NCBI GenBank assembly: GCA_015039465.1
Contig: MU130477.1
Location: 492,619 to 556,618, forward strand
Length of the DNA: 64,000 nucleotides
Direction of reading: 5' to 3'
From: Phlegmacium glaucopus
Taxonomy: Eukaryota; Basidiomycota; Agaricomycetes; Agaricales; Cortinariaceae
The notes under the pieces are model-generated. The model saw only the letters and a list, made by a program, of their open reading frames with translations, was not told the origin of the DNA and did no database searches. A program made the position numbers and the translations under genes. This document shows, in pieces, positions 1-64,000 of the stretch. How positions within the stretch are numbered: the stretch's first letter is position 1; every line of letters begins with the position of its first letter.

Positions 1-220
1 TTTGGGCCTTAGGCATGTTTGTTTCCAGCCTCATGAACCGCTGCTTGTCAATGACAATGACAAATCATGAGGCTGACAAATGCCAACACCACAGCACCAC
101 CACCAACAATAGCAATAGCATACCAGACCAGAAGCATCATAGCTGGATTTTCCAGCTTGTGAATATTTTATACCCTTACTGATCATTTACACCTGTCCTT
201 GATCACCTGATCGGCTGTAT

Positions 221-530
221 AGATCTACACTGCTGGCAGATGTAACTAAATAGATTTCCTTCATCTCTATAAAACTCTGACCTCAATGGATATAAACTGG
301 AAATAAATAAAATAAAAACTTCTGCACCATGAGTCAAACGTAACACATAACTCCGCTTCAGCATGCCATTGTCCACAGGCCTATCGAGTCTTGCATTGGA
401 ATTTGTCTAAGGGATAGTCTCTTATGTGTGTTAACTCCCTAATATATATTGTATACTTCTGATTGTCATGATCATTAAAAAGCTATTTTCATGGAACGCC
501 ATCCAAGGGCCCAAGACCCGGACCCACAGA
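221..530 (+). repeat. Dispersed repeat, copy 1 of 3
   Basis: This stretch is closely similar to 37081-37370 and 40618-40880. All copies share a run through 'ataaactggaaataaa', 'cttcagcatgccat' and 'gcctatcgagt', and end near 'ggaacgcc(g/a)tcca'. In the other two copies the repeat leads straight into an F-box-like coding remnant, so it looks like the upstream non-coding part of that duplicated gene. Here the similarity stops at about 530 and different sequence follows. Bases 1-220 show nothing I can assign. Confidence 0.8.
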
Positions 531-799
531 AGCAACCCACCCCAAGACCCGGTGATAGGATCCATATAGCCTTTAGGTTTGTAAACTGGTTATTTTTGCG
601 ATTTAACAACTTCGCAGTATATGCAGATGCCTCACAGGTACCAACTTCATTTGCACTTGCATTTGCGGTTCTCACACATCCTTCACACCTCGCACAACAC
701 GATATAGTCCTCATATGGCCTCCGCACATCGCTTCTACGACCTTCATAACTATCCAAAGCACCCTCATTCCTCCTCGCATTTCATACTTCGACATATCT

Positions 800-1140
800 T
801 CAGTGTCTCTCAGTCAATATTGGACTTAAATGTTTCATCACTTCACAGTCACACCTTTGCACAGCCACTATCTAATCTCGCGGTCTTTCATGGTTCGCAT
901 ATGCATTCCTTACCTCTCCGTGCATCCTGTGCATTGGTTTTATCATGGTCCGTTGTGTTTTGCATTTACTTTCTTTCATCTTTCCATATATATATTTTTT
1001 ATCATTCTTTCGAAACAGGAGGTCATTCAACTGACCTCCTTACTCATCATCTTTATTTTTATTTCATCTCCTATTCCTTCATTACCAAACTATTGGGTCA
1101 ATGTGATTTCGCATTACATCAGTAAATTCAGGGTCTGCTT
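800..1140 (+). repeat. Degenerate LTR-like fragment
   Basis: The part around 1020-1110 (a 'ggtcattcaactgacc' motif, then a T-rich stretch with 'actcatcatctttattttta' and 'ttcattaccaaa') resembles the middle of the LTRs at 5464-6171 and 9533-10272. The rest is too divergent to align by eye. It is probably an old relative of that LTR family. Short ORFs here carry no recognisable protein signal. Confidence 0.4.
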
Positions 1141-1195
1141 ACTAGCGCTGGATAGTGCTGGATAGCACCATAGCACCATAGTAAAGGGTCCTTTA

Positions 1196-1360
1196 TTTGT
1201 AGTGCTGGACAGCATCATGCTATTCCTGTCTAGATGGCCTGTTACTGTAGAGTACTAGGGAGTGCTATATAGGCCTAGGTTACTACTATGGAGTACTACA
1301 TAGGTCTAGGTTACTACTACAGAGTACTTTATAGGCCTAAGTTACTACTATCCCAAAGCC
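1196..1360 (+). repeat. Short tandem repeat, ~33 bp unit
   Basis: About three imperfect units built on 'gagtact', 'ataggcctaggtt' and 'actacta' follow one another between 1245 and 1352. They are preceded by shorter 'gtgctggatagca' repeats at 1146-1215. No coding signal is visible. Confidence 0.7.
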
Positions 1361-2337
1361 ATATCTCTCTTTCGAGCACTTGGTTAGTTCCACCCGATGC
1401 TACAAAGTAGCATATAGACCATATAGACCATATAGTACCTTAATTCTTATAGTGTTGCATAACAAAAAAAAATTTTATATTATGTATAGGCTATGAATAC
1501 GAAATATACTAATGTGCAAAAAACGGGGTATTAAAGACTACTTGAAAGAAACTTATGTCAACGGAACCTGGACCTTGGTTTTATCAACAAACTATACCGG
1601 CAGTGAAACGAGGACATACCAAATCATTTCGGAAACCCAGTTATCAGTCGAGTTGTAAAGTGGGTACATAGCGAGTCGGTGGGTCTTCAGCTCGTTGCAG
1701 AAGTCACCTAACGAAACAAGTCACTCGTCAGTAAATTGAATTAAGAAAGTTTTAAACAAAGAATGCTTACATTCCTTTCCGTGCCCATCCTGCACGACGA
1801 GACTCATATTGTGCTCCATGGTATTGGTGGCCCTTCAACGTATCTATCAGGGTGAGATGCTGTTTCATAACGGCTCTATATTTATCTCTGTTGAGAGGGA
1901 TTTATTTCTTGTAGCCAAAGTTGACATATTCTTCGAGGCAGTTCTGGATCTATAAAAGGATTATTAGTGGGATGTCAAAATTATTTTAAAGGAGAAAAGA
2001 TGTACAGTGGTCATTACCAAAGCAATGACATGATCAGGGACGGTTTGTTTGAAGTCTTCAGGAAAAAGGTTTGCGAGACAATCATTGTCTGCATAGAAAA
2101 ACTTATGTATTGTGGTCGATATTGCTGGATGTGCAATGTTCTTGCATTTGCCCTTCACAACATGTCGAAAAGGATATCAGAAAGCGAAGAAAAGACAAAG
2201 AAAAAGCTTACATTCTCATCTTCTCCACCTCGAAGAAAACGGCCTTGGGTAAGAGCTTCATTGACTGCATGTATGACCAAGTCATATTCTTCTTGCTGAT
2301 TCCCTCCATCAGGAAAAATGACTTCTGCCCTAGGCTG
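1361..2337. other. No gene seen
   Basis: AT-rich sequence. The ORFs here (for example 1967-2299) overlap one another on both strands, lack recognisable motifs and look like chance. I see no RNA gene or element boundary. Confidence 0.6.
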
Positions 2338-2560
2338 TCCTGAAATGTCCTGGGGTGCCCCAGGCAGCTCAGGGCGCTCAGGTCAAGAGGTTGCCCTGGG
2401 GTGCAAGTTACCTATGTATGAAAAGTCTTAGGCTGTCCTGGGGCAACCTGAGGCAACCTGAGAGCGTCCTGAGGCAACCTGAGAGCATCCTGAGGCAACC
2501 TGAGAGCATCCTGAGGCAACCTGAGAGCAACCTGAGGCACCTGAGGCAGCCTTAGTCCCT
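2338..2560 (+). repeat. Minisatellite, 21 bp unit
   Basis: A 21-bp unit containing 'cctgaggcaacctgagag' is repeated about four to five times at 2440-2545, flanked by degenerate 'tgtcctgggg' units. Related 'gtgtcctgaggtgtcc' units recur at 3070-3230. Because 21 is divisible by three, every frame reads as a repetitive peptide; I regard these as non-genic. Confidence 0.85.
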
Positions 2561-3452
2561 TTGGATCTGATGCTAGAAAACATATATAAACCAGATATTT
2601 GAGTGGTCTCACACAACAGAATAATAATAATAATAATAAAATTATATTCAATTATTCTAAACATCATAGTAATAAAATAATAATAAAATAGTGATACATA
2701 AATATACTAGTATAATACTGGGGAAGTAGGAAATAAGAAAACAAAATTGTGGGTGGTTTATATATCTTTTGGATGGCGCACAGACCATTGGTCACATGAT
2801 CACAGATAAGCATGATTTCAAGCATATGGTGCTGGGTCAGGGTAGATTACATAAATTCCAAAAAAGGAAATTTTTTAAAGATGGTAGAGAATTGTTTTAG
2901 GACCCTGAATATGTTTAAATTATATTAATAGCAGCTCTCCTTATTGAGGAAAACTGCAAAATACTTTTCTGGATGCGGCGGTTAAAGATTTTCTAGCAAA
3001 ATTCATAAATTCTAAGGGACTCCCAGGGCCTCCTGATGTGATTTAATCCAGATGGTCAATGCACCAGGATACACTAAAGGTGTCCTGAGAAAATGGGTGA
3101 CACTCAAAACTTTATCTATGCTGTCCTAGGTTGTCCTGAGGTGTCCTTGGATAAGTGTGTAACACTCAAATTTTACCTGTGCTGCTCTAGGATGTCCTGG
3201 GGTGTCCTGGGGTGTCCTGAGTAGTGATGTGATACTAACAAATTACCCAAGGCTACCTAGGGCCAAAATCATTTTTCCTGATGTCCTTCGAATTCAGGTG
3301 GGCAAAGTAGATTTGTGTATTTCAATGAAATAATTCGCTGAGCAACTCTGTTTAATTTCTGGCAGAAGGTAGAGTGTTCATTGAAAACCTAGGTATAGAA
3401 TTAGTCAATATTAAATAACAAGGACGTGACACGTCTACCAAAATGCTCATAT
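2561..3452. other. Intergenic, simple repeats
   Basis: Contains an (AAT)n microsatellite at about 2620-2640, AT-rich sequence, and degenerate 'gtgtcctgggg' repeats at 3070-3230 related to the minisatellite just upstream. No gene is supported. Confidence 0.6.
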
Positions 3453-5289
3453 CTCAATTTGGAGAATATCCTAAAAGAAATGATCAATAATTTGACAAGT
3501 AAAATGACAAAGAAATCCGACCTGGCTCCAGAACGTTATCCGCAACCATTTGGTATTCAGCAATGGTGTTGGTAAGGATGAGGGTAGCCTGCTTGAGGTC
3601 CATCTCCCTTCGCGGAAAGGTGTTAACAAGGGCCACATGCCTTCTCATATTATTCTTTGCAGTCTCGAGCATGGCCTGCCAGCCCGGAGGATAATACTTC
3701 ATAGTGATTGGCTTGGGCTCTGCGTCCCTTGGCATTTTTGAATAGCGACGGGCCCGCCCAGTGGATGATTCATTGTCTTCATCATTATCGGTCTCGCCAT
3801 TCTGTTCAGTGGTACATTCGTTGTCGAGATTGACATCATCTTCAAATCCTGTTCGTTCGAGTTGACGCCTATATGATTGATGGGCAGCAGCATCCGCCAG
3901 GTTTCCAAGATGAGGTGGGCACACTGGACGGTTATGTGCACAGTGATCTTCGACTACATCAATATCATGATCCTGGATAAAATTTCAATACAAAATGAAT
4001 AATAATGGAATAAGAGTACCTCATTGTCAGGGTTAGGCAACTCGTCTATAATATTAGACACGTTATCAGTGACTGAGCTGCAATTTGAAGGGATTTATTT
4101 ACCTTGGGTGTAGAGCCGCTTGAGCCGCTGCGTCGTCAATTTCTATTGTTAGGTGATAATACAGTTAGTTTAGATGTTACAATGATTTTAACAGCAAGTT
4201 ACCTATATCCATGTTGATATCAGGGTTGATATCAGGTCTAGGACTGGGCTCGCGGCTTGCATATATGTCTTCATCGCTGTCGCTGCCATATGTTTGAACA
4301 TTGCTGCTGTTGATTTCTCCTTGGCCGTCATCACTATAACTATAGCTATTGTTATCATCATCACTGTCATTGCCGTCTTTATCACCATCACCATCATTGT
4401 CATCTCTGTCAGTTTCTGTGATACCAGGAACAGCAGTGTTGCGGTTGTGAATCAAGTTGAATTGGCTTTGAGACTGAGAGTTGGCTTGCAGACGTTGGCC
4501 TTGATCCTTTCAATTGTTGCAATCACGGTTGGTCCCTATTTCTTAGATAGTTAATATATGCTGTCATATGCATGTACAAGGTTATACCGGTCTGAGTGCT
4601 TGGCAGCGTTGCATTCCCCATTTGTGAGTTGTTGTCTGCGGCAGAGAACCCAAATCGCGACTCTGCTGAGGCCATCTGAAAGATAGGTTTTGGACCAGCC
4701 TGAGGCAACATTGCCGCAGATCGTGGTAGCTTCAGAGCAGTTGTTACTTTTGTATTTGAATCTTGCTTCTTGGAATTGGTTGAGAGTTGAATTATAGTTG
4801 AATTATAATTGATAAAATATTGTAGTTACCCTATTTTTCATAAAGCCTAAGGAGGCGCCATAGCATTCTCGGGTATAGTTTCTGGGATTCCATTGTTCTT
4901 CTTGGCAGTTTGATCTCTTGTTATGGGATTCAACGCATTTTCTAGTTGGTAGGCATGTCTGCCCTGACCACGGTTAGGCCGAACTGCTTGCCTACTGGTT
5001 GGTTCTCTGGTAGTTGGCACTCCGACGTTCTCTGTGCAGGGTCAGTGGGTTCTTCAATATATTCAATAAATATTACCTTTTTGTGTGCCTGCAAGCTCAT
5101 TGGTAGGAGCTATAGAGAAGACGGTAGTAAAGTCAGTCCATAAGTAAAATAAGGGTTAAAGTGAGACTCACCTTGTCTTTTACTGGTCAGCGCGTCACTA
5201 GAGATACCGGGACGTGCTGTCTTACTACTGGCTTGGTCTTTTACAGAGACAGTAGCCTTGCGTTTGGAAGCATTGGGTCTGGAAGGCAT
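3453..5289 (-). pseudogene. DUF6532-like gene, multi-exon, truncated
   Basis: Reading leftwards from an ATG at 5287-5289, a first exon (MPSRPNASKRKATV...) ends at a GTGAG donor at 5171. Further exons give a basic, Gln/Asn-rich stretch with HAYQLENALNPITRDQTAK near 4900, then an acidic Asp/Asn/Ser-rich linker (about 4180-4450), then YYPPGWQAMLETAKNNMRRH at about 3690. That last motif resembles the start of the DUF6532 domain found in many Agaricomycete proteins, often transposon-associated; the assignment is from memory of the family. The domain is cut short: after the ...NVLEPG segment and a plausible intron the frame meets TGA at 3453-3455, so most of the usual C-terminal domain is missing. 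Function unknown. Confidence 0.5.
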
Positions 5290-5463
5290 AGGGAAGCTTG
5301 GTAAGATATAGGAAAGTAAAAGATTTTGTTTTTGGCAGTATCAACTAGGAAACAAAAAGCGGTACTACATGACAATTTGAACTTATTTATTTGTGGCAGG
5401 CTTGAATTTTACCGACCCTGAGGTCAACCAGGGGATGGACAAATAAATAAAAAAGAAACACGT

Positions 5464-6171
5464 TGATAGGACCCAGGAGATGTCTAGGGATGTAAATGCA
5501 CCATTTTCGCGGTTTCACAACCTTCACAGTATACTTGCAGATGCTCACATATCATTGTGGATACTTGCAGATCATTGCAGGTCATTGCAGATCATTGCAG
5601 ATCATTGCACATACTCGCAGATCATTGCAGAATACTCGCAGATCATTGCAGATACTTGCAGTCATCACCAACATTTGCATTATCATTCGCAGTTACCAGC
5701 AGTTCTCACAATCTTTAAACACACTCCAACAAAGGTCACTCAGGTGACTGTATTACTCATCACCTTTATTTTTATCTTGTCTCCTTTATTTGGCTCTTAT
5801 CTCCTATGTTTCATTACCAAAATACCGGACCCATGTGACTCCACTTTAACCCACATTTTACATTCCTGTTTCACCTTTCTGCACTTAGCTATTGCTAGTT
5901 ACTATATTATTAGCAGTAGCAAGTAGGGTAACACAGGGGAGGAGAATGGACAAATTACCACAGTTTTGATCCCACCTTTGGAACATTGTACTAAGCTACT
6001 CTTGCACTCCTCCAAAATCATCCTGCAAACTTCGCTTTTTCTGCGCATTATCTCGCACTTTAAAGCGAACCTTTGCACCTCATAAAACCTCACTTTCACC
6101 TATTGAAGAGAACTACATCAACCCCACAAACTACATACTACTTGTGGTCTGTCCCCACCGCAGGTACATCA
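5464..6171 (+). repeat. 5' LTR
   Basis: TG...CA-bounded repeat, nearly identical to 9533-10272. It carries an array of ~11-bp units of the form 'atcattgcaga' at 5565-5660; this array is shorter here than in the 3' LTR and accounts for nearly all the length difference. Confidence 0.88.
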
Positions 6172-6174
6172 AAT

Positions 6175-6192
6175 TGGAGCCCACTGCGAGGG
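6175..6192 (+). other. Candidate primer-binding site
   Basis: TGGAGCCCACTGCGAGG begins three bases after the 5' LTR end. Starting with TGG is what complementarity to a tRNA 3' CCA end requires. I have not matched it to a specific tRNA, so this rests on position and the TGG only. Confidence 0.35.
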
Positions 6193-6360
6193 GTTCTTGT
6201 TCATTTCTCTTCAAAATCACCACAGTCTCTACTAGTCTCACAAAGCAGTCACTGGCCATTCAAGAGAAGACGACACAGACAAGGGGGCTTGGTTCGCACC
6301 CATCAAGCGAACCATCAGCATTCACACTCAACCTAGCTTTGCTTGCCTCACAAAAACACG

Positions 6361-7055
6361 ATGAACCACGAGTTATATCTACCACTTCCTGGTGAAGCTA
6401 CCGCACTGTTCTTTGATAAAGCAAAGCCTCACAAATTGCTTCGCTTTTTTGAGCACTTGGATAGGTTGTACAGCAGGTTTGGGTTAGAGGATGAGGGAAG
6501 AAGAAGAGATATATGGTTGGGTATACGGATTGGGAGATGGAGGAGTGTTGGAAGACATTTCCAGAGTATGGAGACTCTACTGCCGCTTATAGCAATTTCA
6601 AGAAGGCCATCATGTGAATTTATCCCAGCAGCAACGCCAGCACCCTTTACACTATTCGCGACATGGAGCATCTTATTAGCGAAAGACAGTGTCTTGGAAT
6701 TACGACTTGTGAAGATTTAGCAAACTTCCATACAGCATATTTTGGCTTAACTCAGTGGCTAATCAGCAAAGGCTACATCAGCAAGCAGGAGCAGCAGCGC
6801 GGATACATGCAAGCGATACCACAGTCTCTTATTCCTGCAGTAACCACTAGGCTTCAAATTGTTCATCCGCTGCATAACCCTTTGTTGCCTTATGAAGTAG
6901 ATGCAATTTTCAAAGCTACTCGTTTCGCTTTGCAGAGTTCTGCTGCATTTTTGCCTGCCTATTTTGCACCTCGACAGCCAGCTCAGCAGCCTCAGCCAGC
7001 ACAGATTGCCAGAGCTACTTCGCAGTCTCGGACTTTGCAACACATCACAAGCTAG
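6361..7055 (+). pseudogene. gag-like capsid region, frameshifted
   Basis: From the ATG at 6361 the frame reads a capsid-like N-terminus (MNHELYLPLPGEA..., FFEHLDRLYSRFGL). Near 6520 the natural reading moves to the frame that encodes DWEMEECWKTFPEY, is interrupted by TGA at 6615-6617, and resumes with ISERQCLGITTCEDLANFH and FGLTQWLISKGYIS up to 7055. These motifs resemble the gag region of basidiomycete Ty3/gypsy-like elements, a family judgement without a database search. At least one frameshift and one stop make it non-functional as written. A nucleocapsid CCHC knuckle is not visible. Confidence 0.65.
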
Positions 7056-7058
7056 CAA

Positions 7059-8780
7059 GTGGAGATATGCGCATTATGGCGAGAGGAGGAGAGAATGGAG
7101 ACAAAGGAACAGGAGAGAGAGGAGAAAAAGCGAAGAAAGGAGAAGGAGTGGGAGGAGGAAGAGCGAAGGAAGGAGAAGGAGAGAGAGGAGAAAAAGCGAA
7201 GGAAGGAGACGGAGCGAGAGGAGAAAAAGCGATGGAAGGAGAAGGAGAGAGAAGAGGAGGAAGTTAGAGCGAAGGCTGAGCAGGGCCTCGCACCAGCTAT
7301 CATTGCAACATCATCAGAACCTCCATTCATGAACACTATGCTTATGCAAGTCATTGGATATCAGCAGAAGTTTGATGTAGTAGCTCCAGCATGTGAGAAA
7401 GCGAACGCAGATGGTTTAAAGCGAAGAGAAGAGAGGAAGGTGGATGTTTGGGAGGATATTTGGTCTTTAGCAAAGGACTGGAAAGTGGAGGAAGAAGAAA
7501 ACGCGAAAATACAAGCTGACACAACCAATCACTCTTACAACACAATTTTAGCGGAATTGTCTGCTATTTGGATTTGGGCACCGCAGCCCCCTAGAAATAT
7601 TTTGGAGCGCTCAAGTATGGTATTGAACCCAGCTAGCGTTTTCCACATTTCGAAATCACAAGCGCACTCTATTCCCCCTTCTTCTGCGATATCAGAAGCT
7701 CCCATTCACGAACTTAGCCAGCACTCGCACCCATCCACAGTCATTCCAGTCTCTGCACTTGATGCATGCATGTCACCTGTTCATGCCTCACCTCATAATT
7801 CAAGCCTACCAGTCACGCCAGTTGAGCGCAAGCACAGTCTAGCTACAGAGAAGATCTCCACAAACCTTTGCACCATCCAAGACAGTAAAGGCATCATGCG
7901 CACTCTTAAGACAGTATTCCCTCCTATTTTTCAGACTTACATTGACAACGCACCCCCGCAGGTTCTAGGATTATGCTATATACAGCTGAAGCGAAGAGGA
8001 CGCCACCATAGACCAGATCTTGCATATCACACATGCACAACAGCCCGCACCCCTAGCCCTTTCCAGTTTCATTTTCATGCACCAGTTTATTCATTTCAAG
8101 CCCACATCATTTTATTTCAAGTTGCATTTTATCCTTTCATTGGATTTAATTCCTTTTCTTCGGTTATTGTGCTATTTTTGTCATTTTTCAACCAATTCCT
8201 TCGCTTTCTTTTTCGCTTGATTCGCATTTGTCATCGCTTCGTTATGACCCTTCACGCGTGTCATCGCATCCAGTGGTTCTCGCGATGCAAAATTTTAGCT
8301 GAAGGACGCCACCATAGACAAGAAGATCTCACATATCATGCATGTGAAACAGTCTGCACCCCTAGGCCTTTCCAATTTCATTTTCATGCGCCATTTTATT
8401 CATTTCAAGGTCACATCATTTTATTTCAAGTTACATTTTATTCTTTCATTGGATTTAGTTCCTTTTCATTGGTTATTGCTCTAGCTTGGTCATTTTTGAA
8501 CCAATTTCCTCACTCTCTTTTGCGCTTAATTTGCATTTGTCATCGCATCATGACGACCCCTTACGCGCATCATCGCATCCAGTGGTTCTCACGATACAAC
8601 ATTTCAGCTGAAGGCTACTCAAGTCCTTGCGGTGGCAGGACAGCTTCGCATTTGAATATAGCCTTTGCATTGAGGACCATGTTGCACTACTATATGATAT
8701 TTCTCATCCTCATTCAATTTTGCATTTCCCATTGTTTCTATTTCAACTTCACACTTTTAGTCATTTGCAGGAATATGTGA
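7059..8780 (+). CDS. Internal element ORF, charged coiled-coil then repeats
   Basis: An open frame of 573 codons follows the gag remnant; its first codon is GTG, with the first ATG near 7093. Residues ~15-75 are almost only Glu, Lys and Arg, a probable coiled coil built from short DNA repeats. A middle part (DVWEDIWSLAKDWKVEEEEN) looks helical. From about 7980 onward the frame crosses a ~312 bp tandem duplication rich in T and its peptide looks non-biological. Probably the 3' part of a degraded gag-like polyprotein rather than a separate gene. Confidence 0.3.
   Translation: MEICALWREEERMETKEQEREEKKRRKEKEWEEEERRKEKEREEKKRRKETEREEKKRWKEKEREEEEVRAKAEQGLAPAIIATSSEPPFMNTMLMQVIGYQQKFDVVAPACEKANADGLKRREERKVDVWEDIWSLAKDWKVEEEENAKIQADTTNHSYNTILAELSAIWIWAPQPPRNILERSSMVLNPASVFHISKSQAHSIPPSSAISEAPIHELSQHSHPSTVIPVSALDACMSPVHASPHNSSLPVTPVERKHSLATEKISTNLCTIQDSKGIMRTLKTVFPPIFQTYIDNAPPQVLGLCYIQLKRRGRHHRPDLAYHTCTTARTPSPFQFHFHAPVYSFQAHIILFQVAFYPFIGFNSFSSVIVLFLSFFNQFLRFLFRLIRICHRFVMTLHACHRIQWFSRCKILAEGRHHRQEDLTYHACETVCTPRPFQFHFHAPFYSFQGHIILFQVTFYSFIGFSSFSLVIALAWSFLNQFPHSLLRLICICHRIMTTPYAHHRIQWFSRYNISAEGYSSPCGGRTASHLNIAFALRTMLHYYMIFLILIQFCISHCFYFNFTLLVICRNM
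7983..8606 (+). repeat. Tandem duplication, ~312 bp x2
   Basis: The unit starting 'agctgaag...gacgccaccatagac' near 7983 is repeated from 8297, including 'catcattttatttcaagtt' and 'catccagtggttctc'; a third unit begins near 8605 and breaks off. It sits inside the LTR element, so it arose in the element or its ancestor. Confidence 0.85.
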
Positions 8781-9522
8781 CATTCAAGCTTCCTTTCCAT
8801 GGTCTCATTGATCATCACATGCTTCGGTCATTGGCTCCACTTCATTTCATTCTTTATTTCAACTCTTTCTGCACAAGGTTCCGCGGTGCGGTCCAGACAA
8901 TATCAAGTATTAATGAAGAGGACACCATTTCTGGCTACTTTTAGTCGCAAAGCAATAGCTCAGGATCCCAAGCTCTTCATATATCGCTCTTTGGATGTCA
9001 GCAGGTACTCAATCACCGCTTTCGAACGCGCCCTTAATCATCTTGATACGATCACTTATCGCGAAGAAACACTGGATTACAATATTGCATCAGTTCGCTT
9101 TAGCACCAAAAAGATCGCTTCGCATCTGGGTCATTTATCAACCGTTTCACTTCATTCAAGATGTGCTTTACATCTATTTTTCGATCACTTTAACATTGTC
9201 TTACCAGCTTGGGGCCACAGCTCCATTGTCTTGTGCGAAAATTCTAGCCAGGGTCTAGCAGCTCCCAAGGCTTTATCCATGGCTCACAGGGGATTTCAGC
9301 TTCGCATACACCACCGGAATGTTGATGGCACTCGGCTTCCATTCCCAGACCATCATTTGTTTCCTTCTTTCTTATTTTTGATTCCAAGTACTTGCCCTTC
9401 GCCTTTGATATTTCCCTTTCACACATTCCATCAGCACTCGCATGACACCAGCATATCGCATCACATACTTGGACCTCCATCGCATCAACCAGCAATGACT
9501 GAGGACAGTCAGTATTTAAGTT

Positions 9523-9532
9523 GGGGGGAGGA
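9523..9532 (+). other. Polypurine tract
   Basis: GGGGGGAGGA lies immediately before the 3' LTR start at 9533, where plus-strand priming is expected in LTR retrotransposons. Confidence 0.75.
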
Positions 9533-10272
9533 TGATAGGACCCAGGAGATGTCTAGGGATGTAAACGCACCATTTTCGCGGTTTCACAACCTTCACAGTA
9601 TACTTGCAGATGCTCACATATCATTGTGGATACTTACAGATCATTGCAGGTCATCACAGATCATTGCAGATCATTGCACATCATCGCAGATCATCACACA
9701 TCATCGCACATACTTGCAGATCATCGCAGAATACTCGCAGATCATTGCAGATACTTGCAGTCATCACCAACATTTGCATTATCATTCGCAGTTACCAGCA
9801 GTTCTCACAATCTTTAAACACAACTCCAACAAAGGTCACTCAGGTGACTGTATTACTCATCACCTTTATTTTTATCTTGTCTCCTTTTATTTGGCTCTTA
9901 TCTCCTATGTTTCATTACCAAAATACCGGACCCATGTGACTCCGCTTTAACCCACATTTTACATTCCTGTTTCACCTTTCCGCACTTAGCTATTGCTAGT
10001 TACTATATTATTAGCAGTAGCAAGTAGGGTAACACAGGGGAGGAGAATGGACAAATTACCACAGTTTTGATCCCACCTTTGGAACATTGTACTAAGCTAC
10101 TCTTGCACTCCCCCAAAATCATCCTGCAAACTTCGCTTTTTCTGCGCATTATCTCGCACTTTAAAGCGAACCTTCGCACCTCATAAAACCTCACTTTCAC
10201 CTATTGAAGAGAACTACATCAACCCCACAAACTACATACTACTTGCGGTCTGTCCCCACTGCAGGTACATCA
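9533..10272 (+). repeat. 3' LTR
   Basis: Near-identical partner of 5464-6171, bounded by TGATAGG and TACATCA. Its 'catcg/catt-cag' short-repeat array (about 9625-9750) has extra units compared with the 5' copy. Confidence 0.88.
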
Positions 10273-10318
10273 ATGTACAATAAAAAATGTAAAGCGAGAC
10301 CCAGCAGTGACACATGGT

Positions 10319-10648
10319 TCAATCAAGCAACAAAGAGATGGCAGGCGAACCAGATACTGAGATGGTATAGGTTTCTAATATATGCATGGGTAGTTCATAA
10401 TTGCAGCAGAGAATATTTGGAAACTTACGATCATGTGTTTTCGCTACAGTCGCAGTATGAGAGTCAATCAACTCGATGGTAAACCCGTTACTCCTGATAG
10501 TATGCATGATTGCACACATATACTCCTCCGCTGACTTGAGTTGGACCTCAGCAAATTTGGCGTCATCCTGGGCCTTCTCCAGTTGCAGAGCAGTCAAGTC
10601 GTTGAATGTACGCGACCACTGTTTGTGCTCCATTGCTTCTGTGAGCAA
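10319..10648 (-). CDS. Hypothetical small helical protein
   Basis: An ORF of 109 codons. Residues ~10-60 (QWSRTFNDLTALQLEKAQDD..., KSAEEYMCAIMHTI) look like a coiled coil followed by a short globular part. Similar short coiled-coil ORFs often lie beside the large conserved protein family found just upstream on the same strand, so it may be part of that module. I do not recognise a domain, and it may be a remnant. Confidence 0.35.
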   Translation of the reverse strand: MLTEAMEHKQWSRTFNDLTALQLEKAQDDAKFAEVQLKSAEEYMCAIMHTIRSNGFTIELIDSHTATVAKTHDRKFPNILCCNYELPMHILETYTISVSGSPAISLLLD

Positions 10649-11362
10649 ACTTGAAGCATCTTCAGCAGATCTAATCGTATCAGGACAACCCTAAAGATCC
10701 ATGAGTGAGAGTCCAGTATAATTAACAAAATATTTGGACCCATTCAACAATCTTCTTGTGCATTGCCTTTGACTTTGTAATTTTGAGGGAGATCATAGTA
10801 CTAGAAGGATATTGTGGCCTAGAGTGGTCGTATCAGAATACAATATGCCTGTGAGGTCATGCAACTCACAGTGCAGGTAGGTGTATGGCGGTGAGAGAGA
10901 AGAAGGGTTGATGTAAGGAATTAAACAGTCCCGCATGGCAACAATGTGTGATTATGTGAGCCACTAACTTGGATGGTCCCACATGTTCCTTATCACCCTT
11001 TAACCCATAGTCAATACAGCCTTTCAAGAATGATGTATGCTAAAAAAATTGAGATCGAGCCTAGGCATCCATGCGCTGCTTTGGAACATAGGGTTTGCAT
11101 ATCCAGAGGCTAGAGAGGTATGGATTGAGAGGAAGTCGGCTGTAGTCGCAGGAGAACTCACTGATCAGTCTGGTCTTATATATGCAAATATTTTGTCCAC
11201 CATTTATTCACATCCATAGTAGCATCCAAAGTGTAAGAAGATTGAAGAAAAAATAACTAAAGGCCAAGCTGGATATCAGTATGGTTCAACAACCAAGGAC
11301 AAGGTTTAGAAATAATTACCGCTTGCAGCAATTCCAGGTGTGCAGCGGGGAGGACTGCATAT
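10649..11362. other. No gene seen
   Basis: Spacer between the coiled-coil ORF and the 3' end of the large decayed gene. I see no conserved motif, splice-consistent exon or repeat boundary. Confidence 0.5.
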
Positions 11363-14305
11363 TCAACAGTCACTGTCTGCAATCACCCGACGGGCCTCCT
11401 TATTGATGCACAACAGTGCATGGTGGATATCACTTGAGCCTCGCAAACTGTTTTTCCATTTACTTGCAGGTAAAGGCCCTCGTTCTATCCCATCGGCATT
11501 GCTAGATCCCTCTTCCATTTGGCGCCTATGCCATACTAAGAATTTGGTCTCTTCTACCTCCGTCCATCGCCCTGGATTCCTGCCAGACTGCTCGAATTTG
11601 ATAGTTGGGGGATACCAAGATAAAGAAGCCTGTTGACCTGGGATATCTTCAAATAAAGAACGTCAGGATAATTAACCAAAAATGTTGCAATAAAATACGT
11701 ACTTGTTGATGCGCTATACATCCCACAGAGAAGATTCAATTCAATATCCGTGAGCTTGTCATCAATAAATTCTTCCCCAGTTTCCAGCAGTTTAACCACA
11801 AGCATCTCTTCAGGGTCTGTTGACCATCCAGAAGGGCCAGAGATTACAGACAAAAAAGATACCTCACTGATTGCCACACGCCAAGGGTAATACCCTCTCA
11901 ACAAGGCTGTGCGACCACGTGCCTGCTTGATGATGACATGGCATTGCTGTCGAAAAGCTTTGTAGTCTTTCCAAGTGAAGACGTAGTTGGCGGAGCGGAA
12001 GGGTATTATAAGGGGGGGATGCGTAGAGATGGGAGACCGGCTCAAAGTAGTTGACAATTGCAGAGTGTGAAACGGGATGCCATTCTCCAGTAAATAGTAT
12101 GCCAGACCAGATTCATCGAGTTGCGAGTCCAATCGACATACTAGGAGTGCATGTGCTGGCATCTTAACTGTCAATTTCCATTGCACAGTGCTATAGGTTT
12201 TGAAATCAAACATAAAAAGATCCTGACTGACACAGCGTACAGCCTTCAGACGTGTGGAAAAAAATATGGATTGGCGGTTTTCCCTGCTAAGATCCCACTC
12301 ATCTGCCAATATAGATGTTCCTTTGGTATGTAGACGATCAACAAAGGCAGCAGCAGCAGAAATTTGAGCAGTTTCAAATGCTGCCATGGGTAGACCCCCC
12401 CAACCAATCACAAGGAATCACACAAACCTGCGTCTCTCAATGTCTGTCTTGAGAACAGGGTTGTCAAATGTTAAGCAAGGGATAACAGGCATATATCCAA
12501 AGTACAGGTAAAGGATACGATGAACCTCCGCAATGAAGTTATCTGACGAACGTGGATTTGGAGCAAGCGGCAGATTCCAGCTATTGTCAATCTCAACCTC
12601 TGGTGAAGGCATTCTAGCAGGTAGAATCCTGTCATCCTCCACCTAGTTGATGCTCACATCGTCACCATCCCAAGATAGACAATCGTCAATGTAATCATCA
12701 ACGGGTTCTCCAGGCACGCCTGAGTTGTACTCTTTGCAGGAGTCGTACTCATTCTCAATTGGATCATAGTAGATCTGGCACGCTCGATAACTACCAAGGA
12801 TGTCCTCATGCATTTTCTTGGGTACAACCTCCCAACACAAGTTGCCATTGTCATCTGCTGTCCATTCAAACACCTTTGCACTAACCTTTGGGGGATTACA
12901 CAGGCATGCCAGTTGTACCTGCTGCTCCTGAGGCATTTCCTTTTTGACCCACTCCTCATAGTGTTCCTTGCGTCGCAATATAAATTCTGCCCAAGTAATA
13001 GGGTTAGGCTGACTAGATGAGCCTGCAAGGGGTAGAACAGAGGGTGTGATGGGTGTTGTGGGTGGGAGAGTTGAAGTTGAGGGACGAGGGGACTTTGTTA
13101 AAAATGATGCGCCTTCTTGTAGTTGGTATGGGAGAGGAGCGAGATGCGCATACTTTGAGTTTTTGGCCATATTGGCACTCCAGGGATACCACACTGGGAC
13201 ATGGAACTGATAAAAAATTTCAGGAAGTGGTTGAGTTGAATTGAAGACCTCCAGTTCAAGGAATACCCCTGCACGGGGGGTATAAGGAGAAAATGAACAG
13301 ACTGTCGAGGCTAGAAGAGCCTCAAGCCACTAGGGATCAAAATGTTGCAGTAAAATGTTATACCAAGAAGCCTTGGTGGAAGGGACTGATGAATAGATCT
13401 CTTCTGCTCCAGCGATAGCATAAGACAGAAGTGCCATCCACACCACAAACCAATCCCTGCCTCTACGTAACGCCATGTGGAGCGCTCCGGACTTTTTGTG
13501 GCCTTTGGAAAAGCCAAAATGTGATGGATTGAGCGGATATACAAAAGGGAGTAGAAAGTGGCGACGAATGAGATATACAGCATCGGACATATCTTGGTCT
13601 ACTCGTAGCCATTTACTTGATAGGCTGAATGGCATGAGGTATTCGCCAAGTCCTTCGTCGAAGACGCGATGATGATTGCCAGGCATGAATAATTTCTCAA
13701 ATATTGGACCACTAAATGAGGGCTTGAGGGGGAAAAAGGCGATCCAACCGAAAGCCAATGTCCACCAACAAGGGTTGGCATATTTTGCAATATCTAGTTC
13801 AAAATAGTTGGGACGCCTATTGGGTCGATGGGTGGGAAGAAACAGGTTAGGTTTGCCACCTCTCTCATCTCAAATAGGGGGCGGGTGTTTGACTGTACGA
13901 TTGCAATTTGGAGAGAAAAATACACGGCCATTGAGGACCTGAACGCGTCCATTTGTTTTATCCATGATTTTAAATTATCCAAAGTACCGAGAGATTGAGG
14001 AACGCAGACTTAAGGACAGATGGTTAGTAATATGCCACTGAAATAAGTATGAAACATACAATGTAAGGTTCAAAATAGCTTTGTAGCCAACGGAAAAGCT
14101 GAGATCTTGGTATAAAACACCAGAAAATCTCAACAGTTGTGGAATAGAGAGATTGAGGAACGCAGACTTAAGGACAGATGGTTAGCAATATGCCACTGAA
14201 ATAAGTATGAAATGTACAATGTAAGGTTCAAAATAGATTTGTAGCCAACAGAAAAGCTGAGATCTCGGTATAAAACGCCAGAAAATCTCAACAGTTGTGG
14301 AATAT
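11363..14305 (-). pseudogene. Large conserved Agaricomycete protein, decayed
   Basis: One long reading on the minus strand covers an N-terminal exon in the duplicated 14.0-14.3 kb unit (FRWLQSYFEP), then LKSWIKQMDAF, PNYFELDIAKYANPCWW, SDAVYLIRRHFLLPFVYPL, the hydrophobic FVVWMALLSYAIAGAE, FHVPVWYPWSANMA, and a C-terminal part with an intron (donor GTACGT) into ASLSWYPPTIKFEQSG and INKEARRVIADSDC, ending at 11363. I recognise it as a large, widely expanded Agaricomycete family of unknown function. It is broken by a GA-dinucleotide slip near 13870 and in-frame stops at 13330 (TAG), 12643 (TAG) and 12418 (TGA). Each stop is one C-to-T step from Gln or Arg. Confidence 0.65.
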
Positions 14306-14306
14306 G
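13991..14306 (+). repeat. Tandem duplication, 158 bp x2
   Basis: 13991-14148 is repeated at 14149-14306 with a few substitutions. The unit contains the N-terminal exon and following intron of the large decayed gene on the opposite strand. Two further partial motifs of the form 'gtataaaacacca' follow at about 14435 and 14520. Confidence 0.9.
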
Positions 14307-15099
14307 GGACTTCTAGGATGGTTGCAAATAGTTGTATGATATAAGGTATGAGGAATTTGAGAGTTGACGAGTGTTGAGTTCAGAGAGAGGGAGAAAGATG
14401 GTCTACAACCACCAAACAAAGGAGTTGTGGAAACCTGGGTATAAAACACCAGATTTAAACAACAGTTTGTGGGTGGAGCGAGAAGGAAACTATCGAGGTG
14501 AGGTTTAGAGCCATCGAAATCTGGGTATAAAACACCAAATTTCTAAGGCCTGTAGTCAAAGATGATGGAGGGAGGTGGGAGTGGGACTTATGATCCGAAG
14601 TCGTGATTGTTGATTTTCTAAATAAAGTTCAAACTGAGCTCTTAATCTAAATTCTCACGCTTATCTCACAAACTTATACACACACAACAAAGGTGAACGT
14701 TGAACTTGAACGTTCAACAACTCGTTATCTGGTGTTATATACCCAGATGATGAGTTGTTTAAGCATCTCTGGTCTGGTCTGGTCTGGTCTCGTGGACACA
14801 AGCGTTCGACTTGAACCACTTGTTGTCTGGTGTTATATACCCAGATTACAAGTCGGTTAACTGGCTCTGGCCTGTCATGAATCTCCTGAGTTGTCTTCAC
14901 TGCTACCTCTGACTACTGGCCTCCCCATCATCTTTGCTGCTACCTCTGACTACTGGCCTCCCCATCATCTTGACCATTCAACCACTCGACCCCTTACCCC
15001 CATCATCTTGACCATTCAACCACTTACCCCCATCATCTTAACTCAATCAACTCAATCCCAAGTCCCAGTACTTTACAGTGCCCCACGCTTCCGAACAGA

Positions 15100-15415
15100 A
15101 TCCGAGTGGAGTCCGAGCATTCCGACTGGATTCCCAGTGGACTCCGAGTGGAGTCTGAGTGGAATCATGGATTCCGAATGGAGTCCACTCAGACTCCACT
15201 CAGACTCTGCTTGGAGTCCAAGTCACTAAGTAGATTCCAAACAGAGTCCGAGTGGAGTCCGAGTGGAGTCCGAACAGAGTCCAAGTAGAGTCCAAGTAGA
15301 GTCTGAGTGGATTCCAAATAGAGTCTGAGTGGACTCTTAGTGGATTCCGAGTGGATTCCGAGTGGATTCCAAATGGAGTCTGAGTGGACTCTGAGTGGAT
15401 TCCCAGTGGATTCCA
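15100..15415 (+). repeat. Minisatellite, ~12 bp unit (left arm)
   Basis: Repeats of the form 'gagtggagtccg' and 'gagtggattcca', mirrored as reverse complement by 16440-16860 in the right arm. All frames read as repetitive low-complexity peptides; I do not count them as coding. Confidence 0.9.
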
Positions 15416-15474
15416 AGTGTTTCCAATTGCCAACTTCCTAATCAAGTAATTAATCACCTGACTTGTAGCATATG

Positions 15475-15570
15475 ACAAATAAAAGAATACCAGTAAGGAG
15501 GATTGAACCAAAGACCTTGAGAAAGGTCATGTGACATAATTCCCACACTGCATCAGTGATCTACCAACTG
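15475..15570 (-). other. tRNA-like segment (SINE-like), left arm
   Basis: On the minus strand it has an A-box-like TGGTGCAGTTGGTAGATCA, a possible variable arm GACCTTTCTCAAGGTC (6-bp stem) and a B-box-like GGTTCAATCC. The T-stem does not pair properly, so it is not an intact tRNA. Best read as a tRNA-derived repeat, carried again in the right arm. Confidence 0.4.
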
Positions 15571-16279
15571 CACCATCATTGCTTGTATATATATAAAAAC
15601 TAATGGTTATATACCCTTCCCACCTGACTAAATAATATATTCTGGCACTTGCTAAGGGGCTACTACCATGTATTATATACCAAAATGTTCATAAAAATGA
15701 GGGGAATCCATTGGTAATAAAATCATGATGTGATACGCACTTTGATATGCAGTTATATGTGGAATACTGCAGAATATACAGTAAAATAATGCGCTCTATG
15801 CTTATAAATGAGCCTAACATGACGCACCATATACCGATAGAATCGTGCTAATAACAGCTTTCAGAATATATATAAATAATGTGCATGCGCCATGTCTGGT
15901 GCGTGCTTTTACACATTTTACATGTTTTAATATTAAAAAAGGGCTTATATTCCCACGCTCATAGTATGGTTAGATTCCCTAGCAGTGTAGCTATCTATCG
16001 GTATAAGGTGCGTCATGTTAGGCTCATTTATAAGCATAGAGCGCATTATTTTACTGTATATTCTGCAGTATTTCACATATAACTGCATATCAAAGTGCGT
16101 ATCACATCACGATTTTATTACCAATGGATTCCCCTCATTTTTATGAACATTTTGGTATATAATACATGGTAGTAGCCCCTCAGCAAGTGCCAGAATATAT
16201 TATTTAGTCAAGGTGGGCCAGAATATATTATTTAGTCAGGTGGGAAGGGTATATATAACCATTAGTTTTTATATATATA

Positions 16280-16378
16280 CAAGCAATGATGGTGCAGTTG
16301 GTAGATCACTGATGCAGTGTGGGAATTATGTCACATGACCTTTCTCAAGGTCTTTGGTTCAATCCTCCTTACTGGTAT
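16280..16378 (+). other. tRNA-like segment (SINE-like), right arm
   Basis: Reverse-complement partner of the left-arm copy, with the same A-box-like, long-variable-arm-like and B-box-like motifs reading on the plus strand. Confidence 0.4.
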
Positions 16379-16439
16379 TCTTTTATTTGTCATATGCTAC
16401 AAGTCAGGTGATTAATTACTTGATTAGGAAGTTGGCAAT

Positions 16440-16860
16440 TGGAAACACTTGGAAACACTTGGAATTCCAAATGGATTCCAAATAGATTCCGAGTGGATTC
16501 CGAGTGGAGAACAAATGGAATTCCAACTGGGAATCCACTCAGAGTCACACTCAGACTCCAAGTGGAATCTCACTCGGAATACACTCCGACCAAACTCACA
16601 AAATTGAGGGGGTTACACTGCCAGAAAATATTTGGAATCCACTCAGACTCCGACTTGGACTCTACTCGGACTATGCTCGGAATCAACTCGGACTCCACTC
16701 GGACTCCGATTGGAATCTACTTAGTGACTTGGACTCCAAGCAGAGTCTGAGTGGAGTCCGAGTGGACTCCATTCGGAATCCATGATTCCACTCGGACTCC
16801 ACTCGGACTCCACTGGGAATCCAGTCGGAATGCTCGGACTCCACTCGGATTCTGTTCGGA
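16440..16860 (-). repeat. Minisatellite, ~12 bp unit (right arm)
   Basis: Reverse-complement counterpart of the left-arm array ('cactcggactcc' units), longer by some units and with an unrelated insertion around 16590-16640. Confidence 0.9.
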
Positions 16861-17419
16861 AGCGTGGGGCACTGTAAAGTACTGGGATAGTTTTCCCCAA
16901 TTCATTCTTAGGATTGATTGAGTTAAGATGATGGGGGTAAGTGGTTGAATGGTCAAGATGATGGGGGTAAGTGGTCGAGTGGTTGAATGGTCAAGATGAT
17001 GGGGAGGCCAGTAGTCAGAGGTAGCAGCAAAGATGATGGGGAGGCCAGTAGTCAGAGGTAGCAGTGAAGACAACTCAGGAGATTCATGACAGGCCAGAGC
17101 CAGTTAACCGACTTGTAATCTGGGTATATAACACCAGACAACAAGTGGTTCAAGTCGAACGCTTGTGTCCACGAGACCAGACCAGACCAGACCAGAGATG
17201 CTTAAACAACTCATCATCTGGGTATATAACACCAGATAACGAGTTGTTGAACGTTCAAGTTCAACGTTCACCTTTGTTGTGTGTGTATAAGTTTGTGAGA
17301 TAAGCGTGAGAATTTAGATTAAGAGCTCAGTTTGAACTTTATTTAGAAAATCAACAATCATGACTTCGGATCATAAGTCCCACTCCCACCTCCCTCCATC
17401 ATCTTTGACTACAGGCCTT

Positions 17420-17446
17420 AAAAAAAAAAAAAAAAAAAAAAAAAAA
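17420..17446 (+). repeat. A-run, 27 nt, at a junction
   Basis: Uninterrupted A27 exactly where similarity of the right foldback arm to the left arm stops ('acaggcctta' continues as 'gaaattt' in the reverse complement of the left arm). The complement-only block begins right after it. Confidence 0.95.
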
Positions 17447-18350
17447 GTACCCTCCATCCTCACCTTCTCACCAGCTATTCCTACTCCTTCGGTCATCTGT
17501 TCCCATCTCACTCTTTGGACCTCTATACTTCTTGTGCTCGGTGAATTTGTTGATCATTAGACCCATATTTTGTGTCCTTCTGTTTCATAGCTCCACTCCA
17601 AATCTCGGCAGCTTTAGACCCATATTTTGTGGTTTAAAGATTCCGGACATCAGCTTCTACTACCTCCCTCCACCCTCACCCTGAATACTAGGCTTCAGCA
17701 CTAACAACTAAAAGATTTATTTCAAGTTTGACTCGAGAATTAGATTTAAGAGTGCGAATAGAGTGTTTGAACATGTGTGTGTTGTTTCCACTTGCAACTT
17801 GAACTTGCAAGTTGTTGAGCAATAGACCACAATATATGGGTCTACTACTCAACAAATTCGCAGAGACCAGACCAGACCAGACCAGAGTACCTGTGTTCGC
17901 AAGCTGAACTTGGTGAACAGCAGACCACAATATATGGGTCTAATGTTCAGCCAATTGACCGAGACCGGAAAGTACTTAGAGGACTCAACAGAAGCGACGA
18001 TGGAGACTGATGACCGGAGGGGTAGTAGAACTGGTAAACTGGTGAATGGGGGTAGTAGAATTGAGTTAGTTGAGTTAGGGCTCAGGTTGGAAGCAGACCA
18101 CAATATATGGGTCTAATGTCCAACCAATTGACCGAGACCGGAGAGTACTTAGAGGACTCAGCAGAAGCGGCGATGGAAACTGGTGAGCTGGTGAATGGGG
18201 GTAGTTAGTTGAGTTAGGGTTCAGGTTGGAACAGCAGGCCACAAAATATGGGTCTAATGTTCAACCAATTCGCCGAGACCTGAGAGTACTCAGAGGACTC
18301 AGTAGAGATGACGATGGGAACTGATGACCGGAGGGGTAGTAGAGCTGGTG
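17447..18350. repeat. Non-reversed complement of the foldback's left end, with internal tandem repeats
   Basis: Complementing this stretch base by base without reversing gives sequence that aligns to roughly 14340-15060, strongly from about 17585 on. For example 'agaccacaatatatgggtct' here is the direct complement of 'tctggtgttatatacccaga' there. It contains about three tandem units (starting near 17920, 18091 and 18234). It should not be read for genes as written. Confidence 0.85.
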
Positions 18351-21298
18351 AGCTGGTGAATGGGGGTACTAGAATGAGTTAGTGGAGTTAGGGTTCAGAT
18401 TGGTAACAGGAGTAAAGCATTGGACCGGAAGTTACGATTGAATACTTTCGGGGCCGGTAACTAACGTTTACTGTAGCGGAATGAGTCTGTGCTTCATGTA
18501 TTGAAGAAAACAGAAAAAGCGAGCTTTAAGGTTAGAAGTAGTCTGCTACTACTGTAACTCTTCCTGTGTCAGCCTTCGAAGACAAAGCAGACCTAACACC
18601 TACAGACAGGTTCATTCAAAAGAACAAGCGAGTATAAAGGTAAGTTTTGATTCATTACGTAAACATCTGAGGAGTTGCAAATTGCAGGTAGCTTCTTTGG
18701 TTAGGTGGGTCAAGGATCGAGAGGTGGAGAGGATTGGCCCCGTGGATGAGAGGCTAAATATTTGAGAGTGGAGATGGAGGTGAAGACGACGGTAGCCGTC
18801 AAAACTTCACCCACCCGCATTGGGTCGTCGGCACTTTTCCCGAGTACAAGCAGGTGAAAGGTTCATTAATGAAGTTGAGGTAATAGCTACTACCCGTTCC
18901 AGAAGACATCTTCTGAGCGACAAACTCTTTTGTTGATGGCAAGGAGGTACAGTAGACTGACAGAAACTACTACTAATAAGGGTAGGAGACGTTCCACCTA
19001 GTGAAGGAGGGTTAGTTAAGGCTGGAGGTATGTAGGAGTCATAGTTCTCGTAAGTATCTTACTTTCTAATACTATGTTACTAGTTACAATCATAAAGGTG
19101 GGAAAAAACAGATAGAGCTTTAAATGTTTTATATGTAATGTCTACGACCCTCCTCCTGTGGAAGTAGCAGTAAGGTAACCTAGAGAGTAGCGTAGCTCCG
19201 TGAGACGGTACGTCCCTTGAGTCTACATGTTCCGGTCCTGTGGATGCTTAGCGATTTGCAGTAGGATAGTTAAACCACCACTTAACTACTAGTTTCGAGT
19301 TGTTTCAGAAAACCTTGCTGTATCGACCCTCCTAACTGTTTATATCCTCAGCATAATTATTTGAGTAGCTAGGAATAGATATAGGAGGTGTTAGCAACAA
19401 TTAAGTATGGTGGATTAGTTTGGAGCGTAGGTACGGAAGACAGGTAACAGGGGCTACGCGTTTCTTCAAGTTCCTAGTCTGGTCAGAAGAAGTTGTATAC
19501 TTGGTCGGTAGAAGGAGGACGAATTGCGTGAAGCTTCTCGCATAGTTGTAGAAGTTACGAGAAGTTAGCCCAGGTTGTTGTAGACTCTCACTACTATACC
19601 CAGTTCTTTCAAAACTTGGTGGGCTAAAATACCTATGTTACCTTCTAAGAGACGCTTGAAGGGGAGTAAGGGGTAATAGGGGAGGTTGCCGGCGTAGAGT
19701 TTTGGGACTTCTGCCCCATTTAGGTAAGTCGTAGTCCTTCGTGGGATGTAGACCGTCAGATAAACCTGCACCGCTCTGCAAGTACCTAGTTAAACTGTTC
19801 CTATGTAAATGTCTTTGCTCCTTCCTCGTGGATATGATAGGAAACGTAGCCCCCTCTTTACCCTCGATCGAAAAAGAGGAAGTAAGACGGATTCGTACCG
19901 ACAGTATCTGGTAAAGATTTGAGTTTGACCACTCGTCTAGATTAAGACTGTTTACAGGCTCGTCTTAGACTGGAAAGACTTGTCTTTGGCTGTCTTAAAG
20001 ACTCAGTCTGTTCCAATCCTTTAGTTACGAACTAGGAATGGTATCTAATGATTTTATTAATACTTGTTGTCCTTAACCTGAAAGGAAGCCGTGTCGTTTT
20101 TCTGGATTCTTTAACACGGTTTTATGGATGGTTTACCTGGCAATACCTTTTCATTCGATACCTGTTGTTGGAAGGGTTGGTTTTTTTTCAATAAAGAGAT
20201 GATGGCTCTAGGGTATCTGACGGAAGTCAGTTAGGATGTGTTGGGTGATCAGTTTCTGGTGTAGGTTAGGGTGGGTAGAGTCGATTTGGCTAGTCGTCTC
20301 CGGGGTTGCGCTCGGGTGTGTGTTGCGTGGAGTCGGTTATTACGAAGGCTTTTGGTCCATGTGGTAGGGATGGTTAGCGTCACCGGAGGTTGCACCAAGC
20401 CGGGGAAGCTTCGCGTTCTCTAGCTTACGCCTACTTGTCTGTGCATTCGCGGAGTTTCTGCGTTCGCTACAGCTCTACCCACTCCTGCTTCCCCCCGTCT
20501 TCTGGTTTCCACCCTCTCTACCCTTTTTCCGGTTCCCCGACTTTTTTTTCTTTCCCTAGTCCAAGCATACTTGTAGGGTTATAGAAGCCAAGCATGATTG
20601 CTTAAACTGTCCTTTTGCTCGCGCCTGTTTCGTGCTCTTCTCCGTCACCGGTTCCTCCGGTGATTTTATATATTCATTCATTCATAGATGTAAAATGCCG
20701 ATAGATTGTGTAGTGTGTCCTTTTGGCTCGCGCACGAGCGCTCGTCACCCGTGTTTTAACGGGGTGGTGGGGCAAGAGCGTGACGGTGCAGTGGGTACGG
20801 TCCGTGGTGACGGTCCGTGTCGGCAGTGGTTGCGGCGAGCCTAGACGTTCTTCTATGGTCGTCGTCGTCGTTGCTACGGTGGTCGTGACTCCTGCTGTGG
20901 CCGTCACTGCTGTGGCCGTCACTTCTGCTTTGGCCGGCGTACAGGTGGTCGTCCAGGTGGTCGTCCTTGTCACCGGTGCTGTTGCTGTTGCTACTGCTGT
21001 CGTCGTCGTCGTCGTTGCTGTAGCTGTAACTGTCGGCAGGGTGGGGAGCTGGATGGGGAGCGTTTTGGCACGGGTATCGTCGTTGGTGCTGGCATCGTCG
21101 ATCGTGGGGCCATCGTCGGTGGTGCAGGCATGGTCGGTGGTGTAGGCATAGTCGATGGTGCAGGCATGGTCGGTGTTACAGGCATGGTCGACGGTGTAGG
21201 CATGGTCGACGGTGTAGGCATGGTCGACGGTGTAGGTGTGGTCGACCATGCAGACATCGACGGTGCAGATATCGTCGGTGGTGCAGGCATGGTCGGTG
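18351..21298. other. Non-reversed complement of 21299-24238
   Basis: Position for position, in the same direction, each base is the Watson-Crick complement of the downstream segment at an offset of about 2946. Spot checks at 18355, 18595, 18775, 19075, 19314, 19432, 19615, 20101, 20461 and 20701 all match over 40-60 bases, several without a mismatch. The block ends exactly where its partner reaches the A-run at 24238 and abuts the partner's start. ORFs inside it as written (for example 20674-21249 on the minus strand) are by-products of complementing repeats. Most likely a record or assembly error. Confidence 0.95.
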
Positions 21299-23279
21299 GA
21301 CCACTTACCCCCATGATCTTACTCAATCACCTCAATCCCAAGTCTAACCATTGTCCTCATTTCGTAACCTGGCCTTCAATGCTAACTTATGAAAGCCCCG
21401 GCCATTGATTGCAAATGACATTGCCTTACTCAGACACGAAGTACATAACTTCTTTTGTCTTTTTCACTCAAAATTCCAATCTTCATCAGACGATGATGAC
21501 ATTGAGAAGGACACAGTCGGAAGCTTCTGTTTCATCTGGATTGTGGATGTCTGTCCAAGTAAGTTTTCTTGTTCGCTCATATTTCCATTCAAAACTAAGT
21601 AATGCATTTGTAGACTCCTCAACATTTAACGTCCATCGAAGAAACCAATCCACCCAGTTCCTAGCTCTCCACCTCTCCTAACCGGGGCACCTACGCTCCG
21701 ATTTATAAACTCTCACCTCTACCTCCACTTCTGCTGCCATCGGCAGTTTTGAAGTGGGTGGGCATAACCCAGCAGCCATGAAAAGGGCTCATGTTCATCC
21801 ACTTTCCAAGTAATTACTTCAACTCCATTATCGATGATGGGCAAGGTCTTCTGTAGAAGACTCGCTGTTTGAGAAAACAACTACCGTTCCTCCATGTCAT
21901 CTGACTGTCTTTGATGATGATTATTCCCATCCTCTGCAAGGTGGATCACTTCCTCCCAATCAATTCCGACCTCCATACATCCTCAGTATCAAGAGCATTC
22001 ATAGAATGAAAGATTATGATACAATGATCAATGTTAGTATTTCCACCCTTTTTTGTCTATCTCGAAATTTACAAAATATACATTACAGATGCTGGGAGGA
22101 GGACACCTTCATCGTCATTCCATTGGATCTCTCATCGCATCGAGGCACTCTGCCATGCAGGGAACTCAGATGTACAAGGCCAGGACACCTATGAATCACT
22201 AAATGTCATCCTATCAATTTGGTGGTGAATTGATGATCAAAGCTCAACAAAGTCTTTTGGAACGACATAGCTGGGAGGATTGACAAATATAGGAGTCGTA
22301 TTAATAAACTCATCGATCCTTATCTATATCCTCCACAATCATTGTTAATTCATACCACCTAATCAAACCTTGCATCCATGCCTTCTGTCCATTGTCCCCG
22401 ATGCGCAAAGAAGTTCAAGGATCAGACCAGTCTTCTTCAACATATGAACCAGCCATCTTCCTCCTGCTTAACGCACTTCGAAGAGCGCATCAACATCTTC
22501 AATGCTCTTCAATCGGGTCCAACAACATCTGAGAGTGATGATATGGGTCAAGAAAGTTTTGAACCACCCGATTTTATGGATACAATGGAAGATTCTCTGC
22601 GAACTTCCCCTCATTCCCCATTATCCCCTCCAACGGCCGCATCTCAAAACCCTGAAGACGGGGTAAATCCATTCAGCATCAGGAAGCACCCTACATCTGG
22701 CAGTCTATTTGACGTGGCGAGACGTTCATGGATCAATTTGACAAGGATACATTTACAGAAACGAGGAAGAGCACTATACTATCCATCGCAAATGGGAGTA
22801 ATGGAGCCAATATTTCTACTTCATTCTGACTAAGCATGGCTGACATAGACCATTTCTAAACTCACTGCTGAGCAGATCTAATTCTGGCAAATGTCCGAGC
22901 AGAACCTTACCATTTCTGAACAGAAACCGACAGAATTTCTGAGTCAGACAAGGTTAGGAAATCAATGCTTGATCCTTACCATAGCTTTCTAAAATAATTA
23001 TGAACCAAAAGGAATTGGACTTTCCTTCGGCACAGCAAAAAGACCTAAGAAATGTGCCAAAATACCTACCAAATGGACCGTTATGGAAAAGTAAGCTATG
23101 GACAACAACCTTCCCAACCAAAAAAAAGTTATTTCTCTACTACCGAGATCCCATAGACTGCCTTCAGTCAATCCTACACAACCCACTAGTCAAAGACCAC
23201 ATCCAATCCCACCCATCTCAGCTAAACCGATCAGCAGAGGCCCCAACGCGAGCCCACACACAACGCACCTCAGCCAATA

Positions 23280-24237
23280 ATGCTTCCGAAAACCAGGTAC
23301 ACCATCCCTACCAATCGCAGTGGCCTCCAACGTGGTTCGGCCCCTTCGAAGCGCAAGAGATCGAATGCGGATGAACAGACACGTAAGCGCCTCAAAGACG
23401 CAAGCGATGTCGAGATGGGTGAGGACGAAGGGGGGCAGAAGACCAAAGGTGGGAGAGATGGGAAAAAGGCCAAGGGGCTGAAAAAAAAGAAAGGGATCAG
23501 GTTCGTATGAACATCCCAATATCTTCGGTTCGTACTAACGAATTTGACAGGAAAACGAGCGCGGACAAAGCACGAGAAGAGGCAGTGGCCAAGGAGGCCA
23601 CTAAAATATATAAGTAAGTAAGTATCTACATTTTACGGCTATCTAACACATCACACAGGAAAACCGAGCGCGTGCTCGCGAGCAGTGGGCACAAAATTGC
23701 CCCACCACCCCGTTCTCGCACTGCCACGTCACCCATGCCAGGCACCACTGCCAGGCACAGCCGTCACCAACGCCGCTCGGATCTGCAAGAAGATACCAGC
23801 AGCAGCAGCAACGATGCCACCAGCACTGAGGACGACACCGGCAGTGACGACACCGGCAGTGAAGACGAAACCGGCCGCATGTCCACCAGCAGGTCCACCA
23901 GCAGGAACAGTGGCCACGACAACGACAACGATGACGACAGCAGCAGCAGCAGCAACGACATCGACATTGACAGCCGTCCCACCCCTCGACCTACCCCTCG
24001 CAAAACCGTGCCCATAGCAGCAACCACGACCGTAGCAGCTAGCACCCCGGTAGCAGCCACCACGTCCGTACCAGCCACCACATCCGTATCAGCTACCACG
24101 TCCGTACCAGCCACAATGTCCGTACCAGCTGCCACATCCGTACCAGCTGCCACATCCGTACCAGCTGCCACATCCACACCAGCTGGTACGTCTGTAGCTG
24201 CCACGTCTATAGCAGCCACCACGTCCGTACCAGCCAC
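23280..24237 (+). CDS. Ser/Thr-rich hypothetical protein inside the Plavaka remnant
   Basis: Three exons join in frame: 23280-23500 (MLPKTRYTIPTNRSGLQ..., Lys/Arg-rich, likely nuclear), 23551-23613 and 23659-24237, with GT/AG introns of 50 and 45 bp. The product has an acidic Ser/Asp-rich region then about ten copies of a (V/T)PA(A/T)TS-type repeat. The frame stays open through the following A-run (read as Lys) into transposase sequence, making a chimeric ORF to the N gap. It replaces part of the transposase, so it was inserted or joined there; retained introns argue against a processed retrocopy. No domain recognised. Confidence 0.5.
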
Positions 24238-24262
24238 AAAAAAAAAAAAAAAAAAAAAAAAA
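24238..24262 (+). repeat. A-run, 25 nt, at a junction
   Basis: Uninterrupted A25 between the Ser/Thr-rich gene and the resumption of the transposase reading frame. It is also the exact end of the segment that has a complement-written partner upstream. Confidence 0.95.
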
Positions 24263-24780
24263 TTGCTTATCAGTCTCGCCAATCTCAATATGAACTTCCG
24301 AATGAAATCATCCAACCACGCCTTCCTTCTTTTAGCCCTTCTACCGGTACCGTCATTTATTCATCAGAAAAAGTGTCTACGTGGCCTGCTGGCAGATAGA
24401 CTGATACATGAATGCCTTGATTTTGTTCTTCAACCTTTGAAAACTGCTGCCAGTATTGGAACTATGATGTCTGATCCACTTGGATGGCGTCGATTTTGCT
24501 TTACCCCTCTAGCTGCATATATCATCAACACTCCAGAATCCACACTTATCACCGGAGTTGCAGGGAGGACCTCTTCGGTTACAATGGCTTCATATAAACA
24601 ACTGGGAGACAATTTCCGGCACGAACCACGCACAGCATCAACAACGCTCGCACAACTTCATGTGGTGGAGGAAAAAGCTGATCCATGGGATCTGGAAGCC
24701 TACTTTAAGGCAGCTTCACAGTTCCATTTGAATGGCGTTCATCGACCATTTTGGGTGAATTGGCCTATGTCTGATCCATC

Positions 24781-25258
24781 NNNNNNNNNNNNNNNNNNNN
24801 NNNNNNNNNNNNNNNNNNNNNNNNNNNNNNNNNNNNNNNNNNNNNNNNNNNNNNNNNNNNNNNNNNNNNNNNNNNNNNNNNNNNNNNNNNNNNNNNNNNN
24901 NNNNNNNNNNNNNNNNNNNNNNNNNNNNNNNNNNNNNNNNNNNNNNNNNNNNNNNNNNNNNNNNNNNNNNNNNNNNNNNNNNNNNNNNNNNNNNNNNNNN
25001 NNNNNNNNNNNNNNNNNNNNNNNNNNNNNNNNNNNNNNNNNNNNNNNNNNNNNNNNNNNNNNNNNNNNNNNNNNNNNNNNNNNNNNNNNNNNNNNNNNNN
25101 NNNNNNNNNNNNNNNNNNNNNNNNNNNNNNNNNNNNNNNNNNNNNNNNNNNNNNNNNNNNNNNNNNNNNNNNNNNNNNNNNNNNNNNNNNNNNNNNNNNN
25201 NNNNNNNNNNNNNNNNNNNNNNNNNNNNNNNNNNNNNNNNNNNNNNNNNNNNNNNNNN
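24781..25258. other. Assembly gap (478 N)
   Basis: Run of N inside the transposase. The coding frame before and after fits the same protein, but the missing part would be longer than 478 bases in a full-length family member, so the gap size may be nominal or the copy deleted. Confidence 0.95.
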
Positions 25259-26220
25259 GTCATGCTATTGATAATTGGTACATCCCAAAACTGGAATTTC
25301 TGCAGAGTGTCATTCCAAGTATTCACACAAACGGTATCGCACTACAATGGTCGGCGGACGGGACAGAACGCGCTCACATTGATGTAATTAAAGATCCCGC
25401 AGACCTCTCCAACAATCAAAACTATGAATCCCAAATCTGTCGACATCTTGACCGTGTAGAGAAATGTCAATGATTCAACCTTTCTACAGCAATTTGTGAT
25501 GCTGGGGTTGACTTTCGTGCAAGGTTTTCCTCAACAGACGAAGACGACAATGACTCCAATAGTATTTCCAGCGACGACTCAATCATTGAGACAATGGCTG
25601 ATCTTGTTAACCATATAAATCCGGTATCACAAAAGTCCTTGCGCTCTCATCCTGATTATTTTGCCCAAGCTGCCAACCTCGGGAATGGTCCACCCAGCCG
25701 AGTTCTACCAATGCCAGCCCGTACCTTTTGCTCGTCTCAAGCAGCCTTCCATCTCAACCGAGATCCATCATATAAATGTATGCTCATTGATGATGTGGCA
25801 ACTTTGTTTAATATTCCAGATTTACGTGAAGCACTGTCCAACTACATGCAATGTATCATTACAGATGGCAGATATATCAGAGCTCTTGGTGGCCGCCGCT
25901 CTGCATCCCGAGGACCACTACCATTTACACATTTGCAGATATGGAAGAAATTTCGTTTGCAGCATAAAGCATATCACTATCCACATGAAACCTTCCCGTC
26001 TGAGGCTGTAAATGCCTGCCCTCCATCTGGCGAATGGGAATTAGGGCGCCATGATCCAGTCATTGCTAACCTCGATCCAGCTTGCGAATGGCCACATAGT
26101 GGCCTTAAAGGTCTGGATACAGTTCATCTTGCAATAATTGAATACCGTGCTAACCCCCAAATTCTCAAGGTCATCAAGTCGTGGAATTGTGTCTCGTCTT
26201 CCGCATTATTCCAGACATGA

Positions 26221-28394
26221 AACGCCTCTTTTGGGAGGATCGTTTCCTTACATATGCACAATATAAATTGTTGTTGTTGTTGTATATAAACACCAACCAG
26301 AGAGCAATGGACTAGTCTTTAAGTCAAAAGCCTCCCTGTTGTTCATTTAGGGAAGGTATAACCTTAGACTTGTATCACACAGAGGTAGGGGGTGAGAATA
26401 GAGATAAGAAGGATGAGGATGAATGAGGAAGAGTCTTCAGCAAGACTATAGCAGTAGACACTGGGTTGACAGTAAAGGACTGAAAAAGCGAACTCAGAGG
26501 GGTTAAGGAAGAGGATGAGGAAGAATAAGAGGGAGTCTTCAGCAAGACTATAGTAATTGACAGTGGGGATAGATTGACAGATAAAAGGCTGAAAAAGCGA
26601 ACTTGAGGGAGGAATTCACTGGAATTCCACTGAGATGATGAATGTGGGGGGGTAAGAATGAATTGAACTGAACTACCTATCCTGGTACAAAAGAGCAGTA
26701 TTTATACCTAAGGATGAGGCTATGTAAAACAATAAAAAAAAAGAAAGAAGTACGCGCTGTCAGGAGAAGAATGAAGAAAGGACAGCTGCAAGAAGAAAAG
26801 AACAATGGAAAAGAAAAAGGAACAGTAAAAAAATCTGTACAAGTGTCAAAGTGCGAGAGAAAAGAAGAGAGGGCAGTGCGCATAGCCCAATAGTAAAAAT
26901 ATATCAACTCCATAGCCGTGTGGTCATGTCAATTATGTGAAAGGTCCTGAGTCAACACTTGAAAAGCGCAGCCTTGTTCCCGAGAAAATACTACTTGCCC
27001 ATGATCCCATGTCACACAGCCTTGATAACACTTGACACTCTGCAAGAATAATCCTCTGCTGCTGATTCATCTGCAACTCCTGCTTAGTCATGATCCTCCT
27101 GGACTTCCTAAATTGTCATAAAGAGGGTGGGAAGGCTTCAGGTACCACATGAATGATGGTTTTAACAGTGAATGATAAGATAAGAGGTAGATGAGTCGAG
27201 GATAGGGGACTGAGTGCAATCCAGGAGCAAGGTATGGCAAGGTAGATAGCTGAGGGGAAGACTTGTGGGTCCATAGCCACAACAACAATGACAAAGCCTT
27301 TGACATAATGGGAGATGTAGCTGATGCGTCCATAAACAGGCTGTTCTTGAAATGATGGGCCATAGATGCAATCAAATGCGAGCTGATGACCGATGCGAAT
27401 AGTAAATTGATTGCTTTGTTGTATCACTAGCCAAGGGACAAACAGATGGTAGATGTTAAGGAGCATGTCGATAGTGTAAATGATTGAGAACATAGTGGAA
27501 GACATTGAGGATATGATGGGTGATGAGGAGGTTAACATCGAACGAATGATTTTATTGACCAGGAACGCGATTCAGGGCTGCTTCCAAAATAGGTAAGTGA
27601 ATTCAAAGTCCGCTTATTTTGTATTGGTGCACGATAATGTCAGTTTGACATTGTACCCCAGATCAACAAGAATATTTCAGGTTCAACTACAGCTCGAGGA
27701 CCTTATCCAGAGCCGAAATCATCATTATATATTCTCAAATGGGGAAAGCGAGCCAATCACGAACTCATAGGCGACATACTTCCATTGCAGCAAGTAAGAG
27801 CGTCTGTTGACCTGACTCCTTGTTTTCGAAATGTGGCCGATCGCCGTCTCACCAAATATAATTCCTTTAGCTACTGTTCAGAATTCCGGTTGAATAAGTA
27901 CTTTAACAAGGAACTGTATTTAGCTCTTTCTTAACATTTCATTAGAGAGTGATATCTGGCTGTTTGTTCACTCCCATATTACAATGCAGTTTGAATGATG
28001 ATACTTTAATTCTTGATTGCTCTACTTCGAATTTCTGAAGTGATAAGTAAAACAATAACTAGTAGGTAAGAGTCTACCTCAGTAGTTCATTGTTGTGGTA
28101 ATGGTGACAACGGAAAAGGGAGATTAAATTATGTTCATATCATTTAATATTTTAAACAAGGATAGCAAGGGCTTCATAATGCTTAATAGTAGCAATGTAT
28201 TTCCTATACAGTGCTGTACAGCATGATATAGTGACAAAAGTGTTCTGGACAGTGCTAGTGTGTGTGACATGAATACTATGGACACTATGACAGACTATAA
28301 GTTTGGTGACGTGACTATGACAAACTATGGGGAACTGTAATTTTGGTGACATGACTGTGACACACTGTAGGATTTTCCTGAATTTGCTGATGTA
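26221..28394. other. Intergenic, short tandem repeats
   Basis: Holds a (TTG)n microsatellite near 26268, two imperfect ~105-bp tandem units around 26415-26620 ('agtcttcagcaagactatag' and 'ctgaaaaagcgaac' in each), and ~50-bp degenerate units at 28290-28380 ('ggtgacatgactgtgac'). A 140-codon ORF at 27116-27538 (minus) has no recognisable motif and is not called. Confidence 0.5.
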
Positions 28395-28727
28395 GCTCAA
28401 TTTTTACATTACTGTTTCGCATATCTGCACTTGGTTAGTTTGCAACTCTTGTATTAAGTGTCCGTAGCAAGTAGGAGGCAAAGCAAACAAGAGACAGCCA
28501 GAGTTTTGATCCCATAAACTTTGCAGCAATGTTCTAAGTCAATAAGTCTCATTCTTTAAGCTACTTCGCGTACTGCGTTATCATTCGCGAACTTCGCTAT
28601 CTTTGCGGTCTACTCTTCTTGTGTATCTCAATACCGCGAACTTCTCTTTAACTCTATCGAGGAAAGCTCCATTAACCCCTCCGAACTATGTTACTACTTG
28701 CGGTCTGATCCCGCCGCAGGTACATCA
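28395..28727 (+). repeat. Divergent solo LTR end
   Basis: Aligns to the 3' half of the LTR at 5464-6171: shared 'gtagcaagtagg', 'agttttgatccca', a run of 'cgaacttcgc'-like words, 'acttgcggtctg' and the terminal 'gcaggtacatca'. It ends at 28727 and the F-box-like remnant begins at the next base, so an LTR inserted into or truncated that remnant. More diverged than the intact pair, hence older. Confidence 0.75.
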
Positions 28728-29160
28728 CCGGTCTGCCAACTGCTCAAGCCTGCTGTTAGCCCATTCCTCTTCTCTATCATATACATTGACTTTGAGTTCC
28801 CTCACAAGGTCCTCCAACATCAAATTTCTATTCTCATTGCCAGCACCGTCTCCCCATCAGCTATGAATTCAATCTCCAAATAATGCCCTGTTTTTTGCTT
28901 CAGCCTATAATAGATGTCTAATGTTTTACCCTGGAGATCCCAAAATTGGTGTTACCACTTGCAAATCTGAGCATTGTTATGTGCATTTTTTATCACTTCC
29001 ACTTCCCTCATTTATTTTTTGGTCATTCATTTTGCATCCTGCACACCTTGACCATGACCAAGCATATCTGGATATACTTATGGCCATTTGCCATCAGACT
29101 CCCAGATGTCTAAGTATCAATCTGGGTCTGCTCTGCCAATCTGCAAGTGCCACATTCTAG
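28728..29160 (+). pseudogene. F-box/LRR-like gene remnant, copy A
   Basis: Similar at DNA level to 37373-37800 and 40880-41150 ('tctgccaactg', 'ggtcctccaacatcaa', 'ccctggagatcccaaa', 'catgaccaagcatatctg'). No frame stays open for long. The best-preserved relative (40884-42330) reads as an F-box/LRR-like protein, so this is a third, badly decayed copy. Confidence 0.6.
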
Positions 29161-29164
29161 ATGT

Positions 29165-29945
29165 TGTATCAACCTTGAAATTAGCTTGAACTTGGTCTTA
29201 CACTTCGGACACCTAAACTTGTCACTGCTCATGTGCTGCCAAGTTCAGATGTGCATTAAGACCCTGGAGAGTTCTGAATGTCTTGGTACAGAGATAATAT
29301 TTGTATGCTGACCCATTGAAGGAAGCCTTGGAGGCAGTATAAGTTGTCAAAGCTTTAGGAGGGGTGACGGACCCTGTAGTAATACATTTCACAGACACGT
29401 TTGGGACTTGGGACACTTGGGACTACCTACATTGCATGAACCGCTGCTGTGACATGGTGCCTTGTAATTTTATGATATCCAGATTTGATGTGTCAAGCGA
29501 TCCCAGATGGACTTCTGAACCTTCCTTTGCAAAAAACACATTGACATGGGAGACCTGGTTTTGGTGTAAGGCAAGGCCACATCAATCTAGAAGAGGCAAA
29601 ACAAGCGGCCCCTACTTTTTGGATATTGGAGATATGGTATGGTGAGTTTGTGTGATGTTGATTTCTTGATTTAGGGCATTCATGTCTATGAAGTGACGCA
29701 ATAACAGTCCCCAATGGGTTCAGGATCATAATAATCATCTACATGTTCACAAAAGTTCATATGCTATTCAAAACTATCAAGCTGTTTCAGCAATACCAGT
29801 GAGGCGAAGAGACGTACCGCTTCAAATACCGTCAATGAACCAAACAATAAACTGCATTTCTCGCAGAAAAGAGGATCAAGGGCGTATTTCTTAGCCTTAC
29901 ATCAAAAATTGGAGTTTCGAAGCGAGAAAGATGGAAATACTGCCA
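29165..29945 (-). pseudogene. C2H2 zinc-finger gene remnant, copy A
   Basis: Decayed duplicate of the gene at 38804-39708. Fingers and linkers can be followed (KTFRTLQGLNAHLN near 29250, CFCKGRFRSPSGI-like near 29520), but a frameshift after the H of LNLAAH closes the frame at about 29222, one finger cysteine is replaced by Tyr (KYYLC versus ECYLC), and the exon 2 frame is broken. Confidence 0.75.
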
Positions 29946-30181
29946 GTGGACGGGCATAGGTTTGGTGCAGTGTAGTGAGACCGTTCAATTGAGTGGGCGG
30001 CTCCCAATGTCAGGCTATATTATGCATAACCTGTAACTTCCCAGCAAGACGCCTGGGTACAAATCAATGAAATCAGAGGTCAGCTGTTTGCCACCATCAA
30101 ATAAAGTTTGATACCGGGAGTGCCAGTGCGTTGCCATGCCAGTTGTAGTGCATTGACCATGGTGGCATGGAGAACGGTCAG

Positions 30182-30433
30182 TTAGTGTATGATGCATTCA
30201 TTCAGCTCCTGCTTGTCGGCATGGTGTCTCTGAGCGTGTTGGTCAAGACATGAACACTGTTTGCTGAAATGAGGTGAAAATGGGTGTTCGCCTGTGTTTG
30301 TTGTACACGCGAATCTGTGAGGCAGGTATATTAGCTTCATATATTCCAAGAAAATGCTGCACCTCCACGTTAGACGTGGCCCATCTCTGGCATATATAAA
30401 GACCTCCTTGTCAACATCAATATTCCGCAACAT
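30182..30433 (-). pseudogene. Remnant of small conserved ORF, copy A
   Basis: Contains NTGEHPFSPHFSKQC and ADKQELNECII, matching the ORF at 39839-40063 (TRNTGEHSFSPRFSRQCSRL, ADKQKLNECII). It is shortened by a stop just after ECIIH and lacks the matching start. Confidence 0.55.
30365..30400 (+). promoter_or_regulatory. Core promoter with dyad and TATA, copy A
   Basis: TATA box CATATATAAA at 30391-30400 sits ~80 bp before the ATG at 30479. It is preceded by a dyad, AGACG-tggcc-CATCT here, perfect in copies B and C as AGACG(N4-5)CGTCT. The arrangement is conserved in all three copies of the downstream gene. Confidence 0.6.
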
Positions 30434-30478
30434 CCACCTCCCAACTCTCTCTCAGTCTCATCATTGGCAATAACAATA

Positions 30479-31209
30479 ATGATGTCTCCGGTGCGAGCTC
30501 CTATGAAACAACAGAAAAAGCATCCAGATTCTGGAGATGTATCCCATCTTGAAGACATCATCCTCATTGGCAGAACAATTGAAACAGTCGCAGCGATTCT
30601 AGCAGCATCGAATGAGATCGTTGAGGTGGCAGCAACAGTAAGTCGTCTCCTAACCCTGGCGTTTACTTTGTATTCATGACATTTGACCTATCAGGAACAT
30701 AGCCGCATTGCTGAACCTCTAAGACGTGTATCTGATTTGTGTGAATCTCTATGGAAAGAAATTAGATCGCACCCCGTGGGAGTTTTTCCTTCAATATACA
30801 ACGGCATTGAGGCATATTCATCATACGTGATGCTTGCTCTGGACCTCTTATTTCTGACTCACTGTTCAACTTAGAATTCTTTGTGATATCCACACTAAGG
30901 CGCGGTCCAAAGAACTCACATCCAGCGATGCACATGATCTTGTCCAACAAACAGAAGTGTCCTTCCAGAATCTCAAGGTATGATGCAATTTTCTATGGAG
31001 ACCCTATAGGATTGAGCAAGGTCATGGTAGAAAACCCTTGATTGTGTTGGATCAATGTCCAATTCGCGTGAGTATATTCTTTGTATGGCTGTGCGCATTG
31101 TCCTTATGGATTACAGACCTTTTCCCAAATGCTCATGACTTTGTCATTACTGGAGGGCAATTCAACATTGTAAACAACTCGGTTGACATCGAAGGTCGTG
31201 AGAAAATTG
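30479..31209 (+). pseudogene. Small helical-domain gene, copy A (splice donor lost)
   Basis: Exon 1 from ATG 30479 encodes DIILIGRTIETVAAILAASN, exon 2 (after a GTAAGT..CAG intron) RIAEPLRRVSDLCESLWKEI, exon 3 HTKARSKELTSSDAHDLVQQ and a last exon AHDFVITGGQFNIVNNSVDI. The helical part followed by an 'F.I.GG.F' strand motif resembles the N-terminal module of many Agaricomycete signalling-type proteins (four-helix, MLKL-like NTD); this is a family resemblance only. Where copies B and C have the donor GTACGT, this copy has ATACGT at 30823, a CpG-type G-to-A change. No downstream effector domain (kinase or NACHT) follows. Confidence 0.5.
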
Positions 31210-32410
31210 TATGTTTCGTATCCTCCAAATCTAAGAACTTAAGACTTACAAGCTATCGGGATTGCACTTATAGATGGAAATGCACCGAGACGTTCGACAT
31301 ATCAAAGTTATAATCATCATTTTATTTGGTTCAGCAGGTCACAGGTGATTAGATGAATGGAGCTGATTCAAGATTACTCCAGTTCCTTCAATGATCTCCT
31401 CATAAACCTCTCCCCCCCCCCAATCCCCTGATCGCTTGTGGTCCTGCGACAGACCAGGTTGCAAAAATTGTACGTTTTGTATCTTCTAAATCTAAGAACT
31501 TAAGACTTACCAGCTATCGTGTTTGCGCTTATAGCTGGAGATGCACTGAGAGTCAGACATTTGTCATATCAAAGTTATAGTCATCATTACATTTGATTGG
31601 GTGGGTCACAGGTGAATCGTTGAATGGAGCTGATTCAAGATTACTCCAGTTCCTTCAATGATCTCCTCATAAAGTCCTCTGTTTATTCTCTCCCTCCACC
31701 CCCCAGGCCACATCCTCTGATCGCTTGTGTTCCTGCGAACCAAGTCATGAGGAAATTGTATGTTTCGTATCTTCCAAATCTAAGGACGTAAGACTTACCA
31801 GCTATCGTGTTTGCGCTTATAGCTGGAGATGCACCGAGACGTTCGTCATCAAAGTTGTGATCATCATTACATTTGATTGAGCAGGTCACAGGTGAATCGT
31901 TGAATGGAGCTGATCCAAGATTACTCCAGTTCCTTCAATAATCTCCTCATAAAGCTCTCTGTTTATTCTTTCCCCCCACCCCCTGGGCCACATCCTCTGG
32001 TCGTTTGTGTTCCTGTGAATGAGAAAATTGTATGTTTTGTATCCTCCAAATCTAAGAACTTAAGACTTATCGTTCGTGCTTATAGCTGGAGATGCACCGA
32101 GACGTTCGTCGTATCAAAGTTATAATCATCATTACATTTGATTGAGCAGGTCACAGGTGATTCGTTGAATGGAGCTGATTCAAGATTACCCCGGTTCCTT
32201 CAATGATCTTCTCATAAACTTCTCTGTTTCTTCTTTCCCCCCCTCTTACATCTTCTGATCGCTTGTCACTTGTGTTCCTTCGGAAAAGGTCGTAAGAAAT
32301 TGTATGTTCCGTACCCTCCAAATCTAAGAATTTAAGACTTACCAGCTATCGCATTTGCGTTTATAGCCGGAGATGCACCGAGACGTTTGACATATCAAAT
32401 CCGGTTCCTT
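31199..32410 (+). repeat. Tandem array, ~270 bp x5
   Basis: Five units begin near 31211, 31471, 31760, 32032 and 32304 (spacings 260, 289, 272, 272). Each has 'aaattgtatgtttcgtatc', 'aaatctaagaacttaagact', 'ggagatgcaccgagacgtt' and 'caggtcacaggtgattcg'. A single unit lies at the same place in copy B (36543-36780). The first unit starts at the splice donor of the preceding helical gene, so the amplified unit includes a donor and its intron. The last unit is partly deleted. Confidence 0.9.
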
Positions 32411-32460
32411 CAATGATTCTCCTCATAAACTTCTATTCTTCTTCCCCTCCCCCCTGGTCC

Positions 32461-33716
32461 TTGTGTTGAATAAGCACGCTGTATCTAATATCAATCATGC
32501 CTTATCATCCTATTTTTTCATTCTTTCATATTATGATCACCTTGTGTGACTGTTAAGTATACGTATCTGTTGCTCCCCGAGAATGGAGAGGATTTATGTA
32601 AAAAGGATGGAAGATATTGATCTTTGCGTTGCAACTAACAGTGCTATGATCAGTTGACTATCATTAAATTAAAGCTACTTGCGTATTTAATCAGTGAGAT
32701 TGTGGTTATGTAATGAGTGGCTAGTAAGTAAGCTAACTGGGTGAAAACACACGCAGTGTGTTCCAGACCCGGAAAGATCCAACGAGATAAGGTTTCCGAT
32801 ACGAGACGCGTGGGTGGGTGGGCCATGCTTTGGTATGTAGGATAGGTTGGGAAAGGGGTGTTTGACAGATGACTTGTTGTTAGATCTTTCGGATCATGAA
32901 AAAAGGCACTGTCATCTGGTGACATGCCGAAGCCAAGGGAGCGGCGGGTGGGTGAAAAGGAAAGGAAGTAACGCAGTAGAAGCTCGACTTGGGATTAATG
33001 TCGAGTGTTTCTACGCCAGCAAGGATAAAGAGAGAGAGAGGGATGTGCACGTGATGCACTTCCCGTCTTCTCAAAGACCATCTTTGCAAGTCACTAGCAT
33101 GTGACCGAGTAATATTTGTTGTAATAATTTCAAGCAAAATTCTTGTGTGACATTTGGATGTAAATTTGAGTTGCTTAGTATGTTTTGGGTGAAAGTACTT
33201 GGTACTTCCCGACCCAAGAAGCAGCCAACTCAAGGTTTCTGTAGATGCGAGACACGCTGCATGACCCAGTTATTAGGAGTCTACGACGCGACGAGTGTGT
33301 CTCATAACCCATAAATTAGGAGTAGTATTTGTCTTATTACACTTGGTTCTGTGATGTGAAACCATGTTGCAATGACAATGTTAAGGCTGCGCACCGTACC
33401 GTAATGGTAGTCGGCCGTAGACCCTATGGTCATATTTTCTGGACCTTTTGGCCTCCACGGTATGGATATGTACAGTATGCCGTAAAATCCAGTTCAGCAG
33501 TCCAAGGCTGTATCGTGGCCATGGACTTACAACCATATTTTGGACATCCCAAAGCCCTTCAACTTGAAGGTACACATGCTGTAACTGTACCATAACACCC
33601 ATGTACTATAGCTACGGTTATGGTGCGCTAGTGATGGGCAGGGGTTTGGGAAACCCCTGGGGTACAAGGGTAAGGGTAAGGAGGGTCAGGGTCAGGGTAC
33701 AGATTTTTTGACCCTT
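32461..33716. other. No gene seen
   Basis: No supported gene. 33330-33600 has many short inverted and mirrored words around 'gtatggatatgtac' and 'catattttggacat', but I could not resolve them into a defined repeat. Confidence 0.5.
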
Positions 33717-33910
33717 GAAAACAAAAGTAATTATACTTTTGGCGTAGTATGTAGTAGTGCGTTGTTTGTAAAATAGCCAGCAACGACTTCTAACGTAGTG
33801 CGTAGTGCGTAGTGCGTAGAAAAGTGTTGCTTGTAAAATAGCCAGCAACGACTTTTAACGTAGTGCGTAGTAAAGTAGTACGTTGTGTAAAAGTATGTAA
33901 CGATACTGTT
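33717..33910. repeat. Mirror (reversed, not complemented) copy of 34581-34782
   Basis: Reading this stretch backwards without complementing gives 34581-34782 at roughly 95% identity with one 8-base gap. For example 'cgatactgt' at 33901-33909 mirrors 'tgtcatagc' at 34582-34590. It spans non-repetitive words as well as the 'gtagtgc'/'cgtgatg' repeats. Confidence 0.8.
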
Positions 33911-34143
33911 AACGTAGTACATAACGTAGTAACGTTGATCTGAACGGAGGTCAGGGATACTCTATCGTTATCTTCTAACTCATTAGTTTCCCCGTTTATT
34001 AAAAATACACTAATGTTTAAGGCTATCCATTATTCCGGTCAATAACGGACCACAACTCGGATGTAGCGTTAAACGTTGTACGTTGACTATCCCGACGCGT
34101 GGCATCACTACCAGTTCCCATTGGGGCCCCACCTTAATCCGAC

Positions 34144-34216
34144 TGGGAATGGGAATGGGAGGTTTTTGGGAATGGGAACCGACTCCCATTCCCAAAACCT
34201 CCCATTCCCATTCCCA
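34144..34216. other. Long perfect-type hairpin
   Basis: Arms of about 33-34 bases ('tgggaatgggaatgggagg...' and its reverse complement) around a 6-base loop 'accgac', with one bulged base. Built of TGGGAA units. Confidence 0.85.
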
Positions 34217-34556
34217 AAGACTCCCCAACCTCCCATTCTTTGGGGTCGTCCCAAATCACGTTCCCAAACCAGGTTTAGGAAGGAGTTCGAAACATTAGGT
34301 TTCCTCGGAAGTTTCATCGATAATAAATTTTGTACAAGTCCCACAATTTCCACAAATTGTTATCTAAAATTTACTTTATCTCTCCCAAACTGATCATAAA
34401 ATTCGATGACTAACAACACTTTCGTCACTCCGGAGAAATCTAACGAAAAAGAGACTAAATTTCAGTTAAAATATCTATGTGTTGTCAATCTAGTGAGACT
34501 ATAGTCTCTTTATTTTTAAGGGTTTTTATGGGACTGGGGAGGTCTTCCCATTCCCC

Positions 34557-34880
34557 AAAAAAAAAAAAAAAAAAAAAAAAATGTCATAGCAATGTATGAA
34601 AATGTGTGGCATGATGAAATGATGCGTGATGCAATTTTCAGCAACAACCGATAAAATGTTCGTTGTGAAAAGATGCGTGATGCGTGATGCGTGATGCAAT
34701 GATGCAATTTTCAGCAACGACCGATAAAATGTTCGTTGCGTGATGATGTATGATGCAGTTTTCATATTAATGAAAACATGTGTCGTGATGCGTGATGCGT
34801 GATGCGTGATGCGTGATGCAAAGATGCAATTTTCACCAACGTATGATAAAACATTCGTTGCGTGAAGTGTGATGAAATGA
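34557..34880 (+). repeat. A-run (25 nt) followed by 'gatgcgt' repeat block
   Basis: A25 at 34557-34581 sits where the similarity between this block and its mirror partner ends. Then come repeats of 'gatgcgt' and two or three copies of 'aattttcagcaacgaccgat'-like units. Peptides from these frames are repeat artefacts. Confidence 0.85.
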
Positions 34881-35143
34881 TGCACAATTTCTAGAGCTGA
34901 TCAGGGAGGAGACAATCCCAAGTTAAGTAAGTCTACACTCTGTGACGCAAAAAGTAAAAATGAAACTCAAGAGCGAGTGAGGAATTGTCAAGAGTGAGAG
35001 TTAGCGACAGAAGCCTCAGTTACTCTTGTCACATTGATCGTTTGCTCAAAGACGGTATTCTAATCTACGATCATTCTTCACTATGATAGAGAATGTTATA
35101 TTCTATTCTCTTCACTCGTACCTCGCTTCGCTATAGAAACGAA

Positions 35144-35560
35144 ATATGGATAATATTTCCCACACTCTTTGTTTTTTCCCATGGTCTTCGTTGATGACTC
35201 GGACACGCTATTCTTCTATCACAAAATGTCAGTATAAACAGCACTGGTCTTATTATGTGCAGACTCAAGGACAGAATATTCAGTTCAGAGGCTCACTCAC
35301 GAATCACCCGATATCTACCCATCTTTCTCTTTCCCATCTGATTTTATGGTTTATCTTAATGTTAAGCGCTTACTATATTGGAAAAGCGATACCGGGAAGT
35401 ATGTCGAGTCCTTCGCACTGCCGGAAGGGTTGGTTCTGCGTGATGTAGAATGTTTTGTTGTACTTATGTTGCATTTTGGACAGAATCCTGTCAATATTTC
35501 AGCATATTACACCAGTCGCAGAACCCGTGCGTGTCGGTCTATTCATGATGCATGAACTTC
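35144..35560 (+). repeat. Duplicated non-coding segment
   Basis: 35144-35300 resembles 40434-40610 ('atatggataa', 'atttcccac', 'cttcttctatcacaaaa', 'caaggacaggata'). ORFs across it do not look like protein. It belongs to the same duplicated block as the F-box and C2H2 copies. Confidence 0.6.
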
Positions 35561-35714
35561 CATTTCACCTGGTGTCATGGAAGCTATGCTAGTTCAAGGA
35601 TAAGCATATCTGTAGACTGGCTGTGGTGAGGCAGGTATATTAGCTTCATATATTCCAGAAGATTCTTGAGGCAGTGGATACTCAGAAAATGACAAGAAAA
35701 CTTGAATGGTGCAC

Positions 35715-35753
35715 CTCCACGTCAGACGCGGCCCGTCTCTGGCATATATAACG
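35715..35753 (+). promoter_or_regulatory. Core promoter with dyad and TATA, copy B
   Basis: Dyad AGACGcggcccGTCT-type sequence near 35725-35739, then TATA box GCATATATAACG at 35742-35753, about 75 bp before the ATG at 35824. Confidence 0.6.
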
Positions 35754-35823
35754 ACCTCCTTGTCAACATCAATATTCCGCAACTTCCGCTTCCCAACTCC
35801 TCTCATCATTCGCCATAATAATA

Positions 35824-36656
35824 ATGGTGTCTCCCGTGTGAGGTCGTATGAAACCCCGGAAAAAGCACCCAGATTCCATCTTGAAGAAGATATCATCCTG
35901 ATTGGCAGAACACTTGAAAGAGTCAGAGTGATTCTAGCAGCATCGAATGAGATTGCTGAAGTGGCAGCAACGGTAATTCCTCTCCTAACCACTCTCGTGT
36001 TTACTTTTTATTCATGATATTCGACCTATCAGGAACAGAATCACGCCGCTGAACCTCTAAGACGCGTATCGGAGTTGTCTGAATCTCTATGGACGGAAAT
36101 TAAATCGCACCGCGTCGAGGTTTTTCCTTCCGAGCCGATATACAACTGCCTCGAGGCATATTCATCGTACGTGATGTTTTACTCTGGATCTCTTATTTCT
36201 GACTCACTACTCAACCTAGAATTCTTTTTGATATTCATGCTAAGGCGCGGTCCAAAGAACTCACATCCAGCAATGCACATGACCTTGTCCAACAAATAGA
36301 AGTGTCCTTCCATAATTTCAAGGTATGATACACTTTTCTACGGAGACCCTATAGGATTGAGCATGGTCATGATAGAAAACCCTTGATTGTGTTGGATCAA
36401 TGTCTAATTCCCGTGAGTATATTCTTTGTATGGGTGTCGGCATTGTCCTTATGTTACAGACCTTTTCCCTTATGTCCATGACTTTGTGATTAGTGGAGGG
36501 CAATTCGAAATTGTAAACAACTCAGTTGATATCAAAGGTCATGAAAAAATAGTATGTTTCGTATCCTCCAAATCTAAGAACTTAAGACTTACCAGCTATC
36601 GGGTTTGTGCTTATAGCTGGAGATGCACCGAGACGTTCGACATATCAAAGTTGTAA
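35824..36656 (+). pseudogene. Small helical-domain gene, copy B (nonsense)
   Basis: Duplicate of 30479-31209 and 43303-43700. The sixth codon is TGA at 35839 where both other copies have CGA, and a 12-base loss removes the DSGDGS-like stretch. Later exons are followed easily: RVSELSESLWTEIKSH near 36065, a GTACGT donor near 36166, then HDFVISGGQFEIVNNSVDIK near 36480. It ends in a single copy of the 270-bp unit that is amplified in copy A. Confidence 0.7.
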
Positions 36657-37080
36657 TCATCATTTTATTTGGTTCAGCAGGTCACAGGTGATTCATTGAA
36701 TGGAGCTAATTTATGATTACTCCAGTTCCTTCAATGACCTCCTCATCAACCTCCCATTTTCTTCTCTCTTTCCCTTGGCACATCCTCTGATCGCTTATCG
36801 CCTGTGTTCCTGCGGGTCTCTCCCATGGTTCCAGAATGAAGCTTCATGAACCATAATATTCTAATCTGTGATCACATACTATGGACAGGAGCTTCCGGCT
36901 TGTAATTTATAATTGTAGTGGTGATGAAGACGTCCACAGACCCGATTTACGCGCCCACCGAAATGGTGTCTATCGTCGTTTGTCCGTTTGTTTCACTGTC
37001 TTTATTTTATTAACTCACCAAAACAGTTCGTTTATTTTAAGTTCCCCATACCCAACCGCTGCTATCAGTTGGCATTACTT

Positions 37081-37370
37081 AGATCTACACTACATAGATG
37101 TCCTTCATCTTTGTAAAACCCTGGCCTCGACGGGTATAAACTGGAAATAAATAGAATACTTCTGCGCCGTGAGTCAAACGTAACGCATAACTTCGCTTCA
37201 GCATGCCATCTTCCACAGGCCTATCGAGTTTTGCATTGGAATTGGTCCAAGAGATAGTCACTTATGTGCGTTAACTCTAATGTATATCGTATACTTCTGA
37301 TTATCATGATCATTGAAAGCTATTTTCACGGAACGCCGTCCACGGGCCCAAGATTCAGATTCGTAGAAGT
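37081..37370 (+). repeat. Dispersed repeat, copy 2 of 3
   Basis: See 221-530 and 40618-40880. Here and in copy 3 it runs directly into an F-box-like remnant. Confidence 0.8.
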
Positions 37371-38121
37371 CTTGTCTGCCAACTGTTCAAGCTTGCTGTT
37401 GGCCCCTTCCTCTTCTCTATCATATTGACTTCTAGTTCCCTCAAAGGGTCCTCCAACATCAAATTTCTGTTCCCATTGCCAGCACCGTCTCCCCATCGCG
37501 ACGCTGCCAATAGCTACGAATTCAATCTCCAAACAATGATCTTTTTTTTCTTCGGCCTACTATGGACGTCCAATATATGACCCTGGAGATCCCAAAGTTG
37601 GCTTACTTCTGCCATCAAATCACTTGCAAATATGAGTGTTATTATGTGCGTTTTTTTATCACTTCGACTTCCCTCATTCATTTCATTTTGCATCCCGCAC
37701 GCCTCGACCATGACCAAGCATATCTGAATATATGGCCGTCAGACTCCCGGACGTCTTCGACTAGCCGCTACATCACACATTATTCTGAACGCTGCCGCGC
37801 AACGTGATTCCAACACTACCTTTAACTTTAACCAATCGCAATTCTCGGCTGCGGACCCACATATTCACGGGTCCCGAAATTTCACTCCGATTCATCACAG
37901 ACAACATGTTCGTCAAATTCAAACCTCTGGAAGGATTGCAATTTTCTTATCTCGGTTCCCATACTCCAATCTATCCTTCCGAACCTGGCTCGAGGACTCA
38001 AGTTCTAATATTTCCTTTTCATGAACCCACTTCGAGATCACTCACGACTCACGAAAATCAAATTATTCCTAATAAATGCTCTGCTATAGTTTATGCAGCA
38101 GAATTCGAATCCGAGGCCTAA
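37371..38121 (+). pseudogene. F-box/LRR-like gene remnant, copy B
   Basis: 37373-37800 is the DNA-level relative of copies A and C. It continues into an open stretch at 37804-38121 (MIPTLPLTLTNRNSRLRTHI..., FVKFKPLEGLQFSYLGS) that I do not recognise on its own. The frame changes several times before it, so the gene is not intact. Confidence 0.45.
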
Positions 38122-38803
38122 AAAACCCCAAAATAATCATACGACGGAAAATCATTCGGAAATATAGCCTCAACTGGCCTGCACCCTCTTTTCAGTGATT
38201 CCAGTTTTTTAACGATTTCTTAACGTTTCTTGATCATGACCGCATTAACACTAAAGCCATCTAAACAGTGTACAAAATCCTCCTGGAACATCGTACGGTT
38301 GGGATGAAAGGAGGGACGGTCAAGCAGCCAAAATTTGAAAGTGTCAACGATAATACCTTCCCACTATTAGGAGTAGAAAAAATGTCGTAAGAGTTCGGCG
38401 AACGTCAAAACACGACCCAATGAAGTTCGAACAGTATTCAATCTCGTTTTAGGAGGTTGAATTGGAAGGATCTAATGATGAACGAGGCCCGTCGGTTCAT
38501 TATTACAATTCACACCAAACCAGACGATTAAGACCAGATTAATTGCTTCTTTTATTCTCGGTTCTGGCGGGCAACTGGCTGTATAGGAGCGCTCAATATC
38601 AAAGGTAAGGAATTCAAGAATGTTACATATTACATTATTTACCGTACCAATGTATGGAGCCAATACAAAGCTTTGGATGAAGAAGGCAGAAAAATAGGTC
38701 ATCATTCTCCAAAGAATGTTAACCCATGTTCCAGTCTCCTAAAGCTAAGCCGCATGAAGCAATAAAAAAAAGTTACGAGCTGTAAACTCACCATACTTTC
38801 AAA

Positions 38804-39708
38804 TCAAATCTTCAACAGACGAGAGAACTGGTCCGTCAAGTCATGGACGTAAGTATCAATCTGGGTTCGCGCTGCCAATCCGCAAGTGCCACTTTCCAGA
38901 TGTTGTATCAACCCTGAAATTAGCTTGAACTCGGTCTTACACTTCGGACACCTAAACTCGTCATCATCATGTGCTGCCGAGTTTAGATGTGCGTTAAGAC
39001 CCTGGAGAGTTCTGAATGTCTTGTTACAGAGATAACATTCGTACGCTGAACCATTGAAGGAAGCCTCGGAGGCGATATAAGTTGTCAAAGCTTTAGGAGG
39101 GGTGACGGGTCCTGTGATACGTTTAACGGATATGTTTGGGACTACCTGCATCGCATGAACCGCTGCTGTGACATGGTGCCTCGTAATTTTGTGATATCCA
39201 GATTCAATGTGTAAAGCGATTCCAGACGGACTTCTGAACTTTCCTTTGCAGAAAAGGCACTTGATATCACATTGATCATGGGAGATCTGGTTCTGATGAA
39301 AGGTAAGATTACATCAATCTCGAAGAGGGCGAAACAGGCGCAACCTACTTTTTGGGTATCAGACCAAGAGATATGGTATGGTGAATTTGCGCGATGTTGA
39401 TTTAGGGCATTTATGTCTTTGAAGTGACGATGGCAGGAGGCGCAATAACAGCCACCCAGGGGCTCAGGGTCATAATAATCATCTACATGTTCACGAGAGT
39501 TCATATGCTATCCGAAACTATTAAGCTGTTTCAGCAACGCCGGTGAGGCGAAGAGACGTACCGCTTCAAATGCCGTCAATGAACCAAACGATAAACCGCA
39601 TTGCTCGCAGAAAAGAGGATCAAGGGCATATTTCTTAGCCTTACGATGAGGTTCCATATCAAAAATTGGAGTTTCCAACCGAGAAAGATGGAAATGTTGG
39701 ACGGGCAT
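38804..39708 (-). CDS. Multi-C2H2 zinc-finger protein
   Basis: Three exons join in phase 0: 39708-39562, 39507-39349 and 39292-38804, introns of 54 and 56 bp (GTACGT..TAG, GTAGGT..CAG), giving 264 residues. At least five fingers or half-fingers are visible: CEQCGLSFGSLTAFEAH, CYCASCHRHFKDINALNQH, CLFCKGKFRSPSGIALH, CYLCNKTFRTLQGLNAH and CPKCKTEFKLISGLIQH, followed by a short helical tail ending in FSRLLKI. The layout matches a C2H2 family frequent in Agaricomycetes, probably nucleic-acid binding; the target is unknown. It is the intact member of a pair whose partner at 29165-29945 is broken. Confidence 0.85.
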
Positions 39709-39764
39709 AGGTTTGGTGTAGTGTGGTGAGAGCGTTCAATTGAGTGCGCAGTCCCCAATGTCAG

Positions 39765-39777
39765 GCTATATTATAAC
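39765..39777 (-). promoter_or_regulatory. TATA-like box of the C2H2 gene
   Basis: On the minus strand TTATAATATA lies about 60 bp upstream of the ATG at 39708, a usual spacing when the transcript start is ~30 bp downstream. Confidence 0.45.
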
Positions 39778-39838
39778 TTCCCGGCAAGAAGCGTGAACTT
39801 TAAATAATCGAGGGTACAAATCAATGTGAAAGCAGAGG

Positions 39839-40063
39839 TCAGCTGTTTGCCTCCGTCAAATAAAGTTTAATACCGGGAGTGCGTTGCGTGCCAGTAGCAA
39901 GTCCATTGGCCATGGTGGCATGGAGAACGGTCACGCGTATGATGCACTCATTCAGCTTCTGCTTGTCGGCGTGGAGTGCCTGAGCATATTGGTCAAGACG
40001 CGAACACTGTCTGCTGAAACGGGGTGAGAATGAGTGTTCGCCCGTGTTTCTTGTAGACGCCAT
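39839..40063 (-). CDS. Small conserved ORF (74 aa), unknown
   Basis: ATG at 40063 starts MASTRNTGEHSFSPRFSRQC, followed by RLDQYAQALHADKQKLNECI, probably helical, ending at 39839. An in-frame extension upstream to 40156 is possible. The sequence is partly conserved in copy A (30182-30433), which supports coding, but no domain is recognised. It may be one exon of a larger gene. Confidence 0.4.
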   Translation of the reverse strand: MASTRNTGEHSFSPRFSRQCSRLDQYAQALHADKQKLNECIIRVTVLHATMANGLATGTQRTPGIKLYLTEANS

Positions 40064-40433
40064 TGTCAAGCCGCGGACATGGACGGATGTATTCAAGCGG
40101 AAGTATTCCGAATTCTCAACCTTCAGGAGACCAAAAGTGAAAATAACAACAGGCACGCATTAAGGCTGTGACGGCACTGGAGGCGACTGCCAATTTTTGA
40201 GGGATTGCGCCTGAGGGATTGCGCCCAGGAGGATGGGCCATTGAGAACGAATAGCAATGCATGAGATCAAAAAAAAACATACATAGACGCGAACAAGCAA
40301 CTCACAAGGCGCCTAATGACCGCCAGTTATAACCCTCCTGGATAAAGTAGTTTGGATTTTCGACAGGAAGAAGACGTTCAGTACGTTCAGTGACGGTTCT
40401 CTCACTGGACTTATAAGGATGAAATGTAATTGA

Positions 40434-40610
40434 ATCTTGAATATGGATAACATTTCCCACGCTCTTTCATGGTCTCAAGGCCTCACTCAATAGCGTTCAG
40501 TGTGTGAATCGGAATTCTGTGACGCGCTCTTCTTCTATCACAAAAGGTGTCAGTATACACAGCACTTCTTGTCTTTTTATGCGCAGCCTCAAGGACAGGA
40601 TATAATGACA
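40434..40610 (+). repeat. Duplicated non-coding segment, second copy
   Basis: Relative of 35144-35300; no coding signal. Confidence 0.6.
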
Positions 40611-40617
40611 GGCTGAT

Positions 40618-40880
40618 CTTTATAAAACCCTGATCTCAATGGGTATAAACTGGAAATAAACAGAATAAAAACTCGAGTCAAACCATGTAATGTAACACAG
40701 TAACTCCGCTTCAGCATGCCATCTCTATCGAGTCTTGCATTGGGATTGGTTCAAGAGATAGTCTCTTATGTGCGTTAACTCCCTAATATATATCGTATAC
40801 TTCTGATCATCATGATCATCAAAAAGCTATTTTCACGGAACGCCGTCCATGGGCCCAAGATTCGGATCCGTAGAAGTGAC
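40618..40880 (+). repeat. Dispersed repeat, copy 3 of 3
   Basis: See 221-530. Ends at 'gggcccaagattcggatccg' before the F-box-like coding part. Confidence 0.8.
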
Positions 40881-40883
40881 TTA

Positions 40884-42330
40884 CACACTCTAAGACTTGT
40901 TGTTGACCCCTTCCTCTTTCCTATCATATACATGGTCCTCCAACACCAACTTGATACTCTCATTGACAGCACTGTCTCTCCATCTCGATATTGCCGACAG
41001 CTACACATTCAGAAGCGATCCCCAAACGAACTTTTTTTTTCTTCGGCCTATTATGGGGGTCCAATGTGCGATCCTGGAGATCCCAAAGTTGGCGTTACCT
41101 CCGCTATCAAATCACTTGCAAATCTGAGGGTTGTTATGTGCGTTTTCTGATGCTCTCCACGTAGTTGTCACCAAACTCGCTATATATAGTTGGCAAGTTA
41201 CAGACGACAACTTAATTGAACCCATTGTCGACGCTTTGACTCAACTCCCACAAATCGAGGAATTTCATCTCAATACAGTGGTCTCAGTCACAAAGGTTAT
41301 AGTATATCCACATTGGGGGCGTCTGTCTCGTTTTCGTCGCATATCTTTGACATATAATGCTCTTGGAGATTTTGTCCAAGGTCATCACGAAAAGCCCTCT
41401 TCTGACGCACCTTACAATCAATGGCATACCAACGAACTCTGGCCTCGAAATTTGCTTGTTTCATAGAATCCTACAAAATGTTCCAAAGGAATCCCTGTTA
41501 TAATTGTGTTACAACTCCATTACCTTCGTTTTTTTCGTTGTCCTCTTCAACTCGAAAACTCTACCTTGTCCCACCTCAAATTTCTTAGATCGATTCATAT
41601 CTCCTGTTCGCTGAACTCAGAATATGATCACCTCTGGCCTGCGCTTGGGGCTTCAGCTACGTGGCTTAGAGAAATTACAGTGGATAAATTCTCTCAAAAT
41701 CTCCTTGACTATCTGGTGCTTTATTCAGGACCGGAGGAGTTCTGTTTGATTGGAGATTTTACTATCCAAAGTCGTCGAGAGGTTGATCAGCTTTACAACG
41801 TCAGCTTATCAACACACAAAGGATTCACTTTCCACTTTCGGAATCGATACAAGTCGTCCTGGGGCCTTATGCATCACCCCAACGGATATGACTTCAATCC
41901 TCAGATTGAAGAAGCTCAAGTCGCTCTCAGTAACTTTTGCATTCGACGATATTGCGTTGGATGACTCTGACGATGGCATCAACACTGTTGTGAGTTTCGC
42001 TCTCTCTCTCACAGCCTAGACACATGTGATATCAACCTGACTTCTATTTTTCAATGATAGAAACACACGATTATGACAGCCTTCAATCTCCATCGTCTTC
42101 GTGACCTTACAATCCATTTCTCCATCACAACCCGTAGGTTTGAGGGCAGTGCAGGCTCTTACCCATATGTAAAAGGAGTACGAGCCAAGATCTACGGAAT
42201 GATCCTGCCCGTTGATATCTCGCACTTGGATCGATCTTGGAAGTATTTCCACCTCAAAGTTAATGCCAAGAATTTCAGTATCACGACTTCGAATGACGGT
42301 TGTATGCGGTTTACCCAATGCTGTGGCTAG
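40884..42330 (+). pseudogene. F-box/LRR-like protein, copy C, broken
   Basis: The most complete of three copies. It reads TLRLVVDPFLFPIIYMVLQH, then in another frame DALHVVVTKLAIYSWQVTDD and IVDALTQLPQIEEFHL to a stop at 41464, then LHYLRFFRCPLQLENSTLSH and LGASATWLREITVDKFSQ, another frame change near 41770, and DLTIHFSITTRRFEGS up to 42328. Regularly spaced leucines fit the LRR-like part of the large Agaricomycete F-box family. At least two frameshifts and one stop. An F-box itself is not clearly preserved. Confidence 0.6.
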
Positions 42331-42339
42331 GAGGAACGT

Positions 42340-43087
42340 TTAGAGTGAGGTTTTTCTGAAAGCTGTTAATCAGAATTTTTGACAGATGCCTAATCTCTCG
42401 CAGTTGACTGCTACGCAACGCGCGTAAACTAAGTTTGCTGGGAATTCAGCCACCAGTCAGACAATCTACTTATGAGCTAGGAAACATGTCTTTCCGAAAT
42501 CAGCTTCATGCTCAAAGAGTCTGTTTGATTTTAGGACCGCTTCATCTCCTCCCCGCTGTTATAGCTCACGGGTCTTGCCATTGTCTAATACCATGAGGCG
42601 AGAATGGGCGCCTACCTTTAGAAGCGTTCCCCGACACTTCTAATGTTATTGTTCTTAGGAATTCAAGGCTGTACAACAATCATGGCGCCGCTTTTGTACG
42701 CCTCTACCATACACGCCTCTTGTTTACCACAAGAATCAACTGAAGAACGTAAGGTCTCGAGACCTTACCTCACGGCCAAATATTTTACCACTTAAACCTC
42801 ATGTTATGGTTCTTGTGCGTCAATTGCGGACACGATGCCAAACCCCGAGGCGTAAACTTCGGCCTTCCGTTAGCTACTAGCACTAAAATCTCCTTTTAGA
42901 TGATTATTTTGTTATTGATCCATTGAGGTTCATGTCTCCTTCGCTTACAAGCCAGAAAAATCTGGTTACTTTCAAGGATGTTACGGCAATATCGAAGGGC
43001 GATGTGGCTCCAATGGCTCTGAGTGAAAACAAAAGCATTTTAGATTTCTTCTAACGCCGCTTCTTTTTGGTAACGCTTCTAAGAATG
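42340..43087. other. No gene seen
   Basis: No conserved frame. The duplicated block resumes at about 43088 with 'aagctatgctag...aaggataagcata', which also occurs at 35580. Confidence 0.5.
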
Positions 43088-43204
43088 AAAAGCTATGCTA
43101 GCCCAAGGATAAGCATACCTGTAGACTGGCTGTGGTGAGGCGGGTATATTAGCTTCAGAAGATTCTTGAGGCAGTGAATACTCAGAAAATGCTGCACCTC
43201 CGCA

Positions 43205-43235
43205 TCAGACGCGGCCGTCTCTAGCATATATAACG
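43205..43235 (+). promoter_or_regulatory. Core promoter with dyad and TATA, copy C
   Basis: Dyad AGACGCGGCCGTCT at about 43208-43221, then TATA box GCATATATAACG at 43224-43235, about 70 bp before the ATG at 43303. Confidence 0.6.
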
Positions 43236-43302
43236 ACCTTGTTCAACAGAAATATTCCACAACATCCACCTCCCAACGCCTCTCATCATTCGCCGTAATA
43301 TA

Positions 43303-43700
43303 ATGGTGTCTCCGGTGCGAGGTCGTATGAAACGCTGGAAAAAGCACCCAGATTCTGGAGATGGATCCCATCCCGAAGACATCATCTTGATTAGCAGAAC
43401 AATTGAAACAGTCGCAGCGATTCTAGCAGCATCGAATGAGATTGCCGAGGTGGCAGCAACAGTAATTCCTTTCCTAACTACCCTGGAATTTACTTGGTAT
43501 TCATGATCTTTGACCTATCAGGAAGATAACCACGTCGCTGAACCTCTACGACGGGTATCTGAGTTGTCTGAATCCCTATGGACAGAGATTAAATCGCACC
43601 CCGTTGGTGTTTTTCCTTCAATATACAACTACATCGAGGGATTTTCATCGTACGTGACGTTTTACTCTGGATGGATCTCTTATTTCTGACTCCGAGTCAC
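43303..43700 (+). pseudogene. Small helical-domain gene, copy C, 3' truncated
   Basis: ATG at 43303, MVSPVRGRMKRWKKHPDSGD, then SRTIETVAAILAASNEIAEV and, after a GTAATT donor, LRRVSELSESLWTEIKSH. Similarity to copies A and B stops at about 43705 within the 'actactcaac' intron segment, immediately before the transposon TIR. The C-terminal half is missing; the rest is not found beyond the transposon's other end. Confidence 0.65.
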
Positions 43701-44515
43701 TACTCAACCCCAGAGAGAAGTCCAGTTCACCGTGTAAAACCGGATGTAACCATATCTCACGAGTTGTAGTTTGTTATACATTCCGTTTATGGAGGCTAAT
43801 CGTTATATTTGAAATGTAATTACATCGAACAATATCTCACATTTGTAGGGAGAGCAATATTATCACATTGATATACATACAACCACAACAAACGGATCTA
43901 TCTAGCAATGTACAATACCATCTAGCCTGCAGCCGGAATCTCATATAACGAGATGCAACCAGACGCACCCAGGAGTAGCCATATCTAATCAGATGTAATC
44001 GAGGCCCAATCGAGGCATTGCGTGCGATAAGTCTGCAAAAAAAAAACATCGAGTCAAAATCGGAGCACATATTGACCAAAAACTCACCAGATCCTGCTTT
44101 CGAATAAGCCGGAGTCGAGGGGCAAAAGTAAGAGAGCAGTCGTTAAGCAGAGGAGCAAGTTCAAGCGGCAGTCCAAGCTCTAGATGGCATCAAGCATTTG
44201 GCAGACATCGGAGGCAAGGGAGACATTAGGGCGAGACGTTAAGCGAAAGTGAGGTTAAGCAAGAGCGAATTTAAGCGATAGCAGTGGAAAAGGAAGTGCG
44301 AGAGTTATTGAAAGTGGCTGTGAACCGAGTGGTAGTACGAGTGTCGAGCGCGACTCCAGCAACGTATGAGAGCTTGACGAAAGTGACTTAACCCTTAACA
44401 AGTACCACGAAAGCGAGCCTAGTCCACAAGTGTTGATGTCCTGGAATTATTGAGCAGTTTGGAGGTACGTGAGCATAAGCAACCTCACCAAAAAAAGATT
44501 GTTGCGGAGGAAGTC

Positions 44516-46848
44516 CTACTTCTGACTTTTACTTAGTAACATGTATTTCTGTGAAGTAGTAAGTATATGCGTAAACCGACAGAAAAACCAGCCAAATTCT
44601 ACCTTTACTGTATCCTTAGTCAATCCACTCCAGTGTGCTTCAAAAGCGGCAGGTGTTATAGGCTCATTTAGTTGCAGGTACTCGATGTAGTAGAGATTTC
44701 TATATGCAAAACACAGCCGAAAAAGGGCCTTTATCAGACGATCAACAATTATAATGAGAGAACAAGGGACTTACTTTGCTGATGAACTCGTTGTCACCCT
44801 CTTTGTGCCGGGACCAAATGTTTTTGCACGAGCGATGGACTCGGATTCGGTATACACTGCATTAAACGTAGGATTATAAGCAGTACTATAGGCGGAAGAA
44901 TAAAACTAAACCTTTTTCGGTGGCGTTGCTAGCTTCCTTAGCGGTTGAAACCCTCGCTTCCTTCACTATGCCCTTCGATGTCTCTCCCAATGATTCAAGT
45001 CGTCCAGAAGGACCTATCGCAGGACCGAATAGAGATGCACTACGAAGTTTATTAGCAGAAAAATGAGACATTAATGAGAAGCTTACAATGGGTTTTCGAC
45101 TGAGATTGCAGGGACTGTGGTTGGAGCCTCCACTGCTCCTGCCATTCCTGCAGTACCGGTGTATGATGGATCCTCGACACATGCTTCTGCGCTTTCGGGG
45201 GCTGCATTTGCCATTTGCAGATCGTTTGAGGCCATAGTCACCACCGTTTCCGCTGGGCCGGTGTGTGGGTGGTCCTGGGCGTGTGTTTTGGTGATTGTGG
45301 TTGTAGTCACTTGCTGATGTGACGATTTGGCTCGTGGCTTTGGCCTCGGTGCAACAGATGGTGTGGCAGATTTAGGCGATGGTAGAGTTGTGAGATTTGT
45401 TGGTGTAGATGACGTAGGGGGTTCAGAGAGTGCCGGTGAGGATGAAGACGGTGAGGATGTTGGAGAGATGGTGGTAGTGGGCGGTGACTGTAGCCATGAC
45501 TCACGTTCAGCATGATATACATGGTACGAAAATGAACTTGCCTTGGTTATCTCTTCATCTGAGTTACACGTAAGGTCATAAACAATGTGCGTTGAGTTCC
45601 GAGGTTGCTTGCTTGGTCTCTGAGTTGTTGGAGTCGATGACGGTGCCTTTCTCTTGGCATTGCGGCTTGGAGGGGTGGAATAGGGCATGTAGATATCATC
45701 GTCGTCGTCGTCGTTGGTGTTAGTGGGTCTAAGTCCGGCTCCATAATTGCTCTTTGGTTCGACTTTGATCTTGACTGTTTCAGATTTGACCTCAGATTTG
45801 ATGATGGGGGTCTTCTTGGCTTGTCGTCTGCGGAACTCGTGGAATGCACTTAAAGCGCGCGAGGCCAGATAGAGAACCTTCCAGTCATCGTCGCAGAGGG
45901 AGAGATAGGGAAATGCATGGTACATCTCTTGAATAAAATACTTGCGCTCGGTGACACCAGCTAGCGACCAACTGGAGGGAAGTTGCATGTTGCCATGGTT
46001 GTCCATCTCGATGAGCACTGCACGGGCGTGAGAACGAACACTCTTTGCGGTGTCGCCCATGACTATAGTGCCGTCCTCGTATTCAATGTAGTCCGTAGCC
46101 ACATTTTCGTTGTTGCTGGCCAGCCTAGTACTGCCTCGCTTCTTTTGGCCAAGAGCTGGATCCAAAACGGTACTGTCTTTCATTTTCTTTTTTTGAAATT
46201 GGTGGTAGTTGCGTTGCGTGATGAACTTGATCTGGGGAAAATCCTCGTGCTTGAATTTTGATTTCAAAGCTTGAAAGGCCAAAGTCGAACTGGGTCTTGC
46301 TGCCAAAGATGCTGGTCCAGAAGAGTCCATCGCTGTCTTCACCGTATTAGTCAATTTGTCATAGGAAACACTATGGATATCATATTGAGGATTTGAACAC
46401 ATATATTCATAAAAAACTTGTAAAAAACATACCAGAGCTCTTCATAACGTCCCTGGATACCCATGAATTTCTCATATAATGACCCATAAGCTGTATTTCC
46501 AGCCTGTAGGAGGTCCATATGTGTGGCAGTTCTGTAGTAGTGGGCCGCATCATATGGCTGCATAAAATCAAGTTATGAGTGCGTATATTCAAAGAATAAT
46601 ACAACATTTAGCAGCTAGAAATTACATACCTTAATATCGTAGTCATTTTCTCTGTTGGAGTAATCTCTAGGCCTTGCGAAATCTCTACTGGGGCGCGACC
46701 GTGGTAGTAGTTGTCTGCTGTGCGTACCCAGATCCATTGAGGTGTGGTTGGACATAATTTCAACCGGAAAGCCAAAGCTTTGTTCATTGGAGCGGCGACT
46801 GAGAGAGCGTGTAAGGGGACGGAACATGGAGGGAGTCGGCAAGCTCAC
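44516..46848 (-). CDS. Second protein of the Tnp2 element (655 aa), unknown function
   Basis: Seven exons join in frame: 46848-46630, 46557-46433, 46370-45087, 45039-44912, 44856-44775, 44699-44603 and 44548-44516; the last intron (54 bp) keeps frame either way. The N-terminus is Ser/Arg-rich, then HMDLLQAGNTAYGSLYEKFM, then a compact part (MYHAFPYLSLCDDDWKVLYL, ALSAFHEFRRRQAKK) that may bind a partner or DNA, a basic linker (NAKRKAPSSTP), a long Pro/Ser/Thr-rich region, and a C-terminal NLYYIEYLQLNEPITPAAFE. I do not recognise a domain. Its place beside the transposase fits an accessory protein such as those of plant CACTA elements; this is inference. No stop or frameshift is needed to read it. 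Confidence 0.7.
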
Positions 46849-46909
46849 AAATTATGTTGAAGTTGCGAAAAAGTTTCAAGAAGTCATGTGATTATGCCTC
46901 TACCAAAAA

Positions 46910-49900
46910 CTAAGTAACTGCGACCTCTTGCGAACCCTCTAAAAATGCCATATCCAAGCCCATCTTCTCACAGACAAAAAATCTACCATCATGAGGCTCT
47001 CTAAAAGGTATCATCGCAATACAGCTGATAATATTCTTGACTAAAATGACTTGTAGCGAAGCAATTCCTTGGTATTGGCAGACCATCAGTGCACCACTTG
47101 ATTGGTCCAAGATATTGGGATCAGGGAGGCTATATTCTGATATAAGGGCAAGTGTCTCTTCATTTTCATTGACTTTGGCCTGAAAAAAATACTGAACTTC
47201 GCCAAAAACAGGGCTTTTAGTTGTGGAATCTTTATAAAACTAAACAATAGAATCGTAATTTCAAGTCGTTAGTCATATTTTAAGAGAATAAATAGACTTA
47301 CCATAATATTTCGTGAGATGCGAATCTTGTTCAAGGCTTTGAGTGACTCTTTCCATGCTGTCCGAACAAATTGAAGGTTGGGCAAACGCAGCCGGCTCCA
47401 TTTTCGTAAGCGCAAATCTTCATGAATTTGAATATTGTGTTGCAGAAAGAATATACGAATTGCATTCTTTTCAACATTGGTAATCGAGCGTGCGCATGTA
47501 TCTCCCATAGAAAGAATGAAATTGTCGCCAATATCTTCAGATAAGTGAGAGAGGGGCTTGTCTGGTGCCAAATCGGGTACTAAAGCAATGAGTGCATTCA
47601 CTTGGGCTCGTCGTGCTCCTCATTCAGCAAGGTTTGCAAATGGTTGAGATGGCTGTCGGATCTCTTCACCAAGATTTCCGATTGTTCTTTCCATTGGCCA
47701 CTGTGTATATCCACTACCAGGCCCAAGACGTGGCACTTCGGGTCCAATATGTAGCAATGCATGGTTGCTCTGTCGACAAAAATGTAACCGTGAGGCCTTG
47801 CGTTGATAGTAAAGTTCCTCAAACTCAAAGACGAATTGAAGCAAAAGGGTGTGGCCATGAACAAGCTGGATCTTTGTAATCGATCGCTGATGTAGTAAGC
47901 GAACGCCTGCAACGAGCTTGCAGTAATTCTTCCAATATTGAGTTGGAAGAATTCCGTAGAAAAAACCAGGCCCTAATCCAAATAGATAAGTCAAGAACTC
48001 CCAGGCTTTATACCCACTAGAGATCTTCTCGGCTGGATTTCGGGGGGGCCTATCAAATGAGCCGGGTAAATATGGCGTTGCATGGGCTACACGGCGTCCA
48101 TGATTTTTCCAAACATCTCCTACAAGCACAAGCCATTCCCAAGTCTGTTTGCTGTCTGTAGGATCACATTCTATTGTCCCACGCCAAAGTCCCAACAGCA
48201 GATCCGGAATATTAAGGGAGATTAGATGCATGAGGTCTCCACCAAAACACTGAGGAATGGGAAGTGTACGTTGTGGCGGAAATGCACTAAAAATGCTTGG
48301 TCGTGTAATTCCTGTCATCCTTCGGTTACGCTGATGCTCTGCTTGTGTACGTGATCCAAGAATAATGTCTAAGCCAGTTAAATAATCTCTGACTTTTCCG
48401 ATGGGAAGGTGATTGGCGTTTATGTCAGGATGATCAGATCCTTCAATGGAGTAGTTTTCAGGCTTGGAAAGGGCAGGATAATAATGATTTCCTCCTTCTT
48501 TTCGTCTTCCTTTGACTGGACAGTAGAGCCGACATCCAAAAGCCCCAGAATGTCCAGTAAGCCCATTCAAATAAGTGAGGCCAGGTCCGTCAGCCAAGCC
48601 CAAGAGAAGAAACAGGTCTGAAATAAAGGATTGGTTTTCGAAGGCATCCCAGATTGCTAATCCTTCTTTCATAAGCGCTGCGAGGTGATGAAAGCCAGGG
48701 AAGAGAAAAGACTCGATGTTTCCAGGTTTATTTGGTCCGGGGAAGAATCCACCAGGGAATATATGGCGCTTCTTGTAGCGTAGATCTGGTGCAAGATCGA
48801 GAATAATCCAAATGTAAATCCAACAGTCAGATTGTTTGCTTTGGTAAAGCTGGGCACCGTCTATTGAGAGCATGAGAACCATGTCATTGTCTTTGATTTT
48901 TCCAGATCGCACAGAATCAAGATACGCATCGCCATGGAAAATATCTTCATATTCATCGATGATAATTTTCTTGTCGGGACGTGCTTCAGCTTTTTGAAAA
49001 ATCGCCTTTGTGAGATTCAAGCGATATCGCATAGCCTTTGCACCCTCTGGAGTGCGCCAAAGTGCTTGTAGCTGCGGACCAATGGGCAGGGTAAGAAACT
49101 GCCGTTGAGGAATTTTCTTGACTCCACCGCTGGCTACCAATGCCTGGGGATCGTAGCGAGGAAGCATGCATTTTGTACATGTATCGAGCTGAGAAAATGG
49201 ACCGGTGTAGGCAATGCATGTATTAGGACACATGTCGGTCATCAATGGATAGACGCCTGTAATGCCTTTGATACGTTCCTTGATTTGAAAGAGGGATGGA
49301 ATAGGCTCATAATCTCCACCTTGTCGGTCCATTGCACGATGAAAAACCTCACGAGTCTGATTGAAGACTGCTTCCGATGTAGTCTCTGTGGCGAGAAATA
49401 ACTCAATTCCCGTCCGTAGCGCTTCATCTTCATCAAGATTAAATATATTGGTGGCAGGGTTTCGTAGTTGGTCGATTACTTCATCAGGGAGGCAGTCGTT
49501 GTCTAAGGAAGCATCATGAATGCATGCAATAAATTCCTGTACTAGTTTTAGTTCTTCAAGAGTTGCGAGTACTGGAGAATCTGCACTGTCTTGTGCAAGA
49601 ACTTCGGGAGCAGTGGAGGCTTGTTCATTATTCTGAGGTACCGGCTGAGGTTCTGGCTCACTCTGCTCGATATCTGCCAGGCTACCTGGATCAGGGTGCT
49701 GTGACTCATGGGTTCCATGTATATTATCATCCTGATTTATTAATTAAGTGCGCTACAATATCAGAGTGATGAAGGTATTAGTTCTACATACGTGTTCGTC
49801 ATCGTTTCGTGGACTCTCAGCACCTCTATCACTCCCGAAAAGTGGTATCTGAAATCCTACATCGACATCCTCGTGTTTTATGACCACCCCTTCTTCCATT

Positions 49901-50232
49901 TCTTCACCATCTTCACTATTGTCAGAGTCCACAACATCCGAAACCTGGGGCCGTCGCAAGCGCTTGTGAGAGTCATTCAGAGATGGGGATGGAGAGCGTT
50001 GTCGATAATTAGATCCACTGGAAGACACCTCTGCAGAAGGATTGTTCTGTGGTGGTGGAACGCCAGTAAGAGCTTGCTGTGCGGCGATGAAATTTGCATA
50101 AGAACTGATTTGGTGGCGTGCGGCGGCGTGCGCATTGTATGTTGTCCTGGAGACCATGCGTGGTTCGGTACGACCCCCACGCATGCAGTGGGGACAGGTA
50201 CACGGAAAACGAGGGGGTGCTTGTGGTAGCAT
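46910..50232 (-). pseudogene. Tnp2-type transposase, one in-frame stop
   Basis: Exons 50232-49792, 49731-47302 and 47239-46910 join in phase 0 (introns 60 and 62 bp), about 1066 codons. N-terminal finger CTCPHCMRGGRTEPRMVS with a following His pair; a second Cys pair (CIAYTGPFSQLDTCTKC); catalytic-core candidates MVLMLSIDGAQLYQ (Asp) and FGGDLMHLISLNIPDLLLG (Asp), and FGCRLYCPVKGRRKEGGNH between them, as in the Tnp2/Transposase_21 family. C-terminal part after the last intron is FYKDSTTKSPVFGEVQYF. The only lesion seen is TGA at 47620-47622 between FANLAE and GARRAQVNALIALVP, one C-to-T step from CGA. Inactive unless read through. Confidence 0.85.
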
Positions 50233-50357
50233 GCGGTTGGATGTAGTTTACGGATATAAATGGTGATCTGAATTCGTGCAATCAAGTTGGATCACGTTAC
50301 ATTGGGCTAAATATGGTTTGACGATGTTTTACACGGTGATCCGGACTTCTCACTGGG

Positions 50358-51394
50358 CATGAGGGCGAATAATTTCTGAGCGTGGATATTGACTTCAAAA
50401 CGGGATATCGAGGTGACCATCAGTGCCAAGACCCCGAATGCAAGAAGTCGGTGTTTGCCGGATAAGGCACCGTGACGGCCCCCGAGAAAACGCCGTTTGG
50501 TAAAAGAACGATTTCCATAAATCATATGGAACTCGTAAATACAGCACTACTAAGCTTGCCTCCTATCAAAAAAGCGCTCAGCAACTTGGGCGTCAACCTA
50601 GAGCACATTATGTAATACTAACCTTGGACGAAGTATTGTCTCAGATAAGATAAGAGAAACGGAGCCAGGCAAGAATACTAGTAGCAAGCAGACAAGACAA
50701 TAAACATCGACCTCTGTCTTGCTGGCATCGTTCGATCCGATCTCAGGGTTATCAGTCATACGACCCGCCAACTTGTTCTCAGACACTGTTCCTTAACCTG
50801 CATCTTTTCTGTCTTCGCTGTCTCGTATACTTATCTTTTCTGCATCCATTTACATAATTTCTGTCCAGCTGATCACCAAAACTCTTCCATCCGTGCTCGC
50901 TGTCACCGCTGGTGGAGATACAGCTGCAGATTTACTCAATGGCAAGTACTTAGCGCTTAGCGCTTAGCTGTGACTACGTGGCAGTCGGATTATGACCTCC
51001 ATGCTGCAGAAAACGTGCTCAAAGCGTGTTTGCAAGCTTTTAAGGCCAAACGAGAATTCATAATGATGTTGCTAAGCATCATAAATGCATGGATAGCATA
51101 TTCAGCCGGGCCCAGGACGAAGGCTGGGATTGACTGGTTGGTATGCGTGCGAACCGGAATCCATCGATAACTGTACCGAACAGATTCTTACCTTCTTAGA
51201 TTCTCTTATCAAGGGCAATATGATCGAGCGAGAAACCGACATTTCAAACCAGGATCTCGGATGATAATTACATACGGCAACAAGGCACCACTATCACAAT
51301 GAAATATATCTGTCACCATCTATCAACCATCTATGTACTATAAGACTCCCCGTCTGATGTCCCCTATCGACACCAACTACTTCCCCAGACGAAC
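50358..51394. other. No gene seen
   Basis: No conserved frame. Contains a small 'agcgctt' repeat at 50949-50965. The 5' exon or promoter of the membrane-protein gene should lie near the right end, but no start other than 51395 could be tied to it. Confidence 0.45.
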
Positions 51395-53199
51395 ATGCAG
51401 AATTACCGGCACCAGTCAGTTCCCCAGACGGACATGGAGAAAAGTAGAAACCACTGGCAGTCTTCTACCCCTCGTTCTGCATGGCGGTAGGATCACTATC
51501 AGAATGTTGACAATAATCCACTAACTGTCTTTTCAGCATTGTATTTTGGAAGTATGCGGGTTTCTATCTACACTTCGCCTTGACGGCTCTTGTAGCTGCC
51601 GCCGTTCTACTCATCCTTGATGGGCGTGCATTCAACATCAACTCCCGTCAACCTACATATCAAGAAACCGATGGCTCCCTTTCTCACCTGTCATCATATG
51701 GTCCTACTCAATCTGACATTACGACTGGTATCTCGTTGGCGGCTACGGTGACGCGTGTTGCCGCTGGATGGTGGAGCGGAGGATACCTCTGGCGTTGTAT
51801 TTTTGTATCCATGGAGCGAGGTGGAATTACTTTGGAAGGTTTATCAAAGGTGCTTTCGAACTGGAGCTGGCCACTACTTGCCCCTCGCCACTTTAAACGA
51901 ACAAGTAACATGTGGATCATATGGATCACCCTCTTCGCTACTTTCGCTATCGATTATTTCTCTGCTACTCTGACTGGTTCAATCATTTGGGAACCATCGC
52001 GCAGGCTTATACCTGCAAGCAGCCCGGTCACTGGAATTGTGAGAGGAGTCAGTGGTGCGAATGTGGCAACTTATTTCACCTATTCCGACCTTCAAAGTAG
52101 CGTCGTAGAATTTGGTACAGCTTCTGCCAACCTCGCTTGGGCAGCTATCCAGTCGAACTCCACAAATATCACGGAACCCTCCACGACTTTTAGACGCGTC
52201 CTCGATGGAACACGATTCCTCCCTATCAATTCCACCCTCAACAATGTTAGAATACCCTACTTTGTTGTGAACGCTTTCGAGTGGATCAAGGACCCAGACT
52301 CGATCTTGACGGACCAACAGAAATCCTCGTTGTTTGATTATGGCAGCTTCAGCCCGTACTTTTCTGGCAGTTTTGGTAAGATTGGACTGTTACCTGACAA
52401 GCAATGGGGACCGCCAAATGCAAATAACTTAGGAGATCCTCACATCGTGTCAGAAAGTCGACTTCTCAGCTTCCGGGTTGAGCGGCGGTCGGCGACCGAG
52501 GTGAACGACGGGCCATGCCCACAGCCCTGTCTGATCGACCCCGGCATTCAAGTCAACTTGCACCAGCTCCAAAGCGGCACATCTTACTATGACTGCTTCG
52601 CGATTGCAAATGTGACATACCAAGCTGGTGCAGCGGTATGTCAGAACTGCGAAATTTTTTCTCCAACCGTCGTGCAAGCCAAATCCCCTCTTCCACTCAT
52701 CCCAGATTCCTTCACCACGATGGCATTGGGACTTGCACCATCTCTCGGGACCTGGCTCAACTTTTCTGGGTATGCCGTTCCACGGAACTATGACACACGT
52801 AGAGACTTGGCCATCGAGTTGACTTCACGGTCATATCAAGCCGCATGGGCAGCCTATTCAGACAGGTATGGAAATATGTTTGAAGAGACGGATGTGCAGA
52901 TTTCCCTACCAACATCACGCGTCAAAGTGATTTCATGGAGAGTATACCTTTGGGCAGCACTGCACCTTTCGGTGTTGATGTTAGGCCTTCTTTTCGTTTA
53001 CATTCAGAGCTATTGTGATCATCCATGGGTTGAAGATCCTACCATGGCTGTCTTTTGGCTGGACACGAGCGCGATTCCTAGTAGCTCAGACGGTCAAGAC
53101 ATCGACCCATGGCAACCCGGAACAGAGCTTCCTAGCGATGGAATGCTCATACTCGAGAACGCAGGCGATGGCTCACGCTCAGTGATGATTTCGAAATAA
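51395..53199 (+). CDS. Four-pass membrane protein with large N-glycosylated ectodomain, unknown
   Basis: Exon 1 from ATG 51395 ends at 51486; a 50-bp intron (GTAGGA..CTAAC..TTTTCAG) leads to 51537-53199, giving ~584 residues. Hydrophobic segments: YAGFYLHFALTALVAAAVLL near residue 35, TGISLAATVTRVAAGWW, NMWIIWITLFATFAIDYF, and near the C-terminus YLWAALHLSVLMLGLLFVYI. Between TM3 and TM4 lie ~330 residues with NST, NIT, NVT and NFS sequons and paired cysteines, so probably outside the cell or in the lumen; the short tail is acidic. Agaricomycetes have many such proteins of unknown function. The start is uncertain: the frame before 51395 meets a stop at ~51345, so a further upstream exon may be lost or unseen. 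Confidence 0.7.
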
Positions 53200-53589
53200 A
53201 TGGTCGTCACGCGTCAAACAGGTTTCTGTATCGCTACAAATGCTAGTGCTTATTCCACGAATTCATTCCTCCTGTAAGTTTTTTGACACCAACAAGTTGG
53301 CCTCAGATCCTCGTTTTATGTACAAAAAAGGGCTTTTTGGTAGATAAGGGACTGGTTCGAGTAGGCCGTTGCCTTCAGCACGGCAGATCCGAGTTCCCTT
53401 GCACATGGGAAATTATGTAAACAGCACTGCAATTCGTGATCGACAAATCCCTAAGTCTGATATATCACCAATGTTGCCCTCAGTGCTACAGCGAAGAAAA
53501 CGAAGTACAATATTATCAGGTACACAAAAGCAGCGAAGGAACCAAAAGATAAAGTCGTCCGACACATAACAAATACTCTAATAAACGCA

Positions 53590-53957
53590 ATACAACTTAT
53601 ACAAGGGTTGAAACCCCAGGGCCACAAATATTTCGAATCGGAGACATAGTTGAAATCCAGGTTTCATTAATTGTCGTACCACTCAAGGACAACAAATTCA
53701 AGATGATCGTGGTACTCAGGTCAATCGCATTGTTGGATCCGTATTTTAGCCAGGTAAGAATATCATTGTAAAGCTATCTATTGCATTCATTTACTCGTTA
53801 TTATATGTACCAGGAAGCATCAAAAGTCGAATGCGATCGGAGCCACAGGCTATACAAACAACTTTGAAGCGACGGGTTGGATACGGGGATTTCTCAGATG
53901 ACGAAGGAAGCCAAATGGCAGTTGACAAGCACATCGATCAGCGACAAAAAGCATGAA
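53590..53957 (+). pseudogene. Remnant of a TE-associated gene
   Basis: Reads GPQIFRIGDIVEIQVSLIVV and FKMIVVLRSIALLDPYFSQ, a GTAAGA..CAG intron, then in a shifted frame IKSRMRSEPQAIQTTLKRRV-GY and a stop at 53955. The 'GDIVE' strand motif followed by 'MIVVLRS' resembles a short protein frequent next to transposons in Agaricomycetes. A one-base loss after the intron separates the two frames. Confidence 0.45.
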
Positions 53958-54239
53958 TATCTTGGGGTTGTAACGTAGTTTTCTTGCCGCACTTGACAGT
54001 ACAATACGCAAATATGATTCTCTCCATGTACGCTACAAGAAATTAGCTCCAGTGAAAACCAACTTTGCTTTCTCCTGTAAATAATGGTTGTCTTCTGTTT
54101 CGGCTTTAGACGGAACGTAAATATCCAAATTAGGTTAAATACGATCAGATTGCAGATAAGTCCGAATTCGAATCCCGACCGGCTAAACCCGCACGAATAG
54201 ATGCCAACCCGTTCGTTTTGCGGGCCCAGGTTGTAAAGA

Positions 54240-54265
54240 CCGAGTTCTCAATACTGAGAACTCGG
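54240..54265. other. Perfect hairpin, 11-bp stem
   Basis: CCGAGTTCTCA and its exact reverse complement around the loop ATAC. No U-tract follows and no gene ends here, so it is more likely a repeat end or chance than a terminator. Confidence 0.6.
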
Positions 54266-54487
54266 AATTTTGTGTCTATCTGTGAATAGTAATTTATTAA
54301 CGCGCCGGCAGACTCAAGCTTGCAGTTGTCGTGGACAACTAAAAGAATGGAAATTCCTTGTTCGTGGCCCTCCAGACCCCCGTTGATTATCTGATTATCT
54401 TTCTCTTCCCTGACATGTCCCGCCTCTTTCTCTCCTCTCCGACGATCTGTTCACTTCAACTTCACTTACATCGTCGACCACGTATCA

Positions 54488-55704
54488 ATGCTCCCATTCA
54501 CGAATGAACACCTCTATAATTTATCCTTTATTGATAGGGTATTCACTCGGTTGTGCCAAGCGTACATCTTCAAGGACCTCCACTTGGGCTACAACTTGGG
54601 AACGGAGAGTAGAATATCCAAGAAGCTGCAAACAGTGAGAAAGATCGATCTTGAACGAGTATCCATCATTCGCCAACCGAGTACCCATGGTTACGATCAC
54701 CATCTCACACAAACGAAATGGTTGGCTTTTCACTGCTTTTCAACGATCTTACCTTCATCAGGTATCGTTCACCTTTCCTGTTCATTTATATTCGAGGACC
54801 CCATAATCGTCGTAGGACGGCTCATTCAATCATTCTTTTCCGAAACTCTGACTGTCCTCCACCTCACCGAATGCCGGAACGTTCCATCAACTCTTTTCCT
54901 CATCTGCCTCCGGCTGAGAGAAATATTTATGGACCACGTGGAAGTGACTAAGGAAAACTACGATACATACCCCAACGAGCAGCGTTCCGACCGAGAGCTG
55001 CCAGTACTGGAACATCTGAGCTACTGAAATTCAGAGACTCATCAAGCAGGCGATTAACCCGCCGCCTAGATTCCATACAGCGGTCGTCGTTTGGTCGAAA
55101 CTGCGCGTTCTGAAGCTACTAGTGTCCGCACGAGAAGAAAGAAATAGCCTGTTTGCAACCTCTCCTCCATGCCGCTCGCAATACACTGGAGGAATTTTAT
55201 CTCACTCGAGTGGCCAGGGGCAGGAACAGTGGGTGTAGTTCTTTTTATCGACATGAAGCAAATTTGAGGGGTTTCTCAACAAGACAAACAAGTCCCTCTC
55301 GATGGCCTCGCTAACCTCAGAGATATTTAATGCCTGCGCGTCTTTGCGCTCCACGCCATCATCAAGTGTGATGCCCAAGAGTTCATGGTTTTCCGCGATA
55401 TTAACCTTGTCCCCAGTTACGATGCCGACATCCAACAAAGTTACAAACCTCTTATTTGATTTTACCATCGCCGGTGAGCATCCTTTTGACGGATGTTTCA
55501 AGGAAGATTATGGGCTGAACGCATTTCTGCAACCTCTCGAGTTGAATTTAGAGACATCGGTGTGTCCGCCCAACTTTCAATACCCACCCACAGACAAGAC
55601 AAACTGTACGAGCGCATCACGGAGAAGATAGCATCGCTTTCGAACTATGCAAATATCGATATCCACCTCGCCGGGATGAACCTCCTTACAACCCAACGAC
55701 GCTA
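54488..55704 (+). pseudogene. F-box/LRR-like gene, broken
   Basis: ATG 54488 opens 179 codons (FIDRVFTRLCQAYIFKDLHL, LTVLHLTECRNVPSTLFLIC) with the leucine spacing of the Agaricomycete F-box/LRR family; an in-frame reading extends upstream to about 54420. After the stop at 55025 the same protein can be followed in changing frames: KSSWFSAILTLSPVTMPTSN near 55375, then ITEKIASLSNYANIDIHLAG near 55615. At least three frameshifts or stops. Confidence 0.55.
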
Positions 55705-56130
55705 TGAGGTTCCTCAAGAATGGTGACGTCATCAGATTGAACCATGTTCCAACGGCACGCACATCCGCACACTGTTTTGGCGCCTGTTACAGGATTGAAC
55801 TATGAAGTTTCGTGTTATGGAAACGAGACAGTTGGTGATAAGTATGATTATTGGAAGATTGAGGTTGTGGATGATATCAACCGAGGTCCGAAGCACTAAC
55901 ATCGATCGGATCCACTCACTCACGACTCGTTTGAGGACCAAGCATGAAGCTCTGGGATATTATCTGCGTGCTGCGAATGCTATTCTTCCGCAGTGGTGTT
56001 TCAAGCAAATCGAGGTTAGCTATGACAAGAAGAATATTCCAAACGATGCGCACACGTACTGGAATGTGGAGAGTCATTGGAATGACCGATGTAGGTGCTT
56101 CGTGACGTGTTTAAATGTTGATAGTTCTCA
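55705..56130 (+). pseudogene. Fragment of protein O-mannosyltransferase (MIR domain)
   Basis: Translating in the appropriate frames gives RFLKNGDVIRLNHVPTAR, then TVLAPVTGLNYEVSCYGNET with VGDKYDYWKIEVVDD, then IHSLTTRLRTKHEALGYYLR, PQWCFKQIEVSYDKKNIPN and HTYWNVESHWND, with an intron-like GTAGGT after it. These are hallmarks of the MIR repeats of fungal dolichyl-phosphate-mannose--protein mannosyltransferases. Frames change twice and a TAA interrupts it. No transmembrane or catalytic part is near, so this is an isolated captured or leftover fragment; a full gene should exist elsewhere. Confidence 0.7.
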
Positions 56131-56194
56131 CAACCTTCCTTTTTGTTCGCGGTACCCGCTGGCGATCACAAATTGTAATGACAGAAACATTTAG

Positions 56195-57350
56195 ATAAAA
56201 TGATCTGGGCACGCCTCATTGGTACCATAGCGACCTAAAAACCACGTCCTGACCACATCATCACTCCAATTTTTACAGTAGCCTAAGGAAGTTAACTGCG
56301 GGCTGAAGACAAAAAAAACAAGCAAAAAAGAAAAAGCCAAGGAGAATCAGAGTTGGATTCGATTCAATTTGTAAGTAATCGCCTTGGATATTATTCAAGT
56401 CTAACTTAGAGTCCGGTTTCCATCTCCACCTCGTCTATTTTGAAACTTGAAAACAAAGCAGTAAGACCAAGGGAGGATTGCTAAAATTGCCCAGGGTAGG
56501 AAGACATAGAGGTCCCCCCAAATAAGGTATGTTTCCACCCAAAAAGGTATGGAGATTTCTTATGTTGGATTTACTTCACAAAATGGCTAAATATTTTTAT
56601 CATCACCGAATCTTAAGCTGGTCAGGATGACCTCAGAAGCTTTTTTTCACCTTACAAGGCTGGAGTTGGCCCTAAATATATGGTTTTAGAAAAAAAAATT
56701 GAGCCCTTCGGGCTGGACGGCCCGGGAGCAAGACCAAGACTGATTGTGTAAGATCTGTCGGGAAATCTAACCTAAATTAACCTGGCACTGGGCAGCGACC
56801 ATCGGGCATTACGGGTACTATTCCATCTATGACTTCGTTCTGGAAAGTAACATTGACAGGTATTTTTTGACACACTACTCTAGTACAGTGCATGTAGTCG
56901 TTTATCGGTACCCCTGGATTTTCCCATTATCCGAGTCCAGGCTAGATCTACAGTCCATTTCTATCATAGTCATTGCATGCCTGGGCCTTTCACCAGCGTC
57001 ATCTCGTTGATCATATAAAACGGTCGCAAGTCCAATCTTGCCTTTCTACAGCCGAAATGACCCACCTTCCTGCAATTGTCGCTTTAGCTTGCGCTTCTGT
57101 CATCTTACGTTTAAGGGGATAGTAGTATTACAAGTGCTATCTAAAGTAAAGGCTATACGTATGTAATGATGACTCTAGTTGAGATTTACTACAGTAAAAT
57201 GTTTATTACGACAAGTTGTTTCGATACGTGAAGGCAGGAAAACAGGAAAACAAGAAAACAGGACAATGAAAGCGTGCGATAACAGATATAAGTACATAGA
57301 AATAGATAGCTAAAAAAAAGGTGAAAAGTTTGACCAGGAAAAGAAATTGT
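56195..57350. other. No gene seen
   Basis: AT-rich spacer with poly-A stretches around 56310-56340 and a small hairpin (agcccttcgggct) at 56702. No coding or RNA signal. Confidence 0.5.
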
Positions 57351-58247
57351 TTATGTCTTTATCAACTTCGTATTCGAGAAAATCTTGGTGAGTGCGTGAT
57401 TGGAGAAGAAATCTTCCTGAAGCTGGTTGTCTCTAACGTCCAACAGCTGTAAATTTTCGAAAAATCTTGCACTTTGCATGTGCAAGTAACCCATACATCC
57501 AATAAAGAGACGTCCAGGGTATGGTGTATCATTGACGGAACCTACGATCTTCAAGTAACGAAGGCGGGATAATCCGCCGAGGTAGGAAAGGAGTGTACCG
57601 GTGACTAGTTGAAGCGGGATCTTGAGGTATTCCACTTGTCGAAGTCGAACAACGCCTCTATTTAACACCTCGCCAATATGAGGTAACCGGCTTGGATAAT
57701 CGAAGCATATAGGGGGCAGGAGTATCTCTACTTCTCGCAAGGACGACAGTGAACTCAAGGCACGAAACAGTCTATCGTTCAACATGTCTGCGCAGATTTT
57801 GATCCTCGTGAGCGAAGGAACGTGGGTCAGAATGTTGAGAGCCATCTCCGTTATATGTGTGTAATTGGCCATGAACGCTTGCCATGATAATGGATTGGAA
57901 AACGTAATGATGCGGAGATTTGAGAGTCGAATGGCTCTTGCCGTGAGGTGTTCACAGAGTTGGTCAATGGGAAAGTTGAGGATATGGAAAGCACCTGTGA
58001 GAGGGGGGGTGTAGGCATTGCGATCCCTCGCTTGGATTTTCACGACCTCGTAGTTGAAGTCGGGGTAGAAGAAGCGATGTTCCTGACAGTGAAAATAGCC
58101 TGTATTAATTTCGAATGCGTGGGTAATAGGGTCGAGACCGCCTTGTTCTCCAGGTTGCCACTGTTGGGAAGACCTGTCGGCGGCTTGCCCCGGCAGGCCA
58201 CTCGAAGCGAGAACAAGGGCGTCTGGGTTACCAGTGTGATGATGCAT
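57351..58247 (-). CDS. LRR-like hypothetical protein (298 aa)
   Basis: The frame is open from 58364, but its first codon there is GTG. A TATA box lies at 58366-58376, so the transcript should start inside the open stretch and the first in-frame ATG at 58247 (MHHHTGNPDALVLASSG) is the likely start. The C-terminal 180 residues show leucine-rich periodicity (ALNILTHVPSLTRIKICAD, LRQVEYLKIPLQLVTGTLLS, LRYLKIVGSVNDTPY, FENLQLLDVRDNQL), typical of the F-box/LRR-like families of Agaricomycetes. No F-box is visible. No introns needed. Function unknown; possibly substrate recognition. Confidence 0.6.
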   Translation of the reverse strand: MHHHTGNPDALVLASSGLPGQAADRSSQQWQPGEQGGLDPITHAFEINTGYFHCQEHRFFYPDFNYEVVKIQARDRNAYTPPLTGAFHILNFPIDQLCEHLTARAIRLSNLRIITFSNPLSWQAFMANYTHITEMALNILTHVPSLTRIKICADMLNDRLFRALSSLSSLREVEILLPPICFDYPSRLPHIGEVLNRGVVRLRQVEYLKIPLQLVTGTLLSYLGGLSRLRYLKIVGSVNDTPYPGRLFIGCMGYLHMQSARFFENLQLLDVRDNQLQEDFFSNHALTKIFSNTKLIKT

Positions 58248-58365
58248 GTAATACCAGACTGAGATGGGGTAGAATACAGAATTGATTTGGGTACGGTTTT
58301 GAGATAGAATTACGACGTTCGCAGAAGGTCTTTGGAATGAAAGCAAGTGCAAGAAACTACCCACC

Positions 58366-58377
58366 GTTTATATAACC
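58366..58377 (-). promoter_or_regulatory. TATA box
   Basis: GGTTATATAAAC on the minus strand, about 120 bp before the ATG at 58247. Confidence 0.55.
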
Positions 58378-59237
58378 CGATGGTCAAAGCTTCAGCACAT
58401 TACCCTAATCAGCCAGGCCGAGCTTCAACGCGTCAAGCAGAAATTTTTTTCAAGATGAGCCGACGAACCCCGTTCGACCGAGACATGTATTTACACGATA
58501 TCTGGAGGAACAGCAGTTTTTTCAAATTCAAGTGACGCTGTTATGCTATGCATCAGGCGGATCATGTCAATAAATGACAGTGTGTCATAGCATTCCAGTG
58601 TGAACAACGGGGAGCGCCTGCCATGAGGCTACCGTGAGGCCAGTTTTCCCGTCCCTCACCGATGTAAGAACCCAGAAAAAGACACACAGATGGGATTAGA
58701 TCCTTGTCCTCCATATTATGGCAATCAGCAACAAAGTAACAAGTCATTTGAAGGCAATAAGACAAGGTCGCCGTGATGAGCCTGAGGTTTCCGAGTCTTT
58801 GTATTCTCCGTCGCCAATCGGTCGCAGTGATAGTCTAACCGTGACAGTGTTCACGTTGGGAATCTCTAGGATAATGTTGCAAACGCGTCAACGTCGTATG
58901 TCTGGAGCCAGTGATGAATTCAAGATGAATTTAAGCTGTGAGAGATACACCCCCAAAATAGAACAACGCCTTTTAACTCGTCACGTGGTCTGCGTCAGAT
59001 GAACTTTCTCTTCAGTTGCTAATATATGCATATTAAAACCTTAACAGGTCAATCCCCCAGTAGGCAGATAGCATAGAGATCGTACAGTAGAGCGAAAGGC
59101 ATCTAAAGCTGTGGTTTACGGAAGCCTGATTCGGCTCCGAGTCAGATCAAGTCAGATCAATTATTGCCTTTGTTTGTCAGGTAATTAATTACCTCTGTGA
59201 ATTTTTATTTTAGGTTTGATGGCAGTACTAAGCATGA
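58378..59237. other. No gene seen
   Basis: Short overlapping ORFs on both strands (for example 58718-59002) lack recognisable motifs or splice support. 59145-59158 has 'agatcaagtc' twice. Confidence 0.5.
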
Positions 59238-60318
59238 TCAGGACCATTGAATGCCTGCAAGCCCCGATATTCCCCTCTGTACAACTACCATAGCTAGCAC
59301 ACCCAAGATGAATCCCACTACAATGCCATGTTTTTCTTGTTCCCACCCTTTCAAACTTCTTACCTGGACAGAGGAGGCTGGCTCAACTCGTTCAACATAA
59401 CGAGGCTGGACTTCGGCCCTTGCTTTATTGGCATTCGGGAAGAACGGTTGAGGGGCTTTGAACCCACTAGTCACTCCGGGAAGACCGTCGATACTCATAT
59501 GGTTCTTGTCTCTCCAGTATCCTTTGAGGCCTTTGTCGGTCAACGGGTAAGTTTGAACTTCGGATGGATGGTCAGTTTCAGTTTCGAAGCTGGTCCTCAC
59601 AACCGAGGTGTTCGATGAGGGGGAGGGGGGAGCAGAGATAGCGCAGGACTCCGCCTGGGCTCTTATATCCTCCGTTTCCAGTTTCACGCTATAATGGTTC
59701 AACCCCGTACGGTGTTTCTTGAAATCGTAGAGTGGAACTGCATAGCCGCACGACTGACAATGCCATGAGCAGGTTCCAGATAAACGACAAGAGAGGGTAC
59801 TCACCGATCCCACCTTGTGGATATCCAATACGATGGCTGCTCGTGACCCCACGTGTCTGTTTTCCATAGGGATGAGAGCTTCATACTCAGGGCTACCGAA
59901 CTCGTGTACAGTGCCTACAGACCGGCTTTAATAACGCAGGCGACAGACAATACAGATGTGTAAATTACCGATCCCGAACAATCGAACGATCCTTGGCGCT
60001 CCATTGAACCCAGTGAACATGATCGTCATCCTGCCATTCTCTTTCAGATGCGCGATAGTTTCAATGCCTAGCAAATTAAAAATAGCTTAGCTATGGGCAG
60101 AAGATCACACGACTGAGCAAAATTTTCATACCACTTCCTGTAAGGTCTTCATACCATATTCTATTCTCGTTAACAATGTGAAAAGTTCCTTCATACCCTT
60201 TGGGAGAGAGGTTAATGTGTCCTGAGGAGGAGAGGGGTGCAGTCGCGACCCAAAACATCCTTTGTTCTTGAATCCAGGGAACAAGGGTGGATGGGATTTC
60301 AGTGAAGAATTTGCCCAT
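59238..60318 (-). CDS. Pyridoxamine 5'-phosphate oxidase-fold protein, membrane-anchored
   Basis: Four exons join in frame: 60318-60132, 60067-59969, 59914-59805 and 59753-59238 (introns 64, 54 and 51 bp), 303 residues. The N-terminal ~130 residues have the FMN-binding split-barrel pattern of a fungal family: FFT-EIPSTLVPWIQEQRMFW, HINLSPKGYEGTFHI, WYEDLTGSG and MTIMFTGFNGAPRIVRLFG; then HKVGSSCGYAVPLYDF. A Ser/Thr-rich linker follows, and a C-terminal hydrophobic segment (GIVVGFILGVLAMVVVQRGI) would anchor it in a membrane. Family members are annotated as pyridoxamine-phosphate-oxidase-related; whether this one oxidises PNP/PMP is unproven. Confidence 0.85.
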
Positions 60319-60384
60319 GGCGTTTGGCGTGTAAGTCTAGGCTCTAGGTAAGAGGTATGTGTTGGGAGCAGGTCGGCTCATAGG

Positions 60385-60395
60385 TCTTATATACG
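60385..60395 (-). promoter_or_regulatory. TATA box
   Basis: CGTATATAAGA on the minus strand, ~70 bp upstream of the ATG at 60318. Confidence 0.6.
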
Positions 60396-62077
60396 ACTTG
60401 GAGTACCTAAAATTAAGTTGGTCACGCGTGCCTTGTGAGTCATAATCACGGGTGACGGAAGCGTTGAAAGTCTGCTGCAATACAGTGCAGCCTGTTCCAA
60501 CTTCAATTGATTTGGTGTTTATGATTTATTACTAGCACTTATTATTTACTCACAGAAGTACTGGCGTTTTGTTACAATTTACGTGGAAGGAAAGGATCGG
60601 TTTTCCTTTCTTACATGTATGTACGCGGTAAAGCAGCACCACTTATGGAGTACAAGCAAATATTATTAGGGCTGAGGCTCATATTTTGCCGCATTGGCCG
60701 ATGCCATCAATCTTGGCAATGCACGCATCCACGAATTGAAAAAGACATGGGGATGACTAAGGGCATCACATCAGCGTCAGAGCACTGAGCGTCAACAGAC
60801 AAACGACACGGCCGGTAGGATGAGAAGACGAGCGATAATGAAGTTGAGAAAGAGGAAGACAACATCTTTCGTCCAGCTGAGTATCGGGATTCGACCATAA
60901 GTATAGTGGAGGAGCACTAGTAGTACACTACTGCGCCCATCCATTGATATTGGGGTAGGCAGCGCCAGATCGTGCGGCTATCCAACGGTGGGCATTCGGA
61001 CGCATTCCAGCAGGTGTATAACTTCTGTTTCAAGAAGCGATTTTTTGCCGAACTATGGGCCTACTACTTTGGGGGAACTGGTAGCTCGAGGGGCTTGGTT
61101 ATTGCGGGCTCGAAGTTTGTCCCTGATCTATACCTGTTTTGAAGACAGTGATGATACTTGAGAGCCAAATTCATATGCCGCATTGCGACCCCTTTGCATG
61201 AATATCTTCGTGAAGCTGGCGCCCCGTCACTACCGGAAGCTCGATCTTTTGTTGGTAGATACCTGGAGATATCGCGAGCTATCTGTGTGCCGTAGGATCT
61301 TTTGGCATTGCAGAAAGTATATGATCCTAACATTCACATGGCATTCGCTTTTTACTGGGGATATCGAGGGATATCGATCATCACGGGAAGTGGACGGAGA
61401 TAATTAATATTAGAGTGATGACCAGGAGGAATGAGATCGAGCCCGAGACGGGTTAGACTAGGTTAGACTTTTAAAGAAGCGATGGAGTCGGATGAACGAC
61501 AATATTGGAACCGTCCATTCCGGGACTTTGCAGCGAGGAGGCATGTCTACTAAACTCCGGGGTGAGGAAGGAACCTTCAACACTGGGGTCAACAAGTTAC
61601 AATGGCCCACGTCTGCTGATGAGAGCACATGGCAAGAATTTGTTTCGAACTGTCTTGTTTTCGAACATCTCAGCTCTCGGTGCCATAAGATGTAAACCCT
61701 TCGTTGAAATGATGGTCCCCTTCTGCAAGATTTCGTAGTGTTGTCGAAGTCAAAATCAAAGTCGTCAATGGGTCTCCGGTGATCGGAGAGATGCCTCGAG
61801 GTATATATATACATCATTATATAATACTTGAATATTTCAATGTTTTGCCTGTTTTGCCGCGCGCTCGATGTCCATAGAAGCATTGAAAAACTTCTTATTA
61901 TTATTAAGCCTTGTTATTGTTGTACTCATCCTTGATTCATTCCTGATTCATCACCATCAGCTTCTACACCTTTCATCAAATTTCTATGTCAAGTGGGCGC
62001 TGATACTGCGCTGGTAGACTATATAGTAAGATATTCCTAATACACTCCAGTTTGACATAGTTGGGAAAAAAACATAC
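60396..62077. other. No gene seen
   Basis: Several short ORFs overlap on opposite strands (60707-60898, 61064-61333, 61458-61883). None shows a recognised motif or consistent splice sites. Since fragments of two host genes lie nearby, some of this may be gene debris I cannot identify. Confidence 0.4.
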
Positions 62078-62254
62078 TTGCCCAAGCTTCGCCTTGACAA
62101 TCAACATAAGAGTTGAAAACCTACACAATGGACTCAGTAAGGCAGATATAAATGATAAATGAGATTTTACCAGATTCTCAGTTCCGACTGGACGTGCGAA
62201 CTTCTCTTGCGGCTCAGATTCTCCAGTTACACTACTATTGTTGACTTTCAAATC
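62078..62254 (-). pseudogene. P-type ATPase fragment
   Basis: On the minus strand an exon-like piece reads KVNNSSVTGESEPQEKFARP with VGTENL, then a GTAAAA..TAG intron (50 bp), then VFNSYVDCQGEAWA up to a GTATGT donor at 62077. The TGES motif and following 'E(N/A)L-VFNS...V.GE.W' match the actuator domain of Na+/K+-type P-type ATPases. Nothing before or after belongs to the rest of the pump (no phosphorylation motif DKTG), so it is an isolated two-exon fragment that kept its intron. Confidence 0.65.
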
Positions 62255-62640
62255 AGTTTGAGGAGCAAGGATGGCCGATCAGAACTTTTTTTAAAAGTTT
62301 TTTCTTGACGCGACTCACGCAAGTGGTTTACAGATTACGTGTTCAAGCGTTCAGTGTTTACGCCGCTGAGCAGAATCATGGTAACGTAGGTACTAGCATT
62401 TCACTCCAGGACCCCTGACAGCTCTGACATATATGTATCTACAGATTTCAGGGGTTATCTTTGGGCGGCGCGCTCAACCAGGAATCAGCAGGAATCAGCG
62501 CGCAAAGGGAGGCAAAGGGTCCAGGATAAGCTAGGATATCAACGATCATCGATCATCGATCATCAGATCCTCTGAATCCCTACGCCACTGGTTCCGAACC
62601 CTAGAAACGAAGAAGAACCAGAATCGGCTGAGTAGAAACC
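62255..62640. other. Intergenic before the calpain gene
   Basis: Contains a short 'gatcatc' tandem at 62541-62566 and a 'ggaatcagcagg' direct repeat near 62480. No coding signal. Confidence 0.5.
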
Positions 62641-62641
62641 A

Positions 62642-62653
62642 CATATATATAAG
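62642..62653 (+). promoter_or_regulatory. TATA box
   Basis: CATATATATAAG about 55-65 bp before the ATG at 62707; the spacing fits a transcript start ~30 bp downstream. Confidence 0.65.
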
Positions 62654-62706
62654 GTGGTCACTGGTTACCTAGCCCTCAGCTTCAAACAATATCGAGCGCT
62701 AAGAAG

Positions 62707-64000
62707 ATGACAAGGTCTAACAGGAAAAAGAAAACTCCAGCTAATCTCGTCATTGACAAGGAGAACGACAAGCCTGAAGGTAGCGTCATCACGTTCAGAG
62801 GGCCAGCAACTTCAAGATATGGCAACTTCAAAACTCATAAACCCCCCACTGTCGCACCCCAAGCTCAAGTCGGCCTCCTTGTAACGGTTGAGCTTGAAAA
62901 AGCAATGGAAGAATGCCGAACCAAAGTGGCACAAATCGTCAAAGGATGTCGTGCGGCCAATAGACGATTCAGGTAAGTAGTTACGATTTTAGCTGAATTC
63001 GATTCCCTTACAATTAACATTTATTCCGATTACAGAGATGTCGAATTCGACCTCGAAAACGATAAAATTCGTTGTCTTTATGGCCTCAATTACGACGGAT
63101 CGGAGCTTCCGCCAGCTGTTCTACGCGTTACGCAAATTTTTGAGAATCCTCAGTTTTTCGTAGATGGCGCCGATGCCATTGATATCATTCAAGGAGATCT
63201 TGGCGATTGCTGGTTCTTATCTGCACTCGCAACCATGTCCACTTCTAAGGGTTTGATCGAGAAATTATGTATCTCGGTAAATTATTTTCTGCATTACTTT
63301 GACAGATCACCGACCTCATATACTAGCGTGATGAAGAGGTTGGTGTGTACGGATTTGTGTTTTTCCGTGGTTCTACTTGGGTTAACGTTATCATTGACGA
63401 GTAAGATTCCTATTGATACCCTTTAACCACTGATCGCTGAGCTCTCATCCATATTCAACTCACAGCCAACTTTTCTGGTCTTTGCCCAAATACGAAGAAC
63501 TCAGTAACCAGGAACAGAGACTCTATCGCCGCGATAGGGAGACGTACAATAAACTGTCCCAGAAAGGCGGAAAAGGACTGCACTTTGCCAGATCAGGCAC
63601 TGAAGGAGAAACTTGGGTTCCGTTGATAGAAAAGGCGTACGCCAAATTACATGGCGATTATGCGTCTTTGTCTGGAGGATTGGCATCAGAGGCAATTGAG
63701 GATCTGACAGGGTATGTCATCTAAATATTTTCTTCCCCTCTCACCTAACGTCGTCCTAATATTCAGAGGCGTTTCGATGATGTACCGTCACAAGGTAAGT
63801 CGTTATTATCCACCAGGTCTTTTTGTCTGATTGTTCAATACTACGTAGGACATTCTCGACAAAGACAGATTCTGGAAAGAGGAACTTCTAAAAGCGACTC
63901 AAGATCGCCTTTTTGGCTGTGCCTTCGCTGGACTTGATACCAGTCGTAAAAACGAACTACTTGTCGAGGTTCCAAAAGTTAATGGTCTATTTGGAGGCCA
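62707..64000 (+). CDS. Calpain-type cysteine protease, 3' end outside the window
   Basis: Six exons so far, joined in frame: 62707-62972, 63036-63276, 63327-63400, 63466-63711, 63767-63794 and 63849 to the window edge, with ~50-65 bp GT/AG introns. A basic N-terminus is followed by the calpain protease domain: LNYDGSELPPAVLRVTQIF, then IDIIQGDLGDCWFLSALATM with the catalytic Cys, FVFFRGSTWVNVIID, and HFARSGTEGETWVPLIEKAY with AKLHGDYASLSGG. The catalytic His and Asn lie beyond the window. It should be an intracellular, Ca2+-type C2-family endopeptidase; fungal members often lack EF hands, and that end cannot be judged here. Confidence 0.9.

Follow-up and report, generated by a model that had tools for sequence, protein, structure and literature searches.

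A 2.95-kb block in the window (the whole stretch of 64,000 nucleotides analysed here, probably from the genome of a mushroom-type fungus) is the complement, read in the same direction, of the adjacent 2.94 kb. With a probability of roughly 97%, this parallel-complement block is an artefact of assembly, produced when a reverse-complement was only half carried out, and not new biology. Sequence that is either complemented without reversal or reversed without complement is termed half-turned below, and the main block and its partner are termed X and Y1. The features of the window that bear on this conclusion are as follows.

17420-17446, plus strand: run of 27 A at the left edge of X, likely a 25-base placeholder written as A plus two adjoining A
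17447-21298, no strand: block X, 3852 bases, a normal transposon copy complemented but not reversed
17447-18352, no strand: part of X without a partner next door, probably new sequence that extends into the gap
18353-21298, no strand: the stretch of X whose same-direction complement is 21299-24237, probably an overlap with the contig that was left untrimmed
21299-24237, plus strand: Y1, the partner in normal orientation, probably a single original contig; it forms the 5' part of a Plavaka-type DNA transposon
22378-22833: C2H2-like zinc-finger frame in Y1, with zf-C2H2 matches below the Pfam cut-off
24238-24262, plus strand: run of 25 A, a gap placeholder within the transposon
24263-26220, plus strand: normal continuation of the Plavaka coding sequence, interrupted by an N gap
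24781-25258, no strand: N gap of 478 bases
25594-26217: DUF6830 (E 5.6e-54)
33721-34556, no strand: second half-turned block, reversed without complement, whose left part mirrors the first bases right of the gap
34557-34581, plus strand: run of 25 A, a gap placeholder adjoining the second block
34582-34778, plus strand: normal sequence at the right gap edge, the mirror of which sits in the second block

The parallel-complement match

When 18353-21298 was complemented without reversal and globally aligned to 21299-24237, 2904 of 2953 columns were identical (98.3%), with 28 substitutions and 7 + 14 gap letters. This alignment upholds the initial annotation, which had described a same-direction complement of the adjacent ~2.9 kb. 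The overall match lies where it had been placed, except that it begins at 18353 rather than 18351 and that the last base of the partner is 24237, directly ahead of the A-run at 24238-24262. The right edge of the block does fall at the start of the partner, but the complemented block reaches 906 bases further left than had been proposed, to the A-run at 17420-17446. Its full length of 3852 bases, the nature of the A-runs as gap placeholders and the second half-turned block at 33721-34556 had been overlooked.

A search with the whole window complemented but not reversed gave one continuous plus-strand match between 18353-21298 and 21299-24237 (2948 columns, 98.47%, 5184 bits). Compared without gaps, the complement identity of X and Y1 is 60.9% at an offset of 2946 and 58.5% at 2939, two offsets being high because a cluster of indels splits the match. 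The remaining 48 tested offsets in the range 2920-2969 give 24-32%, and thus the match is far above chance. An ordinary self comparison of the window returned no long match between X and Y1.

The part of X that lacks a partner next door is in the same state. Positions 17583-18030 are the plain complement of 14487-14934 (98.0%). In a normal copy on another contig (locus L002, contig C143), the complement of 17577-18030 matches 614-1066 (98.2%) and the complement of 18019-19934 matches 1167-3088 (98.3%), the latter running across the 18352/18353 border. Thus, the complement of 17447-18352 continues straight into the partner sequence in that copy. Furthermore, 17446-17587 as written forms an ordinary inverted repeat with 18227-18370 (about 80%), and therefore shares the half-turned state of that stretch.

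X is not a copy of Y1, as 1.5% of the sequence differs. Over its last 1.2 kb, X is identical to Y1. The first 1.4 kb has 15 differences, and at 13 of them the complement of X reads CpG where Y1 reads TpG or CpA, so the filler carries a different, less decayed version. The CpG base is also kept by at least one other compared copy at 12 of these 13 sites, and the remaining two differences are private to Y1, so X looks like an ordinary copy of the family.

Gap placeholders and half-turned flanks

Exact runs of 25 A occur 157 times on the plus strand of the assembly and once on the minus strand, compared with 0 and 1 for exact runs of 24 A and 15 and 4 for runs of at least 34 A. (A search with a 27-A pattern had no match.) A cell has no knowledge of which strand gets written in an assembly. 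The 25-base runs lie nearly all on the written plus strand and are therefore gap placeholders. Within the assembly, gaps of 25 bases read A and longer gaps read N. A false reading frame at 23672-25387 crosses both the A-run and the N gap and includes a lysine run; at the position of 24238-24262, the transposon copy on contig C200 has other sequence and no lysine run.

Block edges coincide with gap or contig edges at 17446/17447, 21298/21299, 24237/24238 and 34581/34582, as well as at two loci elsewhere (L065 and L059). X spans from the edge of the 27-A run to 21298, and Y1 from 21299 to the edge of the 25-A run. At the second block, 33721-33909 mirrors 34582-34778 (93.9%), reversed without complement; its composition score is -37.0, and the score places its edge at 33582. 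Both complement-only and reverse-only blocks are present in the window.

Half-turned sequence also recurs elsewhere. As written, X has at least 16 matches on at least nine other contigs, although on four of nine (C237, C183, C10 and C184) these are short, at 53-114 bases. All nine contigs matched by X as written have an N gap or A-run no more than 2.9 kb away, and eight have one within 1.4 kb. For comparison, 9 of 29 normal-sense places have a gap or A-run within 1.5 kb (the 29 are a subset of the 52 other places matched, and some share a contig). Y1 has normal-sense matches on many contigs. Untrimmed overlaps that touch the gap edge are seen at 34582 in the window, at L065, where 76 of 77 bases match at 1281, and at L059, where 6094-6401 mirrors 4591-4891.

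A composition score gave -34 for X versus +36 for its partner in a first run, whose training loci also contained half-turned sequence. The score was later trained on 68,279 bases, all of them 3 kb or more away from any gap. With this version, 2 of 43 held-out 1-kb chunks were negative (lowest -10.5), and among 46 control flanks, taken from both sides of 23 gap-free segments, three scored under -12 and none under -20. Of 10 sampled 25-A sites, three have a flank under the latter value, versus 0 of 46 control flanks; at 6 of the 10, a half-turned flank was not clearly evident. Some scores have the wrong sign: that of 23282-24237 within the normal partner is negative, and those over 1 kb beside the gaps of loci L055 and L056 are positive. 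We attribute these to tandem repeats, present in Y1 and L055, and in L056 to a block of just 401 bases. The negative score prompted consideration of the right third of the partner (23282-24237) as a half-turned piece, an idea that was rejected when 23206-24010 matched six of six copies as written and none of six when complemented. In the same part of Y1, 23505-23550 and 23614-23658 begin with GT, contain a TACTAAC or CTAAC box and end with AG, and can be read as putative introns.

Coding sequence regained by half-turning

One such reading frame comes from a block beside an N gap on contig C200 (locus L053). Complemented without reversal, it holds a frame of 663 codons, whereas the longest frame as written has 116. 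The product matches the Plavaka transposase PF18759 (E 1.5e-67, 228.6 bits versus a Pfam cut-off of 26.3), and the complemented block also yields DUF6830 (E 1.7e-52). In tblastn searches, the three normal pieces of the window match this locus in its complemented form only. Normal coding likewise returns on half-turning of sequence to the right of a 48-A run on contig C51 (L052), to the left of the gap on contig C27 (L054) and in X. The half-turned DNA is a copy of a Plavaka-type DNA transposon (PF18759, DUF6830). The element itself is a bystander, a repeat on which an assembly is likely to break, and did not cause the transformation.

Origin of the block

The layout suggests a simple series of events. 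A scaffold with gaps would have been extended by long reads, and the consensus for the left end of the contig at 21299-24237 would have been either reversed or complemented, but not both. This half-turned consensus may then have been laid down whole to the left of that contig. Such a filler would begin with about 0.9 kb of new sequence, the rest being overlap with the 2.94-kb contig to its right that was never trimmed off, and whatever remained open of the gap would have been written as 25 A. The same half step, as reversal without complement, could have produced the block at 33721-34556. The initial annotation first proposed that a strand had been complemented but not reversed in assembly or gap filling, and this is backed by the strand-biased 25-A runs, the recurrence beside gaps and the return of coding on half-turning.

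Flank extension of the PBJelly type appears to fit best, because the shape is that of new sequence plus untrimmed overlap with a contig end. In the available text of its description, PBJelly takes a gap to be 25 or more N, incorporates flank-extending reads and thereby reduces the gap, and overfilled 7-16.7% of gaps in three drafts (English et al. 2012, PMC3504050); the default minimum gap of its summary utility is 25 bases (PMC6240028, available text). The assembly shares with that description the gap unit of 25, flank sequence assembled beside a shrunken gap and the overfilling of some gaps, and has the layout of PBJelly output, a 25-base gap unit with flank extensions. It differs in that PBJelly is described with N, whereas the placeholders here are A, and in that the available text describes no orientation fault, which we infer from this genome (PMC3504050). 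That the program was PBJelly itself is slightly favoured, the tool and the faulty step both being deduced. No report of a complement-only or reverse-only assembly fault was found in literature judged by titles and abstract starts.

A variant that overlaps with this explanation, to which we give a somewhat less than even chance, is that another program made the same half reverse-complement, such as a gap filler, a scaffolder or a strand-converting script that puts A for unknown bases. Another program would be in keeping with the N in longer gaps and with the absence of N-to-A replacement from the available PBJelly description (PMC3504050); against it, the unit of 25 bases and the layout of extension plus gap agree with published PBJelly (PMC3504050) and the 25-base default (PMC6240028), as far as the available texts go. 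Two other candidate origins fail on the direction of the match. A long read that is chimaeric or has a missed adapter (sequence, adapter, reverse complement) would place two stretches side by side, as here, and missed adapters occur in about 1% of PacBio reads according to the available text of the PBJelly authors (PMC3504050). Such a read yields a reverse complement and not a parallel complement, which refutes this highly improbable origin. An ordinary inverted repeat or hairpin, misread in the initial annotation, has the least to recommend it of all. A true inverted repeat does adjoin the block (17001-17424 versus 14540-14963, 99.5%), but the match between X and Y1 arises on complementing without reversal, their direct same-direction identity is 13.5% at an offset of 2946, and this reading is refuted by a match that is parallel rather than reverse-complement.

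There is also the prospect of a real parallel-complement (A<->T, C<->G) duplication by a cellular copying process, as claimed for 'swinger DNA' and as offered by the initial annotation as its alternative. The letters do form a 2.95-kb parallel complement, and X beside Y1 is, as in swinger sequences, an A<->T + C<->G transformed stretch adjoining normal sequence. Also, the CpG losses in Y1, which make up 13 of the 15 differences in the first 1.4 kb, would be expected if X, which has GpC in place of CpG at most such positions, were shielded from CpG decay, but 12 of the 13 CpG sites are kept in other copies and the two other differences are private to Y1. Furthermore, the blocks go with assembly gaps, the placeholders follow the written strand, and complement-only and reverse-only blocks both occur. 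A real duplication predicts neither the strand bias of the 25-A runs, nor the recurrence beside gaps, nor the restored coding, and we know of no polymerase that makes a parallel complement. Overall, such a duplication is very improbable.

Implications

The letter transformation A<->T + C<->G in X is the same as that of swinger DNA (Seligmann 2016, PMC4942731). According to the available text of that paper, swinger DNA had so far been detected only under this rule, swinger sequences occur in GenBank, and the rule is derived from reversal without complement. The two differ in that swinger DNA is attributed there to polymerase activity in the cell (PMC4942731), whereas the blocks described here follow assembly gaps and placeholders. 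Swinger DNA of the A<->T + C<->G rule, and false genes, can thus arise simply from data handling, through a half-done reverse-complement. It is conceivable, if rather doubtful, that many public genomes contain parallel-complement and mirror blocks next to placeholders of 25 bases because a long-read gap filler in wide use has this fault, and that some of the swinger DNA reported from sequence databases comes from such blocks.

Standard searches test a sequence together with its reverse complement and do not connect a half-turned stretch with its source. A simple screen of other assemblies would look for strand-biased runs of 25 A and for complement or mirror matches beside gaps. As for the present genome, the organism is unlikely to contain kilobases of the sequence written in its assembly.

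Extent of the Complemented Block

The parallel-complement relationship claimed in the initial annotation is borne out by alignment. Complementing the window without reversal brings 18353-21298 into alignment with 21299-24237 (2948 columns, 98.47% identity, 5184 bits). In a global alignment of the complemented overlap part of X (the half-turned block, that is, complemented or reversed but not both) with Y1 (its normally oriented neighbor, part of a Plavaka-type transposon copy), 2904 of 2953 columns agree; the rest comprise 28 substitutions and 21 gap letters. Direct same-direction identity at an offset of 2946 is 13.5%. Complement identity at the other offsets tested is 24-32%, except for 58.5% at offset 2939, where the X/Y1 match resumes after an indel cluster.

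Although this 2.95 kb parallel complement stands, the block begins at 17447 rather than at 18351 as originally given, and is therefore longer. To the left, plain complementing matches 17583-18030 to 14487-14934 (98.0%), and 17636-18030 is the mirror (reversed without complement) of 17030-17424 (97.7%). A normally oriented copy on another contig of the assembly (C143) matches the complement of 17577-18030 and 18019-19934 at 98.2-98.3%, passing uninterrupted over the 18352/18353 border. Furthermore, 17446-17587 as written is an ordinary inverted copy of 18227-18370 (~80%), and thus the half-turned state is common to both. Together, these matches place X at 17447-21298. The features of the window are as follows.

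17420-17446, A27 run, left border of X
17447-21298, X, 3852 bases, left edge at the end of the A27 run
21299-24237, Y1, partner of X, right end at an A25 run
24238-24262, A25 run, right border of Y1
24781-25258, N gap, 478 bases
33721-34556, second block, reversed without complement, right end at the third A-run
34557-34581, third A-run, A25

The window also holds a true inverted repeat (14540-14963 and 17001-17424; 424 bases, 99.5% identical, ~2 kb apart) whose arms are possibly transposon arms, and whose right copy ends a few bases into the A27 run. Elsewhere, a minus-strand frame of 570 codons (47620-49332) matches Transposase_21 (tnp2, PF02992, E 1.8e-9).

Half-Turned Blocks on Other Contigs

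As written, X has at least 20 matches in the genome; four fall on the contig carrying X and 16 are spread over nine others. Among the matches listed, an N gap or a run of 25 or more A lies no more than 2.9 kb away on all nine contigs, and a gap or A-run lies within 1.4 kb on eight. The ninth is C200, where the complement match to normal window sequence reaches base 7947 of the stretch taken from it (L053), directly before an N run at 7948. For comparison, a gap or A-run is found within 1.5 kb at 9 of 29 normal-sense places (L002-L030), which were taken from 52 other places listed and include several on one contig. The matches are short (53-114 bases) on C237, C183, C10, and C184, four of the nine contigs.

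A composition score, which weighs each stretch against its half-turned version and is summed over 1 kb beside the gap, was set against 43 held-out control chunks, whose minimum is -10.5. Six of the nine contigs score lower than that (C200, -36.6; C27, -13.8; C237, -20.5; C183, -44.3; C10, -35.9; C184, -60.9). For C51 the score is slightly negative (-3.4); for C120 (+29.4) and C245 (+18.5) it is positive, yet homology still reveals a half-turned part in both, a tandem array in the former and 401 bases in the latter. In the window, 24012-24237, directly before the A25 run, consists of degenerate tandem repeats whose coding unit is 'ATTSVPA'-like, and the complement of this array lies in 21073-21298; the half-turned array on C120 (L055, about 4990-5655) is longer and adjoins an N gap.

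Coding capacity is also restored by half-turning. Complemented without reversal, the C200 block is free of stops over 663 codons in one frame (longest as written, 116), and the 663-residue protein from that frame has matches to Plavaka transposase (PF18759, 1.5e-67) and DUF6830 (1.7e-52). Given the range over which Plavaka elements occur, the host is likely an agaricomycete fungus. By tblastn, the zinc-finger, Plavaka, and DUF6830 pieces of the window are found in L053 only in its complemented form. Complementing is likewise needed to find the zinc-finger piece in X and on the left side of the L054 (C27) gap, and the DUF6830 piece right of an A48 run in L052 (C51). As-written matches were obtained in Y1, in window sequence to the right of 24263, at L051 9889-9999, on the left side of the L052 A48 run, on the right side of the L054 gap, and at L056 (C245) 2250-4145; all fall outside the blocks called half-turned.

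A-Runs as Gap Placeholders

Across the assembly (60,534,613 bases, 259 contigs), runs of exactly 25 A number 157 on the plus strand and one on the minus strand. Runs of exactly 24 number zero and one, and runs of 34 or more number 15 and four, respectively. The A-runs are gap placeholders, because a natural run would have no reason to favor whichever strand is written out in the assembly. The run at 24238 sits within a coding frame, where it reads as lysines, and the C200 copy carries different sequence at the matching point. A mechanically called open frame of 571 codons (23672-25387) crosses both this placeholder and the N gap, and automatic annotation could call it a protein. Longer A-runs can mark half-turned places too: the block in L052 begins at 1621, at the right edge of the A48 run (1573-1620).

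Ten A25 sites were sampled, chosen by eye at rough intervals among 100 listed of the 158, together with the one T25 site; one of the ten (C162) adjoins a transposon copy known beforehand from the normal-sense search. Flank scores below -20 occur at three of the ten (L064, L067, L068), and neither at the T25 site nor in any of 46 control flanks, three of which score below -12. L065 is a fourth site with a half-turned flank, by mirror overlap. At L070 an equivocal mirror match (182 columns, 86%) does not reach the A-run, and one flank of L069 scores -19.1. Nothing half-turned was found at the A-run in the other four (L061, L062, L063, L066).

Anatomy and Probable Origin of the Error

The blocks share a layout. 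X comprises about 906 bases of new sequence and an overlap with the entire Y1. In the second block, 33721-33909 mirrors 34582-34778, which starts at the first base past the A25 run. In L065, 635-711 mirrors 1281-1357 (76 of 77 identical), likewise the first bases past an A25 run, and in L059, 6094-6401, ending on the right at an N gap, mirrors 4591-4891 (88.7%). Each of the four carries new sequence plus untrimmed overlap with the adjoining contig end, and each reads as a whole block complemented or reversed, never both.

The PBJelly paper (PMC3504050) defines a gap as 25 or more N, describes how flank-extending reads are assembled and incorporated so that the gap is made smaller, and reports 7-16.7% of gaps overfilled in three drafts. 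The block layout fits flank extension as described there; we infer both the tool and the faulty line within it.

What favors a real event in the cell is the pattern of differences between X and Y1. Over the first 1.4 kb, complemented X departs from Y1 at 15 bases, 13 of them being CpG in the former and TpG or CpA in the latter (18476-19425 vs. 21422-22371). Such a one-sided pattern is also expected if X is real, with GpC replacing CpG at most of those sites. However, the CpG base is retained at 12 of the 13 sites in at least one other copy compared, and the remaining two differences are private to Y1. The complement of X therefore resembles either an ordinary, less decayed member of the family or a read consensus, and the argument for a real event fails. 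Many indels separate X from Y1 in the middle part (X 19765-20113), and over the last 1.2 kb the two are identical after complementing, a combination that may be read as a consensus of mixed reads. In this transposon family, the TpG and CpA at the 13 sites of Y1 point to methyl-cytosine decay or RIP-like mutation.

No paper naming the half reverse-complement fault was found in the open-licence literature searched. The letter transformation in X is the same as the swinger rule A<->T + C<->G, in which sequence is claimed to be letter-exchanged by polymerase in the cell. According to Seligmann (2016; PMC4942731), swinger DNA is detected for now under this rule only, and swinger sequences in GenBank are also referred to there. 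The present case is an example of how swinger entries can come from data handling.
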